DNA from: Acidocella sp.
GTDB lineage: Bacteria > Pseudomonadota > Alphaproteobacteria > Acetobacterales > Acetobacteraceae
Assembly (NCBI GenBank): GCA_027451225.1
Contig: DAIDJU010000155.1
Span: 1-52,798 of the forward strand
Length of the DNA stretch: 52,798 nucleotides
Reading direction: 5' to 3'
Below the pieces are notes generated by a model. It saw only the letters and a program-made list of their open reading frames with translations. It had not been told where the DNA came from and did not search any database. The translations under genes and the position numbers were made by a program. How positions within the stretch are numbered: the stretch's first letter is position 1; every line of letters starts with the position of its first letter. Positions 1 to 52,798 of the stretch are shown one piece after another.

Positions 1-2806
1 GCGGCAGCAGATGCTGCAACTCGGACACGTAGAAAATCGCCATTTCCGTCGCGATGCCCACGATCATCACCATGCCCATCAGCGCCGTGATGTTGAGCTC
101 CAGCCCGGTGACGTAAAGCCCGGTGAACACCGCCGTGGTGGAAAGCAGCGACGTACAGATGACCGCCGCCACCCAGATGAAACGTTCATACAGGAACAGC
201 AGCAGAATGAACTCCGCCAGAAGCGCGGCCATGAACACGCGGGCGAGCCCGGCGAAGGCGATCTGCTGCTGCTGGTAAAGCCCGCCCAGCGTGTAGGTCA
301 CCCCTGGCCCCAGCACGCCGGGCTTGGCCAACGCCGCGCGCACATCCGCGATGCCCGCCCCCAGCCCCCGCCCGGTCAGGCGCGCCGTCACGTCCACGAT
401 CTGCTGTAAATTCTCGCGGGTAATCTCGGGCTGGCCGGAGATGGTGGTGAAGCTGGCGATGCTGCCCAACGGCACCAGCGCGCCCGCGGGCGTGGCGATG
501 GGCAGCGCCTTCAGCTCGTCGCTATTGATCCGCGCCGCATCGGGCAGGCGCACGCGCACGCCGATGAGCTGCTGCGTCCCCTCATATTGCGTCGCCACCG
601 TGCCGGTCATTTCCGTCTGCACCGTGGCGGCGATTTTCGCGGGGTCGAGCCCAAGGGCCGCCGCGCGCACCGGGTCCACGGTGATGTCGATCGCATCGCC
701 CGCCGGGATAATGCCGTCATCGACCGAGTCCACGCCCTGGATGCCGCCAATCGCCCCCGCCACACGCCCCGCCGTGGCGTCGAGTTCCGCCGTGTCGGGC
801 CCTGCGAGTTTGATCTCGATCGGCTGCGGCACGCCGGTGAGGTCGCCGATCTCATCGCCCATCAGCTGGTGCGGGTCGATCTGCACGCCCGGCACCTTGG
901 CGGTGATCTGGGCGCTAATCCGGTTCATTACCACATCAATCAGCGGACGCTGTGCGAGCGGCACCAGGCGGATCACGAAATCCCCCTTGTTGGACTCAGC
1001 CAGATCGCCGCCAAACCCTCCGCCCGCGCGCATCGAGTAACTGGCCACCGCCGGGTCCTGGCGCAGAATGGCCTCGATCTCTCCCATCTCCCGCTCGGTC
1101 TCGGCCAGCGAGGTTCCGGGCGCTGTGAGGTAATCCAGCACGAAGCCGCCCTCATCGAGATTGGGCATGAAGCCCGTCTGCACATTGCGGTAGGAGAGAA
1201 ACCCCGCCCCCAGCAGCAGCATGACGGGCAGCGCCAGCAGCGCCGGGCGGCGGAACAAGGCCGCCAGCAAACGGCCATGCAGGTGGAAGAGCCTGCCCGC
1301 GCGGTTAAGGCCCGGATCCTTCCAGCGGTTGAAATCGATCAGGCCCCCCGCCAGCAGCGGCACGGCCAAAGCGGTGAGCGCCCAGGAGGCGATGAGCGTG
1401 GCCGCCATGGTCAACGAGAGCGCCTTGAAGAACGCCCCGGTAACGCCGGAGAGAAAGCCGAGCGGCGCGAAAACGATGAGCGTGGCGGCGGAGGAGCCGG
1501 TGAGCGGACGGAAGAATTCCGCCCCCGCGTTCAGCACCCAGAGCCGCCCCTCCTGCTGCTCGCCGCCCGTGCTGCGCCGGGCGATATGCTCGATCATCAC
1601 GATCACATCGTCGATCACCAGCCCGACCGAGGCGGCGATGCCCCCCAGCGTCATGATGTTGAAGCCGAGCCCGAACAGCGAGAGCACGAGAATGGCGGCC
1701 GCCAGCGCGGCGGGCACGATGGTGACCGCCAGCAAGGTGATGCGCCAGCTGCGCAGAAAGACGAACAGCACCACGGCGGCCAGCACCATGCCGATGAGAA
1801 TGGCATCCCGCACCGAGGCCGCGGCGGCCAGCACCAGCGTGCTCTGGTCGTACCATTTGCTCAGCGTCACCCCAGGCGGCAACCGGGGCGCGAACCCCGC
1901 CAGCGCCTGGGTCACCGCCTGTGCCGCGGCCACCATGCTGGAGCCCGGCTGCTGGTAGAGCAGCAGGGTGACGGCGCGCTTGCCGTCGGCGTCCACGCCC
2001 AGGAATTGCGGCACCACGCCCATGTGCACATCGGCCACATCGGCAAGCCGCACCACGCCGGAGGGCCCGGCGCGCAGCACGGTGTTGCGCACATCGTCCT
2101 GGCCATGGAAGCTGTTATTGGCCATCAGCAGATAAAGCAGCTCATGGTCTTCCACCCGCCCCACGGCCTGCAAGGTGTTGGCGGCGTTGAGCGCGTTCAC
2201 CAGATCGTCCAGCGTGAGATGATACGCGGCCAAGCGGCGCGGGTCGGCCTCCACCTCCACTTCCCCCGTATCGCCGCCCTGCACCTGCGCGCGCGCGATG
2301 CCGGGCAGACCGGAGAGCAGCGGCACGATCTGGTAGGTGGCGAGGTTTTGCAGCTTCGTCTGGCTAACCGTGGGCGAGGTCAGCGCATAGGCCATGAATG
2401 GGAACACCGTGGGCGACATGCGCAGCACGGTATAGCTCACCCCGCGCGGCAGGGCGCCGAGGCTCTGCGCCATCGCCGCGTTCACGCCCAGCGTGGCGGC
2501 GGTCATATTCGTGCCCCAGGCGAAATCCACCGTGAGCTGGGCTGAGCCGCGCGAGGTGGTGGAGATTACATCCACCACGCCCGGCACGGCGCGGATGGCC
2601 TGCTCCACCGGCTGGGTGGTTTGCAGCACCATCTGCCCGGCGGGCTGGCTCCCGGCCTCGATATTGATGCGCACGCGGGGGAAGGAGGCATCCGGGTACA
2701 GGCCGATCGGCAGCGAGATGGCGGCGGCAATGCCCGCGACGGCCAGCGCCAGCGCCAGCGTGAGAACGGAGCGCCGATGCCGGTCCAGCCAGGGAACGAT
2801 GCTCAC
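1..2806 (-). CDS. RND efflux permease, 3' end cut by window edge
   Basis: Inner-membrane proton-driven pump of a tripartite drug-type efflux system. The frame opens at a GTG (2806-2804) overlapping the stop of the adaptor gene by 4 bp and stays open for about 935 codons to the window edge. It starts MSIVPWLDRHRRSVLTLALA, followed by a first membrane helix and the periplasmic porter region with a PGV motif. Later come DVIVMIEHIARR, typical of the RND central helix 4 region, and a second porter repeat. The last visible residues (MGMVMIVGIATEMAIFYVSE) match the helix 10-11 region, so only roughly 100 residues should be missing. It resembles HAE-type multidrug pumps more than metal pumps, but the substrate is unknown. 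It lies downstream of its adaptor and outer-membrane genes on the same strand. Confidence 0.93.
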   Translation of the reverse strand, partial: MSIVPWLDRHRRSVLTLALALAVAGIAAAISLPIGLYPDASFPRVRINIEAGSQPAGQMVLQTTQPVEQAIRAVPGVVDVISTTSRGSAQLTVDFAWGTNMTAATLGVNAAMAQSLGALPRGVSYTVLRMSPTVFPFMAYALTSPTVSQTKLQNLATYQIVPLLSGLPGIARAQVQGGDTGEVEVEADPRRLAAYHLTLDDLVNALNAANTLQAVGRVEDHELLYLLMANNSFHGQDDVRNTVLRAGPSGVVRLADVADVHMGVVPQFLGVDADGKRAVTLLLYQQPGSSMVAAAQAVTQALAGFAPRLPPGVTLSKWYDQSTLVLAAAASVRDAILIGMVLAAVVLFVFLRSWRITLLAVTIVPAALAAAILVLSLFGLGFNIMTLGGIAASVGLVIDDVIVMIEHIARRSTGGEQQEGRLWVLNAGAEFFRPLTGSSAATLIVFAPLGFLSGVTGAFFKALSLTMAATLIASWALTALAVPLLAGGLIDFNRWKDPGLNRAGRLFHLHGRLLAALFRRPALLALPVMLLLGAGFLSYRNVQTGFMPNLDEGGFVLDYLTAPGTSLAETEREMGEIEAILRQDPAVASYSMRAGGGFGGDLAESNKGDFVIRLVPLAQRPLIDVVMNRISAQITAKVPGVQIDPHQLMGDEIGDLTGVPQPIEIKLAGPDTAELDATAGRVAGAIGGIQGVDSVDDGIIPAGDAIDITVDPVRAAALGLDPAKIAATVQTEMTGTVATQYEGTQQLIGVRVRLPDAARINSDELKALPIATPAGALVPLGSIASFTTISGQPEITRENLQQIVDVTARLTGRGLGAGIADVRAALAKPGVLGPGVTYTLGGLYQQQQIAFAGLARVFMAALLAEFILLLFLYERFIWVAAVICTSLLSTTAVFTGLYVTGLELNITALMGMVMIVGIATEMAIFYVSELQHLLP

Positions 2807-3849
2807 TTGCCCCCCTGCACCGTGGCGGCCATGCCGTCCGAGAGCTGATACGCGCCAATGGTGGCGAGCTTCATGGCCGGGTCGAGCCCCGGGGCCAGCA
2901 CCACATTGTCGCCTTCCGCCTCCAGCACCCGCACCGCCGCGCGATGCGCCACGTTATGGGCGTCGAGCAGATAGACATAATCGCCCTGCTCGTCGTTCAG
3001 CACGGCCCTGCGGGGCACGAGATAGCCGGTCACGCTGCCGGTGAGAATGGACGCCGACACCGGCTCCCCCAACGCGGCATTGCCCTGGGGCTGCAACACG
3101 ACATCGACCAGCCCCGTCTGCGGGTCCAGCATGGCCGCGCGCTGCACCACCGTGGCGGCAAGCCGCGCGCCGCCATTGAGCAAGGTGAGCGTGGCCGCAT
3201 CGCCAGGCCGCACGCTTTGCGCATCGGCCTCCGGCAGGCCGATGAGCGCGGTCAGCCCGCTGGTCGCGGCCAGCTTCAGCGCCACCGCGCCGGCTGGCTG
3301 CACGCCGCCCGGCGTCAGGGCGATTGCCGTCACGGTTCCCGCGAAGGGCGCGTTTAGAATCCGGTTCTCACCCACGCCCGCCTTGTGCAACGCCGCGAGG
3401 GCGGCTTTCGCGTCATCCAGCGCCTGCGTCGCGGCGGCGAGGTCGGCCAGGGTCGCCAGATGTTGCGGCAGCAGCGCCGCCACATGGTCGTGCTGGGCCT
3501 GGGCGGCGCGCATCGCGTCCTCCGCCTTGCGCCGGTCGGCAAGCGATTGCGGGTCCGGCGCCACCTGCGCCAGCGCCTGCCCCGCCGCCACGGCCTGCCC
3601 CGGATGCACCAGAAACCCGGTGACGATGCCCGGCGCCGTCAGGGCGATGTCCATCTCCGCCTGCCCGGCCACGATGCTCCCCCAGGCGCTGACATGCCGC
3701 GGCACGTCGCTCTGCGTCAGGGCGATCACGCTGACGGTGGCGCTGGGCGCGGCGGCATCGCCCACAGGATCGGCGGGGCGGACGACGAAATAAGCCAGGG
3801 CGGTAAGGCCGATCAGCGCCAATCCGGCAAGCAAAGGCGGTGTGTTCAT
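2803..3849 (-). CDS. RND efflux periplasmic adaptor (HlyD/MFP family)
   Basis: Membrane fusion protein (348 aa) joining the RND permease to the outer-membrane channel. An N-terminal membrane anchor (about residues 5-24) is followed by a barrel-sandwich half with LTAPGIVTGFLVHPGQ, a short Ala/Gln-rich alpha-hairpin (about 105-155), the second lipoyl half with NAPFAGTVTAIALTPGG, and beta-barrel and membrane-proximal domains. The ATG overlaps the upstream stop as ATGA (3846-3849) and the stop overlaps the permease GTG. This translational coupling supports one complex. The short hairpin is usual for RND adaptors. Substrate is not predictable. Confidence 0.93.
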   Translation of the reverse strand: MNTPPLLAGLALIGLTALAYFVVRPADPVGDAAAPSATVSVIALTQSDVPRHVSAWGSIVAGQAEMDIALTAPGIVTGFLVHPGQAVAAGQALAQVAPDPQSLADRRKAEDAMRAAQAQHDHVAALLPQHLATLADLAAATQALDDAKAALAALHKAGVGENRILNAPFAGTVTAIALTPGGVQPAGAVALKLAATSGLTALIGLPEADAQSVRPGDAATLTLLNGGARLAATVVQRAAMLDPQTGLVDVVLQPQGNAALGEPVSASILTGSVTGYLVPRRAVLNDEQGDYVYLLDAHNVAHRAAVRVLEAEGDNVVLAPGLDPAMKLATIGAYQLSDGMAATVQGGK

Positions 3850-5183
3850 GAGGACAAATCCTTCGGGGCGGCAGCCAGCGGCGGCAGGCCAACCCCCAAC
3901 AATGTAACGAGCGAGATTTCCGCGCTTTGCAGCTGGGCCTCCAGGCCGATGGCGGCGCGCTCCCGCTCCCCGGCCGTGGATTGCAGATTGGCCAGGGCCG
4001 TGGCGCTGATCTGCCCCCCGGCGAAGGCCGTGCGGGCGGATTGCGCCATGGCGGCGGCCTGCGCCGCCTGGCTCCGGGCGGTGGCGGCCTGGGGGCGCAG
4101 CAGCATGATATTGGCGTAAAGCGCACGCGCCCCGCCCTCGGCACTGGCCAGCGCCGCCGCGTATTGGGCGGCCAGCGCCGCGCGTGTCGCCTTGGCGGCG
4201 GCAATGCCCGCGCGGTTGCGGTTGAACAGCGGCAAGGTGAGGCTCACCTGCGGCCCGCCGGAGAGAATGCCCGAAGTATCGCGCCCATAATTCCCCCCGA
4301 CGCCGATGGGCAGAAACTGGGCGAGGATGGCGGAGCGCAACCGGGCATCGGCCTGGGTATAGCCATAGCGCAGGGCGATGAGATCCGGCCGGCGCTGCGC
4401 CAGCGTGGCCAGAGCGGGGGCGATGTCCTCCGGCGGCGGCGGGGCGATGGGGGCGGCGAGTGGGATCGAGACACCCGGCTCCAGGCCAAGCAGCGCGTCG
4501 AGTTGGTCGCGGTCATGCGCCTCGGTCTGCTGCGCGGTATCGAACGCCGATTGCCCGGCCGCCAGCGCCCCCAGGCTCGCGGCGGCGTCGTTCATCGTCA
4601 GGTTATGCTGGGCGATCTGCGCCTGGGTGGCGTCGTTCACCGCTGTCAGCACCGTCACATCGTCGCGCAGGCTGGCGGTTGTGGCGGCATCGGCCCGCAG
4701 GGTCACGGCCAGCTGCTCCGCCTGCGACGCCACCTGCCATTCCTGCCACAGAACCCCGGCATCCACCTGCGCCAGCCCCGCCTTGGCCGCCGCGCGGTCC
4801 GCCCGGTAGGTGATGAGCGCGCCGACATCCTGCATGAACCCGGCGCTGAGGGAAGACATGCTCCCCGGCCCGCCGAGCAAGGCATCGAACCCGCCAGTGA
4901 TGGTTGGGTCCGGCGGCAGGCCGGCGCTCAGCAGATCGGCGGCGGAGATGTTATGCTGCGCCCGGGCGGCGGCCAGATCGGGGTCGTTGAGCACGGCCAG
5001 GGCCGCCACATCCCGCAAAGCGAGCGGCTGGGCGGTGGAGATTATGCCGCCATCCGGCATCGTGTGGCGCAGCGCCGCCAAACCGGCCTGCAACGGCGGC
5101 GCGGCCGGCAAGGGCGCAGACCGGTAGGAGGCGCAGGCCGTGAGGCTTGTGGCAAGGGCCAGAAAGGGCAGGATGAACCGCAT
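3846..5183 (-). CDS. Outer membrane efflux lipoprotein (NodT/TolC family)
   Basis: Outer-membrane channel of the efflux system and first gene of the operon. I chose the ATG at 5183 because a GGAGG sits 5 nt upstream and the product then starts with a clean lipoprotein signal, MRFILPFLALATSLTAC, with lipobox LTAC. In-frame starts at 5195 and 5228 lack good spacing. The 445-residue product has two OEP repeats rich in Ala/Gln/Glu coiled-coil sequence, and an LRSAILAQFLPIGVGGNYG stretch typical of TolC relatives. The stop overlaps the adaptor ATG by 4 bp. It is transcribed divergently from the two-component genes at 5289. Confidence 0.9.
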   Translation of the reverse strand: MRFILPFLALATSLTACASYRSAPLPAAPPLQAGLAALRHTMPDGGIISTAQPLALRDVAALAVLNDPDLAAARAQHNISAADLLSAGLPPDPTITGGFDALLGGPGSMSSLSAGFMQDVGALITYRADRAAAKAGLAQVDAGVLWQEWQVASQAEQLAVTLRADAATTASLRDDVTVLTAVNDATQAQIAQHNLTMNDAAASLGALAAGQSAFDTAQQTEAHDRDQLDALLGLEPGVSIPLAAPIAPPPPEDIAPALATLAQRRPDLIALRYGYTQADARLRSAILAQFLPIGVGGNYGRDTSGILSGGPQVSLTLPLFNRNRAGIAAAKATRAALAAQYAAALASAEGGARALYANIMLLRPQAATARSQAAQAAAMAQSARTAFAGGQISATALANLQSTAGERERAAIGLEAQLQSAEISLVTLLGVGLPPLAAAPKDLSS

Positions 5184-5288
5184 GAATGCCTCCATGCCTC
5201 CACCACCTTGCCCAAAGGATGGCGCCAAGCTTGTTAAAAATTAATGTTAGGCCGCGCATTGTCCCATAAATTTTGCTAGCTGTGAAAC
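5184..5288. promoter_or_regulatory. Divergent control region, efflux operon / two-component pair
   Basis: 105 bp between the minus-strand efflux operon and the plus-strand regulator gene. An AT-rich core holds TGTTA twice as direct repeats (5232-5236 and 5245-5249, 13 bp start to start) inside GTTAAAAATTAATGTTAG. Direct repeats are the usual target of OmpR-type regulators, so this may be the site of the adjacent response regulator. No strong -35/-10 pair was identified. Confidence 0.4.
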
Positions 5289-5963
5289 ATGCGCATTTTG
5301 CTGATCGAGGATGACGCGAAGGCCGCCGCGCATCTGTGCCAGGGGCTGGCCCCGGAAGGGCATGAAGTCCAGGTGGCGCCCGATGGCCGCGCCGGGCTGC
5401 TGGCCGCCGCCGCCGGCGGGTTCGATATTCTGATCATTGACCGCATGCTGCCGGGGCTGGATGGCCTGTCCCTGCTGCGCACCCTCCGTGGCGCTGGCGT
5501 GCAGACGCCAGCCCTGTTCCTCACCGCGCTCGGCGGGCTGGACGACCGGCTGGAAGGCCTGCGCGCCGGGGGCGATGATTATCTCGTGAAGCCCTTCGCC
5601 ATGGCGGAACTCGCCGCGCGGGTGGCGGCACTTTCCCGCCGCAACGCCGCCCCGCCCAAAACCACGAAGCTGCGCATCGCCGACCTCGCACTCGACCGGA
5701 TCACCCGGACGGTCTGGCGCGGGGGACGCAAGATCGAGCTCAAGCCCCGCGAATACGAGGTGCTGGAATATCTGATGCTGCGCCCTGGCCAGGTGGTCAC
5801 GCGCACCATGCTGCTGGAGGATGTCTGGGGCTTCCATTTCGTGCCGCAGACCAGCCTGGTCGAAGCGCATATCAGCCGGCTGCGCGGCAAGGTGGACCAC
5901 GGCTTCTCCCCCGCCCTCATCCATACCTACCGGGGGGCCGGCTATAAAATCGATGCGGCTTGA
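5289..5963 (+). CDS. OmpR-family response regulator
   Basis: Two-component DNA-binding regulator (224 aa). The receiver domain (1-115) has the acidic pair E7/D8/D9, phospho-acceptor D51 in DILIIDRMLPGLDG, T79 and K101 (in LVKPF). The C-terminal winged-helix domain (about 125-222) has the ELKPREYEVLEYLMLRPGQ and VEAHISRLRGK segments typical of OmpR/PhoB proteins. Its stop overlaps the kinase start by 11 bp, so the pair is co-translated. It is divergent from a tripartite RND operon, which suggests, without proving, that it controls that operon in response to an envelope or toxic signal. Confidence 0.95.
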   Translation: MRILLIEDDAKAAAHLCQGLAPEGHEVQVAPDGRAGLLAAAAGGFDILIIDRMLPGLDGLSLLRTLRGAGVQTPALFLTALGGLDDRLEGLRAGGDDYLVKPFAMAELAARVAALSRRNAAPPKTTKLRIADLALDRITRTVWRGGRKIELKPREYEVLEYLMLRPGQVVTRTMLLEDVWGFHFVPQTSLVEAHISRLRGKVDHGFSPALIHTYRGAGYKIDAA

Positions 5964-7377
5964 AACGCTCCGCCACCAGTTCTTGCGCATCTCCGGCGTC
6001 CGCTTGGCGCTGCGCAGCCTGGTGCTTTCGCTTGGCGGGGCGTGCCTGGTCTTTGTCATCATCCACCATGCGGCGGAATCCACCTGGCGCGGGCAGATCG
6101 ACGCGAATGTCTCCGGCGCGCTGACCGACCTGCTCGGCGATCTGCATGCCAACCATCAAGGCTTGGCCGGGAATGTCCGCACGACGATGGCCGAGGGGAA
6201 TGGCCTGTTCTACGCCGCCCTGGCCCCCGACGGCACATGGGAGGCCGGGAATTTTCACCTCACCGCCCCGGCCGCCGCGCGCTGGAACGGCCTGCAAACC
6301 CTGCTCACGCGCGATGGACTCAGCCTGCCGCCACGGGTGGAAGCGGTGCGCGGCACGGCGATGCGCCTGCCCGATGGCGAGCGCCTGTTCATCGCCGCCG
6401 ACGCCACCGCCCTGCGCAGCCTGGATCAGCTGATCTCACGCTCCTTCCTGTCGGTGTTCGGCACGATCATGGCGCTCGGCTTGCTTGGCAGCTACCTGGC
6501 GGCCCGCACGGTGCAGCGGCGGGTCGATGGCTTCGCCACCACGATCCGCACGATCATGGAGGGCGACCTCTCGCGCCGGATCGAACTCAGCGGCAGCGGG
6601 GACGAATTCGACCGTCTCGCCGCCGGGATGAACGCCATGCTTCAGCGCATCCAGGAGCTGATGGACAATCTGCGGCAGGTCACCAACGACATCTCGCACG
6701 ATTTACGCTCGCCTTTGGCGCGGCTGCGCGAGCATCTGGAACTCTCCCGCGCCCGCTTCACCGCGCCGGAACTGACGGAAATGTTCGACGAGGCGCTAAA
6801 CCAGACCGATCAGGCCCTTGGCATCTTTGCCGCCATGCTGCGCGTCGCGGAGGTGGAGGCCGGGGCGCGGCGAGCCTGTTTCGGCATGGTGGAACTCTCG
6901 CCGCTGCTGACCATGTTGGCGGAGAGCTATGAACCCGCTTTCGAGGGCAATGGCATCGCTATTGAAACGGCCATCGCCCCTGGCCTCACGCTATTGGGCG
7001 ACAAGGAGCTGCTCACCCAGCTTTTTGCGAATCTGCTCGACAATATCATGCTGCATGCCGAAGGCACATCCCGCGTGGAGATCCGCGCGGCTCAATCGGG
7101 CGCGAGGATCGAGATCAGCATCACCGATAATGGCTGCGGCATCGCCACCGGGCAAAGAACCAGCGTGATGCAGCGCTTTGTCCGGCTTGAAGCCTCCCGG
7201 CATCGCCCCGGCTACGGGCTTGGCCTGCCGCTCGCCGCGGCCATCGCCAGCCTGCATGGCGGAGAGATCAGGCTGGAAGACAACCGGCCGGGGCTGGAAA
7301 TACGCATCCTCCTGCCTCGCCCCCGCCAAGCATCCCGGCACGAGCTGGGGCGCCACGCCCCCCTGGCCGGCCCGTAA
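5953..7377 (+). CDS. Membrane sensor histidine kinase (HAMP, HisKA, HATPase)
   Basis: Partner kinase of the upstream regulator (474 aa). ATG 5953 lies inside the regulator's end. It has TM1 at about 18-38, a periplasmic sensor of roughly 115 residues without a recognised fold, TM2 at about 163-183, a HAMP linker, and a HisKA domain with phospho-acceptor H249 in NDISHDLRSPLARLREHLE. The ATPase domain has an N-box (NLLDNIMLHA), a G1 box (DNGCGI) and a G2 box (GYGLGLPLA). The N-box has Met-Leu where Ala-Val is usual, a mild deviation. The C-terminus extends about 15 residues past the last beta strand. The gene ends 4 bp before the convergent EF-G-like gene. Confidence 0.93.
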   Translation: MRLETLRHQFLRISGVRLALRSLVLSLGGACLVFVIIHHAAESTWRGQIDANVSGALTDLLGDLHANHQGLAGNVRTTMAEGNGLFYAALAPDGTWEAGNFHLTAPAAARWNGLQTLLTRDGLSLPPRVEAVRGTAMRLPDGERLFIAADATALRSLDQLISRSFLSVFGTIMALGLLGSYLAARTVQRRVDGFATTIRTIMEGDLSRRIELSGSGDEFDRLAAGMNAMLQRIQELMDNLRQVTNDISHDLRSPLARLREHLELSRARFTAPELTEMFDEALNQTDQALGIFAAMLRVAEVEAGARRACFGMVELSPLLTMLAESYEPAFEGNGIAIETAIAPGLTLLGDKELLTQLFANLLDNIMLHAEGTSRVEIRAAQSGARIEISITDNGCGIATGQRTSVMQRFVRLEASRHRPGYGLGLPLAAAIASLHGGEIRLEDNRPGLEIRILLPRPRQASRHELGRHAPLAGP

Positions 7378-7381
7378 GACG

Positions 7382-9370
7382 CTACTGCGCCGCCTGCTTG
7401 ACCATGCGTTCCACCAGATGCGGCGCCGCCTCGGCCAGATGATCGAACTCATGCACGAACCCGCCCAGGCCGGCGGTCTGCGAGCGTAAATCCAGGATCA
7501 GCCGGTGCGTCTCGGTTTCGGGCAGCAGGGCCTGGGTTTCATCCCAGCCCGGCCAGCCGGGTTTTTCGCCATAGCCCAGGATCTGCCCGCGCTTACCCGT
7601 GAGCAGGCGCTGCACCGCGGCGGTATAGCTATTGGGCGCGCTTACCGTAACGCGATGAACCGGCTCCAGCAGCACCGGGTCGGCCTTGGCCAGCGCCTCG
7701 GCGATGCCGTTGCGCGTGGCGGTGCGGAAGGCCATGTCGGAACTGTCCACCGCGTGAAAGCCGCCATCGAGCAGCGTCACCGCCACATCCACCACCGGAT
7801 AGCCGAACGGCCCCCTGGCCATCGCCTCCTCGGCCGCCGCGGCCACCGCCGGGATATACTGCCGGGGCACCGCGCCGCCGGTAATGCGGTCGGCAAAGGC
7901 GAAGCCCTCGCCACGGGGGCGCGGGGCGATCTCCAGCTTCACATCGGCAAACTGGCCATGCCCGCCGGTCTGGCGCTTCAGGCGCGAATGTTCATGCACG
8001 GCAAGGCGAATGGTCTCCTTCAGCCGCAGCTTCGGCCGGGCGGTGTTCACGGCCAGCCCCCAGCCCTTGTTCAGCCGCTCCAGGGCATGGGCCAGATGCG
8101 TCTCGCCCTGCCCGGCCAGCAGCGTGTCGCCGGTTTCGGCGTCGCGCGTCAGGCTCAGCGCCGTGTCTTCCTCCAGCAGCTTGGCCAGGGCGGTGGAGAG
8201 GCGGACATCGTCCTTATGGTCGGGCACGCCGATGGCCAGGGCATAAACCGGCGGCGGCGCGGCCGGGAAGGCCAAGCTGCCCTGGGCATCGCCGAACACC
8301 GTGCCGGGCACCGCGCCATCCAACCGGCCCAGCGCCACCACCTCGCCCGCTTCCGCCTGCGGCCGTTTCTGCGCGTCGTTGCCCGGAAAGGCGAAGATAC
8401 CGCCCACGCGCATCTGCCCGTCGGCGGCGCCGTCGCGCAGCGGGCCACGCCAGATGCGCGCATAAGCAAGCTTGCCCGCCTGCCCGGCGTAAGAGACCTT
8501 GAACACCTGCACGAGCGGCGCGCCCTCTGGCGCGATGCCGTGGCGGAGGGCGGTTTGGGCGGCGTCCGGGGCGTCGTGACGCAGGGCCTTCCATAGCCGC
8601 AGCACGCCATTGCCGTGGGCGGCCGAACCAAACATCACCTCGGCCAGATTGCCCTCGCCCAGATCGTGCCGCAGATGCGCGAACAGTTCCGCCGCGCTCA
8701 CCGCCTCGCCGCCAATGACCTTCTCCAGCAAAGCGTCGTCGCGGTCGGCCAGCGTGTCCACCAGCGCGTCATGGGCCGCGTGCTCGTCAGCCTCGACGCC
8801 AGCCGGAACCGGGACCGCCTCGGAGGGTTGGCGCTCGCGGTAACGATAGGCGCGCTCGGAGACGAGATCGACATACCCGGCCACCCTGCCCTCCTCCACG
8901 ATCGGCAGTTGGCGGGTCACCAGCTTGGTCGAGGTCTCGGCCTGCAAGGCGGCGATGAGCGCGGCGGGCGGCACCGAAAGGGTATCGGCCTTGTTGATGA
9001 ACAGGATAAACGGCGTTCCCGCCGCCTCCAGCGCCGCGAAGGCCGGGCGCAGCGTCATGGCGCGGGCCGGGTCGGGCTCGGCCACCACCACCGCGATATC
9101 GGCCACCGCCAGGGCGGCGGCGGTCTCGGCCTGGAATTCGACGGAACCGGGGCAATCCAGCAACGCCCAATGGTCACCGAGGAAAGCGCAGTTCAGCAGC
9201 CTGGTCTCGGCGCCGGGCTCCGGGGGACGGCTATCCCCCGCATGGCGCAGCCGGGTGCCGGAAAGCTCCAGAAGCGCTTCGCACAGGCTGGTTTTGCCCC
9301 CGCCGTAAGGGCCAATAAGCGCGGCTGCGCGGGGGGCATGCAGGCCCGCATGGGTTTGGTTGCCAGACAT
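7382..9370 (-). CDS. Elongation factor G-like GTPase
   Basis: Translational-GTPase-fold protein (662 aa) of the EF-G-like group, often named FusA2 or EF-G homologue; its cellular role is not settled. G1 is unusual, GPYGGGKTSL, rather than the GHVDHGKTT form of true EF-G. G3 is DCPGS, where true EF-G has DTPGH, and G4 is NKAD. Domains II to V follow, including the domain IV segment with GHGQFADVKLEI and a C-terminal EF-G fold. I chose the start at MSGNQTH (9370-9368), 8-9 nt after a GGGAG. An earlier in-frame start at 9457 lacks one. The missing His in G3 argues against a standard translocase. Confidence 0.88.
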   Translation of the reverse strand: MSGNQTHAGLHAPRAAALIGPYGGGKTSLCEALLELSGTRLRHAGDSRPPEPGAETRLLNCAFLGDHWALLDCPGSVEFQAETAAALAVADIAVVVAEPDPARAMTLRPAFAALEAAGTPFILFINKADTLSVPPAALIAALQAETSTKLVTRQLPIVEEGRVAGYVDLVSERAYRYRERQPSEAVPVPAGVEADEHAAHDALVDTLADRDDALLEKVIGGEAVSAAELFAHLRHDLGEGNLAEVMFGSAAHGNGVLRLWKALRHDAPDAAQTALRHGIAPEGAPLVQVFKVSYAGQAGKLAYARIWRGPLRDGAADGQMRVGGIFAFPGNDAQKRPQAEAGEVVALGRLDGAVPGTVFGDAQGSLAFPAAPPPVYALAIGVPDHKDDVRLSTALAKLLEEDTALSLTRDAETGDTLLAGQGETHLAHALERLNKGWGLAVNTARPKLRLKETIRLAVHEHSRLKRQTGGHGQFADVKLEIAPRPRGEGFAFADRITGGAVPRQYIPAVAAAAEEAMARGPFGYPVVDVAVTLLDGGFHAVDSSDMAFRTATRNGIAEALAKADPVLLEPVHRVTVSAPNSYTAAVQRLLTGKRGQILGYGEKPGWPGWDETQALLPETETHRLILDLRSQTAGLGGFVHEFDHLAEAAPHLVERMVKQAAQ

Positions 9371-9554
9371 GGCATCGTGTCTCCCTGTTGAACCGGGATT
9401 GTTTTGACTGGCGTCCGGCACTGAGGCCTGCGCGGCGATGGCCATGAGGACCACCAATGCCCTCTTCCGCGGCGCAGCCTACGCCCGCTTGTGCGGATGC
9501 GCAATAAACACGTGGCGCCAGAGCAAAAACTGGGCGCGAAACGCTAAAAATATG

Positions 9555-9600
9555 CGCTCAGAGCTATGCAAGCGCCTCAAATACGGGTTACGCTCAGAGC
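9555..9600. promoter_or_regulatory. 10-bp direct repeat upstream of rlpA-like gene
   Basis: CGCTCAGAGC occurs at 9555-9564 and again at 9591-9600, 36 bp start to start, in the 268-bp divergent gap between the EF-G-like gene and the RlpA-like gene. The spacing is between three and four helical turns. A paired regulator site is possible. No promoter elements were confidently found. Confidence 0.25.
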
Positions 9601-9638
9601 ATGGACAAGCCCGCTACACAATCCGGCGGCCTGTTTTA

Positions 9639-10106
9639 ATGAGCAGGACCCGTCTTGTGCCGTTTCTGGCGCTCGCCCTTCTTTCCGGTGGCCTGACGGC
9701 CTGCGCTTCCGCGCCCGCCCCGCAAGCGGCCGTTACCGCGCCGCCCCCCGCCGAGGTTCAGCTCGCCCTGCCCGCCGCCCCGCAATACCAAGCCTCCGGC
9801 CCCGCCATTGTGGGCATGGCCTCCTGGTATCGCCCCGGCCCCGGCCTGCACCGCACCTGCTCTGGCGAGGTTCTAAGCCGCGACACCCTCACCGCCGCCT
9901 CGCCCTCTCTGCCGCCGGGAACCCAGGTGCGCGTCTCCCGCGTCAGCGATGGCCGCTCCATCGTTGTGCGGGTGAATGACTGCATGCCCCCGGGCCACCG
10001 GATCATCGACCTCTCCGAAGCCGCGGCGAAGGAGCTGGGGCTGATGAGCAGCGGTATCGCCAAAGTCACCGTGACCCGGCTGGAGCTGGCCGACAGCCAG
10101 CAATAA
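9639..10106 (+). CDS. RlpA-like DPBB lipoprotein
   Basis: Small exported lipoprotein (155 aa). Signal MSRTRLVPFLALALLSGG ends in the lipobox LTAC, so it should be lipid-anchored. The rest is one double-psi beta-barrel: GMASWYRPGPGLHRTCSGE (about 68-86), TAASPSLPPGTQVRVSRV, then RSIVVRVNDCMPPGHRIIDL and AAAKELGL, which follow the RlpA pattern. The usual NDRGP is NDCMPP here. There is no SPOR domain, unlike E. coli RlpA, so septal targeting through denuded glycan is not supported. Lytic transglycosylase activity is uncertain. ATG 9639 was chosen because it opens the signal peptide; the frame is open further upstream. Confidence 0.85.
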   Translation: MSRTRLVPFLALALLSGGLTACASAPAPQAAVTAPPPAEVQLALPAAPQYQASGPAIVGMASWYRPGPGLHRTCSGEVLSRDTLTAASPSLPPGTQVRVSRVSDGRSIVVRVNDCMPPGHRIIDLSEAAAKELGLMSSGIAKVTVTRLELADSQQ

Positions 10107-10108
10107 AC

Positions 10109-10124
10109 GCCGCGCCGGCGCGGC
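10109..10124 (+). terminator. Hairpin after rlpA-like gene
   Basis: Perfect 16-bp palindrome GCCGCGCCGGCGCGGC starting 2 nt after the TAA. It forms a very GC-rich stem but has no downstream U-tract, so termination would be inefficient or Rho-assisted. Confidence 0.4.
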
Positions 10125-10137
10125 ATGTCCTTACAAA

Positions 10138-10157
10138 TACGCTGTTAATTTAGCGTA
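10138..10157. promoter_or_regulatory. Inverted repeat upstream of chemoreceptor
   Basis: TACGCT-N8-AGCGTA (10138-10143 / 10152-10157), with an AT-rich centre, lies 112 bp before the chemoreceptor ATG. It looks like a dimeric-regulator operator, but no regulator can be assigned. Confidence 0.25.
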
Positions 10158-10269
10158 AAGACCGCCGCGGTATTTTCAGACGCATGCGGTTGCTAGGACA
10201 TGACATGCGCCAACTCACTGTAAAAAAATACTTTCACCAAATATTTCCGGCTGTCGGGGAGCCCGTTGC

Positions 10270-12117
10270 ATGAAACGGCTGTTAGATAAGCTTTCCATCA
10301 CCAAGCAGTTCGTCCTCATCTTCCTGCTGGCGTTGGCGATCATGGCCTCCGGCACCGGCATGGCGCTGGTGCATAGCTATAATCTGCATCTCGGCGCCAA
10401 GAAGAAAGAGTTGCAGGACATTCTGGACACCACGCGCACCATCACCAGCTATTACGTGGAGCAGGCGCAAAGCGGGGCGATGACCACGCAGGACGCCCAA
10501 AGCAAGGCCCTGGCCGCGATTTCCGCCATTCGTTACGACGACTCCAACTATATCTTCGTGGTGGGCGAGGACGGCACCATCCTGTCCGAACTGAACCCGG
10601 CACTGAACGGCACCAACCAGATGAATCTGGTTGATACGAACGGGCATCCGGTATTCAAGCCGCTGATCGAGGCCGCCATCGCCGGGCGGCCCAGCTATAA
10701 CAGCTACGCCTTCCCCCGGACCGCTGGCGGCCCGCCGGAGCCGAAAATCGCCCTGGCGGTGGAGGTGCCACAATGGCACTGGATCATCGGCACGGGCGTG
10801 TACATCACCGAAATCCGCGCCGACATGCTGGATTACGTGCTCGGGCTCGCCGAAATCTTCGTGCCGCTGCTGGCGGCCTATGTGGCCCTGGCCATCTGGG
10901 TGATCGGGCGGCAGAAGGAGCTGCTGAACGGGCTGGCCGGCACCATGCGCCGCTTGGCCGGCGGGGCGCTGCACAGCAATATCCCCGGCCTGCAACGCGC
11001 CGACGAGATTGGCGACATGGCCCGCGCCGTGCAGGTCTTCAGGGAGAACGCGCAGGAGAAGCAGCGCCTGGAAGCCGAGGCCCAAACTCAGAGCCAGCGC
11101 CTGGAGGAAGAGCGCAAACGCAACGAGACCGAGCGCGAGGCGGCGGCCGAGGAACTCGCCTTCGTGGTGCATGAGCTGGCTTCGGGGCTGGAGCGGCTCT
11201 CGCGCGGCGACCTGATGTTCCGCCTGACCACCGCCTTTGGCAGCGGTTACGAGAAGCTGCGCCAGGACTTCAACGCCGCCATGGACAAGCTGCACGAGAC
11301 CATGCGCGCCATCGCCCACAACACGCGCGGCGTGCGCTCGGGCGCTGGGGAGATTACCCAGGCCGCTGACGATCTCTCCCGCCGCACCGAGCATCAGGCC
11401 GCCAGCCTGGAGCAAACCGCCGCGGCGCTGGACCAGGTGACGGCGACCATCCGCAAAACCGCCGAAAGCGCCGGAGGCGCGCGCAAGACCGCCGAAACCG
11501 CCAAGGCCGACGCCGAACATTCCGGCGACGTGGTGCGCGAGACCGTGGCGGCGATGAGCGGGATCGAGACCTCGTCCAAGCAGATCGGCAACATCATCGG
11601 CGTGATCGACGAGATTGCCTTCCAGACCAACCTGCTGGCGCTCAATGCCGGGGTTGAAGCCGCCCGCGCGGGCGATGCCGGGCGCGGCTTCGCCGTGGTG
11701 GCCACCGAGGTGCGCTCTCTCGCCCAACGCTCGGCCGACGCCGCCAAGGAGATCAAGGCGCTCATCTCCACCTCGGGCCAGCAGGTGGAAACCGGGGTGA
11801 AGCTGGTGGGCGAGACCGGCAAGGCCCTCACCCGCATCGCCGAGCATGTGGCGCAGTTGAACGGTTTGGTCTCAGAGATCGCCGCCGCGGCGCAGGAACA
11901 GGCGGCCGGTCTCTCGGAGGTGAACGCCGCCGTGAACCAGATGGATCAGGTCACCCAGCAGAACGCCGCCATGGTGGAACAGACCACCGCCGCCAGCCAC
12001 GGGCTGGATAAAGAGGCGCGGGAGCTGGCCCAGCTTGTGGGGCAGTTCGTCATCGGTAACGCCGACCTCCCCTCTGCTCCAACCCCCCAGCGAAAGCGGG
12101 TGGCGGAGTTGGCCTGA
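10270..12117 (+). CDS. Methyl-accepting chemotaxis protein with single Cache sensor
   Basis: Transmembrane chemoreceptor (615 aa). TM1 (about 12-32) and TM2 (about 195-216) flank a periplasmic single-Cache domain with the [15 protein letters not shown] and [10 protein letters not shown] strands typical of sCache_2. A HAMP region follows, then a coiled coil (about 255-300) and a second HAMP-like stretch. The signalling domain carries the hairpin tip [20 protein letters not shown] and a long Gln/Glu heptad pattern. It should bias a CheA kinase, but no che genes are in the window, so it is an orphan receptor. The ligand is unknown; sCache receptors often bind small carboxylates. No CheR-tethering pentapeptide is seen at the C-terminus (KRVAELA). 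Confidence 0.93.
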
Positions 12118-12414
12118 CCGGCTGACTCCACAACGCCTGCCGTTTGGTTGTGGCTGGCATCGGCCACAACCACCCCCACTCAATCACCGCCGGTCGCCAA
12201 CAAAGCCCTCATTCTGCAAAATTTTTGCTGTTTATGGGCAAAAATATAAATTTGTCCTTATTTCTGCGCCGTGCCAGATAAGCTGACGCACGAAGGGAGC
12301 GTGGCGGACGGCATGGGAACGAAAGTGGCAGGCAAAGCACACGGCATGGAGGCGCTTATGTGCCCTGAGCATTGCCGCGCCGTGCCCGCGGCTGTCCGGT
12401 AATCCAGCCCGCCG
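12118..12414. other. 297-bp intergenic stretch with hairpin
   Basis: No convincing gene. A perfect 9-bp hairpin (GGTTGTGGC / GCCACAACC, 12146-12154 / 12163-12171, 8-nt loop) follows the chemoreceptor and may terminate it, though there is no T-run. An AT-rich tract at about 12220-12260 probably holds the promoter of the FUSC operon. A 33-codon frame at 12301-12402 starting with GTG has a GGGAG too close to its start and no recognisable product. Confidence 0.45.
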
Positions 12415-14478
12415 ATGAGCAGCACCTTGCCCGCCCGCGCGGCCCCGCCGCCATGGTCCATCGACCCGCAGAAATTCCTCTTCTCGCTCAGCAGCTACAT
12501 CGCGGCGGCGATCACGCTCGGCATCGCCTTCGCCGCCAGCCTGCCGCGTCCCTGGTGGGCGCTGCTCACCATCTATGTCACGGCGCAGCCAATGTCCGGG
12601 GCGATGCGCCCCAAGGTGCTATACCGTCTGGCGGGCATCGGCATTGGCGGGATCGTAGCCATTCTCACCGTGCCCAATCTGCAAAACGCGCCCATACTGC
12701 TCACCCCGCTGCTCTCGGGCTGGATCGGGCTGTGCATCTATTTCGCGGTGCTGGACCGCACGCCCCGCGCCTTTTTGTTCCAGATGGCCGGGTTCAGCTC
12801 CGCTATTCTCACCTTTCCGTATCTCGACGATCCGGGGAACATCTTCCTCACCACCGTCTCGCGCGTGGAGGAAATGACCGTGGCCATCGTGTCGGTCACC
12901 CTCGTCCATGCCGTGCTCAAGCCCTGGCCCGTGGGACAGATGGTGCAGCAACGCGCCGGAACCTTCCTGCGCGACGCCGCCATCTGGACCGCCGATGTCC
13001 TTGGCACCGAACATGGCGGGCTGGAACAGGCGCATCTCAAGCGTCTGGCCACGGACATCACCGAGCTGGGCATGATCGCGCTGCATCTGCCCTACGACAG
13101 CAGCGGCACAACACTCAGCCGCCGCCTCGTCTGGGCCGTGCAGGAGCGTCTGGCGCGGCTGCTCTCCCTCGCCTCGGCGGCGGCCAACCGGCTGGAGCAT
13201 CTGCGCCGCGCCGACGCGCTGGGCGAGGACGTCGCCGCCCAACTCGCCGCCACGCGGGACTGGCTCGCCACCCCGGCGGAGACCGCCTCCGGCGCCACCC
13301 TGGCCGCCCGCTTCCGCTCCATGGCGCATCACTACGCCGAGGCTTCCAGCTGGAACACGCTGCTCGCCGCCAGCCTGTGCGAGCGCATGGCCGAATGTGT
13401 CGAGGCCCTGAGGGAAGCCCGCTTGCTGGCCCGCGCCCTGAACGGCGCGCCGGCCGATGAAACCCAGCATCTGGCGCTGATGGGTGCTGCGCCGCGCAAG
13501 CTGCATATCGAGCGCGACCACACCCTCGCCATTCTTTCGGGCCTCGCCACGGCGGTGGCGCTGATCCTGTACTGCATCTTCTGGATCATGCTGAACTGGC
13601 CCTCCGGCTCCACCACCGCGGCCTTCGCCGCCATCATCACCTGCTCCTTCGCGGTGCAGGAGGACCCAGCCCCGCAGATCCGCCGTTATCTCCTCGCCAC
13701 CCTCGTCACCTACCCGCTGGCGGCGCTGTATAACTTCGCCATCCTGCCGTGCATCGACGGCTACATGCTGCTGATCGCCTTCATCGCCCCGGCCTTTCTC
13801 TGGCTTGGCTACATGCAGGCCAACCCGGCGCGCGCGGCCATCGCTTTGCCCATGTTCTCCTGCCTCATTGTCGGGCTGGATTTTCTGGACCGCTACCAGG
13901 CGGATTTCGGCGTCTTCATGAATACCTCCAGCACGCAGGTTTTCGGCATCGTCATGGCGGTGGTGGTCACGCGGCTGTTCCGCTCTGTGGGCACGGATTG
14001 GGTGGCCTCGAGAATGATCCGCAACAGCTGGCGGGATCTTGCCGCACTCGCCTCCAGCCCCGCGCGGCAAGAGGCCGGGGCCTGGACCTCCCGCGCGGTG
14101 GACCGGCTCGGGCAGATCGCCGCGCGCATCACCCTGGCCGGGCCGGGTGGCACGGCGCACGGCTTCCAGGGCCTCGCCGAACTGCGGCTGGGCCGCAATT
14201 TGCTGCATCTGCGCCGCGCGCTGGGGGCCGCCAGGGGCGCGGCGCATGCCGCCATCGGGCAGGTGCTGGCGGAAACCGCAACGCTCTTTGGCGCCCGTTC
14301 CGCCACCGGCTCCCCTCAGCCGCCCGCCCCCTCCTTTCTGCACGCCATCGACCACGCTTTGGACCACACAGGCGGCATCGACGACGCCCGGCTGCGCCAT
14401 CAGGCCGTGCTGGCGCTGGTGGGCATGCGCTGCAACCTCTTCCCCGCCGCTCCAGCTTACGTGGCAAGCACGACATGA
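12415..14478 (+). CDS. FUSC-family inner membrane efflux protein
   Basis: 687-aa FUSC/aromatic-acid exporter family protein (AaeB/YccS relatives). The N-terminal block of 5-6 membrane helices (about 28-170) begins with SLPRPWWALLTIYVTAQPMSG, a segment typical of the family. A cytosolic helical region (about 175-360) follows, then a second membrane block (about 375-520) and a C-terminal cytosolic tail. It is the first gene of a four-gene operon; the next gene overlaps its stop as ATGA. The neighbours (AaeX-like, HlyD, NodT) fit a trans-envelope exporter, probably of aromatic or other weak acids. The substrate is inferred from the family only. Confidence 0.92.
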   Translation: MSSTLPARAAPPPWSIDPQKFLFSLSSYIAAAITLGIAFAASLPRPWWALLTIYVTAQPMSGAMRPKVLYRLAGIGIGGIVAILTVPNLQNAPILLTPLLSGWIGLCIYFAVLDRTPRAFLFQMAGFSSAILTFPYLDDPGNIFLTTVSRVEEMTVAIVSVTLVHAVLKPWPVGQMVQQRAGTFLRDAAIWTADVLGTEHGGLEQAHLKRLATDITELGMIALHLPYDSSGTTLSRRLVWAVQERLARLLSLASAAANRLEHLRRADALGEDVAAQLAATRDWLATPAETASGATLAARFRSMAHHYAEASSWNTLLAASLCERMAECVEALREARLLARALNGAPADETQHLALMGAAPRKLHIERDHTLAILSGLATAVALILYCIFWIMLNWPSGSTTAAFAAIITCSFAVQEDPAPQIRRYLLATLVTYPLAALYNFAILPCIDGYMLLIAFIAPAFLWLGYMQANPARAAIALPMFSCLIVGLDFLDRYQADFGVFMNTSSTQVFGIVMAVVVTRLFRSVGTDWVASRMIRNSWRDLAALASSPARQEAGAWTSRAVDRLGQIAARITLAGPGGTAHGFQGLAELRLGRNLLHLRRALGAARGAAHAAIGQVLAETATLFGARSATGSPQPPAPSFLHAIDHALDHTGGIDDARLRHQAVLALVGMRCNLFPAAPAYVASTT

Positions 14479-14699
14479 TCGACGAACTCGACGTTTTCGG
14501 CACGTACATGCCCGCCGCCCTGGTCTGGGCGATCATCGGCGGCATCCTTGCCTATATCACGCGCCTCGCCCTGCAACGCCTGCCGCTTGAGCGCTTCCTC
14601 TGGCAGACCGGTCTGCTCGACCTTGCTCTGTTCTTCCTGTTTTGGTGGGGCGTTTCCGCCCTGGCCGATATCCTCCTGCCGTTCGTGGTGGCGCATTGA
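14475..14699 (+). CDS. Small two-helix membrane protein (DUF1656 / AaeX-like)
   Basis: 74-aa protein with two hydrophobic segments (about 12-30 and 47-68). It begins MIDELDVFGTYMPAALVWAI, a typical DUF1656 start. The ATG overlaps the FUSC stop by 4 bp, and the stop is 2 nt before the HlyD ATG. In E. coli the same gene order (aaeX-aaeA-aaeB, with aaeB the FUSC pump) forms the p-hydroxybenzoate efflux system. The function of AaeX itself is unknown. Confidence 0.88.
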   Translation: MIDELDVFGTYMPAALVWAIIGGILAYITRLALQRLPLERFLWQTGLLDLALFFLFWWGVSALADILLPFVVAH

Positions 14700-14701
14700 C
14701 G

Positions 14702-15598
14702 ATGAATTTTGAAAACTTCCGCAAAACCTTCTTCAGCCTGGCGCTGCTGGGCTTGGCGCTGCTGGCGCTCTACGCCCTGTGGCTCCGCTACGAGGTCCGG
14801 CCCACCACGCGCGACGGCAAGGTGAAGGCCGATATCGTGCAGGTCTCGCCGGATGTGGGCGGCTGGGTTAGCAGCGTGCTGGTGCGCGATAATCAGGCCG
14901 TGAAGAAGGGCGATGTGCTGCTGGTCATCGACCAGTCCCGCTACCAGCTCGCGCGTGACGAAGCCGAGGAAAACCTGGAAACGCAGCAAACCTCGCTGGC
15001 CCAGGCCATCCGCGAGAACAACCGCAACCACAACCTCTCCACCGAAGTGGATACCGAGACCATCGAGCGCGGCCAGGAGAAGGTGGATCTGCTCAAACTC
15101 GCCGTGGCCCAGGCCAAAACCGCGCTCGGCGTGGCGCAGCTCAATCTGGACCGCACGGTGCTGCGCGCCCCGGTCAACGGCATCGTCTCCAACATGACGC
15201 TCCAGCCCGGCGACTACCTGACCGCGGGCCACGGCATCATGGCGATGGTGGATACGGATTCCTTGCGCGTGGAAGGCTATTTCGAGGAAACCAAAATCCC
15301 CGCCGTGCATGTGGGGGACAAGGCCGAGGTGCGGCTGATGGGCGTGGCCGACCCGATCGAGGGGCATGTGGAGAGCATCGCCGCCGGCGTGGTGGACCGC
15401 GAGCGCGAGGACGCCCCCAACACGCTCGACAACGTCAATCCCTCCTTCACCTGGGTGCGTCTGGCCCAGCGCATCCCCGTGCGCATCGCCATCGACCATG
15501 TGCCCGATAACCTGCCCTTGATCGTCGGCACCACCGCGACCATCGACATCGAACCCCGCCCGGGCGAGCCCAGCGTGCGCCGGAGCTGGCCGTGGTGA
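14702..15598 (+). CDS. HlyD/EmrA-type periplasmic adaptor (AaeA-like)
   Basis: Membrane fusion protein (298 aa) for the FUSC exporter. One N-terminal membrane helix (about 9-28) precedes the first lipoyl half (VQVSPDVGGWVSSVLVRDNQ, with DVLLVIDQSRYQLA), a coiled-coil hairpin (about 80-140), the second lipoyl half (LRAPVNGIVSNMTLQPGDY) and a beta-barrel (VEGYFEETKIPAVHVGDKAEV). This matches AaeA and EmrA adaptors. It overlaps the following NodT gene, so all four genes are likely one transcript. Confidence 0.93.
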   Translation: MNFENFRKTFFSLALLGLALLALYALWLRYEVRPTTRDGKVKADIVQVSPDVGGWVSSVLVRDNQAVKKGDVLLVIDQSRYQLARDEAEENLETQQTSLAQAIRENNRNHNLSTEVDTETIERGQEKVDLLKLAVAQAKTALGVAQLNLDRTVLRAPVNGIVSNMTLQPGDYLTAGHGIMAMVDTDSLRVEGYFEETKIPAVHVGDKAEVRLMGVADPIEGHVESIAAGVVDREREDAPNTLDNVNPSFTWVRLAQRIPVRIAIDHVPDNLPLIVGTTATIDIEPRPGEPSVRRSWPW

Positions 15599-17001
15599 GC
15601 CGGCGTGCCCCCCTGGGCCTCGCCTTGCTGCTGGCCGGCTGCACCGTGGGGCCGGACTACAAGGTGCCGGACAACGCCCTGGTGAAATCGCCCGAGGCGC
15701 AGCTCGCCTTCTCCACCACCGGGCAGGCCGCCAATATCGGCCAGCCGCCCGCCGATTGGTGGCAGCTTTATAACGACCCGACCCTGAACGCGCTGGTGCC
15801 GCGCGCCTTGGCCAACAACACCAATATCCGCGAGGCCCAGGCAAACCTGGAGCGCGCCTATGCCTTCATCACGGTGGAGCGCGACGCCAGCACGCTCTCC
15901 GCCGGGGCCAGCGGCGCCGCCGTTTACGCCCATGACTCCGCCCAGGCCGTGCTGCGGGATACCGAAGCCCCGCGCCAGGAGGAGTACGACGCGGGCATCG
16001 CCGTGAGCTACGATCTCGACCTGTTCGGCGGCATCCGCCGCGGGGTGGAAGCCGCCAGCGACACCAGCGAAGCCACCGAAGCCGCGCGCGACCTGGTGCG
16101 GGTGAACGTGGCCGCCGAGACCACCCGCGCCTATGCCGAAATCTGCGACGACGGCAACGAGATCGCGGCGCTGCAACAGGTCATCGCCCTCGCCCAGCGG
16201 CAGGTGGGATACGTCAACCTATTGCGCCAAAACGGCCGCGCGGTGGATTTCGACGTCAGCGCCCAGCAGGAGCAGGTGAGCACGCTGCAATCCGAGCTGC
16301 CGCCGCTCCAGGCCCGGCAGCTCAACGCCGCCTACCGGCTGAGCACATTGCTCGGCCAGCCCCCCGCCGCCTACGCCCCCGCTTGGCTCGCCTGCCACGA
16401 GCCTCTGCGGCTGGCCCAGCCGATCCCCGTGGGGGACGGCGCCAGCCTGCTGCGCCGCCGCCCGGATGTGCGCGAGGCCGAGCGCGAGCTGGCCGCCGCC
16501 ACGGCGCACATCGGCGTGGAGACGGCGGCTCTCTACCCCGATATCCGGCTTGGTGTTTCGGTCGGCTCCACGGGTGCGGCGGCCAGCGCCTTCTCCGCCG
16601 TCACCAACCGCTTCGCCGCCGGGCCAATGGTTAGCTGGGACCTCAACCAGGGCGCCACCCGCGCGCGCATCCAGGCCGCCAAGGCCGAAACCCGCGCCCG
16701 CCTCGCCGCCTTCGACGGCACGGTGCTGAACGCCCTGCTGGAGACCCAGACCTCGCTGAAAGCCTATGGCGCGCAGCTGGACCGGATAGACGAGCTGACC
16801 GCCACCCGCGACAGCGCCGCGAAAGTGGCGGCGGACACCACCGCCATGTACCAGGGCGGCCGGGTGGACGCGCTGACCGCCCTGACCGCACAGCAAAAGC
16901 TGGCCTCGGCCGACATGACCGTGGCCGATGCCGAGGCGGATGTGACCGAAAGCCAAATCGCCGTATTCCTGGCGCTGGGCGGCGGCTGGCAAACGCCTTA
17001 G
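15592..17001 (+). CDS. NodT-family outer membrane efflux lipoprotein
   Basis: Outer-membrane channel (469 aa) of the FUSC exporter. Two in-tandem GTG codons (15592 and 15595) can start it. GGAG lies 6 and 9 nt upstream respectively, and the second gives the classical 4-bp GTGA overlap with the adaptor stop. The lipobox is LLAGCTVGPDY, the standard NodT start. Two OEP repeats follow, with PADWWQLYNDPTLNALV, SYDLDLFGGIRR and LLRRRPDVREAERELAAA, all characteristic. The TAG stop lies 4 bp before a short inserted element (17006-17116). Confidence 0.93.
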   Translation: MVSRRAPLGLALLLAGCTVGPDYKVPDNALVKSPEAQLAFSTTGQAANIGQPPADWWQLYNDPTLNALVPRALANNTNIREAQANLERAYAFITVERDASTLSAGASGAAVYAHDSAQAVLRDTEAPRQEEYDAGIAVSYDLDLFGGIRRGVEAASDTSEATEAARDLVRVNVAAETTRAYAEICDDGNEIAALQQVIALAQRQVGYVNLLRQNGRAVDFDVSAQQEQVSTLQSELPPLQARQLNAAYRLSTLLGQPPAAYAPAWLACHEPLRLAQPIPVGDGASLLRRRPDVREAERELAAATAHIGVETAALYPDIRLGVSVGSTGAAASAFSAVTNRFAAGPMVSWDLNQGATRARIQAAKAETRARLAAFDGTVLNALLETQTSLKAYGAQLDRIDELTATRDSAAKVAADTTAMYQGGRVDALTALTAQQKLASADMTVADAEADVTESQIAVFLALGGGWQTP

Positions 17002-17005
17002 CTTA

Positions 17006-17116
17006 GAGATTGTTTCAGAAACCGCTCCGGTGGCGCGGCTGGGCGTGATTTTCGAGCACCGGAGCGCGGAACACCGCGCTCAGACGGCCACCAGAGTAGG
17101 CTTGTGGGACAACCTC
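17006..17116. mobile_element. MITE-like element with IS5/IS1031-type ends
   Basis: 111-bp non-coding insert. The ends are imperfect inverted repeats: GAGATTGTTTCAGAAACC at the left and GAGGTTGTCCCACAAGCC (reverse complement) at the right, 13 of 18 matching. It is flanked by TTA on both sides (17003-17005 and 17117-17119), a 3-bp duplication of the TNA type known for the IS1031 group of IS5. It also holds a perfect internal 10-bp inverted repeat CGCTCCGGTG (17023-17032 / 17057-17066). There is no transposase. Removing it with one TTA would leave the NodT stop and the convergent LysR stop 1 nt apart, which supports insertion. Confidence 0.6.
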
Positions 17117-17965
17117 TTACTCGTACAGCCGGGCGGCGGCGCGTAAGCCCGCGCGGATCTGCGCCAGCACGTCCTCATCGGCCTTGGATGAGTGGACCAT
17201 ATAGACCGAGTGGGAAAACACCGGGCTGTGGGGCACCAGCTCCAGCAGCCCCTGCGCGATAAACGGCCGCACCGCGCTCATGCGGAAATAACCGCTACCA
17301 CCCACGGCCAGGATGTAATCCAGCGCCAGCGGCCCGTGACTGACGCTGATGCCCGCATGGGCCAGCTCTGGATAAGCGGCCTCGTACCCCGCCAGGAACT
17401 CCTCGCCCCAATCCACGCGCACATGCGTCTCGGGCGAGATTTCGCCTTGCGCCCCCGTGGTGCGCACAAATACCAGCTTCTCGTCGATCAGCAGATCGTT
17501 GATCAGCCCCTGCTTCTGCTGCGCGGCATAAACGACTGCGATGTCCAGCGAGCCGTTCTGCACCTGCTCCACCAGCCGGGGGGCGGAATCGACCCGCACA
17601 TTGGCGGCGATGCGCGGGCATTCGTCATGCATCCACACCAGCCAGTGGCGCATTAGCGGGTTCCACACGCTGAGTTCCGCCCCCACGGTCACGGCCAGCT
17701 CCCGCCCCGGCGGCAGCGCCACGGATTGGCAGGCCCTGTCCCACACCTGCACCAGCGTGGTGGCGAAGCGCAGAAACTGCTGTCCCTCCCGCGTCAGCTG
17801 CGCCCCTGTCTTGTTGCGGATGAATAGCGGGCGGTTGAGCTGCTGCTCCAGCACGCGGATGCGCGCGCTCACGGCGGTCTGCGTCAGGTGCAGATTGGCC
17901 GCCGCGTTCACGAAGCTGCCAGTCCTTACAATCTCAAGAAAAGTCCGCGCTGCGTTGATGTCCAT
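17117..17965 (-). CDS. LysR-family transcriptional regulator
   Basis: 282-aa regulator. The N-terminal winged HTH (1-60) has AARTFLEIVRTGSFVNAAAN and LTQTAVSARIRVLEQQLN; the effector domain (about 90-280) begins LAVTVGAELSVWNP. Its stop codon is the TTA duplicated by the adjacent MITE-like element, so the insertion abuts but does not change the protein. It converges on the FUSC operon and is divergent from the small exported protein gene at 18171. LysR proteins commonly control divergent genes, so that gene is a candidate target. Effector unknown. Confidence 0.9.
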   Translation of the reverse strand: MDINAARTFLEIVRTGSFVNAAANLHLTQTAVSARIRVLEQQLNRPLFIRNKTGAQLTREGQQFLRFATTLVQVWDRACQSVALPPGRELAVTVGAELSVWNPLMRHWLVWMHDECPRIAANVRVDSAPRLVEQVQNGSLDIAVVYAAQQKQGLINDLLIDEKLVFVRTTGAQGEISPETHVRVDWGEEFLAGYEAAYPELAHAGISVSHGPLALDYILAVGGSGYFRMSAVRPFIAQGLLELVPHSPVFSHSVYMVHSSKADEDVLAQIRAGLRAAARLYE

Positions 17966-18170
17966 GCCCTAGCTCCTTCCTTTCCAATCCCAGGCCAAAG
18001 GGCGCGCGAGTGGGCGTGCAGACCAGGTTGATCAGGCATATATGAAAATTTTTGATCGTTATAATGCATAGAATGAATTTTACCGCTGCCTGAAGCGGGA
18101 GTAGATATTCCAGTGTCTTCAAACCGTAACACTTCAAGCCTCCGAGAACGGGGGAGAAGGAATAGAGACT
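17966..18170. promoter_or_regulatory. Divergent control region, LysR / small exported protein
   Basis: 205 bp with an AT-rich core. A perfect TATAAT lies at 18060-18065 on the plus strand, but no good -35 hexamer is at the normal distance; a TTGATC at 18028-18033 is 26 bp away. This would fit an activator-dependent promoter. TTGATC and TTTGATCG are repeated around the -10. Confidence 0.4.
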
Positions 18171-18449
18171 ATGAATAAGCATCTTGTCGCCGCATGCACC
18201 GCCCTTGCTCTGGCTGGGTTTGGTCTTCCGGCATATGCGGCGCCGAGCGTCGCTCTGTCGTCCAGCATCACGGCGCACGCGCCGGCCGCCTCCCCCGAAC
18301 CCCTGACGCAAATGCGCCACGAGATCGCGGTTTTGCAGAACGAGGTGAAGGCGCTGCAAGGCAATGGCGAGGCCTCGGACCTGACCACGCCCCACGACGC
18401 CGCCTATAACTGGTATTACGGCAGCCGCGCTTACCTCGGCGCCGCATAA
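18171..18449 (+). CDS. Small exported protein of unknown function
   Basis: 92 aa. A clear Sec signal MNKHLVAACTALALAGFGLP with likely cleavage after AYA (about residue 23) leaves about 69 residues. The mature part has a Pro/Ala-rich linker, a short amphipathic coiled-coil stretch (MRHEIAVLQNEVKALQG, about 48-64) and a Tyr/Trp-rich tail (AAYNWYYGSRAYLGAA). I recognise no family. It is a single-gene unit between a divergent LysR gene and a strong terminator, which points to a separately regulated, possibly abundant, periplasmic protein. Confidence 0.75.
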   Translation: MNKHLVAACTALALAGFGLPAYAAPSVALSSSITAHAPAASPEPLTQMRHEIAVLQNEVKALQGNGEASDLTTPHDAAYNWYYGSRAYLGAA

Positions 18450-18470
18450 ACCGTCTCCTCCCGAATTGTG

Positions 18471-18514
18471 AACGCAAACGTGCCGGCGCGGTTTCGTGCC
18501 GGCACGTTTGCGTT
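18471..18514 (+). terminator. Strong hairpin after small exported protein gene
   Basis: Perfect 17-bp inverted repeat (arms 18471-18487 and 18498-18514; left arm AACGCAAACGTGCCGGC) with a 10-nt loop, 21 nt after the stop. The base of the right arm ends GTTTGCGTTTC, giving a weak U-rich end. It is one of the longest perfect stems in the window. Confidence 0.75.
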
Positions 18515-18675
18515 TCAGCCTTGCCTGTGTGTGACGTTGACGTGACAGGGGATCACTCCGATAAGCCGCCCGGTCCCCTTCATGTCTTTCGCCAACACTC
18601 AAGAGGTGTGCCGTTCGCCAGATAGCCGTTCTGCCCTACCGCTCCATCGGAACCTCGCTGGACGCGCCGATCGAG

Positions 18676-19737
18676 GTGATGCTCGTCACCTCCCGGCGCA
18701 CGCGCCGTTGGGTGCTGCCGAAGGGCAACCGCATGAAGGGCCTGCCACCCCATAGCGCCGCCGCGCGCGAGGCGTTCGAGGAAGCCGGGATCGAGGGCTC
18801 CACCTGCCCCACCCCGCTGGGCAGCTACCGCTACCGCAAGCTGCTGAACACCGGCGCCTCGCTGCTGGTGGATGTGGATGTCTATCCCTTCGCGGTGACG
18901 GGCGAGCTGGCGGATTGGCCCGAACAGGCCGAGCGCGAGCGGCGCTGGTTTCCGCTGGCCGAGGCGGCGAAGGCGGTGGACGAGGCGGATCTTGGCAACC
19001 TCATGCGCAGCTTCCGCAAGAGCGAGTTCGTCAACCTGAACAGAAGAACAGACCTGCGCGAGCGGATGCGCGCGGTCAAAGAAGGATTGCGTATGTTTCA
19101 CTGGTTCCAGGCGCTGCTGCCCCAGCAGGGCCGCTTCTTCGAGCTGTTCGAAGCCCATGCAGAGACGCTGGTGGCGGGCAGCGGCGCGCTCACCCGTCTG
19201 CTCCAGGGCGGCACGGCGATGGACCAGCATATCCGCGAGATCCGCGAGCGCGAGGAAGAGGCCGACATCATCACCCGCGAGGTGCTGCAATCCGTGCGCC
19301 GCACCTTCCTCACCCCGTTCGACCGCGGCTCCATCACCAGCCTGATCTCGTCCATGGACGACGCCATCGACGAGATGCTGCAAACCTCCCGCGCCACCAG
19401 CCTGTACGAAGTCAGCGCCTTCGAGCCCGAGATGCGCGACATGGCGGCGATCATCGTCGACTCCGCCCGGCTGCTGGCCGAGGCCCTGCCCCTGCTGCGC
19501 AACATCCACGCCAACGCCGCGCGGCTGCACGAATTGACCGAGCGGCTCGTGCGCCTCGAAGGCCAAGCCGACGACATCCACGCCAAGGGCCTCAAGCGCG
19601 CCTTCAAGACCCACGGCGCCACCAACCCGATGGGCTTCATCGTGGCGCGCGAGCTGTATAACCATCTGGAAAAGGTGGTGGACCGCTTCGAGGACGTGGC
19701 CAACGAGATCGACGGTCTCGTCATCGACCACGCCTGA
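18676..19737 (+). CDS. Nudix hydrolase fused to DUF47 (PhoU-like) Pit accessory domain
   Basis: One open frame encodes two usually separate proteins. Residues 1 to about 130 are a Nudix domain of the DIPP-like kind, with WVLPKGNRMKG and the box end AAAREAFEEAGI; the first box Glu is Leu. From about residue 140 (MFHWFQALLPQQGRFFELFE) it is a complete DUF47/PhoU-like protein, the usual partner of Pit. An internal ATG at 19093 has AAGGA 6 nt upstream, so DUF47 may also be made alone. The 5' end is odd. The first Nudix strand (RQIAVLPYRS) is in frame upstream of GTG 18676, but no ATG, GTG or TTG opens it; an ATG at 18581 is in another frame. A frameshift near 18605 is likely. The annotated start is therefore minimal. 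Confidence 0.75.
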   Translation: MMLVTSRRTRRWVLPKGNRMKGLPPHSAAAREAFEEAGIEGSTCPTPLGSYRYRKLLNTGASLLVDVDVYPFAVTGELADWPEQAERERRWFPLAEAAKAVDEADLGNLMRSFRKSEFVNLNRRTDLRERMRAVKEGLRMFHWFQALLPQQGRFFELFEAHAETLVAGSGALTRLLQGGTAMDQHIREIREREEEADIITREVLQSVRRTFLTPFDRGSITSLISSMDDAIDEMLQTSRATSLYEVSAFEPEMRDMAAIIVDSARLLAEALPLLRNIHANAARLHELTERLVRLEGQADDIHAKGLKRAFKTHGATNPMGFIVARELYNHLEKVVDRFEDVANEIDGLVIDHA

Positions 19738-19747
19738 AGAGCCCCTC

Positions 19748-20752
19748 ATGCAGCATATGACTCTCGCCATGCCCCTGCTGATCGGGCTGGTGGCCATGGC
19801 TCTGGCCTTCGATTACCTCAACGGCGTGCACGATGCGGCGAACTCCATCGCCACCGCGGTCTCCACCAAGCTGCTCACCCCCGTGCAGGCGGTGCTGTTT
19901 GCCGCCGTGTTCAACTTCGCCGCCTATTGGCTGTTCGGGCTGAAAGTGGCCGAGACCGTGGGCAAGGGCATCATCAGCAAGGATGTCATCACGCCCGAAG
20001 TCATCTTCGGCGCGCTGGTGGGGGCGATGGTCTGGAACGTCATCACCTGGTGGAAGGGCATTCCCTCCTCCTCCTCGCACGCGCTTATCGGCGGGCTGCT
20101 GGGGGCGGGCATTACCCATGCCGGGCCTAAAGCCATCGTCTGGGCCGGGGTGACCAAGACCACCAGCGCCATCGTGCTCTCGCCGGTGGTGGGGCTGGTG
20201 GTCTCCATGCTGCTGATGCTCATCACCAGCTGGCTGTTCATCCGCATCACGGCCGCGGGGGCCGAGGCCATCTTCAAGAAGCTGCATTTGTTCTCGGCGG
20301 CGGCTTATTCCGTGGGCCACGGCGCCAATGACGCGCAAAAGACCATGGGCATCATCACCGTGCTGCTCTACTCGCAGGGGCTGCTGGGGCAGCATTTCCA
20401 TGTGCCAACCTGGGTGGTGCTGGGCTGCTACACGGCGATGGGGCTGGGCACGCTCACCGGCGGGTGGAAGATCATCGAGACGATGGGCAGCCGCATCACC
20501 AAGCTCGACCAGCACCAGGGCTTCTGCGCCTCGGCGGGCGGCTCGATCATGCTGTTCGCCGCCTCCACCTTCGGCATCCCGGTCTCCACCACACACACCA
20601 TCACCGGCTGCGTGGTGGGCGTGGGGGCGGCGCGCCGGGCCTCGGCCGTACGCTGGGGCGTGGCGCATCGCGTGGTTATCGCCTGGCTCATCACCATTCC
20701 CGCCTCGGCGGCGGTGGGGGCGGGGTTCTACCTGCTCGCGGCGGCGGTTTAA
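19748..20752 (+). CDS. Pit-family inorganic phosphate transporter
   Basis: 334-aa inner-membrane low-affinity phosphate symporter (PiT/PHO-4 family). It carries both inverted signatures: NGVHDAANSIATAVSTKLLTP near residue 25 and GHGANDAQKTMGII near 195, plus SSSSHALIGGLLGAG and IPVSTTHTITGCVVGVG in the paired re-entrant regions. About ten membrane segments are visible. It starts 10 bp after the DUF47 stop, the common DUF47-Pit arrangement, and ends with a 4-bp convergent overlap with eutC (20749-20752). Metal-phosphate is the usual substrate. Confidence 0.95.
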   Translation: MQHMTLAMPLLIGLVAMALAFDYLNGVHDAANSIATAVSTKLLTPVQAVLFAAVFNFAAYWLFGLKVAETVGKGIISKDVITPEVIFGALVGAMVWNVITWWKGIPSSSSHALIGGLLGAGITHAGPKAIVWAGVTKTTSAIVLSPVVGLVVSMLLMLITSWLFIRITAAGAEAIFKKLHLFSAAAYSVGHGANDAQKTMGIITVLLYSQGLLGQHFHVPTWVVLGCYTAMGLGTLTGGWKIIETMGSRITKLDQHQGFCASAGGSIMLFAASTFGIPVSTTHTITGCVVGVGAARRASAVRWGVAHRVVIAWLITIPASAAVGAGFYLLAAAV

Positions 20753-21492
20753 CCCGCCAGGGCCGCCTGCGCCGCGCCGCCCAGAAGCCCGCTCGCTTCT
20801 TTCAGCCCCACCCCGGTCAGGCCGCGCCGCAGCGCCTCGCGCATCAGCCAGGCCAGCATGTCCGCCGCCGTGGCGTAGGAGAGCCCGCCATGGGTGTGGA
20901 TGTTGGAGATGCAGTTGCGCGCTGAATCCTGCGTGCCGCGCTTAGGGTTGTAGGTGAGGTAAACGCCCAGGCTGTCCGAAACCGTCAGGCCCGGACGCTC
21001 GCCGACGAGGATGGCGCAGAGCTTCGCGCCCATCGCCTCGCCGATATCGTCGCCCAACGCCACACGGGCCTGGGTGGCGATGATGGGGGGGGCAATGCGG
21101 AAGCCGCCGAGCCGCTCCATCGCGGCTTCGACCATCGGCACGGCGTTGTGCATCACCGCCGTGGCGGAAAGCCCGTCGGCGATCACCAGCACGGCGTCGT
21201 ACTCGCCGCGCGGCAGTTGCTCAAAGCATTCGGGGGCCAGGCGGCGGCCAAGATCCGGGCGGCGCAGATACTGCTCGCGCCCCTCGGCCTCGCTATGCAC
21301 GCAAATCGCGCCGGGCAGCGCGGCCTTCAGGCGGGCAAGGTCCAGCTTGGCGTGCACGGCGTCGCGCGCCACGGCGTGGGCGAACTGGAAATCCAGCACA
21401 TCCTCCACCTTCATTGCATCGCCCGCGCGGCCCAGCCCGATGCGCGCGCGGGTGGCGAGGCGCAGCGCCTCCCAGGGGTCTTCAGGCGGCAT
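20749..21492 (-). CDS. eutC: Ethanolamine ammonia-lyase, small subunit
   Basis: 247-aa light chain of the adenosylcobalamin enzyme that splits ethanolamine into acetaldehyde and ammonia. Recognisable segments are RIGLGRAGDAMKVEDVLDFQ, VLVIADGLSATAV, IATQARVALGDDIGE and GERPGLTVSDSLGVYLTYNP with DSARNCISNIH, all conserved in EutC. It lacks the longer N-terminal extension of the enteric protein, as is usual outside microcompartment loci. The start overlaps the eutB stop by 11 bp. Confidence 0.95.
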   Translation of the reverse strand: MPPEDPWEALRLATRARIGLGRAGDAMKVEDVLDFQFAHAVARDAVHAKLDLARLKAALPGAICVHSEAEGREQYLRRPDLGRRLAPECFEQLPRGEYDAVLVIADGLSATAVMHNAVPMVEAAMERLGGFRIAPPIIATQARVALGDDIGEAMGAKLCAILVGERPGLTVSDSLGVYLTYNPKRGTQDSARNCISNIHTHGGLSYATAADMLAWLMREALRRGLTGVGLKEASGLLGGAAQAALAG

Positions 21493-22882
21493 CGCGGTGG
21501 TCTCCGATCAGGCGTTGCAGCACGGCGTTGGAAGGCGTGGGCAGCTTCATCCTTCCTGCACGGTCCACCATGTCCATCTTCTCCAGCCAGACCTCGAATT
21601 CCGGGGCCGGGCGGGCATTGAACACCGAGCGCAGATACAGAATGTCGTGATAGGCGAGCGACTGGTAGTTCAGCATCACGTCATCCGCCCCCGGCACGGC
21701 GATGACGAAGCTCACGCCAGCGGCGGTCAGCAGCGTCATCAGCGTGTCCATGTCGTCCTGGTCGGCCTCGGCATGGTTGGTGTAGCAGACGTCGCAGCCC
21801 ATCGGCACGCCGAGGAGCTTGGCGCAGAAATGATCCTCCAGCCCGGCGCGGATGATCTGCTTGCCGTCATACAAATACTCCGGCCCGATGAACCCGACCA
21901 CGGTATTCACCAGCAACGGCTGATAAGCGCGGGCCACGGCATAGGCGCGGGTCTCGATGGTCTGCTGGTCCAGCCCCCAATGCGCGTCCGCCGAGAGGGC
22001 CGCGCCCTGCCCGGTCTCGAAATACATCACATCGTTGCCGATGGTGCCGCGCTTGAGGGAAAGCGCCGCATCCTGCGCCTCGCGCAAAATGGAGAGGCTG
22101 ACGCCAAAGCCCTCATTGGCCTTCTGGCTGCCGGCGATGGACTGGAACACGAGATCCACCGCCCCGCCGGCCTGAATCACCTCGATGGCATTGGTCACAT
22201 GGGTAAGCACGCAGGTCTGGGTGGGAATTTCGTAGCGGCTGCGCAGCTCATCCAGCATGCCCAGCAGGCGCAGGCAGTTCTGCACGTTATCCGTGGCGGG
22301 GTTGATGCCGATCACCGCATCGCCCGAGCCATAGAGCAGGCCATCGAGCGTGGAGGCGGCGATGCCCTTGAGGTCGTCGGTCGGGTGGTTGGGTTGCAGG
22401 CGCGAGGATAGCCGCCCCGGCAGGCCCACCGTGTTGCGGAATGTCTTCACCACCACGCATTTACGCGCGACCGCGATGAGGTCTTGGTTGCGCATCAGCT
22501 TGCTCACCGCCGCCACCATCTCGGGCGTCAGGCCAGGGGCGAGAGCGGCGAGCGTGGCGGAATCGGCCTCGTAGGAGAGCAGCCAGTCGCGGAACTGCCC
22601 GACCGTCATGTGCGAGACGGGCGCGAAGGCGGCGGCGTCATGCGTGTCGAAGATCAGCCTTGTGACCTCGTCCTCCTCATAGGGGATCAGCGGTTCTTCC
22701 AGGAAAATCTTCAGCGGCAGATCGGCCAGCACCGCCCGGGCGGCGACGCGCTCGGCATCGGACGAGGCGGCCAGGCCTGCCAGTTCATCGCCCGAGCGAC
22801 GGGCGGAGGCGCGGGCCAGAACGGCCTGCAGATCGGCAAAACGATAGGTTTCACCACGGAAACTGTGAGCATAATTCCCCAT
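21482..22882 (-). CDS. eutB: Ethanolamine ammonia-lyase, large subunit
   Basis: Catalytic heavy chain (466 aa from ATG 22882) of the B12-dependent lyase. Conserved blocks include SGDELAGLAA near the N-terminus, RLQPNHPTDDLKGIAA, GDAVIGINPATDN, YFETGQGAALSA, NTVVGFIGPEYLYDGKQIIR and MGCDVCYTNHAEADQ. I chose MGNYAHSFRGETYRF because it aligns with the usual EutB start. A TTG at 22918 with GGGGGGA upstream would add 12 residues. No eut shell, permease, EutA reactivase or acetaldehyde dehydrogenase is adjacent, so this is a cytosolic nitrogen- or carbon-scavenging form. Confidence 0.95.
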   Translation of the reverse strand: MGNYAHSFRGETYRFADLQAVLARASARRSGDELAGLAASSDAERVAARAVLADLPLKIFLEEPLIPYEEDEVTRLIFDTHDAAAFAPVSHMTVGQFRDWLLSYEADSATLAALAPGLTPEMVAAVSKLMRNQDLIAVARKCVVVKTFRNTVGLPGRLSSRLQPNHPTDDLKGIAASTLDGLLYGSGDAVIGINPATDNVQNCLRLLGMLDELRSRYEIPTQTCVLTHVTNAIEVIQAGGAVDLVFQSIAGSQKANEGFGVSLSILREAQDAALSLKRGTIGNDVMYFETGQGAALSADAHWGLDQQTIETRAYAVARAYQPLLVNTVVGFIGPEYLYDGKQIIRAGLEDHFCAKLLGVPMGCDVCYTNHAEADQDDMDTLMTLLTAAGVSFVIAVPGADDVMLNYQSLAYHDILYLRSVFNARPAPEFEVWLEKMDMVDRAGRMKLPTPSNAVLQRLIGDHRDAA

Positions 22883-23139
22883 CGGCGGATAACACCACAG
22901 ACTTTTACCAAAGCGCAACTCAAATTCCCCCCAAGAAGGACATCATTCCGCAGTCGGGCTTTTGTGGTTTTTATGCAACACATGCGGCCAAGGGGTTACG
23001 CATTGTAACCATTACGGCACCGCCCCTGTCGCTTTTCGACGCAAGCGCCAAAACAGCTTGAATTCAAAAGAAAATTATACAAACGGCGAATAATTCACGA
23101 TAACTTTACATTGCAAGACTTTCTCGTACCCTTAAACTT
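22883..23139. other. Divergent intergenic region eutB / sulfotransferase
   Basis: 257 bp, strongly AT-rich from about 23040 to 23130 compared with the flanks. It must hold promoters for both directions. No clear hexamer pair or palindrome was found. Confidence 0.4.
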
Positions 23140-23949
23140 ATGAACACGCAGCGCATCCATATCATTGGCCCGCCGCGCTCGGGCACAACGCTTATGCACA
23201 CATTGTTCTCCGTGTGCATGGGCGTGGATGGCGTCACCAGCCGCGAGGAGCGCATCTGGCGGCGCATGCCGCATGGGGAGCGCGTATTGGTTACCAAATG
23301 CCCCGGGGAAGAGTGTTTCGCTCCGCCTTTGTTGAAATTCGACCGCAAGCTATGGTTCGTCTTCATGCTTCGTGACCCGCGCGACCTGATTGTGAGCAAG
23401 CATGGCAGCGAGCCTGGGCGCTACTGGTCCAATCTGCGCCTCTGGTACAATGCGCTCGCCATTTACGAGGCGCTGAAAACCCATCCGCGCTTTACCGTGG
23501 TCCGGTATGAGGATCTCGTCCGCTCACCGGACACGGCGCAGCAGGACTTGCTGCGCCGCCTGCCGTTTTTGCGCAATACCGTGCCCTTCAGCCAATATCA
23601 GGACCATATCCCGCAAGGCGCGCGCCCGTCGGAACAGACTGTGCAGGCCATGCGGGGCATCCGCGCCGTCTCAGCTCAGAATGTCGGGGCCTGGCGGCAG
23701 CATCTGCCGCGCGTCAAGTCGCATATCGACCGTTACCCGGACCTTCCCGCCAGGCTGATCGGGTTGGGCTACGAACAGGATACAAGCTGGCTCAAGGCGC
23801 TGGAGAGCGTACCTGCCGACGACCAGCCGAGCATGGTGCCGGACAACCTGACCCTGCCGAAGCGCGCCCGCTGCGCAATGCGCTTCTATCTTCATGTATT
23901 CGTCTACCTCATGCGCCGCTACGCATGGGCAGGCCAGCCCCAAGCGTAA
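23140..23949 (+). CDS. Sulfotransferase-family protein
   Basis: 269-aa cytosolic PAPS-dependent sulfotransferase fold. The 5'-phosphosulfate loop is GPPRSGTTLMH (residues 10-20), and the 3'-phosphate loop is FVFMLRDPRDLIVSKHGS (about 74-91). VVRYEDLVRSPDTA follows, a hallmark of the family. Acceptor unknown. It is 3 bp upstream of a glycosyltransferase, so a sulfated glycan, lipid or surface polysaccharide is plausible. The AT-rich leader suggests the pair may be acquired. No PAPS synthesis genes are in the window. Confidence 0.85.
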   Translation: MNTQRIHIIGPPRSGTTLMHTLFSVCMGVDGVTSREERIWRRMPHGERVLVTKCPGEECFAPPLLKFDRKLWFVFMLRDPRDLIVSKHGSEPGRYWSNLRLWYNALAIYEALKTHPRFTVVRYEDLVRSPDTAQQDLLRRLPFLRNTVPFSQYQDHIPQGARPSEQTVQAMRGIRAVSAQNVGAWRQHLPRVKSHIDRYPDLPARLIGLGYEQDTSWLKALESVPADDQPSMVPDNLTLPKRARCAMRFYLHVFVYLMRRYAWAGQPQA

Positions 23950-23952
23950 GCC

Positions 23953-24999
23953 GTGCAGATCATTCACGTCTCCAGTTTTCCCGTCACGCGGAAAAGCCCG
24001 AATCTGCACGCCGTCTCGATCAAGCTTTCCAATGGCCTGACGCGCAACGGGCATAACGTCGTTAATGTCTCGGACCGCGACGTGGCGCGGATGACCGGCT
24101 TCGGCTACCGCCGGCTGGGGATAGGCCGGACCAACAAGATCCTGCGCGATATCTGCGAGATGCACCGGGCGGACCTGCTGCTGCTTGGCCATGCCGATGT
24201 CATCTCGCCCGAGACGGTGGCGGCTATCCGGCGCGATCTGCCGGCCCTGCGGGTGATCCAGTGGAATGTCGACCCGCTGTTCGAACCGGACAATGTCGCG
24301 CGCATCAACACCAAGCTGGATGTGGTGGACGCGACACTGATCTCCACCGCCGGGGCGGAGCTGGAACAATTCCGCCGGCCGGGGCATCAGGTCGGGTTCC
24401 TGCCCAACCCGGTGGATTTCTCCGTGGAGACCGCGCGCAACCATGAGCGCGCCGACCTGCCGTTCGACGTGTTCTACGCCTGCCGCAACCCCGCCCATCC
24501 GCCCCGGCGCGTGTTCGGGCGGGATTGGAACATGAACGAGTTCTGCGCCACCTTGCAGAACCTGCGCCCCGGCCTGCGCATGACGCTGCCGGGCATAGCC
24601 GGGCGGCCGGCGCTGAAGGGGCATGAGTTCCAGCAATCCATGTGCGAGGCCGGAATCGGCCTGAACATCAGCCGCCGCCCGGATTCATGGCTCTACAGCT
24701 CGGACCGCCTCGCCCAACTCGCGGGCAACGGCATGGTGGTGGCGATGGAACGCGGCACCGGCTACGAGACGCTGTTCACCCCTGGGCAGATGCTCTTCGC
24801 CTCCAGCCTGGAGGAACTGGCGACAGGGCTGCACGCCCTGGCGGCTGATCCGGCGCAGCGCATGGACGTGGCCGCCTCCGGCCGCGCGCGCTACCACGAG
24901 CTGTTCAACGAGCGGATCGTGGCGCGCTATGTCGAGCAGGTCGCGCAGGGGCGGCTCGACCCGCGCGATTATGAATGGCCGACCCTGCTACCGGGCTGA
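23953..24999 (+). CDS. Glycosyltransferase (GT-B, CgeB/group 1-like)
   Basis: 348-aa predicted cytosolic GT-B transferase starting at GTG 23953. The N-terminal half has MQIIHVSSFPVTRKSPNLHA and an LLLLGHADVISPETV strand-loop. The hinge has GFLPNPVDFSVE. The C-terminal half has the donor-site pattern GIGLNISRRPDSWLYSSDRLA followed by AGNGMVVAMERGTGYETLF, as in CgeB and spore-maturation-type glycosyltransferases. It is coupled to the upstream sulfotransferase. Sugar and acceptor are not predictable. Confidence 0.8.
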   Translation: MQIIHVSSFPVTRKSPNLHAVSIKLSNGLTRNGHNVVNVSDRDVARMTGFGYRRLGIGRTNKILRDICEMHRADLLLLGHADVISPETVAAIRRDLPALRVIQWNVDPLFEPDNVARINTKLDVVDATLISTAGAELEQFRRPGHQVGFLPNPVDFSVETARNHERADLPFDVFYACRNPAHPPRRVFGRDWNMNEFCATLQNLRPGLRMTLPGIAGRPALKGHEFQQSMCEAGIGLNISRRPDSWLYSSDRLAQLAGNGMVVAMERGTGYETLFTPGQMLFASSLEELATGLHALAADPAQRMDVAASGRARYHELFNERIVARYVEQVAQGRLDPRDYEWPTLLPG

Positions 25000-25201
25000 A
25001 ATCAGCCGCACCGGCAGCGGCCGAAAGCTCAAGCGCGCGGCGGGAGAGAATGGTCGCCATCTGGAGTACGAATAAACGAAAACTATCGATCAACAGCCTC
25101 TCCTTACCGCACCAACTTGCTCGGAAAACCATCCTGTCCTTAGAGTCGCCCCTGCCGGCGCCTCGGCCCCGGCCACGCCAAAGCATAGGAGGAACCCCAT
25201 C

Positions 25202-25618
25202 ATGTCCACGAAACTCGAAGGCGGCTGCGCCTGCGGCCAAATCCGCTATGAATGTAGCGCTCCGCCCATCTTTACCGCGCATTGCCATTGCCGCGACTGC
25301 CAGCAGGCCTCGGGCGGGGCGATGGCGACCGTCACCGGCGTGCCGGGTGCCGCCTTCCGCGTCACCAAGGGCGCGCCAAAATCGTTTCACTACGAGGGCG
25401 GCAGCGGCAAGGGGCTGGACCGGAATTTCTGCCCCAATTGCGGCTCGCGCCTGTTCACCGACAATGCCGGCGCGCTGCCGGATGTGACCTTCATCAATGT
25501 CGGCAGCCTGGACAATCCGTCCCAGGTTTCGCCCTCGATGCATATTTTCATGGCCAGCGCCCAACCCTGGGACAAGCCCGCCGATGGCCTCCCCCAATTT
25601 CCCGGCATGCCGGGCTAA
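25202..25618 (+). CDS. GFA-family (Mss4-like) zinc protein
   Basis: 138-aa member of the glutathione-dependent formaldehyde-activating (GFA) / CENP-V fold. Zinc ligands are seen as GGCACGQIRYEC at 7-18, HCHCRDCQ at about 27-34, and NFCPNCGSRLF near 76-86. AGGAGG lies about 8 nt before the ATG. Many GFA proteins have no proven reaction, and formaldehyde activation should not be assumed. It is a single-gene unit. Confidence 0.88.
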   Translation: MSTKLEGGCACGQIRYECSAPPIFTAHCHCRDCQQASGGAMATVTGVPGAAFRVTKGAPKSFHYEGGSGKGLDRNFCPNCGSRLFTDNAGALPDVTFINVGSLDNPSQVSPSMHIFMASAQPWDKPADGLPQFPGMPG

Positions 25619-25743
25619 CCGGCTTACCCCCATAAAGGAGGATGCGGCGCCCAAGGCGCTCCCCGGCGCCGCATCTTCAAATCTTCTTCCCCAGTTACAA
25701 TTGGTATCCCTATGATGCAGCGGTCCACCTCAAACACAGTTAG

Positions 25744-26280
25744 ATGACATCTATGCCCTCTGAACGCTACGACAGCCTCTCCATTTTCCTGCACTGGGCC
25801 ACGGCGGCCCTGGTGCTGCTGCAATTCGCCCTGGCGGAGACCTGGGAGTTTTTCCCCAAGCCGGAACGCCACCTCATGGTGGTCGGGCATATGTCCTTCG
25901 GGGTGATCCTCACCGCCATCTTCGCGCTGCGCCTTGTCTGGCGCACCAAGCCCGGCCATGTGCGCTTTGCCGCCGAGCCGGGGCTGCTGGGCCGCGCGGC
26001 CAAGGGCATGCACCATCTGCTCTACACGCTGCTGGCGCTGGAAATCCCGCTCGGCTTCTTCACGCGCTGGACGGACAACCACCCTTTGAGCTTCTTCGGC
26101 CTGCTCATCCCCTCGCCTTTCGGCGATGTCTCCAAGCCGGTGGGCGAGTGGGTGGACCAGATCCACGACGTCACCGCCTGGGCCATCATCGTGCTGGCCG
26201 GGCTGCACGCGGCGGCGGCGCTGTACCACCATTATCTCCTCAAGGACGGCGTGCTTCGCCGCATGCTCCCCACCGCCTGA
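25744..26280 (+). CDS. Cytochrome b561-family membrane protein
   Basis: 178-aa four-helix di-heme b-type cytochrome of the CybB type. Helix 1 has [10 protein letters not shown] with H17. Helix 2 has [22 protein letters not shown] with H49. Helix 3 has [17 protein letters not shown], and helix 4 has [22 protein letters not shown]. These are the expected heme histidines. It would move electrons between the quinone pool and a periplasmic partner or superoxide. The [15 protein letters not shown] end is typical. Confidence 0.93.
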
Positions 26281-26320
26281 AACGCTTGCCTTCGCCCCTG
26301 CCCTGCGGTCTAACCCTGGC

Positions 26321-27028
26321 ATGAGCGAACAGACAGCCCTCGTCCTGTTCTCAGGCGGCCAGGATTCCACCACCTGCCTCGCCTGGGCGCTGGACCGCTT
26401 CGACCATGTCGAAACCATCGGCTTTGATTACGGCCAGCGCCACCGCGTGGAGCTGGAACTGCGCGACAATGTGCGCGCGAGGCTGGCGGCGCGCTTCCCC
26501 GCCTGGGCGGGGAAGTTGGGCGAGGATCATCTCATCGACCTCACCGTGCTTGGCCAGATCAGCGACACGGCGCTGACCACCGGGGCCGCCATCGCCATGC
26601 GGGCGGATGGATTGCCCAACACTTTCGTGCCTGGGCGCAACCTGATTTTCATGAATTTCGCCGCCGCCATCGCCTACCGGCGCGGCGCGAAACATCTCGT
26701 CACCGGCGTGTGCGAGACGGATTATTCCGGCTACCCGGATTGCCGCGACGATACGATGAAGGCCATGCAGCTGGCGCTGAATCTCGGCATGCAGGCACGC
26801 TTCGTCATCCACACCCCGCTGATGTGGATCGACAAGGCGCAGACCTGGAAGCTGGCCGAACAGCTCGGCGGCAAGGCGCTGGTGGAGCTGGTCCGCGACG
26901 AGACCATAAGCTGCTATAACGGCGACACCGCGCACCGCCATGATTGGGGCATGGGCTGCGGAACCTGCCCCGCCTGCGCGCTACGCGCCCAGGGGTGGGC
27001 GGCGTATCAGGGGCTTCAGGCCGAGTAG
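26321..27028 (+). CDS. queC: 7-cyano-7-deazaguanine synthase QueC
   Basis: 235-aa ATP-dependent enzyme converting 7-carboxy-7-deazaguanine to preQ0 in queuosine synthesis. The PP-loop is [16 protein letters not shown] (9-24), followed by [37 protein letters not shown] and the C-terminal zinc cysteines in [12 protein letters not shown] with the earlier SCYNG. The 3' end overlaps the convergent queD by 13 bp, so queC is on a separate transcript from queED. Confidence 0.96.
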
Positions 27029-27375
27029 CAGCATTTATCGCCGCTGGCCTCGCGGTACACGCACACGCAAGCGAGGCCGGGCAGCTTGGGCTGGAGCTTG
27101 CGCCAGATCCACATGGCGAGATTTTCCATCGTCGCCGGGCCGAGATCGGTGATCTCGTCGAGGAAATGATGGTCGAGCTGCTCGCGCACCTCGGCCAGCA
27201 CGCGCTCGAAGATGCCGAGATCCAGCAGCATGCCGCTTTGCGGGTCGGGCTCGCCGCGCAGCGTCACCTCGGCATGGTAGGTGTGGCCGTGGATGCGCTT
27301 GCTCGGCTCGGCATCCACCACGCGGATCAGCGTATGCGCGGCCTCGAAGTAAAAGCGTTTGGACAGTTCAAGCAT
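27016..27375 (-). CDS. queD: 6-carboxy-tetrahydropterin synthase QueD (Cys-less variant)
   Basis: 119-aa T-fold enzyme of the queuosine pathway. Zinc ligands H14, H29 and H31 are in FEAAH and RIHGHTYH. The start is the ATG just after the queE stop (27375). One oddity: the residue aligned with catalytic Cys27 of E. coli QueD, four positions before the HGH motif, is Ser25 here (EPSKRIHGH). The C-terminus is unusually Cys-rich (ACVCVY, then DKCCYSA). Context with queC and queE makes QueD the best call, but chemistry may differ. Confidence 0.88.
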
Positions 27376-27376
27376 C

Positions 27377-28009
27377 TTAGGGGATTCCGAGTATCTTGTG
27401 GGTCTGCACGCCCAGCCGCCAGCGCGGATGCGCCAGACAGTAAGCGATGGCGGCCTGGGTGTTGGCCAGGCGGTCCGGGCCATCCATGGGTTGCAGCAGG
27501 AAGGTTTTGAAAGCCATGCCGGCGAAAGCCGCAGGATCGACGCCCGGCTGCGGGTAGACCAGCTTCAGCTCGTCGCCGGAGGTGATCTCCAGCTTCGCGT
27601 CCGCCTTCGGGCTGACGCAGATCCAGTCCAGCCCCGGCGGCGGGGCGATGGTGCCGTTGGTCTCCACCGCGATCTCGAAGCCCTGCGCGTGCAGGGCGGC
27701 GGTCAGCGCCTCGTCCACCTGCAAGAGCGGCTCGCCGCCGGTGAGCACCACCAGCCGGTTGGCTGGCTCGCCAGCCCAGGCCTCGGCCACGGCTGCCGCC
27801 AGCGCTTCGGCAGTGGCGAAGCGCCCGCCGCCCGGTCCGTCCGTACCGATGAAATCGGTATCGCAGAACTGGCAGACGGAATTGGCGCGGTCTTCCTCGC
27901 GCCCGTTCCACAGATTGCAGCCCGCAAAGCGGCAGAACACCGCCGGACGGCCGGCATTCAGCCCCTCGCCTTGCAGCGTGTAGAAGAGTTCTTTGACAGC
28001 GTATGACAT
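27377..28009 (-). CDS. queE: 7-carboxy-7-deazaguanine synthase QueE
   Basis: 210-aa radical SAM enzyme making 7-carboxy-7-deazaguanine from the QueD product. It has the expanded cluster motif Cys-x14-Cys-x2-Cys (GCNLWNG ... SVCQFCDTDF), as in Burkholderia QueE, rather than the classical Cx3Cx2C. LTGGEPLLQ, VETNGT and VSPKAD follow. It starts FYTLQGEG as usual. It lies between a LysR gene (17 bp upstream) and queD (1 bp downstream) on the same strand. Confidence 0.95.
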   Translation of the reverse strand: MSYAVKELFYTLQGEGLNAGRPAVFCRFAGCNLWNGREEDRANSVCQFCDTDFIGTDGPGGGRFATAEALAAAVAEAWAGEPANRLVVLTGGEPLLQVDEALTAALHAQGFEIAVETNGTIAPPPGLDWICVSPKADAKLEITSGDELKLVYPQPGVDPAAFAGMAFKTFLLQPMDGPDRLANTQAAIAYCLAHPRWRLGVQTHKILGIP

Positions 28010-28026
28010 GGTGATTGCTGGCGGTC

Positions 28027-28962
28027 CTAGGCTTTCGGCACTGGCAAATCAACTCGCGACCATGGAGCTGCGGCGAAGCAGGCGGCCAGATAGTCCAGCA
28101 GCACCGTCACCCGCGCCGGGCGCAGCGCGCTGGGCGGGGTGACGAGGTTGACCGCGATGGGCGCGATCTCCCAGCCCGGCAGCACCTCCTCCAGCCGCTT
28201 TTCGGCCAGCTCGCGCCAGACCATGAACTCGGGCTGCAACGCCATGCCCAGCCCGGCCAGTAAAGCCGGGCCCAATGCGTCGGCGTTATTGGTCCGCAGC
28301 CGCCCGCGCATGGTCACGGTGTACTCGCCCTCCTGCGCATGGCGGAACCGCCAGACGCCGGGCGTGGCCGTGCCGGTGTAGATCAGCCCTTCATGGGCTG
28401 TCAGCTCGCGCGGGTGGCTCGGGCGGCCGTGGCGATCAAGATAGGATGGCGCGGCCACCAGCGGGCGGCGCACGGCGCAGAGGCGGCGGCCGCGCAGCGA
28501 AGAATCCGCCAGAACGGCGATACGCAAAGCGGCGTCGAACCCTTCGGCCACGAGGTCCACCAGCTCGTCGCTCAGGTGCAAATCGATCTCCACCTCGGGG
28601 TAGCGTTCCAGAAAGCCGGGCAGCAGCGGGGTGAGATGGCGGATGCCGAAGGAGACCGGGGCGGCGAGCCGCACCAGCCCGCGGGGGGTGAGCGATTGCG
28701 CCGAGGCCTCGGTCTCAGCCGCCTCGCCCTCCGCCAGTATCCGGTTGGCCCGCTCCAGCGCCCCACGCCCTGTCTCGGTAAGGGAGAGCCGGCGCGAGGT
28801 GCGGTGCAGCAGCATCGCGCCCAAACGCTGCTCCAGCCGGGTGATGGCCTTGGACACCGTGGGCTTGGACAGGCCCAGCTCCTCAGCCGCGCGGGCGAAG
28901 GAGCCGGTTTCAGCCACTTTGGCGAACACCGCCCAGGCCTCGAAATCAGGCAGCCGTATCAT
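28027..28962 (-). CDS. LysR-family regulator, divergent from pirin operon
   Basis: 311-aa LysR regulator of the CrgA/DmlR-like group. HTH (1-60): [20 protein letters not shown] with [18 protein letters not shown]. Linker and effector domain begin [17 protein letters not shown]. It is divergent from pirin/wrbA/doxX (29074-30917), a set often controlled by such a regulator, so it is likely their quinone- or electrophile-responsive activator and self-repressor. queE follows 17 bp downstream and may be partly co-transcribed. Confidence 0.92.
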
Positions 28963-29073
28963 GCAATTTCAAGAACCGATCCGTTTCCACCATTTCTGTT
29001 TTAAACCACCACCCCCGGTCCTATTTCAATCCCATCGTAAGGCCGCTGAGCCTTCAGAAGAGGAGTGTTGAAC
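28963..29073. promoter_or_regulatory. Divergent LysR / pirin control region
   Basis: 111 bp between the LysR ATG and the pirin ATG. It is lower in GC at about 28965-29010, with short T-rich and A-rich tracts. AGGAG (29061-29065) sits 8 nt before the chosen pirin ATG. No certain T-N11-A operator was singled out. Confidence 0.4.
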
Positions 29074-29775
29074 ATGATCGAGTTGCGCCCATTCAAAAAA
29101 CTTGGCGGTGCCGACCACGGATGGCTCGACGCCAAGCACCATTTTTCCTTCGCCGAGTACCATGACCCCAACCGCATGGGCTGGGGCTTGCTGCGGGTGT
29201 GGAACGACGACGTCATCGCCCCCGGCACAGGCTTCCCGCCGCATCCGCACGCGAACATGGAAATCGTCACCTATGTCCGCAAGGGCGCGATCACGCATCG
29301 TGACCACTTAGGCAATCTTGGCCGTACCGAGGCGGGCGACGTGCAGGTGATGTCCGCCGGGACCGGGATCACCCATAGCGAATACAATTTGGAGCAGGAG
29401 CCGACGCAGATCTTCCAGATCTGGATCCGCCCGAGCAGCCGGGGCCACGGGCCGAGCTGGGGCACCAAGCCTTTCCCCAAGGGTGAGCGCGCGGGCAAGT
29501 TCATTGTACTGGCCTCCGGCTTTGCCGAGGATACGGATGCCCTGACGATCCATAGCGATGCCCGCCTGCTGGGGGCGACGCTGAAGGCCGGAGAGAGCGT
29601 TGAGTACAAGCTCGGCGCGAGCCGGCTGGCTTATCTCGTGCCCGCCAAGGGCAGCGTAGAAATCGACGGCCTGACCGTGCATGAGCGCGACGGCGCGGCC
29701 ATCTCCATGCTAGACAATCTGCGTGTCACGGCCCTGGAGGATGCGGAAATCGTCCTCGCCGACGTGGCTGCCTGA
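29074..29775 (+). CDS. Pirin-family bicupin (quercetinase-like)
   Basis: 233-aa pirin. The metal-binding cupin is GFPPHPHANMEIVTYVRKGA followed by THRDHLGNLG, giving the His-x-His, His and Glu ligands. The second segment MSAGTGITHSEYN is also conserved. The C-terminal cupin (about 140-233) lacks metal ligands, as usual. The start is ATG 29074 with AGGAG 8 nt upstream; upstream GTG and TTG codons are less likely. Bacterial pirins can have quercetin 2,3-dioxygenase activity or bind regulators. With WrbA and DoxX next to it, a role in quinone or redox stress is inferred. Confidence 0.92.
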   Translation: MIELRPFKKLGGADHGWLDAKHHFSFAEYHDPNRMGWGLLRVWNDDVIAPGTGFPPHPHANMEIVTYVRKGAITHRDHLGNLGRTEAGDVQVMSAGTGITHSEYNLEQEPTQIFQIWIRPSSRGHGPSWGTKPFPKGERAGKFIVLASGFAEDTDALTIHSDARLLGATLKAGESVEYKLGASRLAYLVPAKGSVEIDGLTVHERDGAAISMLDNLRVTALEDAEIVLADVAA

Positions 29776-29817
29776 ACGCGCCGCTTTCGTTTCACCAAGG
29801 ATAACTAGGAGGCACTG

Positions 29818-30417
29818 ATGAGCAAAGTTCTGGTTTTATATTATTCTACCTACGGACATATCGAGCAGATGGCCGAAGCCGTGGCGGCGGGCGCCGCCGA
29901 AGCCGGGGCGATAGTGACAGTCAAACGCGTGCCGGAGACCGCGCCCGAGGCCGTGGCCAAGGCAGCGCATTTCAAGCTCGACCAGAAGGCCCCCGTGGCC
30001 ACGGTGGCGGAACTTGTCGATTACGACGCCATCATCGTCGGTGCGCCGACGCGCTTTGGCCGCATGCCCTCGCAGATGGCGAGCTTCCTCGACCAGGCCG
30101 GCGGGTTGTGGGCGCGCGGCCTGCTCAACGGCAAGGTCGGCTCAGCCTTCACCTCCACCGCCACGCAGCATGGCGGGCAGGAAGTGACGCTGTTCTCCAC
30201 CATCACCAATCTGCTGCATTTCGGCATGGTCATCGTTGGGCTGCCCTACAGCTTCCAGGGGCAGATGAAGCTCGATGAGATCACCGGTGGCAGCCCTTAT
30301 GGCGCCACCACCATCGCCGGTGGCGATGGCAGCCGCCAGCCCAGCGAAAACGAACTCGCCGGTGCGCGCTACCAGGGCAAGCATGTGGCGGAAATCGCCA
30401 ACAAGCTGTTCGGCTAA
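29818..30417 (+). CDS. wrbA: NAD(P)H:quinone oxidoreductase WrbA
   Basis: 199-aa flavodoxin-fold FMN enzyme reducing quinones by two electrons. The phosphate loop is [12 protein letters not shown] (8-19). [12 protein letters not shown] (about 77-88), [13 protein letters not shown] and [18 protein letters not shown] are all WrbA hallmarks. TAGGAGG precedes the ATG by about 6 nt. It is the second gene of the LysR-divergent pirin operon. Confidence 0.96.
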
Positions 30418-30429
30418 AGACGACGATAC

Positions 30430-30455
30430 CGGGAGATGGCATACGCCGTCTCCCG
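30430..30455 (+). other. Intercistronic hairpin wrbA-doxX
   Basis: CGGGAGATGGC / GCCGTCTCCCG (30430-30440 / 30445-30455) forms an 11-bp stem with one U-G pair and a 4-nt loop, 13 nt after the wrbA stop. No T-run follows. It may partly terminate the transcript or protect the 3' end of the upstream mRNA, lowering doxX relative to wrbA. Confidence 0.5.
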
Positions 30456-30494
30456 CCCTCCCCCCTTCACAATTCGCAATTAAAGGAGCCCGCC

Positions 30495-30917
30495 ATGTTC
30501 AAATATGGTGCCGAGACGTTCCCCGACGAGTTGATTTTGGTTTCCCGCTTTCTGCTCGTACTGTTGTTCCTGATCTTCGGCTGGCAGAAGATCACCGATT
30601 ATGCCGGAACCGTTGCCTATATGGCGCAGACCGGCGCGCCTGTTCCCGGCATTTCCGCCGTCATCGCCATCATCATGGAATTGTTTGTCTCTGCGGCCAT
30701 CGTGCTCGGTGTCTGTACCCGCCCGCTCGCACTGCTGCTGATGGCTTACACTCTCGGCACCGGGATCATCGGCCACCATTACTGGAACATGACCGGCATG
30801 GATCGGTTCGAGAACATGATCAATTTCTATAAGAACGTGAGCATCATGGGTGGGCTGCTGCTGCTCTACGTGACTGGCGCGGGGAAATATTCCGTCGACC
30901 GCCTGCTATCGCGCTAG
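30495..30917 (+). CDS. DoxX-family membrane protein
   Basis: 140-aa four-helix inner-membrane protein. It begins with a short polar segment, then LVSRFLLVLLFLIFGWQKIT, the typical DoxX helix 1. MELFVSAAIVLGVCTRPLALLL and GGLLLLYVTGAGKYSVDRLL complete the fold. AAAGGAG lies about 9 nt before the ATG. DoxX relatives accompany redox and thiol-stress genes, but molecular function is not established. It is the last gene of the operon, before a clear terminator. Confidence 0.88.
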   Translation: MFKYGAETFPDELILVSRFLLVLLFLIFGWQKITDYAGTVAYMAQTGAPVPGISAVIAIIMELFVSAAIVLGVCTRPLALLLMAYTLGTGIIGHHYWNMTGMDRFENMINFYKNVSIMGGLLLLYVTGAGKYSVDRLLSR

Positions 30918-30926
30918 AAATTTTTC

Positions 30927-30955
30927 ATAGGCCCCGCATGACGCGGGGCCTATGG
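30927..30955 (+). terminator. Terminator after doxX-like gene
   Basis: Perfect 12-bp stem CATAGGCCCCGC / GCGGGGCCTATG with 5-nt loop ATGAC, 9 nt after the stop, followed by GCTTTGTATTTT. It lies between convergent genes and could act on both strands, though the U-tract is on the plus side only. Confidence 0.8.
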
Positions 30956-30964
30956 CTTTGTATT

Positions 30965-32548
30965 TTACGGCGTCAAACCCCAGAAGAACTGAACCGGCGT
31001 CGTCAGACCCGACACATTTTTGTTAAATGCAATCGGCTCGAAAAACTGCCCTAGAATGCCGACACTGGCATCATTCAGCACATCCTTTTGCACCTGAGCG
31101 GCTATTGCCTGCTGTTGCGTCAGCGTCGTAGCCTCGACGAAAGCTTGGCGGTCAGCTTCCAGCTTCGGATCGCTCGGCCAGCCTACCCAGCCAGTCTTTG
31201 AGTCTCCAGAATACGCAATCGCCTGTGGCGTGTCGATATCATCGGCAATCCACCAAGTATCGAACACGTTCCACCCGTTCTGGACACCACGATTGGAACG
31301 ACGCACCAGCATCTGATCCCAGGTCATCTTCTGGACCTGAACATTCATCCCGATATTTTCAAGCGTCTTGACCGTCACATCGGTGAAGTCCGCCAGTACC
31401 GGAATATCGATAGGATCAAGCACAACCACTGGCGTACCGTTATAACCAGCCTGCTTCAGCGCGTAGCGCGCCGCTGTGGGGTTGGCCATCTTCATGCTCC
31501 AATTACCCGCATCGGTTGCGTATGTCGTACCGCAAGGGAAGATCGAATAACAAGTCCGCCACCAGCGCGGATCGGTACCGAATGCCGCCTGCATATAGGC
31601 GGTTTGATCAATGGCTTCGAGCACCGCGAGCCGTACATTCTTGTTGTTGAACGGCGGAATGAGCGTGTTGAAACGAATCATCCCCATTGCGCCGGGCGGC
31701 GATGTCGGTTCCACAATAATGCTCTTATCCGCCTCAAGTTCCGGCACAACACTCATCGGCGGGGATTCGTAATATTGCACATCGCCATAGATCAAGGCTT
31801 TGGCCGCCTCTTGCTCAGTGGCATAATGGATGAGATCAATCTCATCGGCCTTGGCGATTTTTGCGCCCGCCGCCAGCGAGGACGGGTCGGAGCGCGGCAC
31901 GTAATACGGGTTCTTCTTATAAACAGCCTTGCTGCCCGGAACCCAATCCTTCATGATGAACATATACGGGCCGGAACCAGTGGGATCTTTGATCGACTGG
32001 TATGGACTCGTCTCGGCGATGCGCTTCGGCATCATGAACGGCACGTTCGACGACAATTTGGCGAGCGACGCCAGCACCAGACCATCCGGCGCTTTCAGTT
32101 GCATCACGATTGTCTTGCTGTCGGGTGCCGTTAAACTTACGACATCCTCAAATAATTGCTGCCCCGCACCATCACGCTTGCCCCAGCGCTCCAACGACGC
32201 CACGCAATCCCCCGCGGTGACATCTGTACCATCGCTCCATTTCAGGCCTTTACGCAGAACAAATGTCCACGTCTTTTGATCGGGCGACACAGACCAGCTA
32301 TCAACCATTTGCGGTTTAGGTTGAAAATTCTGATCCATCGCAAACAGCGTATCGTAAACAAGATACCCGTGCGTCCTGACAATATACGCCGTTGTGGTGA
32401 TCGGATCGAGCGTCTCCAAACCACTATGAACCGCCACACTTAGCGTTGAAGGCGCTGCGTGAACCTTATGCGGCATAGCCGTGCCCACAACAAAAGGCAG
32501 CAGGAACGTTGCCGACAAGGAAAATTTCAAAAGCTTCTTTAATGACAT
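30965..32548 (-). CDS. Orphan ABC-type peptide-family substrate-binding protein
   Basis: 527-aa periplasmic solute-binding protein of family 5 (DppA/OppA type). The signal MSLKKLLKFSLSATFLLPF ends near VHAAPS (about 31). The mature protein has LSVAVHSGLETLDPITTTA, LVYDTLFAMDQNF and TWTFVLRKGLKWSDGTDVT, all classical. GGGAGG lies 8 nt before the ATG. No permease or ATPase genes are adjacent, so it must share another importer or act as a sensor. It is divergent, across 280 bp, from the PqqD-like/ATP-grasp operon and may be co-regulated with it. Confidence 0.93.
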   Translation of the reverse strand: MSLKKLLKFSLSATFLLPFVVGTAMPHKVHAAPSTLSVAVHSGLETLDPITTTAYIVRTHGYLVYDTLFAMDQNFQPKPQMVDSWSVSPDQKTWTFVLRKGLKWSDGTDVTAGDCVASLERWGKRDGAGQQLFEDVVSLTAPDSKTIVMQLKAPDGLVLASLAKLSSNVPFMMPKRIAETSPYQSIKDPTGSGPYMFIMKDWVPGSKAVYKKNPYYVPRSDPSSLAAGAKIAKADEIDLIHYATEQEAAKALIYGDVQYYESPPMSVVPELEADKSIIVEPTSPPGAMGMIRFNTLIPPFNNKNVRLAVLEAIDQTAYMQAAFGTDPRWWRTCYSIFPCGTTYATDAGNWSMKMANPTAARYALKQAGYNGTPVVVLDPIDIPVLADFTDVTVKTLENIGMNVQVQKMTWDQMLVRRSNRGVQNGWNVFDTWWIADDIDTPQAIAYSGDSKTGWVGWPSDPKLEADRQAFVEATTLTQQQAIAAQVQKDVLNDASVGILGQFFEPIAFNKNVSGLTTPVQFFWGLTP

Positions 32549-32828
32549 GGCATAAGCCTCCCGCTTATATCTTTCTCACAACCTCCAAACGCGCGGCTTC
32601 CACAACCACGCATGACGTCATTTTCTTTTCATATCAAAATATGAACTTTCTTTCCTTGATCAAGCTCAAAAAACTCACATCATAAATATAATTCCATAAA
32701 AAAACCAAAGCCTCGAAAACCGTAATTTTAGAGCCTTGCTTTCAATTGCGACATTGTTATAATTAGGCTTACTCAGCCTTAACCAAAAGGCCAAAAATGA
32801 CAATAATTTAATAATCAGGATACGTTTT
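32549..32828. promoter_or_regulatory. AT-rich divergent control region of the PqqD-like/ATP-grasp operon
   Basis: 280 bp, markedly AT-rich beside its GC-rich flanks. On the plus strand TTGCTT (32737-32742) and a perfect TATAAT (32758-32763) are 15 bp apart, giving a promoter about 60 nt before the PqqD-like ATG. Two palindromes that could be operators lie in the middle: CATAT-caaa-ATATG (32630-32643) and CTTGATCAAG (32655-32664). No short precursor-peptide gene was found on either strand. Confidence 0.55.
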
Positions 32829-33173
32829 ATGGCCGACCGTCTTGCGTTGCAAACCGCTCAGCTGGTCTCGATTACGGGTAATCCAGCCCCCCCGCCCAAG
32901 CGCGCTTCAACAGCCGCAGGATTACGTTTTTACGGTGACGAATTCGTATTCGATACAGTGTCCGGGATGTTTTTCCGCCTGAGCACAACAGCCAGTTTTA
33001 TATTGAGGTCCCTGGTCGGCGGCACCAGCATTGCGGATATTCCCGCCTTGATGGAAGACCGCTACGGCATCGACCATCCCACCGCAACGAGGGACATCCA
33101 GCTTTTTCTGAATGAGCTCGCCGCAATAGAGCCTTTGGACCGCTTTATCCATGACACAGCACGTACAGATTAA
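32829..33173 (+). CDS. PqqD-family (RRE-like) protein, not the pqq-operon copy
   Basis: 114 aa. An unstructured, Pro-rich N-terminal extension (about 1-30) precedes a PqqD fold: LRFYGDEFVFDTVSGMFFRL (three strands), TTASFILRSLVGGTSIADI (first helix), a TATRDIQLFLNELAAI helix and an end near EPLDRF. PqqD-type RiPP recognition elements hand a precursor peptide to a modifying enzyme. Here no radical SAM gene follows; the next gene is an ATP-grasp ligase overlapping by 23 bp. AGGA lies 8 nt before the ATG. Whether it binds a peptide is unproven. The true pqqD is at 42277-42555. Confidence 0.8.
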   Translation: MADRLALQTAQLVSITGNPAPPPKRASTAAGLRFYGDEFVFDTVSGMFFRLSTTASFILRSLVGGTSIADIPALMEDRYGIDHPTATRDIQLFLNELAAIEPLDRFIHDTARTD

Positions 33174-34248
33174 CTCAATCTCGGTTGCCGTTACAGGATT
33201 GCACCGCGGCGATAATCCTCAACCCGGCGCCTCAGTCATCGCGAGCCTGCGCCGCCGCTTCCCTGGGCTGCGGATCGTCGGCCTTTCCTACGACCCGATG
33301 GAAAGTTCGATCTATTGCCGAGATAACAGCCATCTCGACGCTGTGTATCTCCTGCCCTACCCCCGCACCGGCCCCAAGGCGTTGCTCGAAAGGCTGGAAG
33401 CCATCCTCGCCAAAGAGAAAATAGACTGCATCATCCCCTGCCTTGACTCTGAAATCATGAATTTCATCGAGCTGCAGGGGACACTGTCCAAGCGCGGCAT
33501 TAAAACCATGTTGCCCAGCAAAGCTGCGTTCCTGCGGCGCGGCAAGGAGAATCTCTCCATGCTGTGCAATCGCCTTGGCATGCCTACCCCGGAAACCAGA
33601 GTGGCCAAGGATTCCAGCGAGCTGAGCAAATTCGCCGAGCAGATCGGCTACCCGGTTTACGTCAAGGGCAAATATTACGAAGCTCATCTTGCCACCAACG
33701 AAGCCGAACTCCGTGCCAATTTCGACGAACTTGCCGAGCTGTGGGGCCTGCCGGTCCTGGCGCAGGAGATGGTGATCGGCGAGGAGTATGATATTGTCGG
33801 CCTGGGAGATGGCCATGGCAATCTCATCGGCAGCTGCTCGATCCGAAAGATGCTGCGTACTTCTGCGGGAAAAGGCTTCGCCGGTGTCGTGATCGCAGAT
33901 CCGCGCCTTGATGATCTTGTCCGGCGTTTTATTCGCGCGCTGCGCTGGGCGGGTCCGTTCGAGTTGGAGTTCATCAAAGCTCCTGGGCGGCCGCATCTGT
34001 TGTTTGAGATGAACCCGCGCTTTCCCGCCTGGGTAGATTTTCCCTCACAGCTCGGCTGCAACCTGCCTGCCCGCTTGCTGGAACATCTGATGGGGAGCGA
34101 GGAAACGCCCCTATCCACATGCGAGGCTGGGCGCATATTCATTCGCCATTCGGTCGATGTGCTGGGCGATATTTCCGATCTTGCGGAACTCGCCAGCACC
34201 GGCGAGCGCACCAGCTCGCCCGTCCTCAACTTCCCTGGGAGGCCATAA
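33151..34248 (+). CDS. ATP-grasp ligase
   Basis: 365-aa ATP-grasp enzyme related to the carbamoyl-phosphate synthase large-chain type. A pre-ATP-grasp Rossmann-like region (1-110) has IDCIIPCLDSEIMNFIELQ. The ATP lid begins FLRRGKENLSMLCNRLGMPTP, with GYPVYVKGKYYEA as the ATP-binding lysine strand and AQEMVIGEEYDIVG as the adenine hinge. The metal-binding end is FELEFIKAPG ... LLFEMNPRFPAW, with Glu and Asn-Pro-Arg. Such enzymes join a carboxylate to an amine via acyl phosphate. Substrates are unknown. The start overlaps the PqqD-like gene by 23 bp; its TAATG end overlaps the decarboxylase start by 1 bp. Confidence 0.88.
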   Translation: MTQHVQINSISVAVTGLHRGDNPQPGASVIASLRRRFPGLRIVGLSYDPMESSIYCRDNSHLDAVYLLPYPRTGPKALLERLEAILAKEKIDCIIPCLDSEIMNFIELQGTLSKRGIKTMLPSKAAFLRRGKENLSMLCNRLGMPTPETRVAKDSSELSKFAEQIGYPVYVKGKYYEAHLATNEAELRANFDELAELWGLPVLAQEMVIGEEYDIVGLGDGHGNLIGSCSIRKMLRTSAGKGFAGVVIADPRLDDLVRRFIRALRWAGPFELEFIKAPGRPHLLFEMNPRFPAWVDFPSQLGCNLPARLLEHLMGSEETPLSTCEAGRIFIRHSVDVLGDISDLAELASTGERTSSPVLNFPGRP

Positions 34249-35675
34249 TGGATCGTTCTTACGTTCCCCCCGTCATCAGTGGCGAACTCGGCCGCAACGC
34301 TCCTCGCGTGGCGGAAGACCGCAATTTTTATGCGCGCGGCCCCCGCGCACCATCGCTGTTTCAAATCGACGGCCTTCCCGTCACCGGCCTCGTCGAGGAA
34401 TTCGGCTCGCCTCTCTTTGTCTTTTCTGAATATGACATCCGGCAAAAAGCCCGCAGGATGCGTGAAGCCTTCAAAAGCCGTTATGGCAAGACGAGCTTCG
34501 CCTGGTCGGTCAAGACCAACTATCTCAACGCCATCTGCAAGATCTTCCAAAGCGAAGGCTGGATCGCGGAAGTCGTCTCTCAATTCGAATATGAAAAAGT
34601 CCGCAGCATTGGCTTTGCCGGCAGCGACATCGTCTTCAATGGCCCCTACAAACCACGCGCGGCCCTGAAGACGGCGATCGAAGAAGGCGCCATCATCCAG
34701 ATCGACAACTGGGACGAACTCAGCCAGATCGAGGAGTTGGTTGCCGACAGAAAGAAGCCCGTGGATGTCGGGCTGCGCGTCTGGCTGGATGCCGGCATTA
34801 AACCCGTATGGTCGAAATTCGGCTTCGCACTGGAAAATGGTGAGGCGGAGCGTGCCGCCACGCGGATTCTGGAAAACAAAAAACTGCATCTGCATACGCT
34901 GCACAGCCATATCGGCACATATATTCTCGCGCCCGACGCCTATGGTGTTGCGGCCAAGAAGCTTCTGCATCTGCGCGAGGAATTACGGCACAAGCATCGT
35001 CATCTGGTGCCCTGCCTCAACCTTGGCGGCGGCTTCCCCTCGCAAAGCCTTCTGCACGGCTTTACCGCTCCCGTGGAGCAGGTCGTTCCGCCCATTGAAG
35101 CCTATGCGACTGCGATCACCAACGTGCTCCGCGAACTGCCCCCTGACGAGCAACCCTTGCTTCGGCTTGAGTCCGGGCGCTGCCTCATTGACGAAGCCGG
35201 CTATCTTCTCAGCTCGATTATCGCGGTCAAAGGCGTAAACCGCCCGATCCTCACCGATGAGGATCTCTCCGCCCGCGCCTACAAAGAGCGTATGATTTTG
35301 AACGAGGATTCGCGTATCGGCTATGTTATCGATGCCGGGATCAACCTGCTCTACACTAGCGCCTGGTATCAGTTCCAGATCCTGCCTGCACGCGCCATAG
35401 ATGCACCGCCCATCCCATCGCGCATCTACGGCTCGCTCTGCATGGCTATCGACGTGATACGCGACCATGTGGATCTTCCGCCGCTGGAAACTGGTGATAT
35501 CCTGACGATCCACCCCGTTGGGGCCTATAACGTCACGCAATGGATGCAGTTTATCCAGTACCGTCCCGCGGTGGTGCTGATCGGAAATAACGGCAAGGCG
35601 GATGTCATCCGCGCCCGTGAAAAGCTCGAAGATATTTGTGGGCCGGAATGCATCCCCAAGCATCTGGCAGAATGA
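34248..35675 (+). CDS. PLP-dependent fold-III decarboxylase (DAP/ornithine decarboxylase-like)
   Basis: 475-aa alanine-racemase-fold enzyme. The PLP lysine is K89 in SFAWSVKTNYLN. LHSHIGTY matches the HxHIG motif of diaminopimelate decarboxylase. LNLGGGFPS is the glycine-rich phosphate loop, LESGRCLIDEAGYLL aligns with the EPGR site, and SLCMAIDVIRDH supplies the catalytic Cys of the second subunit. An N-terminal extension of about 45 residues is unusual. Genuine lysA is often longer in its C-terminal barrel, so this looks like a specialised paralogue acting on a pathway amino acid. It sits tightly between the ATP-grasp and UT-M23 genes. Confidence 0.9.
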   Translation: MDRSYVPPVISGELGRNAPRVAEDRNFYARGPRAPSLFQIDGLPVTGLVEEFGSPLFVFSEYDIRQKARRMREAFKSRYGKTSFAWSVKTNYLNAICKIFQSEGWIAEVVSQFEYEKVRSIGFAGSDIVFNGPYKPRAALKTAIEEGAIIQIDNWDELSQIEELVADRKKPVDVGLRVWLDAGIKPVWSKFGFALENGEAERAATRILENKKLHLHTLHSHIGTYILAPDAYGVAAKKLLHLREELRHKHRHLVPCLNLGGGFPSQSLLHGFTAPVEQVVPPIEAYATAITNVLRELPPDEQPLLRLESGRCLIDEAGYLLSSIIAVKGVNRPILTDEDLSARAYKERMILNEDSRIGYVIDAGINLLYTSAWYQFQILPARAIDAPPIPSRIYGSLCMAIDVIRDHVDLPPLETGDILTIHPVGAYNVTQWMQFIQYRPAVVLIGNNGKADVIRAREKLEDICGPECIPKHLAE

Positions 35676-35679
35676 AATA

Positions 35680-37860
35680 ATGTCCGAACAAGCCAAATCC
35701 GGCGAATGGCCGCAAATCTCGATGCGGCCCATGCGCCGCGCGGGAGACCAGCTCACCGCCCGGATCGGCGGCGCGCTCGGCTCGGTCTTTCTGATCGGCG
35801 ATCCCAAGCTCGGCCTGCTGCTCTGGGCAGCCGTCACGATCGGCCATATGCGCGCCCTGATCTTTGGTTTGTTCGGCATGTGGATTGGCGATTTCATCGA
35901 CCGTCTGGTGGGCGTGCAGGATAAACCTGCCCTTGGCGGCGGCATCCGGGCCAATGCGATCCTCGCCGCGATCTCGATCTCCTGGCTCACCTCCACCTCT
36001 TACGCGCCGGTGGAAACGCAGATCCTGGTGACCGCGCTGGGGGCCAGCGCAGCGGCATTGCTCACCGCGGCGTTGCTGCAAACCCTCTCCAACACGCTGC
36101 TCCCGCCAATGGCGCTTGGGTTCAGCATTGTCGCCGGCACATTGTTCATGCTGTTTCCCGTATGGGTGGCGGGCGCCTCCAGCACGCTGCTCACTTGGCC
36201 TGCCCCGGTTAACGCCATCACCGATGTGGAGATCTTCGTCCGTTCGCTTGGCTCCCTGCTGTTTGCACCTAAGCTGCAAGTCGGGCTGATCGTCGGGCTG
36301 GCATTGCTGCTATGGTCCAGGGCTATTTTTGTCAGCGGGCTTATCGGGTGGATGGCCGGGGCGCTCACCTCAATCGAACTACAGGGCCTGTTTGTGCCAT
36401 GCTACTGGCAACCAACCTCGTATAATTTCTTCATCGCCGGCATGGCGCTGGGGGCGGCGTATTTTCTGCCGGGCTGGCAGAGCCTTGGCTTGGCGGCGAT
36501 GGGCGGTGCGGCGGCCGCGATCATCGCGACACTCATCCAGCACATACAGCCGGATTTGGCGCTGCTGCCATTCCCGGCCATCATCACGGTGTGGATCGGC
36601 TTGGCCGCCTTCAACCTGAGCCGGGACGAACCCTTGTTCCGCCGCAATACCCGCCCCGGAATGCCGCCGGAACAAGCCTGGCTATACGAGGTCGACCATG
36701 TCCGCCGCTTCGGCCATGATGAACCTTTGCTCGTCGTACCCGTCGCGGGGGCCGTGCGCGTCTCCCAGGGGTTTTCCGGCCGGCTGAGCCATGCCAACGC
36801 CTGGCGCCACGCGCTCGACTTCCAACGCCCTGCCGGAGCCTCGATCTGGGATGCGCCAGTCACCGCGCCCGCCTCAGGGGTTATCGAGCGCGTCAGGGAT
36901 AACGTGGCGGACAATCAGATCGGCATCTGCAATTACGCCGAGAACTGGGGCAATTATATCCTGCTCCGCATGGACCAGGGGGGCTGGGCGCTGCTCGCAC
37001 ATTTACAGCAATCGAGCATCGCCGTGGCTGCCGGAACGCATGTGGAGCTGGGGGCCTATTTGGGCAAGGTGGGCAATTCAGGCCGCTCGCCCGTGCCGCA
37101 TCTGCATTTGCAGGTGCAGGGGACACCCTTCATCGGGGCACCGACCATCCCCTTCCGCTTGGCCAATTATGAGACACAACCCCAAGGCGGCTCCACAGCA
37201 GTCTGGCGGGAATCCGGCATACCGCCGGAGGAAGCCATCATCACCGCCGCCTGGCCTGTTCCCGCCGTTTATAAGCTGCTGACGAGCCAGGCACCCGGCA
37301 CAAGCGTATGGACGGCCGATGTCACCGGCACACTCCCGGCGCGCTACCGCCAGCCGCGGGGCCGTACGAAGATCGAGCGCCTCACCACCCGGCTGAACAG
37401 CGCAGGGGAACACATCCTCACCTCCGCCTCGGGCGATGCCATGATGTTGCATCTGGACCCCGACGCGTGGCGTATACGCGAGGTCCAGAGCCTCCGGGCA
37501 CCTCTGCTGCGCTTGCTGGCGCTGGCGGCTGCCTCTGTTCCCTATGCCGCCAGGCAGGCCATGGAATGGCATGAACCGACGCTGGCCGGGGCCTGTGCCG
37601 CCGGCCCCTTCAGCCTCTCGCTCTGGCCCTACAGGCGGCTGCCCGTGCCGGAGATGCACTGCCTCTGCCTGGAGGCTCCCGCTGCGGAAACCGACATGCT
37701 GACGGTGGAGTCCACACCTGTCAGGCCCTCCCCCCTGCTGCCCTCGAAGATAACCTGCACCTTCCAGCGCCTCCGCGGCCCGGTGAAGATCGAGGCGGTG
37801 TTCGAGACCGGCAGCGTGACCTATGCACAGCTCTCCTTCGAACCCGGCTCGCCCCTCTAA
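35680..37860 (+). CDS. Urea-transporter-like membrane domain fused to M23 peptidase
   Basis: 726-aa two-domain protein. Residues about 20-325 are very hydrophobic, with about ten helices and repeats of the kind seen in the UT (urea transporter) family, such as GDPKLGLLLWAAVTIG and its later partner LFAPKLQVGLIVGLALLLWS. After a linker, residues about 360-490 form an M23 zinc peptidase: RHALDFQRPAG (H377, D380) and PHLHLQVQG (H474, H476). A further roughly 240-residue C-terminal region of beta character has no recognised family. ATG 35680 is 4 bp after the decarboxylase stop. M23 enzymes cut peptide cross-bridges; which side of the membrane it faces is uncertain. Confidence 0.82.
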   Translation: MSEQAKSGEWPQISMRPMRRAGDQLTARIGGALGSVFLIGDPKLGLLLWAAVTIGHMRALIFGLFGMWIGDFIDRLVGVQDKPALGGGIRANAILAAISISWLTSTSYAPVETQILVTALGASAAALLTAALLQTLSNTLLPPMALGFSIVAGTLFMLFPVWVAGASSTLLTWPAPVNAITDVEIFVRSLGSLLFAPKLQVGLIVGLALLLWSRAIFVSGLIGWMAGALTSIELQGLFVPCYWQPTSYNFFIAGMALGAAYFLPGWQSLGLAAMGGAAAAIIATLIQHIQPDLALLPFPAIITVWIGLAAFNLSRDEPLFRRNTRPGMPPEQAWLYEVDHVRRFGHDEPLLVVPVAGAVRVSQGFSGRLSHANAWRHALDFQRPAGASIWDAPVTAPASGVIERVRDNVADNQIGICNYAENWGNYILLRMDQGGWALLAHLQQSSIAVAAGTHVELGAYLGKVGNSGRSPVPHLHLQVQGTPFIGAPTIPFRLANYETQPQGGSTAVWRESGIPPEEAIITAAWPVPAVYKLLTSQAPGTSVWTADVTGTLPARYRQPRGRTKIERLTTRLNSAGEHILTSASGDAMMLHLDPDAWRIREVQSLRAPLLRLLALAAASVPYAARQAMEWHEPTLAGACAAGPFSLSLWPYRRLPVPEMHCLCLEAPAAETDMLTVESTPVRPSPLLPSKITCTFQRLRGPVKIEAVFETGSVTYAQLSFEPGSPL

Positions 37861-37866
37861 CCCTCC

Positions 37867-38709
37867 TCAATCCTGCCGGACGTCAGGCGTCAGCCGGCCA
37901 TTGAAAAAGGCGAGCATCTTGGCCTCGCTATCCTGCGCCGCCTGGGGGTCGTAGCCAATCCAGTGGCCCTGGTAGAGTTGCTTGGGGATGTCGATGTCGA
38001 AGGAATGCACAGCATCGGGGTAGGTGACTTCGGCAACCCCCTCGCCGCTGGCCCTGATCCGCGAGCATTGGCTGGGGGAGACCCAATTATCCTCACCGCC
38101 GTTAAAGATGAGCAACGGCGAGACCAGAGCCACCGACTGCCCCGGATACACCCCGCACCACGGATAATAAGCCACCACGCCACGAAACGCGTCAGGGCCA
38201 TTAAACGCCTTCACGCCATCGGCGTTCGCCGCCTCCAGCGCCACGCTGCCGCCATTGCTCTGGCCCATCAGGAAGATGTCCTTCGGCTCCACGAAAGACT
38301 GGGAGCGCAGGTAACGCATTGCGTCGAACGCGTCATGCGCGCGGTAGGTAAGCGCCTGCCTTAGCTGCGAATCGCTGGCGCACATACCGTCGCCCGAGAG
38401 GCCACGCGGGCCGAAACTGTCCACACTCAGAACCACATAGCCGTGTTCGCTCAGATATGTGGAGAGAAGCTGCAGCGAGTAGCGCACGGCGGGCTGCCAG
38501 CCACCGCAGCCGTGCATCAGCACCACGGCGGGGAACGGTCCGTTGCCGAGGGGCTTGTCCAGCTCAGCCATGAGCGTGACCTGCTTCGCCGTGAACGGGT
38601 CTGAAGCGGGGAACTCAACCTGCTCCTGCGCCCTGGCGGTTCCGGCCAGAGCGCATGACACGCCAACCATGGCCGCAAGTGCCACGGATAAAATACGCAC
38701 GATTTTCAT
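37867..38709 (-). CDS. Exported alpha/beta hydrolase (dienelactone hydrolase family)
   Basis: 280-aa secreted hydrolase. ATG 38709 has GGGAG 5 nt upstream and opens a Sec signal MKIVRILSVALAAMVGVSCA cut near ARAQ; an upstream in-frame ATG (38751) is less likely. The oxyanion strand is AVVLMHGCGGWQP, the nucleophile elbow GQSNGG with its Ser, then LLIFNGGEDNWVSP with Asp and DAVHSFD with His, a complete triad. Several Cys suggest disulfides in the periplasm. Substrate unknown. It converges with the UT-M23 gene, leaving 6 bp between them, with no visible terminator. Confidence 0.88.
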   Translation of the reverse strand: MKIVRILSVALAAMVGVSCALAGTARAQEQVEFPASDPFTAKQVTLMAELDKPLGNGPFPAVVLMHGCGGWQPAVRYSLQLLSTYLSEHGYVVLSVDSFGPRGLSGDGMCASDSQLRQALTYRAHDAFDAMRYLRSQSFVEPKDIFLMGQSNGGSVALEAANADGVKAFNGPDAFRGVVAYYPWCGVYPGQSVALVSPLLIFNGGEDNWVSPSQCSRIRASGEGVAEVTYPDAVHSFDIDIPKQLYQGHWIGYDPQAAQDSEAKMLAFFNGRLTPDVRQD

Positions 38710-38811
38710 TACCGCTCCCAGAGGTGCCTCGGCGGGGAATCCACCCGCCATAGCCTAGGAAACGCCGGTTACAGCCTCAATCGTCAAATTAAATTTCGCC
38801 CACAAGGCCTT

Positions 38812-41172
38812 TTACAGCTTATATTTTAGCCCAACATACACGCCGATCGGCGCGCCGATGGAATAGCTGCGCGGGTTGGAATAATTCGGGCTCTGCGCCA
38901 CATACACCCCGCCATTGCCCGAAGTGGGCGAGAACGTGCCATAAGTGTAGTAGGCCTGATCCGTCAGGTTCTCGATGGTCCCGAACACCTGCAAGCGCCG
39001 CGTCACCCAGTAGCTGGAGGTGAGGTTGAGCACCACCGAGCCCGGCATCGGCTTTTCCAGATTCGCGGCGTCTCCCACCAGATATTCGCTGCTCTGGGCC
39101 GTGCCGTTCAGCCCGATGCTCCAGCGCGGCGAGATATCGTAGCTTACCCCGGCCTTGAGCACATGGCGCGGCACCATGGGCACACGGTCGCCGGGGGTTA
39201 CGGTGATGTCGCCATTGACGTCGGCCCCGGGGTTGTAGGCCGAGGAGACCAGGAACTGGTTCTGATAGGTGGCGTCGGTAAAGCTGTAGTTGAGATAGGT
39301 ATGCCAGCGCGTCGTCTCGTAGCGCAGCCCCAGCTCCACGCCCTGGCGGCGCACATTGCCGATATTGGAGAAATACCCCGCCCCTTGCGGATTCAGCGGC
39401 GATTGCAGGAACTCGATATCGTCGTTGGTAACGGAGCGGTACAAATCCAGCGTATAGGTCAGCATCCCGCCGCCCGGCCCAAAGGCAGTGCCCCGCAAAC
39501 CGGCCTGCACCTCGCGCGTCACCATCTGCTTCAGCGGCGGATCGCCGGACATGAAATTGGCCAGCGTGCAGGAATCCGCCGGGCTGGCGCAGGAGAGTTC
39601 GGCAGGCGTGGGCACGGCGTTCTGCTCGGACCATCCGGCATAGGCCGTCAGGCCCGGGGTGAGCTTGTAGCTCAACCCCACGGCCGGGTTGAAATGCGCG
39701 TAGTAATGCTGCCCGTTCAGCCCGCCCCCGGCGGCGTTGGGGTCCGCGGGAAGCTGGTTGTGCAGGTTGATCTGCGCGAGATTCAGCCGCCCGGCGGCGG
39801 TAAGGCTGAGACGGTCGGTGAGGTCGAACGTGTCGGACAGATACGCGCCGTAATACACGTTGCGGATGCCCACGCGCGTGGGCACCGTGCCGGGCTCGTC
39901 CACCACGTAGCCTGGGTTGGGGGTGTTGCCGGGCGTGTAATACACGCGGTTGTTCAGACCGAGCGCGCCATCATAGGCCGCGGCGGCGTACATGGTGTAG
40001 GCGCCGTCCAGGCTCACCCCCCCGGTGAGGGTATTGCCATGCCCCAGCAGCTTTTCGCTGTCGGTCACCTGCCCGGCGAGGCCGAAGGCGTTGGTGTTGG
40101 TGCTGTTCAGGGCAAGCTGGCCGTAATTCCCGCTATCACCCAGATAAGCCGGGATCGGCACGCCCCCCACGCCGGTGGCCACCGAGCCGTCACTCTGGCA
40201 CAGATAACCTTCGTTCACCCCTGGGCCGCAGGGCGTGTCGTTGGGGCCGTTGCCGTTGGTCAGGCCCTCGTGCAGGTTTTCCATATAGCCGGTGAGGTTC
40301 ATGCTCAGCGTGTCGCTGAAGCGGTGGTTCAGCGTGGCGGCGATCTTCACATATTTGTCGTCGATGCGGTTGGGGCCGGTGAACTGCGCGGAGGGATCGA
40401 CAGCCAGCACATCCTCCGGCACCGCGCCGGGGCCGTTGAGCGCCGAATGCGCCACCGTGACGTTGATATGCAGCTCGGTCGTCTCGCCGCGCCAACCGAG
40501 ATCGCCGTAGAAATTCTGGATGTCGGAGGATTGTCCGTCGCGCCAGCCGCCCTCATGCGCGGCGGAGACATCGACATAAGCCGCCGTATTGCCGCGTCGC
40601 AGCCCGTATTCGAGATTGCCCTCGATGCGCCCGAACGAACCGCCGGAGAGCGAGATCTCGCCGCCCGGATCGGTGAAACCGTTCTTCATCCGCACATCCA
40701 CCGCGCCGCCCAGGGCGTTGAGGCCGTAAGCCGGGTTGCCATCCTGCACCGAGAGCGAGGCGATGGCCTCGTTGGGCAGCAGCGACCAGATGGCGACGTC
40801 CCCGAACGGGGCGTTGAAGCGCGCGCCATCGACGTAAACCGAGAGCCCGGCGGGCGTGCCCTGGATCGGGGAAAGTTCGAAGCCGTGGTAGAAGATATCC
40901 GCCTGATACGGGTTACCCTGGCTCTGCGTCTGCGTCACGCCGGGCATTTCCTGGGCCAGTGCCTCGGTGAGGCTGGCAGTGCCGTTGGGCCGGAGTTGGG
41001 CGCGGTTGAGGGTTTGCACCGGGTGCGGCCATTTACGCTGGTCAATCACCGCCCCCCCCGCCGGGGCGATATGCACCACGATCTCGCCCGACACGGTCTG
41101 CTGTTGCGCCCAGGCAGGCGCCGTGCCCGCCAGCAGGAGCAACGGCACTGTCAGATGGTTTTTCTTGTTCAT
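38812..41172 (-). CDS. TonB-dependent outer membrane receptor at end of pqq operon
   Basis: 786-aa TonB-dependent transporter. The ATG is 41172, with a Sec signal cut after AWA (about residue 22); a TonB-box-like GEIVVHI lies shortly after. The plug domain holds LNRAQLRPNGTASLTEALAQ, IFYHGFELSPIQGTPAGLSV and NALGGAVDVRMKNGF. The rest is a beta-barrel ending YVGLKYKL. It begins 25 bp after the pqqE stop on the same strand, so it is probably co-transcribed. Known TonB receptors take up PQQ (PqqU of E. coli) and others take up lanthanide chelates; either would fit here. That assignment is inference from position. Confidence 0.92.
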   Translation of the reverse strand: MNKKNHLTVPLLLLAGTAPAWAQQQTVSGEIVVHIAPAGGAVIDQRKWPHPVQTLNRAQLRPNGTASLTEALAQEMPGVTQTQSQGNPYQADIFYHGFELSPIQGTPAGLSVYVDGARFNAPFGDVAIWSLLPNEAIASLSVQDGNPAYGLNALGGAVDVRMKNGFTDPGGEISLSGGSFGRIEGNLEYGLRRGNTAAYVDVSAAHEGGWRDGQSSDIQNFYGDLGWRGETTELHINVTVAHSALNGPGAVPEDVLAVDPSAQFTGPNRIDDKYVKIAATLNHRFSDTLSMNLTGYMENLHEGLTNGNGPNDTPCGPGVNEGYLCQSDGSVATGVGGVPIPAYLGDSGNYGQLALNSTNTNAFGLAGQVTDSEKLLGHGNTLTGGVSLDGAYTMYAAAAYDGALGLNNRVYYTPGNTPNPGYVVDEPGTVPTRVGIRNVYYGAYLSDTFDLTDRLSLTAAGRLNLAQINLHNQLPADPNAAGGGLNGQHYYAHFNPAVGLSYKLTPGLTAYAGWSEQNAVPTPAELSCASPADSCTLANFMSGDPPLKQMVTREVQAGLRGTAFGPGGGMLTYTLDLYRSVTNDDIEFLQSPLNPQGAGYFSNIGNVRRQGVELGLRYETTRWHTYLNYSFTDATYQNQFLVSSAYNPGADVNGDITVTPGDRVPMVPRHVLKAGVSYDISPRWSIGLNGTAQSSEYLVGDAANLEKPMPGSVVLNLTSSYWVTRRLQVFGTIENLTDQAYYTYGTFSPTSGNGGVYVAQSPNYSNPRSYSIGAPIGVYVGLKYKL

Positions 41173-41197
41173 GGGCGCCCCCTTCTTCTCAGCGTTT

Positions 41198-42280
41198 CTA
41201 CGGACGCCTGTATTTAAACTCCGGCGGCGGTGCGGCGGCTTCCGCCAGGGCGGCGGCGCGGATGCGCTCATGCTGCGGCGAGCGGTGGCAAACCGGATCG
41301 GTGGCCGTGGCATCGCCCACCAGAGCTAACGCCTGGCAACGGCAACCGCCGAAATCCACCTCGCGCTGGTCGCAGGAGCGGCAGGGCTCCTGCATCCACT
41401 CTGTGCCACGGAAGCGCTGGAAAGCGTCGCTGGCGTCCCATATCTCGCCAAGCTCCCGCTCACCCGCACGCTCGAAGCTCATGCCGGGAATGGAATCCGC
41501 CGCATGGCAGGGCAGCACGCGGCCATCAGGCGCGATGTTGATGAACCGGCTGCCCCAGCCGCCCATGCAGGTTTTCGGCAGATCGGCATGCAAATCCGGC
41601 AGCACGTAGTCGATCACCAACTGCCCGCGCAGCGCCTCGCGCCGCTCGGCCACAATGGCGTCGGCCCGCGCCAGCGTCGCCTCATCCGGGATCAGCGCCG
41701 CGCGGTTGGCCAGCGCCCAGCCATGATACTGCACATGCGCAACTTCCAGCCGCCCCGCCCCGAGGTCCAGTGCCAGGTTGATGATCTCGTCCAGACGGTC
41801 GAGATTCTGCCGGTGCACCACGGCGTTCAGCGTCAGCGCCATGCCGAGCTGCGGCACCAGCCGCGCCACTTCCAGCTTCTTCGCATGCGCGCCCTCGTAA
41901 GCCGCGATACGGTCGGCGCTCTCGGCATCCGCGCCCTGGATGCTCACCTGCACATGGTCCAGCCCGGCCTCGGCCAGAGCGCGCAACTTGGCTTCGTCCA
42001 GCAGCACGGCCGAAGTGATGAGATTGGTATACAGCCCGACCTTGGCGGCATGCGCCACCAGCTCCGGCAGATCGCGCCGCAGCGTCGGCTCGCCGCCGGA
42101 GAAATGGATTTGCAGCACGCCGAGGGCTGCGGCCTCATCCATCACGGCTTTCCAGAACTCGGTATCCCGCTCGGCATTGGCCTTGAGCAGTTCCAGCGGG
42201 TTGGAGCAGTACGGGCATTGCAGCGGGCAGCGATGTGTCAGCTCCGCCAGCAGCGCCATCGGCGGCGGATGGATCGTCAT
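41198..42280 (-). CDS. pqqE: PQQ biosynthesis radical SAM enzyme PqqE
   Basis: 360-aa radical SAM/SPASM enzyme that links Glu and Tyr side chains of PqqA in the first committed step of PQQ synthesis. The cluster motif is HRCPLQCPYC (C18, C22, C25), followed by IHFSGGEPTLRRDL. The C-terminal SPASM cysteines include TCMGGWGSRF, PCHAAD, EPCRSCDQREVDFGGCRCQA. The ATG overlaps the pqqD stop (42277-42280). Confidence 0.98.
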   Translation of the reverse strand: MTIHPPPMALLAELTHRCPLQCPYCSNPLELLKANAERDTEFWKAVMDEAAALGVLQIHFSGGEPTLRRDLPELVAHAAKVGLYTNLITSAVLLDEAKLRALAEAGLDHVQVSIQGADAESADRIAAYEGAHAKKLEVARLVPQLGMALTLNAVVHRQNLDRLDEIINLALDLGAGRLEVAHVQYHGWALANRAALIPDEATLARADAIVAERREALRGQLVIDYVLPDLHADLPKTCMGGWGSRFINIAPDGRVLPCHAADSIPGMSFERAGERELGEIWDASDAFQRFRGTEWMQEPCRSCDQREVDFGGCRCQALALVGDATATDPVCHRSPQHERIRAAALAEAAAPPPEFKYRRP

Positions 42281-42555
42281 GCGGTAATCATTCCCTTGTC
42301 GTGCAGGCCAGAGAGCAGTTCCACCACATCCGCCCGCACCGTTTCCAGTTCGGTTTCGTATTGCTTGGCCAGAGCCGCGCAGAGAGCTTCGATATTGGTG
42401 GCGCCGTCGAGCTTTTCCAGCACCGCGTTGGCGATGTCGTCCAGCACCAGCACGCGCTCCGGGGCCAGCAGGATATGCTGGCCCCGAGCGGCATCGAAAC
42501 GGCGGCGCACGCCGGGCTTTAAGCGCGGCACCGCCTCCAGGGCGAGCACGGTCAT
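42277..42555 (-). CDS. pqqD: PQQ biosynthesis chaperone PqqD
   Basis: 92-aa PqqD, the RiPP recognition element that presents PqqA to PqqE. It starts at MTVLALEAVPRLKPGVRRRF and has the expected AARGQHILLAPERVLVLDD strands and the ANAVLEKLDGATNIEALCAA helix. It overlaps both pqqC and pqqE by 4 bp. Confidence 0.97.
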   Translation of the reverse strand: MTVLALEAVPRLKPGVRRRFDAARGQHILLAPERVLVLDDIANAVLEKLDGATNIEALCAALAKQYETELETVRADVVELLSGLHDKGMITA

Positions 42556-43301
42556 GCCGCCACGGGCAGCGAAACGGCTTCGGAGAGGAACGCTCCGGCC
42601 GGAATCATCCCCGGCGTGACATAGGCCAGATACAGCGCATCGAGCTGCGCCCAGAGCAAATCGCATTTAAAGCGCAGCGCGCCGAGTGCCGCCTGCTGCT
42701 GCTCCACCGTGCGGGCATGCGTCTTCACGTAGTTCAGCGCGAAATCGGCATCGCGCGGGGCCTGATGCAGGCGGGCGTTGAAATAGACCAGCGTGTCCCG
42801 GTCCACGAAATCGTAATTCGCCAGCATCCCGGCCACGCGTTCGGAAATGATGATGGGCGAGAACATCTCGGTCAACGAGGAAGCCACAGCCTCCAGCAGC
42901 GAGCGCTCACGCACGAAATTCACATAGGCGTCTACCGCGTAGCGGGTGATGGGCAGGATGGCGGTGCAGGATTCCACCAGCTCGGCCTCCAGCCCCACGC
43001 CGGTGGCCAGACGCAGCCAGCGGGCGATGCCGCCATCGCCCGGCGCGTCGCCATCATGGTCCACCAGGCGCTGGCGCCAGGCGCGGCGGGATTCGGTATC
43101 GGGGAAACGGCCGACGATCAGCGCGTCCTTCCGGGGAATGCTGCACTGGTAGTAATAGCGGTTCAGCGCCCAGGCCTGCACCTGCTCGCGCGTGCAGCCG
43201 CCGGAATGCAGCATCTTATGGAACGGATGCAGGTTGTGATAATGAGTCGCGCCGATTTCGCGCAGCGCGGCTTCAAGCTCATGATCGTTCAGCAGCTTCA
43301 T
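42552..43301 (-). CDS. pqqC: Pyrroloquinoline-quinone synthase PqqC
   Basis: 249-aa cofactor-less oxidase doing the final ring closure and eight-electron oxidation of PQQ. Conserved segments are YHNLHPFHKMLHSGGCTREQ, ALNRYYYQCSIPRKDALIVG, WRQRLVDHDGDAPGDGGIARW, and TEMFSPIIISERVAGMLANY. It overlaps pqqB and pqqD by 4 bp each. Confidence 0.98.
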   Translation of the reverse strand: MKLLNDHELEAALREIGATHYHNLHPFHKMLHSGGCTREQVQAWALNRYYYQCSIPRKDALIVGRFPDTESRRAWRQRLVDHDGDAPGDGGIARWLRLATGVGLEAELVESCTAILPITRYAVDAYVNFVRERSLLEAVASSLTEMFSPIIISERVAGMLANYDFVDRDTLVYFNARLHQAPRDADFALNYVKTHARTVEQQQAALGALRFKCDLLWAQLDALYLAYVTPGMIPAGAFLSEAVSLPVAA

Positions 43302-44224
43302 GTCGTTACCTCCATACCGTCATAGGCAATCTCCCATCCGGCTTCGCGCACCTGCGCTGCTTCCGGCGAGTCGTCGCATAGAATCGGGTTCGTATTATTT
43401 ATATGTATGAAGATGCGCCGCCCCAGCTTCACGGGGGCGAAGGCGGCGATCGTCCCGGCTTCGCCGGAGACGCTGATGTGACCCATGCGGGTCCCGCTCT
43501 TATGGCCCAGCCCGGCGCGAATCATCTCGTCATCCTGCCAGAGCGTGCCATCGAAAAACAAAAAGTCAGCGCCATCAACACGGGCGCGCAGCGCATCCGT
43601 CACGGCGTTGCAGCCGGGGATGAAGATCAGGCGATGCCCGGTGGCGTCGGTGATGTCGAGGCCGATCACCGCATCGGGCGAGAGCAGTTCCTCGATATTG
43701 TCGCTGGCCTCGGTATAAAGCGGGATCTTGCCGCCGACGCGGAAGGGCGAGACGGTCAGGCCCAACGGCTCGCCGCGCGCATCACGGATCTCGTCTGTGG
43801 TGCCTGCATCCAGCACGCGGCGCGGCACGCGCTGGCCGGGCAGAACGTCGAAGATGACATTGCGGTGCAGAATATCCAGCACCGAGGCCGGGCCGTACAG
43901 GCCGAATTCGTGGCCCTCACGCAGCGAGAGCAGGCCGGTGATGCAATCCACATCCGCCCCCGTGAGCACCACCGCCGCAATGGGCGAGCCGCGCAACGCG
44001 CCGGGCTTGGGGTGCAGGCAGGGGGCTTTGTTAATCTGGTCGGGCAGATCGGGGCTGGCGTTCAGCAGCACCCAGCGCGCACCATCGGCGGACACGGCCA
44101 GCGAGGCCTGCGTGCGCGGCTTGGCGTGCGGGTCGCCCGTGCGGGCGCGGCGGCAATTGGCACAGCCGCAATTCCATTGCGGGAACCCACCTCCCGCTGC
44201 GGCGCCGAGTACCCGGACCTTCAT
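43298..44224 (-). CDS. pqqB: PQQ biosynthesis protein PqqB (metallo-beta-lactamase fold)
   Basis: 308-aa MBL-fold protein proposed to hydroxylate the tyrosine of the PQQ intermediate. It begins MKVRVLGAAAGGGFPQWNCG with the CGCANCRRAR zinc knuckle. The active-site motif is LTGADVDCITGLLSLREG, and IFIHINNTNPIL is the typical C-terminal signature. It follows pqqA by 42 bp. Confidence 0.97.
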   Translation of the reverse strand: MKVRVLGAAAGGGFPQWNCGCANCRRARTGDPHAKPRTQASLAVSADGARWVLLNASPDLPDQINKAPCLHPKPGALRGSPIAAVVLTGADVDCITGLLSLREGHEFGLYGPASVLDILHRNVIFDVLPGQRVPRRVLDAGTTDEIRDARGEPLGLTVSPFRVGGKIPLYTEASDNIEELLSPDAVIGLDITDATGHRLIFIPGCNAVTDALRARVDGADFLFFDGTLWQDDEMIRAGLGHKSGTRMGHISVSGEAGTIAAFAPVKLGRRIFIHINNTNPILCDDSPEAAQVREAGWEIAYDGMEVTT

Positions 44225-44266
44225 TACGATTGCCTGAGAGGCGGGTTACCCGGCGCCATGCGCTGA

Positions 44267-44344
44267 TTACTTCCGCACGGCGGAGACGTAAGAGTTGATC
44301 TCGGTGCCAACGCAGATTTCGGTCACGGTCGGTTTACGCCACAT
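44267..44344 (-). CDS. pqqA: PQQ precursor peptide PqqA
   Basis: 25-residue peptide, too short for usual ORF calling. AGGAGGAG sits 5-7 nt before the ATG (44344-44342). The sequence starts MWRKPTVTEICVGTEI and continues NSYVSAVRK. The conserved Glu15 and Tyr19 with three residues between them (EINSY) become the PQQ skeleton, matching the E-x3-Y rule. An internal Cys11 is unusual but not disqualifying. It is the first gene of pqqABCDE. Confidence 0.96.
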   Translation of the reverse strand: MWRKPTVTEICVGTEINSYVSAVRK

Positions 44345-44416
44345 AGTCACTCCTCCTTATATTGTTCACTTCGCCCTGAACTCAGATGTACGGCGGGCCA
44401 CCGCAACATGGGAATA

Positions 44417-44442
44417 GGCCGGGACCGGCAAAAGCCCCGGCC
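44417..44442 (-). terminator. Hairpin between cytochrome c gene and pqqA
   Basis: GGCCGGG / CCCGGCC arms (44417-44423 / 44436-44442) with a 12-nt loop, 6 nt after the cytochrome stop in the direction of transcription. The minus-strand sequence after it is TATTCCC, so there is no U-tract. It may reduce read-through from the dehydrogenase operon into pqqA. Confidence 0.5.
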
Positions 44443-44448
44443 AAAAGA

Positions 44449-44862
44449 TTACGGCTTCTGCGAAACCAGCGACTCTTTGGAACTAAGCCCAGCGGTGTAA
44501 TCGAACTTGGTGGTCCCAGCCGGATAGCCGTTCTGCTGCAGGATGTAGGCGAACACGTCCTCATACTGCTCATGCGTCAGGCTCGCGGGCTGGCCAGCGG
44601 GCATCTGCAGCGCAACTTCAGTGAAGACCGGGCCGATCGTGTACTTGTTGCTCGCGCTGGCGAAAGCCTGGCCAACCAGAGCCGGGCCGGCGGCACCGCT
44701 CAAATCCGCGCCGTGGCACATGGCGCAGTTCTGGGAGAACACATCCGCGCCGGCCTTGGCTTGGTCGGCGGTGTAGAGCGCGGGCGGAGCCGCGAGGGCC
44801 ACCGTGCTGGAACCAGCCAGCAATGCGGCGCCAAGCAGAGCGCGGATCTTCAAGATATTCAT
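44449..44862 (-). CDS. Periplasmic c-type cytochrome, probable PQQ-dehydrogenase electron acceptor
   Basis: 137 aa. A Sec signal (MNILKIRALLGAALLAGSST, cut after ALA) precedes one heme site, NCAMCHGADLSG. The likely Met ligand is in VALQMPAGQPASLTHEQYED, a pattern typical of cytochromes next to quinoprotein alcohol dehydrogenases. It should accept electrons from the dehydrogenase at 45705-47474 and pass them to an oxidase. It is the third gene of that operon. Confidence 0.92.
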   Translation of the reverse strand: MNILKIRALLGAALLAGSSTVALAAPPALYTADQAKAGADVFSQNCAMCHGADLSGAAGPALVGQAFASASNKYTIGPVFTEVALQMPAGQPASLTHEQYEDVFAYILQQNGYPAGTTKFDYTAGLSSKESLVSQKP

Positions 44863-44884
44863 TCCTTATATCCTCTTCAGTTTT

Positions 44885-45655
44885 TCACTCATCAGCCGCC
44901 TGGTACGGCGCCACCAGCGTCTTAAGCTGTCCCGCCTGCTTCAGGCGTTCCAGACCTTGGTTGAACGCCCGTGCCTGCGCCGCGGCCTGCGGCGTGTACA
45001 ACGCTACCACATTCCAGGCCGCGTCGGGCATAGACATTATCGCTGTGCGTAAAGCGTGCGGATGAGCCGTTTCCTCCCGTACCAACCAGGGCTGCCACAC
45101 CATGGCGCTCCCTACTTCGCCCTTCAGCAGCGCGGAAAGCAGGTCGTCATTGGTATAGTACACATGCTCGGCATGGGCGGTCTGAGTATTGAAATAGCCG
45201 TTCGGCACGGTGAGGAAGTCCACGCCGATATCAGCCTTGGCCGCCATGGCGGCAAAACCCTGCACGGGCGCGCCGGTGGTGGCCATTACAAAACCGGTCC
45301 TGGCGTAAGGCTTGGTCGCCTGCAGCCCCTTGGGCACGCCGAAGCCACTCGCCTCGACGGGTACGCCCATCACCAGATCGCACTGCTTCGCCATCTTGGC
45401 GAAGGCCTTGGCCGGGTCAATCTTCGCGTCGTCGCTATCGCCGCCCACACCGTCATCGCCGGTGTTGAGCTTCACGATTTCGGCGCGTAGCCCGCTTTGC
45501 GCCGCCACGGCCTGGGCCACGGCGAGGTCGGTGGCGGAGAGCGGGTTGGCCTCGTCCACGCAGAAGCGAATAGCGGCGCCACCTGCAGGAGATTGGGCGT
45601 CACCGGCAACCGCATGCGCGGGCGAGGCCAGGACCATGGCGGCGAGAACCGCCAT
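44885..45655 (-). CDS. MxaJ/XoxJ-like periplasmic binding protein
   Basis: 256-aa family-3-type periplasmic binding protein, of the kind linked to PQQ methanol/alcohol dehydrogenases (MxaJ/XoxJ), where it is thought to help mature or activate the enzyme. It has RFCVDEANPLSATDLAVAQA, MAKQCDLVMGVPVEASGFGV and SMPDAAWNVVALYTPQ. The start is uncertain. ATG 45655 has AAGG 4 nt upstream and opens MAVLAAMVLASPAHA, which lacks positive charge. An in-frame ATG at 45730 would give a basic n-region but overlaps the dehydrogenase by 26 bp, has no clear ribosome site and uses rare codons. Confidence 0.8.
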   Translation of the reverse strand: MAVLAAMVLASPAHAVAGDAQSPAGGAAIRFCVDEANPLSATDLAVAQAVAAQSGLRAEIVKLNTGDDGVGGDSDDAKIDPAKAFAKMAKQCDLVMGVPVEASGFGVPKGLQATKPYARTGFVMATTGAPVQGFAAMAAKADIGVDFLTVPNGYFNTQTAHAEHVYYTNDDLLSALLKGEVGSAMVWQPWLVREETAHPHALRTAIMSMPDAAWNVVALYTPQAAAQARAFNQGLERLKQAGQLKTLVAPYQAADE

Positions 45656-45671
45656 GGCGCCTTGGGCTGCT

Positions 45672-45693
45672 CCCGGCGGCACGCGCCGCCGGG
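45672..45693 (-). other. GC-rich hairpin between dehydrogenase and binding-protein genes
   Basis: Perfect 9-bp stem CCCGGCGGC / GCCGCCGGG with a 4-nt loop, 11 nt after the dehydrogenase stop and just before the binding-protein start. It has no U-tract. It probably stabilises the upstream mRNA or reduces downstream expression, giving much more dehydrogenase than accessory protein. Confidence 0.6.
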
Positions 45694-45704
45694 AAACATC
45701 CGCC

Positions 45705-47474
45705 TTACGAGGACGGCAGAGCGAAGACATAGAGCTGCCCGCCACGGGGGATCTTGACTTCGGGAGCCGCCAGCTTGCCAGCCCAGATCGGCCACACGCC
45801 GCCCCAGCCGGTCCAGATGGCGACATACTGCTTACCGTCGATCTGGTAGGAGATGGGGTTGGAGATAATGCCCGAGGTGAGCTGCGGGCTGGTCCACACC
45901 ACCTTGCCGGTCTTGGCGTCAAAGGCCTTCAGGAAGCCGTCAACCGTACCGGAGAACACCACTCCGCCCTTGGTGGCCAGCGTGCCGGCATCCCAGGGGT
46001 AGGCGCTCTTCTGTTCCCAGACCTGCTTGCCGGTCGAGAGGTCGATGGCCTGCAGCGAGCCGTACTGGCCGGGGCTGGTCGGGTCGTCCTTCATCTCGAA
46101 CTTCTCACCCAGGAAGGGCAGGCCGGCCGAGTAGGTCACCGGCACGCCGACCATGGTCATGCAGGCGTGCAGCGTGGGCACGTAGGCCATGTTGGTGTCG
46201 GGGTCCACGGAGCCGGGCCACCAGTTCTTGCCACCCAGGAAGCTCGGGCAGGTGAAGATCGATTTGGTCAGGGTCGGCTTCAGCGCATCGTTGGTGATGG
46301 CGTGGCCGGTCTTGTCCATGCCGAGGATCGAAGTGTCGTGGATGAACGGCTTGGCGTAGATCAGCTTCCCGTTCGTCCGGTCGATGGCGTAGAAGTAACC
46401 GTTACGGTTGGCTTCCATAACCGCCTTGTAGTCCTTGCCCTCATAGGTGATGTCCGCCAGCTGCGGCGTGTTCACGCCGTCATAGTCCCAGCTGTCGTTG
46501 GCGGTGTACTGGTAGTACCACTTCATCTTGCCGGTATCCGGGTCCAGCGCCAGCACGGAGTCGGAGTACAGGTTCTTGCCGGGGCGCATCTTGGCCAGCC
46601 ACGGGCCAGGGTTGCCCACGCCCCAGAACAGGGTGTTGGTCTCGGAATCATAGGTACCGGTGATCCAAGCGGCGCCGCCGCCGGTCTGGTACATACCCTT
46701 CGGCCAGGTGTCGCCGCCCGGCTCATTCTCGGAGGGGATGGTGTAAGTCTTCCACACCTGCTGGCCGTTGGTGGCGTCCAGCCCGACGATGAAGCCGCGC
46801 GCGCCGTACTCGCCGCCGCCGGAGGCGATGATGACCTTGCCGTTCACGATCAGCGGGGCCTCGGTGATGGAGTAGCCCACACCCGGCTCGGCCAGGGAGA
46901 CGTTCCACTGCTCCTTACCGGTGGTGGCGTCCAGCGCCACGACATGGTTGTCCAGCGTACCGAAGATCACCGAGCTGCCGTACACGGCAACACCGCGGTT
47001 ATTGGTGTCGCAGCACAGGGTCTTATAGGCCGCCGGGGCGATCTTGTAGTCATACTGCCAAATCTTCTCGCCGGTCTTGGCGTTGTAGGCGATGACGTGG
47101 TCCTTCGGCGTGGTCACGAACATGTAATTGCCGGAGACGATCGGCGTGCCTTCGAAACCGTCGGGGATGTCGATCTTGCCGGAAGCCCAGGCGGTGGTGA
47201 GGGTGGAAACGTTGTCGGTGTTGATCTGGTCGAACGGCACGTAGTCGCGGCCCGCGTAATCGCGGTTGAACATCAGCCAACCATCGGAGGAGGAGGCGCC
47301 GACGAGGTCGCTCTGGCTCACCGGCGTGTAGGCCGGCGGGGTGGGCATCGCCTCGGGGGCGGCGGTCTGCGCCTTGGCGGGCACGGCCAGCGCCGCGAAC
47401 GCGGCCAGGGCCAGCCCGGCACAGCCGAACGCGGTAGCGCCCTTAAGACGGTGTTGGAGACTTATTTTCTGCAT
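45705..47474 (-). CDS. PQQ-dependent alcohol dehydrogenase, lanthanide type
   Basis: 589-aa periplasmic quinoprotein with an eight-bladed propeller. The signal peptide is cut near AKAQ (about residue 35). TLCCDTNNRG carries the vicinal disulfide over PQQ. GGGEYGARG gives a metal-ligand Glu, and SWDYDGVNTP has catalytic D330 plus D332, the second Asp diagnostic of lanthanide-dependent enzymes (XoxF, PedH/ExaF). Calcium enzymes have Ala, Ser or Thr there. GGGAAWITGTYD and GNPGPW resemble PedH/ExaF alcohol dehydrogenases more than XoxF. There is no fused cytochrome domain; the acceptor is the cytochrome at 44449. AGGGAG lies 7 nt before the ATG. Confidence 0.93.
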   Translation of the reverse strand: MQKISLQHRLKGATAFGCAGLALAAFAALAVPAKAQTAAPEAMPTPPAYTPVSQSDLVGASSSDGWLMFNRDYAGRDYVPFDQINTDNVSTLTTAWASGKIDIPDGFEGTPIVSGNYMFVTTPKDHVIAYNAKTGEKIWQYDYKIAPAAYKTLCCDTNNRGVAVYGSSVIFGTLDNHVVALDATTGKEQWNVSLAEPGVGYSITEAPLIVNGKVIIASGGGEYGARGFIVGLDATNGQQVWKTYTIPSENEPGGDTWPKGMYQTGGGAAWITGTYDSETNTLFWGVGNPGPWLAKMRPGKNLYSDSVLALDPDTGKMKWYYQYTANDSWDYDGVNTPQLADITYEGKDYKAVMEANRNGYFYAIDRTNGKLIYAKPFIHDTSILGMDKTGHAITNDALKPTLTKSIFTCPSFLGGKNWWPGSVDPDTNMAYVPTLHACMTMVGVPVTYSAGLPFLGEKFEMKDDPTSPGQYGSLQAIDLSTGKQVWEQKSAYPWDAGTLATKGGVVFSGTVDGFLKAFDAKTGKVVWTSPQLTSGIISNPISYQIDGKQYVAIWTGWGGVWPIWAGKLAAPEVKIPRGGQLYVFALPSS

Positions 47475-47772
47475 TTTTCACTCCCTAGTTAACTACGTAC
47501 GCTTAATTTCGTTGCGCGCGCCAGCACGCGCCGGCCAGGAACGTCCAGCTGCCTCATTCCGGCACGCTGGCACGATTTGCCCTAAAAGTCCTGATACAAT
47601 GTCGCAATAAACCGTTCATCCGGCATGCCGCCCCGCCACTCCCGCGGCTTTCAAACCGGCCACCACAGACGCAATACGCCCTGCCTGCATCAGCACGAAC
47701 TTCCTCCGAATCGCCACGTATCGCGGCTCTTGATTGTAGCGAGTGACGGGTAAGCAAACCCCATGCCACATT
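47475..47772. promoter_or_regulatory. Leader and promoter region of the PQQ dehydrogenase operon
   Basis: 298 bp without a credible gene. Next to the ribosome site is a 10-bp palindrome TAGTTAACTA (47487-47496), directly followed by the alternating ACGTACG. Placed in the 5' leader, this could be an operator or an mRNA structure. No certain promoter hexamers were identified. Confidence 0.35.
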
Positions 47773-47819
47773 AAAAAACGCGGCGATGCCTGGGTTTCCC
47801 CCCAGGGCACCGCCGCGTT
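47773..47819 (-). terminator. Rho-independent terminator of the aldehyde dehydrogenase unit
   Basis: On the minus strand an about 18-bp stem (47801-47819 pairing with 47777-47794, one mismatch and one bulge, GGGTTTCC-type loop) ends in CGCGTTTTTTAA, a six-T run (47773-47778). This is the best intrinsic terminator in the window. It ends the unit of the aldehyde dehydrogenase and downstream pseudogene. Confidence 0.85.
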
Positions 47820-47900
47820 GAGCGTCACAAAACATGACAACGCCTCAAAATGGGACGCCACAGCTGTGGCACCCGCGGCAACGCGCCGCAGTGCAACAAA

Positions 47901-48078
47901 TCAGCTTTCGCTAAGGCGAACCTGGAATTTGCGCATCTCCAGCTCGGCGAAATAAGCCGGGTGCAGGCATCCACATAGGGCGCATGAAGCGGCTCGGGAT
48001 GATCGCACGGCCGGAGATGAGATCCCTGACGATACCAGCGCCCATAAACCCCGCGCCGCCAAGAATAGTGATGATCAT
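47901..48078 (-). pseudogene. Internally deleted NAD-dependent epimerase/oxidoreductase remnant
   Basis: The ATG at 48078, 11 nt after the aldehyde dehydrogenase stop and preceded by AGGAAG, opens a typical Rossmann start MIITILGGAGFMGAGIVRDL with GxGxxG. About 25 codons later the frame degenerates and stops. In another frame DHPEPLHAPYVDAC follows, and after a further shift PAYFAELEMRKFQVRLSES ends at 47901, which reads like a normal C-terminus of such an enzyme. So only the two ends remain; over 200 codons are gone, plus a frameshift. The intact gene presumably formed an operon with the aldehyde dehydrogenase. Confidence 0.65.
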
Positions 48079-48089
48079 GCGACTTCCTA

Positions 48090-49592
48090 TCAGCTATGTT
48101 TGCGCCCCGCAGACTCGTAGAACCAGTCATCCGGGTACGGATACCACCAGCCCTGCCTCTGCGGTTTGTGGTCGATCACCACCATCTTGCTGCGGCGGAA
48201 GGCATCCAGCCCCAACCGGGAAAGCTCCCGGCCCAGGCCCGATTGCTTCCAGCCACCAAAGGGCAGCGCGTCATTGTCGATAAGCGGGTTGTTAACCCAT
48301 ACCATGCCCGCCTCCAGCCGTTCCGCCGCCTCCATCGCCTCCTCCAGACTGGTGGTGAAGATGGACGCGCCAAGCCCGAAAGGCGTGTCGTTGGCGAGTT
48401 CAATCGCGTGGTCGAAATCCTTCACCCGCATCACGGCCGCAACGGGGCCGAAGCATTCCTCGTGCATGATCGCCATATCCGGCGTGCAACCCGCCAGGAT
48501 GGTCGGTTCGTAGAACCAACCCACCGGCTGCTCAGGCGGAATACGCCCGCCGGTAACAACCTCGGCCCCCTTGGCCCTGGCATCCTCCACCAGGCGAATC
48601 ACCTTATCCCGCGCGGCCTTGGAGACCAACGGCCCGATCTCGGAGCGCTTCAGCCCGTTCCCCACGCGCAGTGCGCGCGTCTGCTCGGCGAAACGGCGGA
48701 GGAAATCGTCATATACCTCCTCCTGCACGAAAAGCCGTTCGGCGGAGGTGCAGACCTGCCCGGTCAGATGGAACGCCGCCGTTACCGCCCCGGCGGCCGC
48801 CACATCCAGCAGCGCATTGGCGGTTACGATCAGCGGGTCGGAACCGCCCGCCTCGATCACCGCCGGCTTCATCCGCCCCGCCGCCGCCACGGCCACGGCC
48901 CGGCCCGCCTCCACCGAGCCGGTGAAGGCCACGGCATGGGTCTTGGGCGAGTCGATGAGTGCCGCCGCCACTTCAGCCCCACCGGGCAGGCAGGCGACGA
49001 GCCCCGGCGGCAGATCGGCGAACACCTGCATGAAGTCCAGCGTGGAGAGCGTGGCGACCGGCGCGGGTTTGATGATGCAGCCATTCCCCGCGGCGAGCGA
49101 GGCCGCCACCGTCCAGCACATCAGCAGCACGGGGAAGTTGAACGGCATGATGTGCACCGAGAGCCCCAGCGGCTCGTAACGCGCGAACTGGAAGGACCCG
49201 GCCTGCGTGCTGCCCGCCACCTTGCCCGCCTCATCACGCGCCATCTCGGCAAAATAGCGGAACACTCCGGCGCAATTCGCCAACTCGCCTATGGCGTCGG
49301 GGTAGGTTTTGCCAACCTCGCGGGACATCAGCTCCGCACAGCGGCGCATGTCCGTGGCCTCTATGCGGTTCGCCAGCTTGTGCAACGCGGTAGCCCGGCT
49401 CTTCGCATCCAGCCGCGCCCAGCCACGCTGCGCCGCGCGGGCGGCATCCAGCGCCGCCTCCCGCTCTTCCGCCATGGTCTCGGCAATGCGCCCCACCACC
49501 TCCAGCGTCGCGGGGTCGATCACCTCCCGCGCGGGGCCTGAAGCTGAATGCCAGGTGCCCGAGAAGTAAACGGGGCTCGCGGGATCGAACAT
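48090..49592 (-). CDS. Aldehyde dehydrogenase (NAD(P)+)
   Basis: 500-aa ALDH-superfamily enzyme. ATG 49592 was chosen because AGGAGGT lies 5 nt upstream; a start 17 codons earlier lacks this. NAD-binding segments include MPFNFPVLLMCWTVAASLAA and FTGSVEAGRAV. The general-base Glu is in VIEAGGSDPLIV and the nucleophile Cys in TGQVCTSAERLF. HEECFGPVAAVM and the C-terminal LPFGGWKQSGLGREL are standard. It lies upstream of the PQQ dehydrogenase on the same strand, but a terminator separates them. Oxidation of the aldehyde made by that enzyme is a natural but unproven role. Confidence 0.92.
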   Translation of the reverse strand: MFDPASPVYFSGTWHSASGPAREVIDPATLEVVGRIAETMAEEREAALDAARAAQRGWARLDAKSRATALHKLANRIEATDMRRCAELMSREVGKTYPDAIGELANCAGVFRYFAEMARDEAGKVAGSTQAGSFQFARYEPLGLSVHIMPFNFPVLLMCWTVAASLAAGNGCIIKPAPVATLSTLDFMQVFADLPPGLVACLPGGAEVAAALIDSPKTHAVAFTGSVEAGRAVAVAAAGRMKPAVIEAGGSDPLIVTANALLDVAAAGAVTAAFHLTGQVCTSAERLFVQEEVYDDFLRRFAEQTRALRVGNGLKRSEIGPLVSKAARDKVIRLVEDARAKGAEVVTGGRIPPEQPVGWFYEPTILAGCTPDMAIMHEECFGPVAAVMRVKDFDHAIELANDTPFGLGASIFTTSLEEAMEAAERLEAGMVWVNNPLIDNDALPFGGWKQSGLGRELSRLGLDAFRRSKMVVIDHKPQRQGWWYPYPDDWFYESAGRKHS

Positions 49593-49904
49593 GATGACCT
49601 CCTGGCAGGTGGCGCGGAATACTTTGACAGTACCCAGCCCCAAAAAACCACGTCAACTCAGGCCGAATACCACAGCCCCAGACCGCAATTGCCTAAAAAA
49701 TAAACGAACCGCCCCGAATACCCCATCAAGACGCCAGAAAATTAGCAGAAAAATCACAAATCCACCCGGAACACACCGGCAAAAAAAGAATGTTTCCAGC
49801 AAACAGCTTAAGCTTTGAAAAGCTTCCAACTATTCCGGCACCGGCTGGGTTGACGCCTTATTTTCCCCGATTGTACCGTTTGCTTAGCGAAAAACAGAGG
49901 CCTC
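49593..49904. promoter_or_regulatory. Divergent control region, aldehyde dehydrogenase / GT1 gene
   Basis: 312 bp, AT-rich from about 49690 to 49830. Plus strand: TTGACG (49850-49855) and TGTACC (49872-49877), 16 bp apart, about 30 nt before the glycosyltransferase ATG. Minus strand: TTGACG (49656-49651) and GTACTG (49633-49628), 17 bp apart, upstream of the aldehyde dehydrogenase. A 16-bp inverted repeat AAGCTTTGAAAAGCTT (49810-49825) may be an operator. No gene is seen inside. Confidence 0.5.
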
Positions 49905-51182
49905 ATGCCCAAGACAATCGCATTCTTCCCAGAGGCCGCGTTTGGCCCTGCACTAAATTCTGTTGGCATCGCTCAGGCGGTGGCGGCGCGCGGCCATAAA
50001 CCGGTCTTTCTGTCCGATCCGGGTTTCGTCCCGGTCTATGAGGGGTATGGGTTTGAGGCCCATCCGGTGAACCTCTCCGCCCCCATGCCGCCCGAACAAA
50101 TGGCCAAATTCTGGGAAGATTTCATCAACGGCCATATCCCGAATTTCAGCAAATCCCCCTACGAGCAGATCGATAATTACGTGAAGGATTGCTGGGCCGC
50201 GATTGTGGACAGCGCCAAATGGGCACAAAAAGACCTCCCCGGGGTGCTGAGCAAGATCGCTCCGGATCTGATCTGCGTTGATAATGTGATCCTCTTTCCC
50301 GCCATCAAGCAGTTCGGCACGCCCTGGGTGCGGATCATCTCCTGTTCAGAGAACGAGATCGAAGACCCCGAGATCCCGCCGCATCTCTCGGGCTGCGGCG
50401 CCAAGGATTTCGCCTGCCATGCGACGTATCGAACAAAGTTCAACGAGGTCATCAAGCCGATCCACGATGATTTCAACGCCTTCCTGGCCGAATGCGGCGA
50501 GGCGCCCTACCCGATCGGCCAGTTCTTCGAAGCCTCGCCCTTCATGAACCTGCTGCTCTACCCAGAGCCCGTGGCGTTCGAGCGCAAACACCCGCTCGAC
50601 CCCAAGCAGTTTCAATACCTTGAAGGCTGCGTGCGCCACGAGAAACCCTACGAGATCCCGCATTTCGCCGAGAATAACGACAAGCCCCTTATATATGTCA
50701 GCTTCGGCAGCCTCGGCGCCGGCGATACGGCGCTGCTGAAGCGGATCATCTCCATTATCGGCAAGCTGCCCTACCGGGCGCTGATCAATGTCGGCGACTA
50801 CAAGAATGTTTACGAGACCCTGCCAGGCAACGTGATCATCGACAGTTGGTTCCCGCAACCCTCCGTCATCGCGCAGGTGGACGCCGTGATCCACCATGGC
50901 GGCAATAACAGCTTCACCGAATGCCTGTTCTTCGGCAAGCCGGCCATCATCATGCCCTATGTGTGGGACGGGCACGACAACGCCACCCGCGTCGAGGAAA
51001 CCGGCCACGGCTTCAAAATGCCGCGCGCGGGCTGGGCGGACGAGGAACTCGCCGCCAAATTGCAAACCTGCCTCGTAGATCCTGCCCTGAAAACCAAACT
51101 CGCGGCCACCGCCGCGCATATGCAGGCGCGCAGCGGCCCGGAAAAGGCAGCCACCATACTGGATGACCTGCTGCATGCCTGA
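49905..51182 (+). CDS. GT1-family (UGT/MGT-like) glycosyltransferase
   Basis: 425-aa GT-B enzyme. The N-terminal acceptor domain begins IAFFPEAAFGPALNSVGIAQ; the C-terminal donor domain has PLIYVSFGSLGAGDTALL and the nucleotide-sugar signature DAVIHHGGNNSFTECLFFGK followed by PYVWDGHDNATRVEETGHG. Macrolide and plant-type UGTs share this layout. The acceptor is likely a small hydrophobic or phenolic compound, but that is family inference. Its stop overlaps a truncated cupin gene by 8 bp, starting a probable operon with the cupins and a PotA-type ABC system. Confidence 0.9.
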   Translation: MPKTIAFFPEAAFGPALNSVGIAQAVAARGHKPVFLSDPGFVPVYEGYGFEAHPVNLSAPMPPEQMAKFWEDFINGHIPNFSKSPYEQIDNYVKDCWAAIVDSAKWAQKDLPGVLSKIAPDLICVDNVILFPAIKQFGTPWVRIISCSENEIEDPEIPPHLSGCGAKDFACHATYRTKFNEVIKPIHDDFNAFLAECGEAPYPIGQFFEASPFMNLLLYPEPVAFERKHPLDPKQFQYLEGCVRHEKPYEIPHFAENNDKPLIYVSFGSLGAGDTALLKRIISIIGKLPYRALINVGDYKNVYETLPGNVIIDSWFPQPSVIAQVDAVIHHGGNNSFTECLFFGKPAIIMPYVWDGHDNATRVEETGHGFKMPRAGWADEELAAKLQTCLVDPALKTKLAATAAHMQARSGPEKAATILDDLLHA

Positions 51183-51432
51183 CGGCTTAAGCGCAAGCGC
51201 GCCACATATCCACGGCGCACGAGATTTTTCAACCCTGAAAGACTGGGACGCGCCGCCAGATGTGCTCGAAGGTCAATCACATTCCTCCGGGCAGCTTCTA
51301 TACAAGAGGCATGGAACAGGCAGCGAGAGCGGATTACGGGTCTGCACGCCTGGGCGGTGGCGCCTTGCCATCCCGCACGACGAATTCCGCCCCTTCGCGG
51401 AGACCATCCGCAACCATTATTTCCTTACATGA
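51175..51432 (+). pseudogene. C-terminally truncated cupin, tandem copy
   Basis: 85-residue frame whose first about 70 residues match the next gene's cupin_3 (DUF861) pattern: DVLEGQSHSSGQLLYK and the CTPGRWRLAIPHDEF strand correspond to MIEGESRTSGKLIHK and CTPGKWNCHVTRDEF. After DEF the similarity is lost (RPFAETIRNHYFLT) and it stops, so about 45 residues forming the second half of the barrel are missing. It is probably a decayed duplicate of 51448-51795, though a short active form cannot be excluded. It overlaps the glycosyltransferase stop. Confidence 0.65.
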
Positions 51433-51447
51433 TCGGACCATTTCCGC

Positions 51448-51795
51448 ATGCCCAGCGCGCCTTACCTCCGCGATCCCCTCACCCTGACCGAACTGGACGA
51501 TTGGGGCGTGATTCCCACCATGATCGAAGGAGAAAGCCGCACCTCTGGCAAGCTGATCCACAAGGGCCCGCAGGGTGAGTCCGAATGCGGCTTCTGGACC
51601 TGCACCCCCGGCAAATGGAACTGCCATGTCACGCGTGACGAGTTCTGCCATTTCCTCGAAGGCCATGCCACCTATGTGCACGAATCCGGCGAAGAGATCG
51701 AAATCACGCCCGATACGGCAGCATTTTTCCCCCAGGACTGGAAAGGTGTTTGCACCGTGCATGAAACCGTGAAAAAACTTTATATGATTCGTTGA
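51448..51795 (+). CDS. Cupin (DUF861 / EutQ-like)
   Basis: 115-aa single-domain cupin. GFWTCTPGKWNCHVTRDEFC begins the first motif and LEGHATYVHESGEEIEITPD the second; TAAFFPQDWKGVCTVHETVK is the conserved end. Metal-ligand histidines of classical cupins are largely replaced, as in many DUF861 members. Relatives commonly sit beside polyamine and amine transport or catabolism genes, which fits the PotA-type ATPase 10 bp downstream. Reaction unknown. Confidence 0.85.
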   Translation: MPSAPYLRDPLTLTELDDWGVIPTMIEGESRTSGKLIHKGPQGESECGFWTCTPGKWNCHVTRDEFCHFLEGHATYVHESGEEIEITPDTAAFFPQDWKGVCTVHETVKKLYMIR

Positions 51796-51805
51796 CTGAG
51801 GGACC

Positions 51806-52798
<993 letters not shown>

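Follow-up and report, generated by a model that had tools for sequence, protein, structure and literature searches.

Which function could unite a PqqD-like protein, an ATP-grasp ligase, a PLP decarboxylase, and a channel fused to a peptidase domain? Genes for these four proteins lie side by side on the plus strand of contig DAIDJU010000155.1 of Acidocella sp. (assembly GCA_027451225.1), of which we analyzed a stretch of 52,798 nucleotides, hereafter the window. The first-pass annotation had joined them into one operon and suggested a peptide-templated or peptide-derived small molecule as its product. A check of the open reading frames bore out the positions of all four genes and their spacings: the PqqD-like and ATP-grasp genes overlap by 23 bp, the ATP-grasp and decarboxylase genes overlap by 1 bp, and 4 bp separate the decarboxylase gene from the fusion gene. 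The domain names PqqD, PLP decarboxylase, urea transporter (UT), and M23 were also correct, as all Pfam matches exceed their cut-offs. The features of the locus are as follows.

30965-32548, minus strand: solute-binding protein of family 5 (SBP_bac_5; PF00496, 226.9 bits) with a signal-peptide-like start, divergent
32656-32669, no strand: FNR-type palindrome TTGAT-N4-ATCAA with one mismatch, in the divergent intergenic region (from counts over loci)
32829-33173, plus strand: PqqD-like (RRE-fold) small protein of 114 residues (PF05402, 41.8 bits)
33151-34248, plus strand: ATP-grasp ligase, PRK12767-like, of 365 residues, with conserved ATP-grasp residues
34248-35675, plus strand: PLP decarboxylase of the alanine-racemase fold (fold III), 475 residues (PF02784/PF00278), with an N-citrylornithine-decarboxylase-like active site
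35680-37860, plus strand: UT-M23 fusion of 726 residues, i.e., a urea-transporter-fold channel, an M23 domain, and a C-terminal beta domain (PF03253, PF01551)
35776-36606, plus strand: urea-transporter-fold membrane domain of the fusion, residues 33-309 (Pfam UT match, Foldseek)
36790-37119, plus strand: M23 domain of the fusion with H371, D380, H441, H474, and H476 (conservation in aligned rows)
37867-38751, minus strand: dienelactone-hydrolase-family alpha/beta hydrolase (PF01738, 52.5 bits) with a signal-peptide-like start, convergent

The four genes form a conserved unit. Among 398 evenly drawn Pseudomonadota genomes, the own genome counted in, 35 encode a close relative of the decarboxylase, i.e., about one in 11 sampled species. 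The ATP-grasp gene is directly upstream of it in 35/35 genomes. A PqqD domain directly precedes the ligase in 33/35, the remaining two loci being cut by contig ends. A UT or UT-M23 gene follows downstream in 31/35 genomes; one locus is cut by a contig end and three truly lack the gene. At L093, L105, and L106 the contig runs on past the first three genes but shows no UT-M23, and the channel is thus not strictly required. When loci were collected from the ATP-grasp side, the gene order was kept in 12 of 12, contig-end cuts aside. This recurrence is far beyond chance, and the named strains that carry the gene set range from Acidocella to Stutzerimonas. Close homologues keep the shared context, so the scatter over unrelated contexts that would have spoken against a system was not observed. 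In 19 genomes the UT part is found in short frames.

In Acidocella the unit comprises six genes. The solute-binding protein (E ≤ 1e-100) and the hydrolase (E ≤ 1e-40) are each encoded in the same 6 of 38 Acidocella genomes as UT-M23; among loci L038-L049 they occur in 8/12 and 11/12, respectively. The boundaries first drawn were therefore correct for the four genes and too narrow for this genus, where both flanking genes had been missed. A single promoter region, also proposed initially, is plausible given the divergent intergenic region of 280 bp, but consensus promoters were dropped because a sigma-70 scan gave 3 matches against 2.2 expected.

The same region contains the palindrome TTGAT-N4-ATCAA, which we take to be the FNR-type consensus. 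With at most one mismatch it is present at 7/7 loci with the divergent solute-binding protein gene and in 0/38 other upstream regions, while single-base shuffles predict 0.64 of 45; this count is post hoc, as the palindrome was noticed in an alignment and then counted on the same loci and others. Identity among the five Acidocella intergenic regions is 44-57%, with 80% for a single pair. A term search of PMC6659574 gave no match to the FNR consensus.

Two further ideas were rejected. Plasmid-borne spread found no support: 72,556 plasmid records gave no decarboxylase relative at E 1e-50, and the 26 ATP-grasp matches there are all below 60% identity. An anti-phage role was dropped since none of the PADLOC families matched the six proteins at E 0.001. 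Full-text searches, judged by title and the start of the abstract and with subscription papers mostly outside, returned no paper that seems to treat the gene set or a UT-fold/M23 fusion.

The decarboxylase exceeds the Pfam cut-offs for Orn_Arg_deC_N (97.3 bits) and Orn_DAP_Arg_deC (41.8 bits) and scores equally high, though under the cut-off, to the models of lysA (TIGR01048, 191.9-196.5 bits, cut-off 297.9) and FslC (NF041039, 194.2 bits, cut-off 500). The first-pass annotation had allowed for the enzyme being the only lysA of the genome and grouping tightly with housekeeping lysA. This identity is rejected: a housekeeping lysA is encoded on another contig of the same genome (C57, 438.6 bits), and the residue after the catalytic Cys is Met (M399) in 50/50 rows with letters, out of 53 rows, while the genome's own lysA has an acid there (CES in GPICESAD). 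In the decarboxylase tree, operon rows are separate from three paralogs of the own genome, which form a long-branch outgroup. The tree has 50 rows (47 operon rows, 46 of them distinct, with the window row in twice), excludes rows whose score does not exceed 600 bits (L045, L079, L102, L103, and L108), and takes in only operon rows and own-genome paralogs, so it says nothing on FigC.

The nearest PDB chain is 7kh2, an N-citrylornithine decarboxylase (E 8.9e-50), and a BtrK chain is also among the matches (E 3.3e-22). The acid beside the catalytic Cys, which binds the side-chain amine, is lost as reported for FigC. The citrate ligands of FigC are not kept (H357 aligns with I401 and R387 with Q431, under an inferred chain offset of 19), so citrate is not the partner; the position of FigC T330 is an invariant W373. 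The characterized relatives FigC, SbnH, AcsE, MccE, and BtrK act on conjugated amino acids, according to PMC7857480. The active site, with Met beside Cys as in FigC, fits the order proposed at first, amide ligation and then decarboxylation.

The putative ligase is under every Pfam cut-off and reaches 66.6 bits with the PRK12767 model (cut-off 316). The Foldseek match of its AlphaFold model is 2pn1 (E 2.8e-18), and K132, K172, E212, K233, K241, E271, E286, N288, and R290 are never substituted in the alignment: each stands in 48-50 of 50 rows, with gaps in the others. Its best matches are CPSase-like models and structures; D-Ala-D-Ser ligase gives 14.9 bits. The small protein exceeds the PqqD Pfam cut-off of 23.4 bits. 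It falls short of the PqqD model for PQQ biosynthesis, TIGR03859 (18 bits, cut-off 46); the window has its likely pqqD gene at 42277-42666, whose product reaches 20 bits with the operon HMM. In relatives, a TetR-type DNA-binding domain stands in front of the PqqD domain as a fusion.

In the fusion protein both UT (76.6 bits) and Peptidase_M23 (47.4 bits) exceed their cut-offs, and the top 19 Foldseek matches are all urea transporters. The channel has the UT fold without the urea-contact residues: positions 35 and 192, aligned by phmmer with the contacts Q24 and E187 of a DvUT chain, are mixed and mostly Ser in 45 rows. The M23 residues H371, D380, H441, H474, and H476 are likewise never substituted: 44-45 of 45 rows carry them, and the others have gaps. 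The metal-binding and catalytic His/Asp set of the family thus appears intact. A membrane-anchored peptidase had been proposed, and a UT membrane domain is indeed fused to M23. The implied outward position is less favored. K/R are mostly in the UT loops predicted to face inward (31 sequences), and at L079 SIR2 takes the place of M23. These two observations weakly suggest a cytosolic M23 domain. The inward loops also hold acids (C-terminal linker: K/R 5.78, D/E 5.00), and a weak Foldseek resemblance of the C-terminal part to periplasmic LolA argues against this side.

The ligase and decarboxylase also occur in exchanged form. In G104 and G131, which belong to one genus on which this swap rests, UT-M23 has different neighbors: a distant relative among ATP-grasp enzymes and a decarboxylase of the Orn/Lys/Arg type, whose fold differs. 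A PRK06524-family ATP-grasp enzyme and an Orn/Lys/Arg decarboxylase are together in 10/10 genomes with the PRK06524 family, side by side in seven and with one AAT-type gene between them in three; an AAT-type homologue is present at all ten loci. A CN_hydrolase homologue is found at 8/8 of these loci without UT-M23 and at 0/2 with it.

We consider it about an even bet (roughly 0.5) that the operon is dedicated to making and transporting a small molecule, which would arise by conjugation followed by decarboxylation. The ATP-grasp enzyme would form an amide between an amino acid and a partner molecule. From the amino acid in this conjugate, rather than from a free diamino acid, the fold-III decarboxylase would then strip the alpha-carboxyl group. 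The PqqD-like protein may assist both enzymes or sense for them. The urea-transporter-fold protein would move the product or a precursor, and the M23 domain, on its predicted cytosolic face, would hydrolyze or bind an amide-containing intermediate. The binding protein and the hydrolase, both of which look exported, would act together with the cassette in Acidocella and two Pseudomonadaceae, possibly under FNR-type (low-oxygen) control.

A more elaborate version of this scheme, as a general device, is much less probable. Here the ligase would mask the amino acid with a carrier group, and the decarboxylase would use this masked form as its substrate. An amide hydrolase tethered to the cytosolic mouth of the channel would free the product as it passes. 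Both the hydrolase (M23, SIR2, or CN_hydrolase) and the ligase/decarboxylase pair would be exchangeable. UT-M23 would be the first M23 amidase known to us that works in the cytosol and is coupled to a channel.

A narrower version makes the product a metallophore or siderophore that is exported and whose metal complex is caught by a NikA/GsiB-like binding protein. The siderophore enzyme nearest to the decarboxylase in PDB agrees with it, as do matches of the binding protein to GsiB (86.9 bits), NikA (75.3), and CntA (47.1), all far under cut-off. We regard it as unlikely given the lost citrate ligands and the lack of a recognized NIS synthetase among the module genes. Moreover, the TonB receptor at 38812-41313 lies next to the pqq genes, and visual inspection of the ORFs listed at the other Acidocella loci did not show it there. 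The NikA-like protein and the FNR-type box also raised the possibility of a nickelophore serving hydrogenase; this was dropped, as NiFe hydrogenase is unassociated with the operon (2/6 operon genomes versus 10/32 without).

Still less probable is a compatible-solute or acid-stress cassette, in which a ligase-made, decarboxylated dipeptide-like solute would pass the channel and be turned over by the peptidase, as in the NAGGN system. OKR enzymes serve acid resistance, and enzyme types of NAGGN synthesis are added at some loci: an asparagine-synthase-type gene at L095, L103, and L104 and a GNAT homologue at L079, L103, and L104 (TIGR03104, 197.8 bits, cut-off 570.1). However, each addition concerns 3 of the 48 loci searched, and at L095 the protein exceeds the TIGR01536 cut-off for an ordinary asparagine synthase (343.9 versus 267.1 bits). 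A solute would not usually come with envelope partners, and an FNR-type box is not an osmotic signal.

The peptide-templated product of the first-pass annotation fared poorly, and we now find it improbable. PqqD domains act as RiPP recognition elements, and the PqqD-like protein could hold a ribosomal precursor for modification by the ligase and decarboxylase and release by M23. It shows some similarity to PqqD models of the lasso and PQQ types, always under the cut-off. ATP-grasp ligases do make graspetides, according to PMC8939145. Against templating, no short ORF of at least 18 residues common to the seven intergenic regions inspected by eye (five from Acidocella, two from Pseudomonadaceae) was found, and the G104/G131 cassette has no PqqD-domain match. 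Equally improbable is peptidoglycan remodeling, in which a DAP-decarboxylase-like enzyme, an ATP-grasp enzyme, and an M23 endopeptidase would process murein peptides alongside a binding protein of the MppA kind. In its favor, peptidoglycan is the usual substrate of M23 families, binders of murein peptides occur among family 5 solute-binding proteins, the M23 metal-type residues are intact, and a second M23 gene lies nearby at L091. Against it, Met replaces the acid beside Cys, the ligase resembles CPSase-like proteins, M23 is weakly predicted to be cytosolic, and SIR2 can replace it.

A gene set conserved this widely, for which the searches gave no description, is a clear gap. If the conjugate-then-decarboxylate reading is true, the operon could reveal a conserved metabolite, a task not known before for PqqD domains, and a function of M23 domains apart from the cell wall. 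The set includes a fusion of a urea-transporter fold with M23 and, in relatives, one of PqqD with a TetR-type domain.

Among known systems, rhizoferrin synthesis by FigA/FigC (FslA/FslC) forms the amide first and decarboxylates the conjugated amino acid second, according to PMC7857480, which also describes BtrK of the butirosin pathway as acting on a tethered amino acid. The order proposed for the operon would be the same as for FigA/FigC, and FigC shares the Met beside Cys, the GAY tyrosine, and one 3-10-helix Thr with our decarboxylase. Unlike in that system, the ligase is an ATP-grasp enzyme, while FigA is an NIS synthetase, and FigC H357, R387, and T330 are replaced; the FslC score is under its cut-off. 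Butirosin synthesis also pairs an ATP-grasp enzyme (BtrJ, with the carrier BtrI) with a fold-III decarboxylase, but no acyl carrier protein was recognized in the operon, which has a PqqD-like protein instead; we know of no butirosin counterpart of UT-M23. The PRK06524-type cassettes likewise combine a ligase with an amino-acid decarboxylase, and UT-M23 adjoins in G104/G131, but their decarboxylase has another fold, their ATP-grasp enzyme is distant, and they include an AAT-type gene and often CN_hydrolase. The channel shares the fold of DvUT (PDB 3k3f; 352 aligned columns, E 1.7e-9), and differs in its fusion to M23 and in the mixed residues at the Q24/E187 positions. LytM-type M23 enzymes have HxxxD, with His four residues before Asp. 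The M23 domain of the fusion keeps the H, D, H, H, and H residues typical of M23 metallopeptidases and is distinguished from the LytM type by a first His nine residues before Asp (H371, D380) and by its predicted cytosolic location.

The operon lies on contig C155, which makes up the window, in a 2.6 Mb genome, and its nearest relatives are found in Acidocella strains and metagenome-assembled genomes (MAGs), with ATP-grasp identities of 74-83%. The positions and spacings of the four open reading frames (ORFs) reported in the first-pass annotation were all reproduced. The operon and its clade-specific flanking genes are the following.

30965-32548, minus strand, family-5 solute-binding protein (SBP)
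32829-33173, plus strand, PqqD-like protein, 114 residues
33151-34248, plus strand, ATP-grasp protein, 365 residues
34248-35675, plus strand, PLP decarboxylase, 475 residues
35680-37860, plus strand, UT-M23 protein, 726 residues
37867-38751, minus strand, dienelactone-hydrolase-family protein

Pfam finds PqqD, both Orn/DAP/Arg decarboxylase domains, and UT followed by Peptidase_M23, in agreement with the domain names assigned earlier. The ATP-grasp ORF is below all Pfam cut-offs and scores 66.6 bits against the PRK12767 model (cut-off 316). Its AlphaFold model, built from a 12-row alignment (mean pLDDT 78.7), matches 2pn1 in a structure comparison (E 2.8e-18). Nine of its residues, including the E-x-N-P-R signature (E286, N288, R290), never vary among 50 rows except for gaps, each being present in 48-50 of them.

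The gene set is conserved across Pseudomonadota. A search from the ATP-grasp side, based on short peptide patterns over GTDB species genomes and picking up close relatives only, gave 12 loci: five from Acidocella or closely related lineages, Pseudomonas songnenensis, Stutzerimonas sp. S1, Pseudolabrys, Reyranella and three further MAGs. Conserved co-occurrence, which the first-pass annotation had said would support a system, was indeed found: the decarboxylase is present in all 12, and the PqqD-like and UT-M23 genes in 11 each, with the absences at contig ends (L048, L045). Among 398 genomes sampled evenly over the phylum, 35, including the studied one, contain relatives of the decarboxylase at E <= 1e-60; in the remaining 34 (20 + 14), the sequence around the decarboxylase gene was scanned with HMMs of the operon parts. 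The ATP-grasp gene is the adjacent upstream gene of the decarboxylase in 35/35, on the same strand and with a gap of at most 198 bp. It is preceded by a PqqD domain in 33/35 (gap at most 61 bp), the two remaining loci (L109, L117) beginning at a contig end; a 4 bp overlap, as in coupled genes, is the commonest spacing at this junction. UT or UT-M23 lies downstream in 31/35, with a GNAT gene intervening in L104; L118 is cut off by the contig end, and L093, L105 and L106 lack both forms although their contigs continue.

The UT domain (PF03253) occurs in 55 of the 398 genomes, namely in 31 operon genomes, in five with further UT-M23 fusions and in 19 where it sits in frames of 294-463 residues. 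Three of the five further fusions adjoin operon genes (L102, L103, L108), and two adjoin a swapped pair (genomes G104 and G131). Among the 36 loci of the first two groups, no orphan UT or UT-M23 was found. The decarboxylase of L102 (7159-8572, genome G191) is in two overlapping frames, which reflects a frameshift or an assembly error.

The swapped pair shows that parts of the unit are exchanged. G104 and G131 belong to one genus, and an HMM scan of the fetched stretches gave no match to PqqD, ATP-grasp or the fold-III decarboxylase near their UT-M23. Near UT-M23, one locus (L100) encodes an Orn/Lys/Arg-type (OKR) decarboxylase whose fold differs from that of the operon enzyme (PF01276, 245.7 bits), with a homologue of 1933 bits in the other (L101), and both have a 500-residue PRK06524-family protein (509.8 and 512.5 bits; cut-off 684). 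The latter belongs to the ATP-grasp superfamily by its distant likeness to biotin carboxylase. The PRK06524 family (E 1e-60) is present in 10/398 genomes and is always accompanied by an OKR decarboxylase; the two genes are adjacent in seven cases and separated by one AAT-type gene in three. An AAT-type homologue occurs in all ten loci (L119-L126, L100, L101), and a CN_hydrolase homologue in 8/8 loci without UT-M23 and 0/2 with it (both names are from Pfam on L119 and were extended by homology). A ligase and an amino-acid decarboxylase thus form a recurring pair, two versions of which, with the fold-III or the OKR decarboxylase, are accompanied by UT-M23.

Other rearrangements were also observed. 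In genome G043 (L079:14377-19595) two ATP-grasp domains form a single 713-residue chain, and the fusion partner of UT is a sirtuin (SIR2) in place of M23. An asparagine-synthase-type gene was detected by Pfam in L095, and L103 and L104 contain homologues of it (709 and 724 bits); the same loci encode a second UT protein in which a UT half is joined to TPRs, as found by Pfam for L095 and L103 and by homology for L104. A GNAT homologue is found in L079, L103 and L104. The asparagine-synthase/second-UT regions are as follows.

L095:2072-5329
L103:1894-4867
L104:4897-10763

Identity of the decarboxylase with housekeeping lysA, one of the outcomes that the first-pass annotation named as refuting its reading, is ruled out: a separate lysA is encoded on contig C57 (438.6 bits, above the model cut-off). 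Two more relatives are encoded on contigs C106 and C152; these alanine-racemase-fold decarboxylases carry GPSCD-type Cys motifs. In the tree a 100/99 branch sets the operon rows apart from all three paralogs. The nearest solved structure is 7kh2, N-citrylornithine decarboxylase (E 8.9e-50). The substrates of FigC, SbnH, AcsE, MccE and BtrK are amino acids linked to a citryl group, a peptide or a carrier (PMC7857480). Aligned with FigC at an inferred offset of 19 residues, the operon enzyme has M399, Y427 and T370 in the places of M355, Y383 and T327; these positions are Met in 50/50, Tyr in 49/49 and Thr in 50/50 rows with letters (53 rows in total). The FigC citrate ligands H357 and R387 are not kept, being I401 and Q431 in the operon enzyme, and T330 is replaced by W373. 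We infer that the substrate would lack a free side-chain amine at that site, so that it would be conjugated before decarboxylation, to a partner other than citrate.

The AlphaFold model of UT-M23 has a pLDDT of 74.9 and is weak across the M23 part; its membrane domain matches urea transporters in Foldseek. Urea is an unlikely substrate, since the two positions aligned with the DvUT urea contacts are mixed, mainly Ser. Each of H371, D380, H441, H474 and H476 is kept in 44-45 of 45 rows, with gaps in the others, and the M23 domain is therefore probably an active metal enzyme. LytM-type M23 peptidases have an HxxxD motif, from which the H371-D380 spacing differs.

A cytosolic location of the M23 domain appears rather likely to us. 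Loop charges were counted in 31 sequences, with helices taken from the model and "inward" denoting the orientation with both ends inside. Inward loops carry 2.8 (11-30), 1.1 (135-146) and 1.1 (211-220, R214) K/R per sequence, and outward ones 0.19 (103-111), 0.72 (158-179), 0 (236-244) and 0.10 (289-298); loop 77-83 has equally many acids and bases, and the C-terminal linker 5.00 acids versus 5.78 bases. Both termini of mammalian UT-B are cytosolic. Besides the K/R-richer inward loops, the replacement of M23 in L079 by SIR2, which requires NAD, argues for the cytosol, while a weak Foldseek match to the periplasmic protein LolA (E 1.9e-4, rmsd ~10) argues against it.

D42 and G46 are the sole positions of the PqqD-like protein above 97% conservation (45 rows). 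Among 46 PqqD-domain ORFs scoring above 45 bits, 18 are 262-276 residues long, and TetR_N stands ahead of PqqD in both long ORFs submitted to Pfam (L094, and L092, whose PqqD domain is slightly below the cut-off). This arrangement suggests a function in sensing or regulation, if not everywhere then in the clade with long TetR_N forms. Upstream of the operon, the palindrome TTGAT-N4-ATCAA, the FNR consensus, occurs with at most one mismatch.

32656-32669, FNR-type palindrome in the divergent region between the SBP gene and the operon

The motif, picked after inspection of these same sequences, is present (at most one mismatch) in 7/7 loci with a divergent SBP, five of them non-independent as members of one genus, versus 0/38 other upstream regions; the count leaves out L042, where the region is too short. 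Single-base shuffles predict 0.64 palindromes over all 45 regions. A count over the full window gives two occurrences of the pattern versus 0.57 expected, which 10 of 100 shuffles reach.

The SBP is found in 8/12 and the hydrolase in 11/12 of the loci from the ATP-grasp-side search (L038-L049). In most of them the SBP gene is divergent upstream and the hydrolase gene convergent downstream; the order is rearranged in L045-L047, and in Reyranella an upstream Peripla_BP_6 protein replaces the family-5 SBP. In 38 genus genomes scanned at E limits of 1e-60 (UT-M23), 1e-100 (SBP) and 1e-40 (hydrolase), the three coincide in the same six, with a single match each, and none was detected in the other 32; ATP-grasp was found in the identical six (37 genus members searched). 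G+C is 0.51-0.61 across ~30-36.5 kb versus 0.62-0.68 on both flanks (26-44.5 kb examined), and most of UT-M23 and the hydrolase gene sit in the part with normal G+C. The dip together with the patchy distribution hints that the unit was perhaps acquired by transfer.

In L079-L099 the partners differ: BLAST clusters contain a TPR-like protein in 17/21 loci and a barrel-like protein of ~300 residues in 16/21. Pfam, applied to one protein each, confirmed TPR in L094 and gave no match for the barrel-like protein of L082, so the "barrel" label is our reading of the sequence. As homologues of both also occur in the swapped loci L100 and L101, the two partner proteins may be tied to UT-M23 and not to the ligase. 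Beyond the hydrolase gene of the window lie genes whose names come from inspecting their sequences.

38812-41313, minus strand, TonB-dependent receptor, adjoining the hydrolase gene
41198-47474, minus strand, pqqE, pqqD, pqqC, pqqB, cytochrome c, moxJ-like binding protein and PQQ-dependent dehydrogenase

The likely pqqD (42277-42666) scores only 20 bits against the operon PqqD HMM. The receptor was missing, by eye, from the ORFs listed for other Acidocella loci, and so it probably belongs with the pqq genes.

Full-text searches of the open literature (5.39 million papers) listed no paper that, judged by title, seems to deal with the gene set, and none containing both "urea transporter" and "ATP-grasp"; we found no precedent there for the UT-M23 fusion or for its coupling to ligase-decarboxylase pairs. 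Ligation followed by decarboxylation, the chemistry proposed for the operon, has precedents in FigA/FigC and BtrJ/BtrK.
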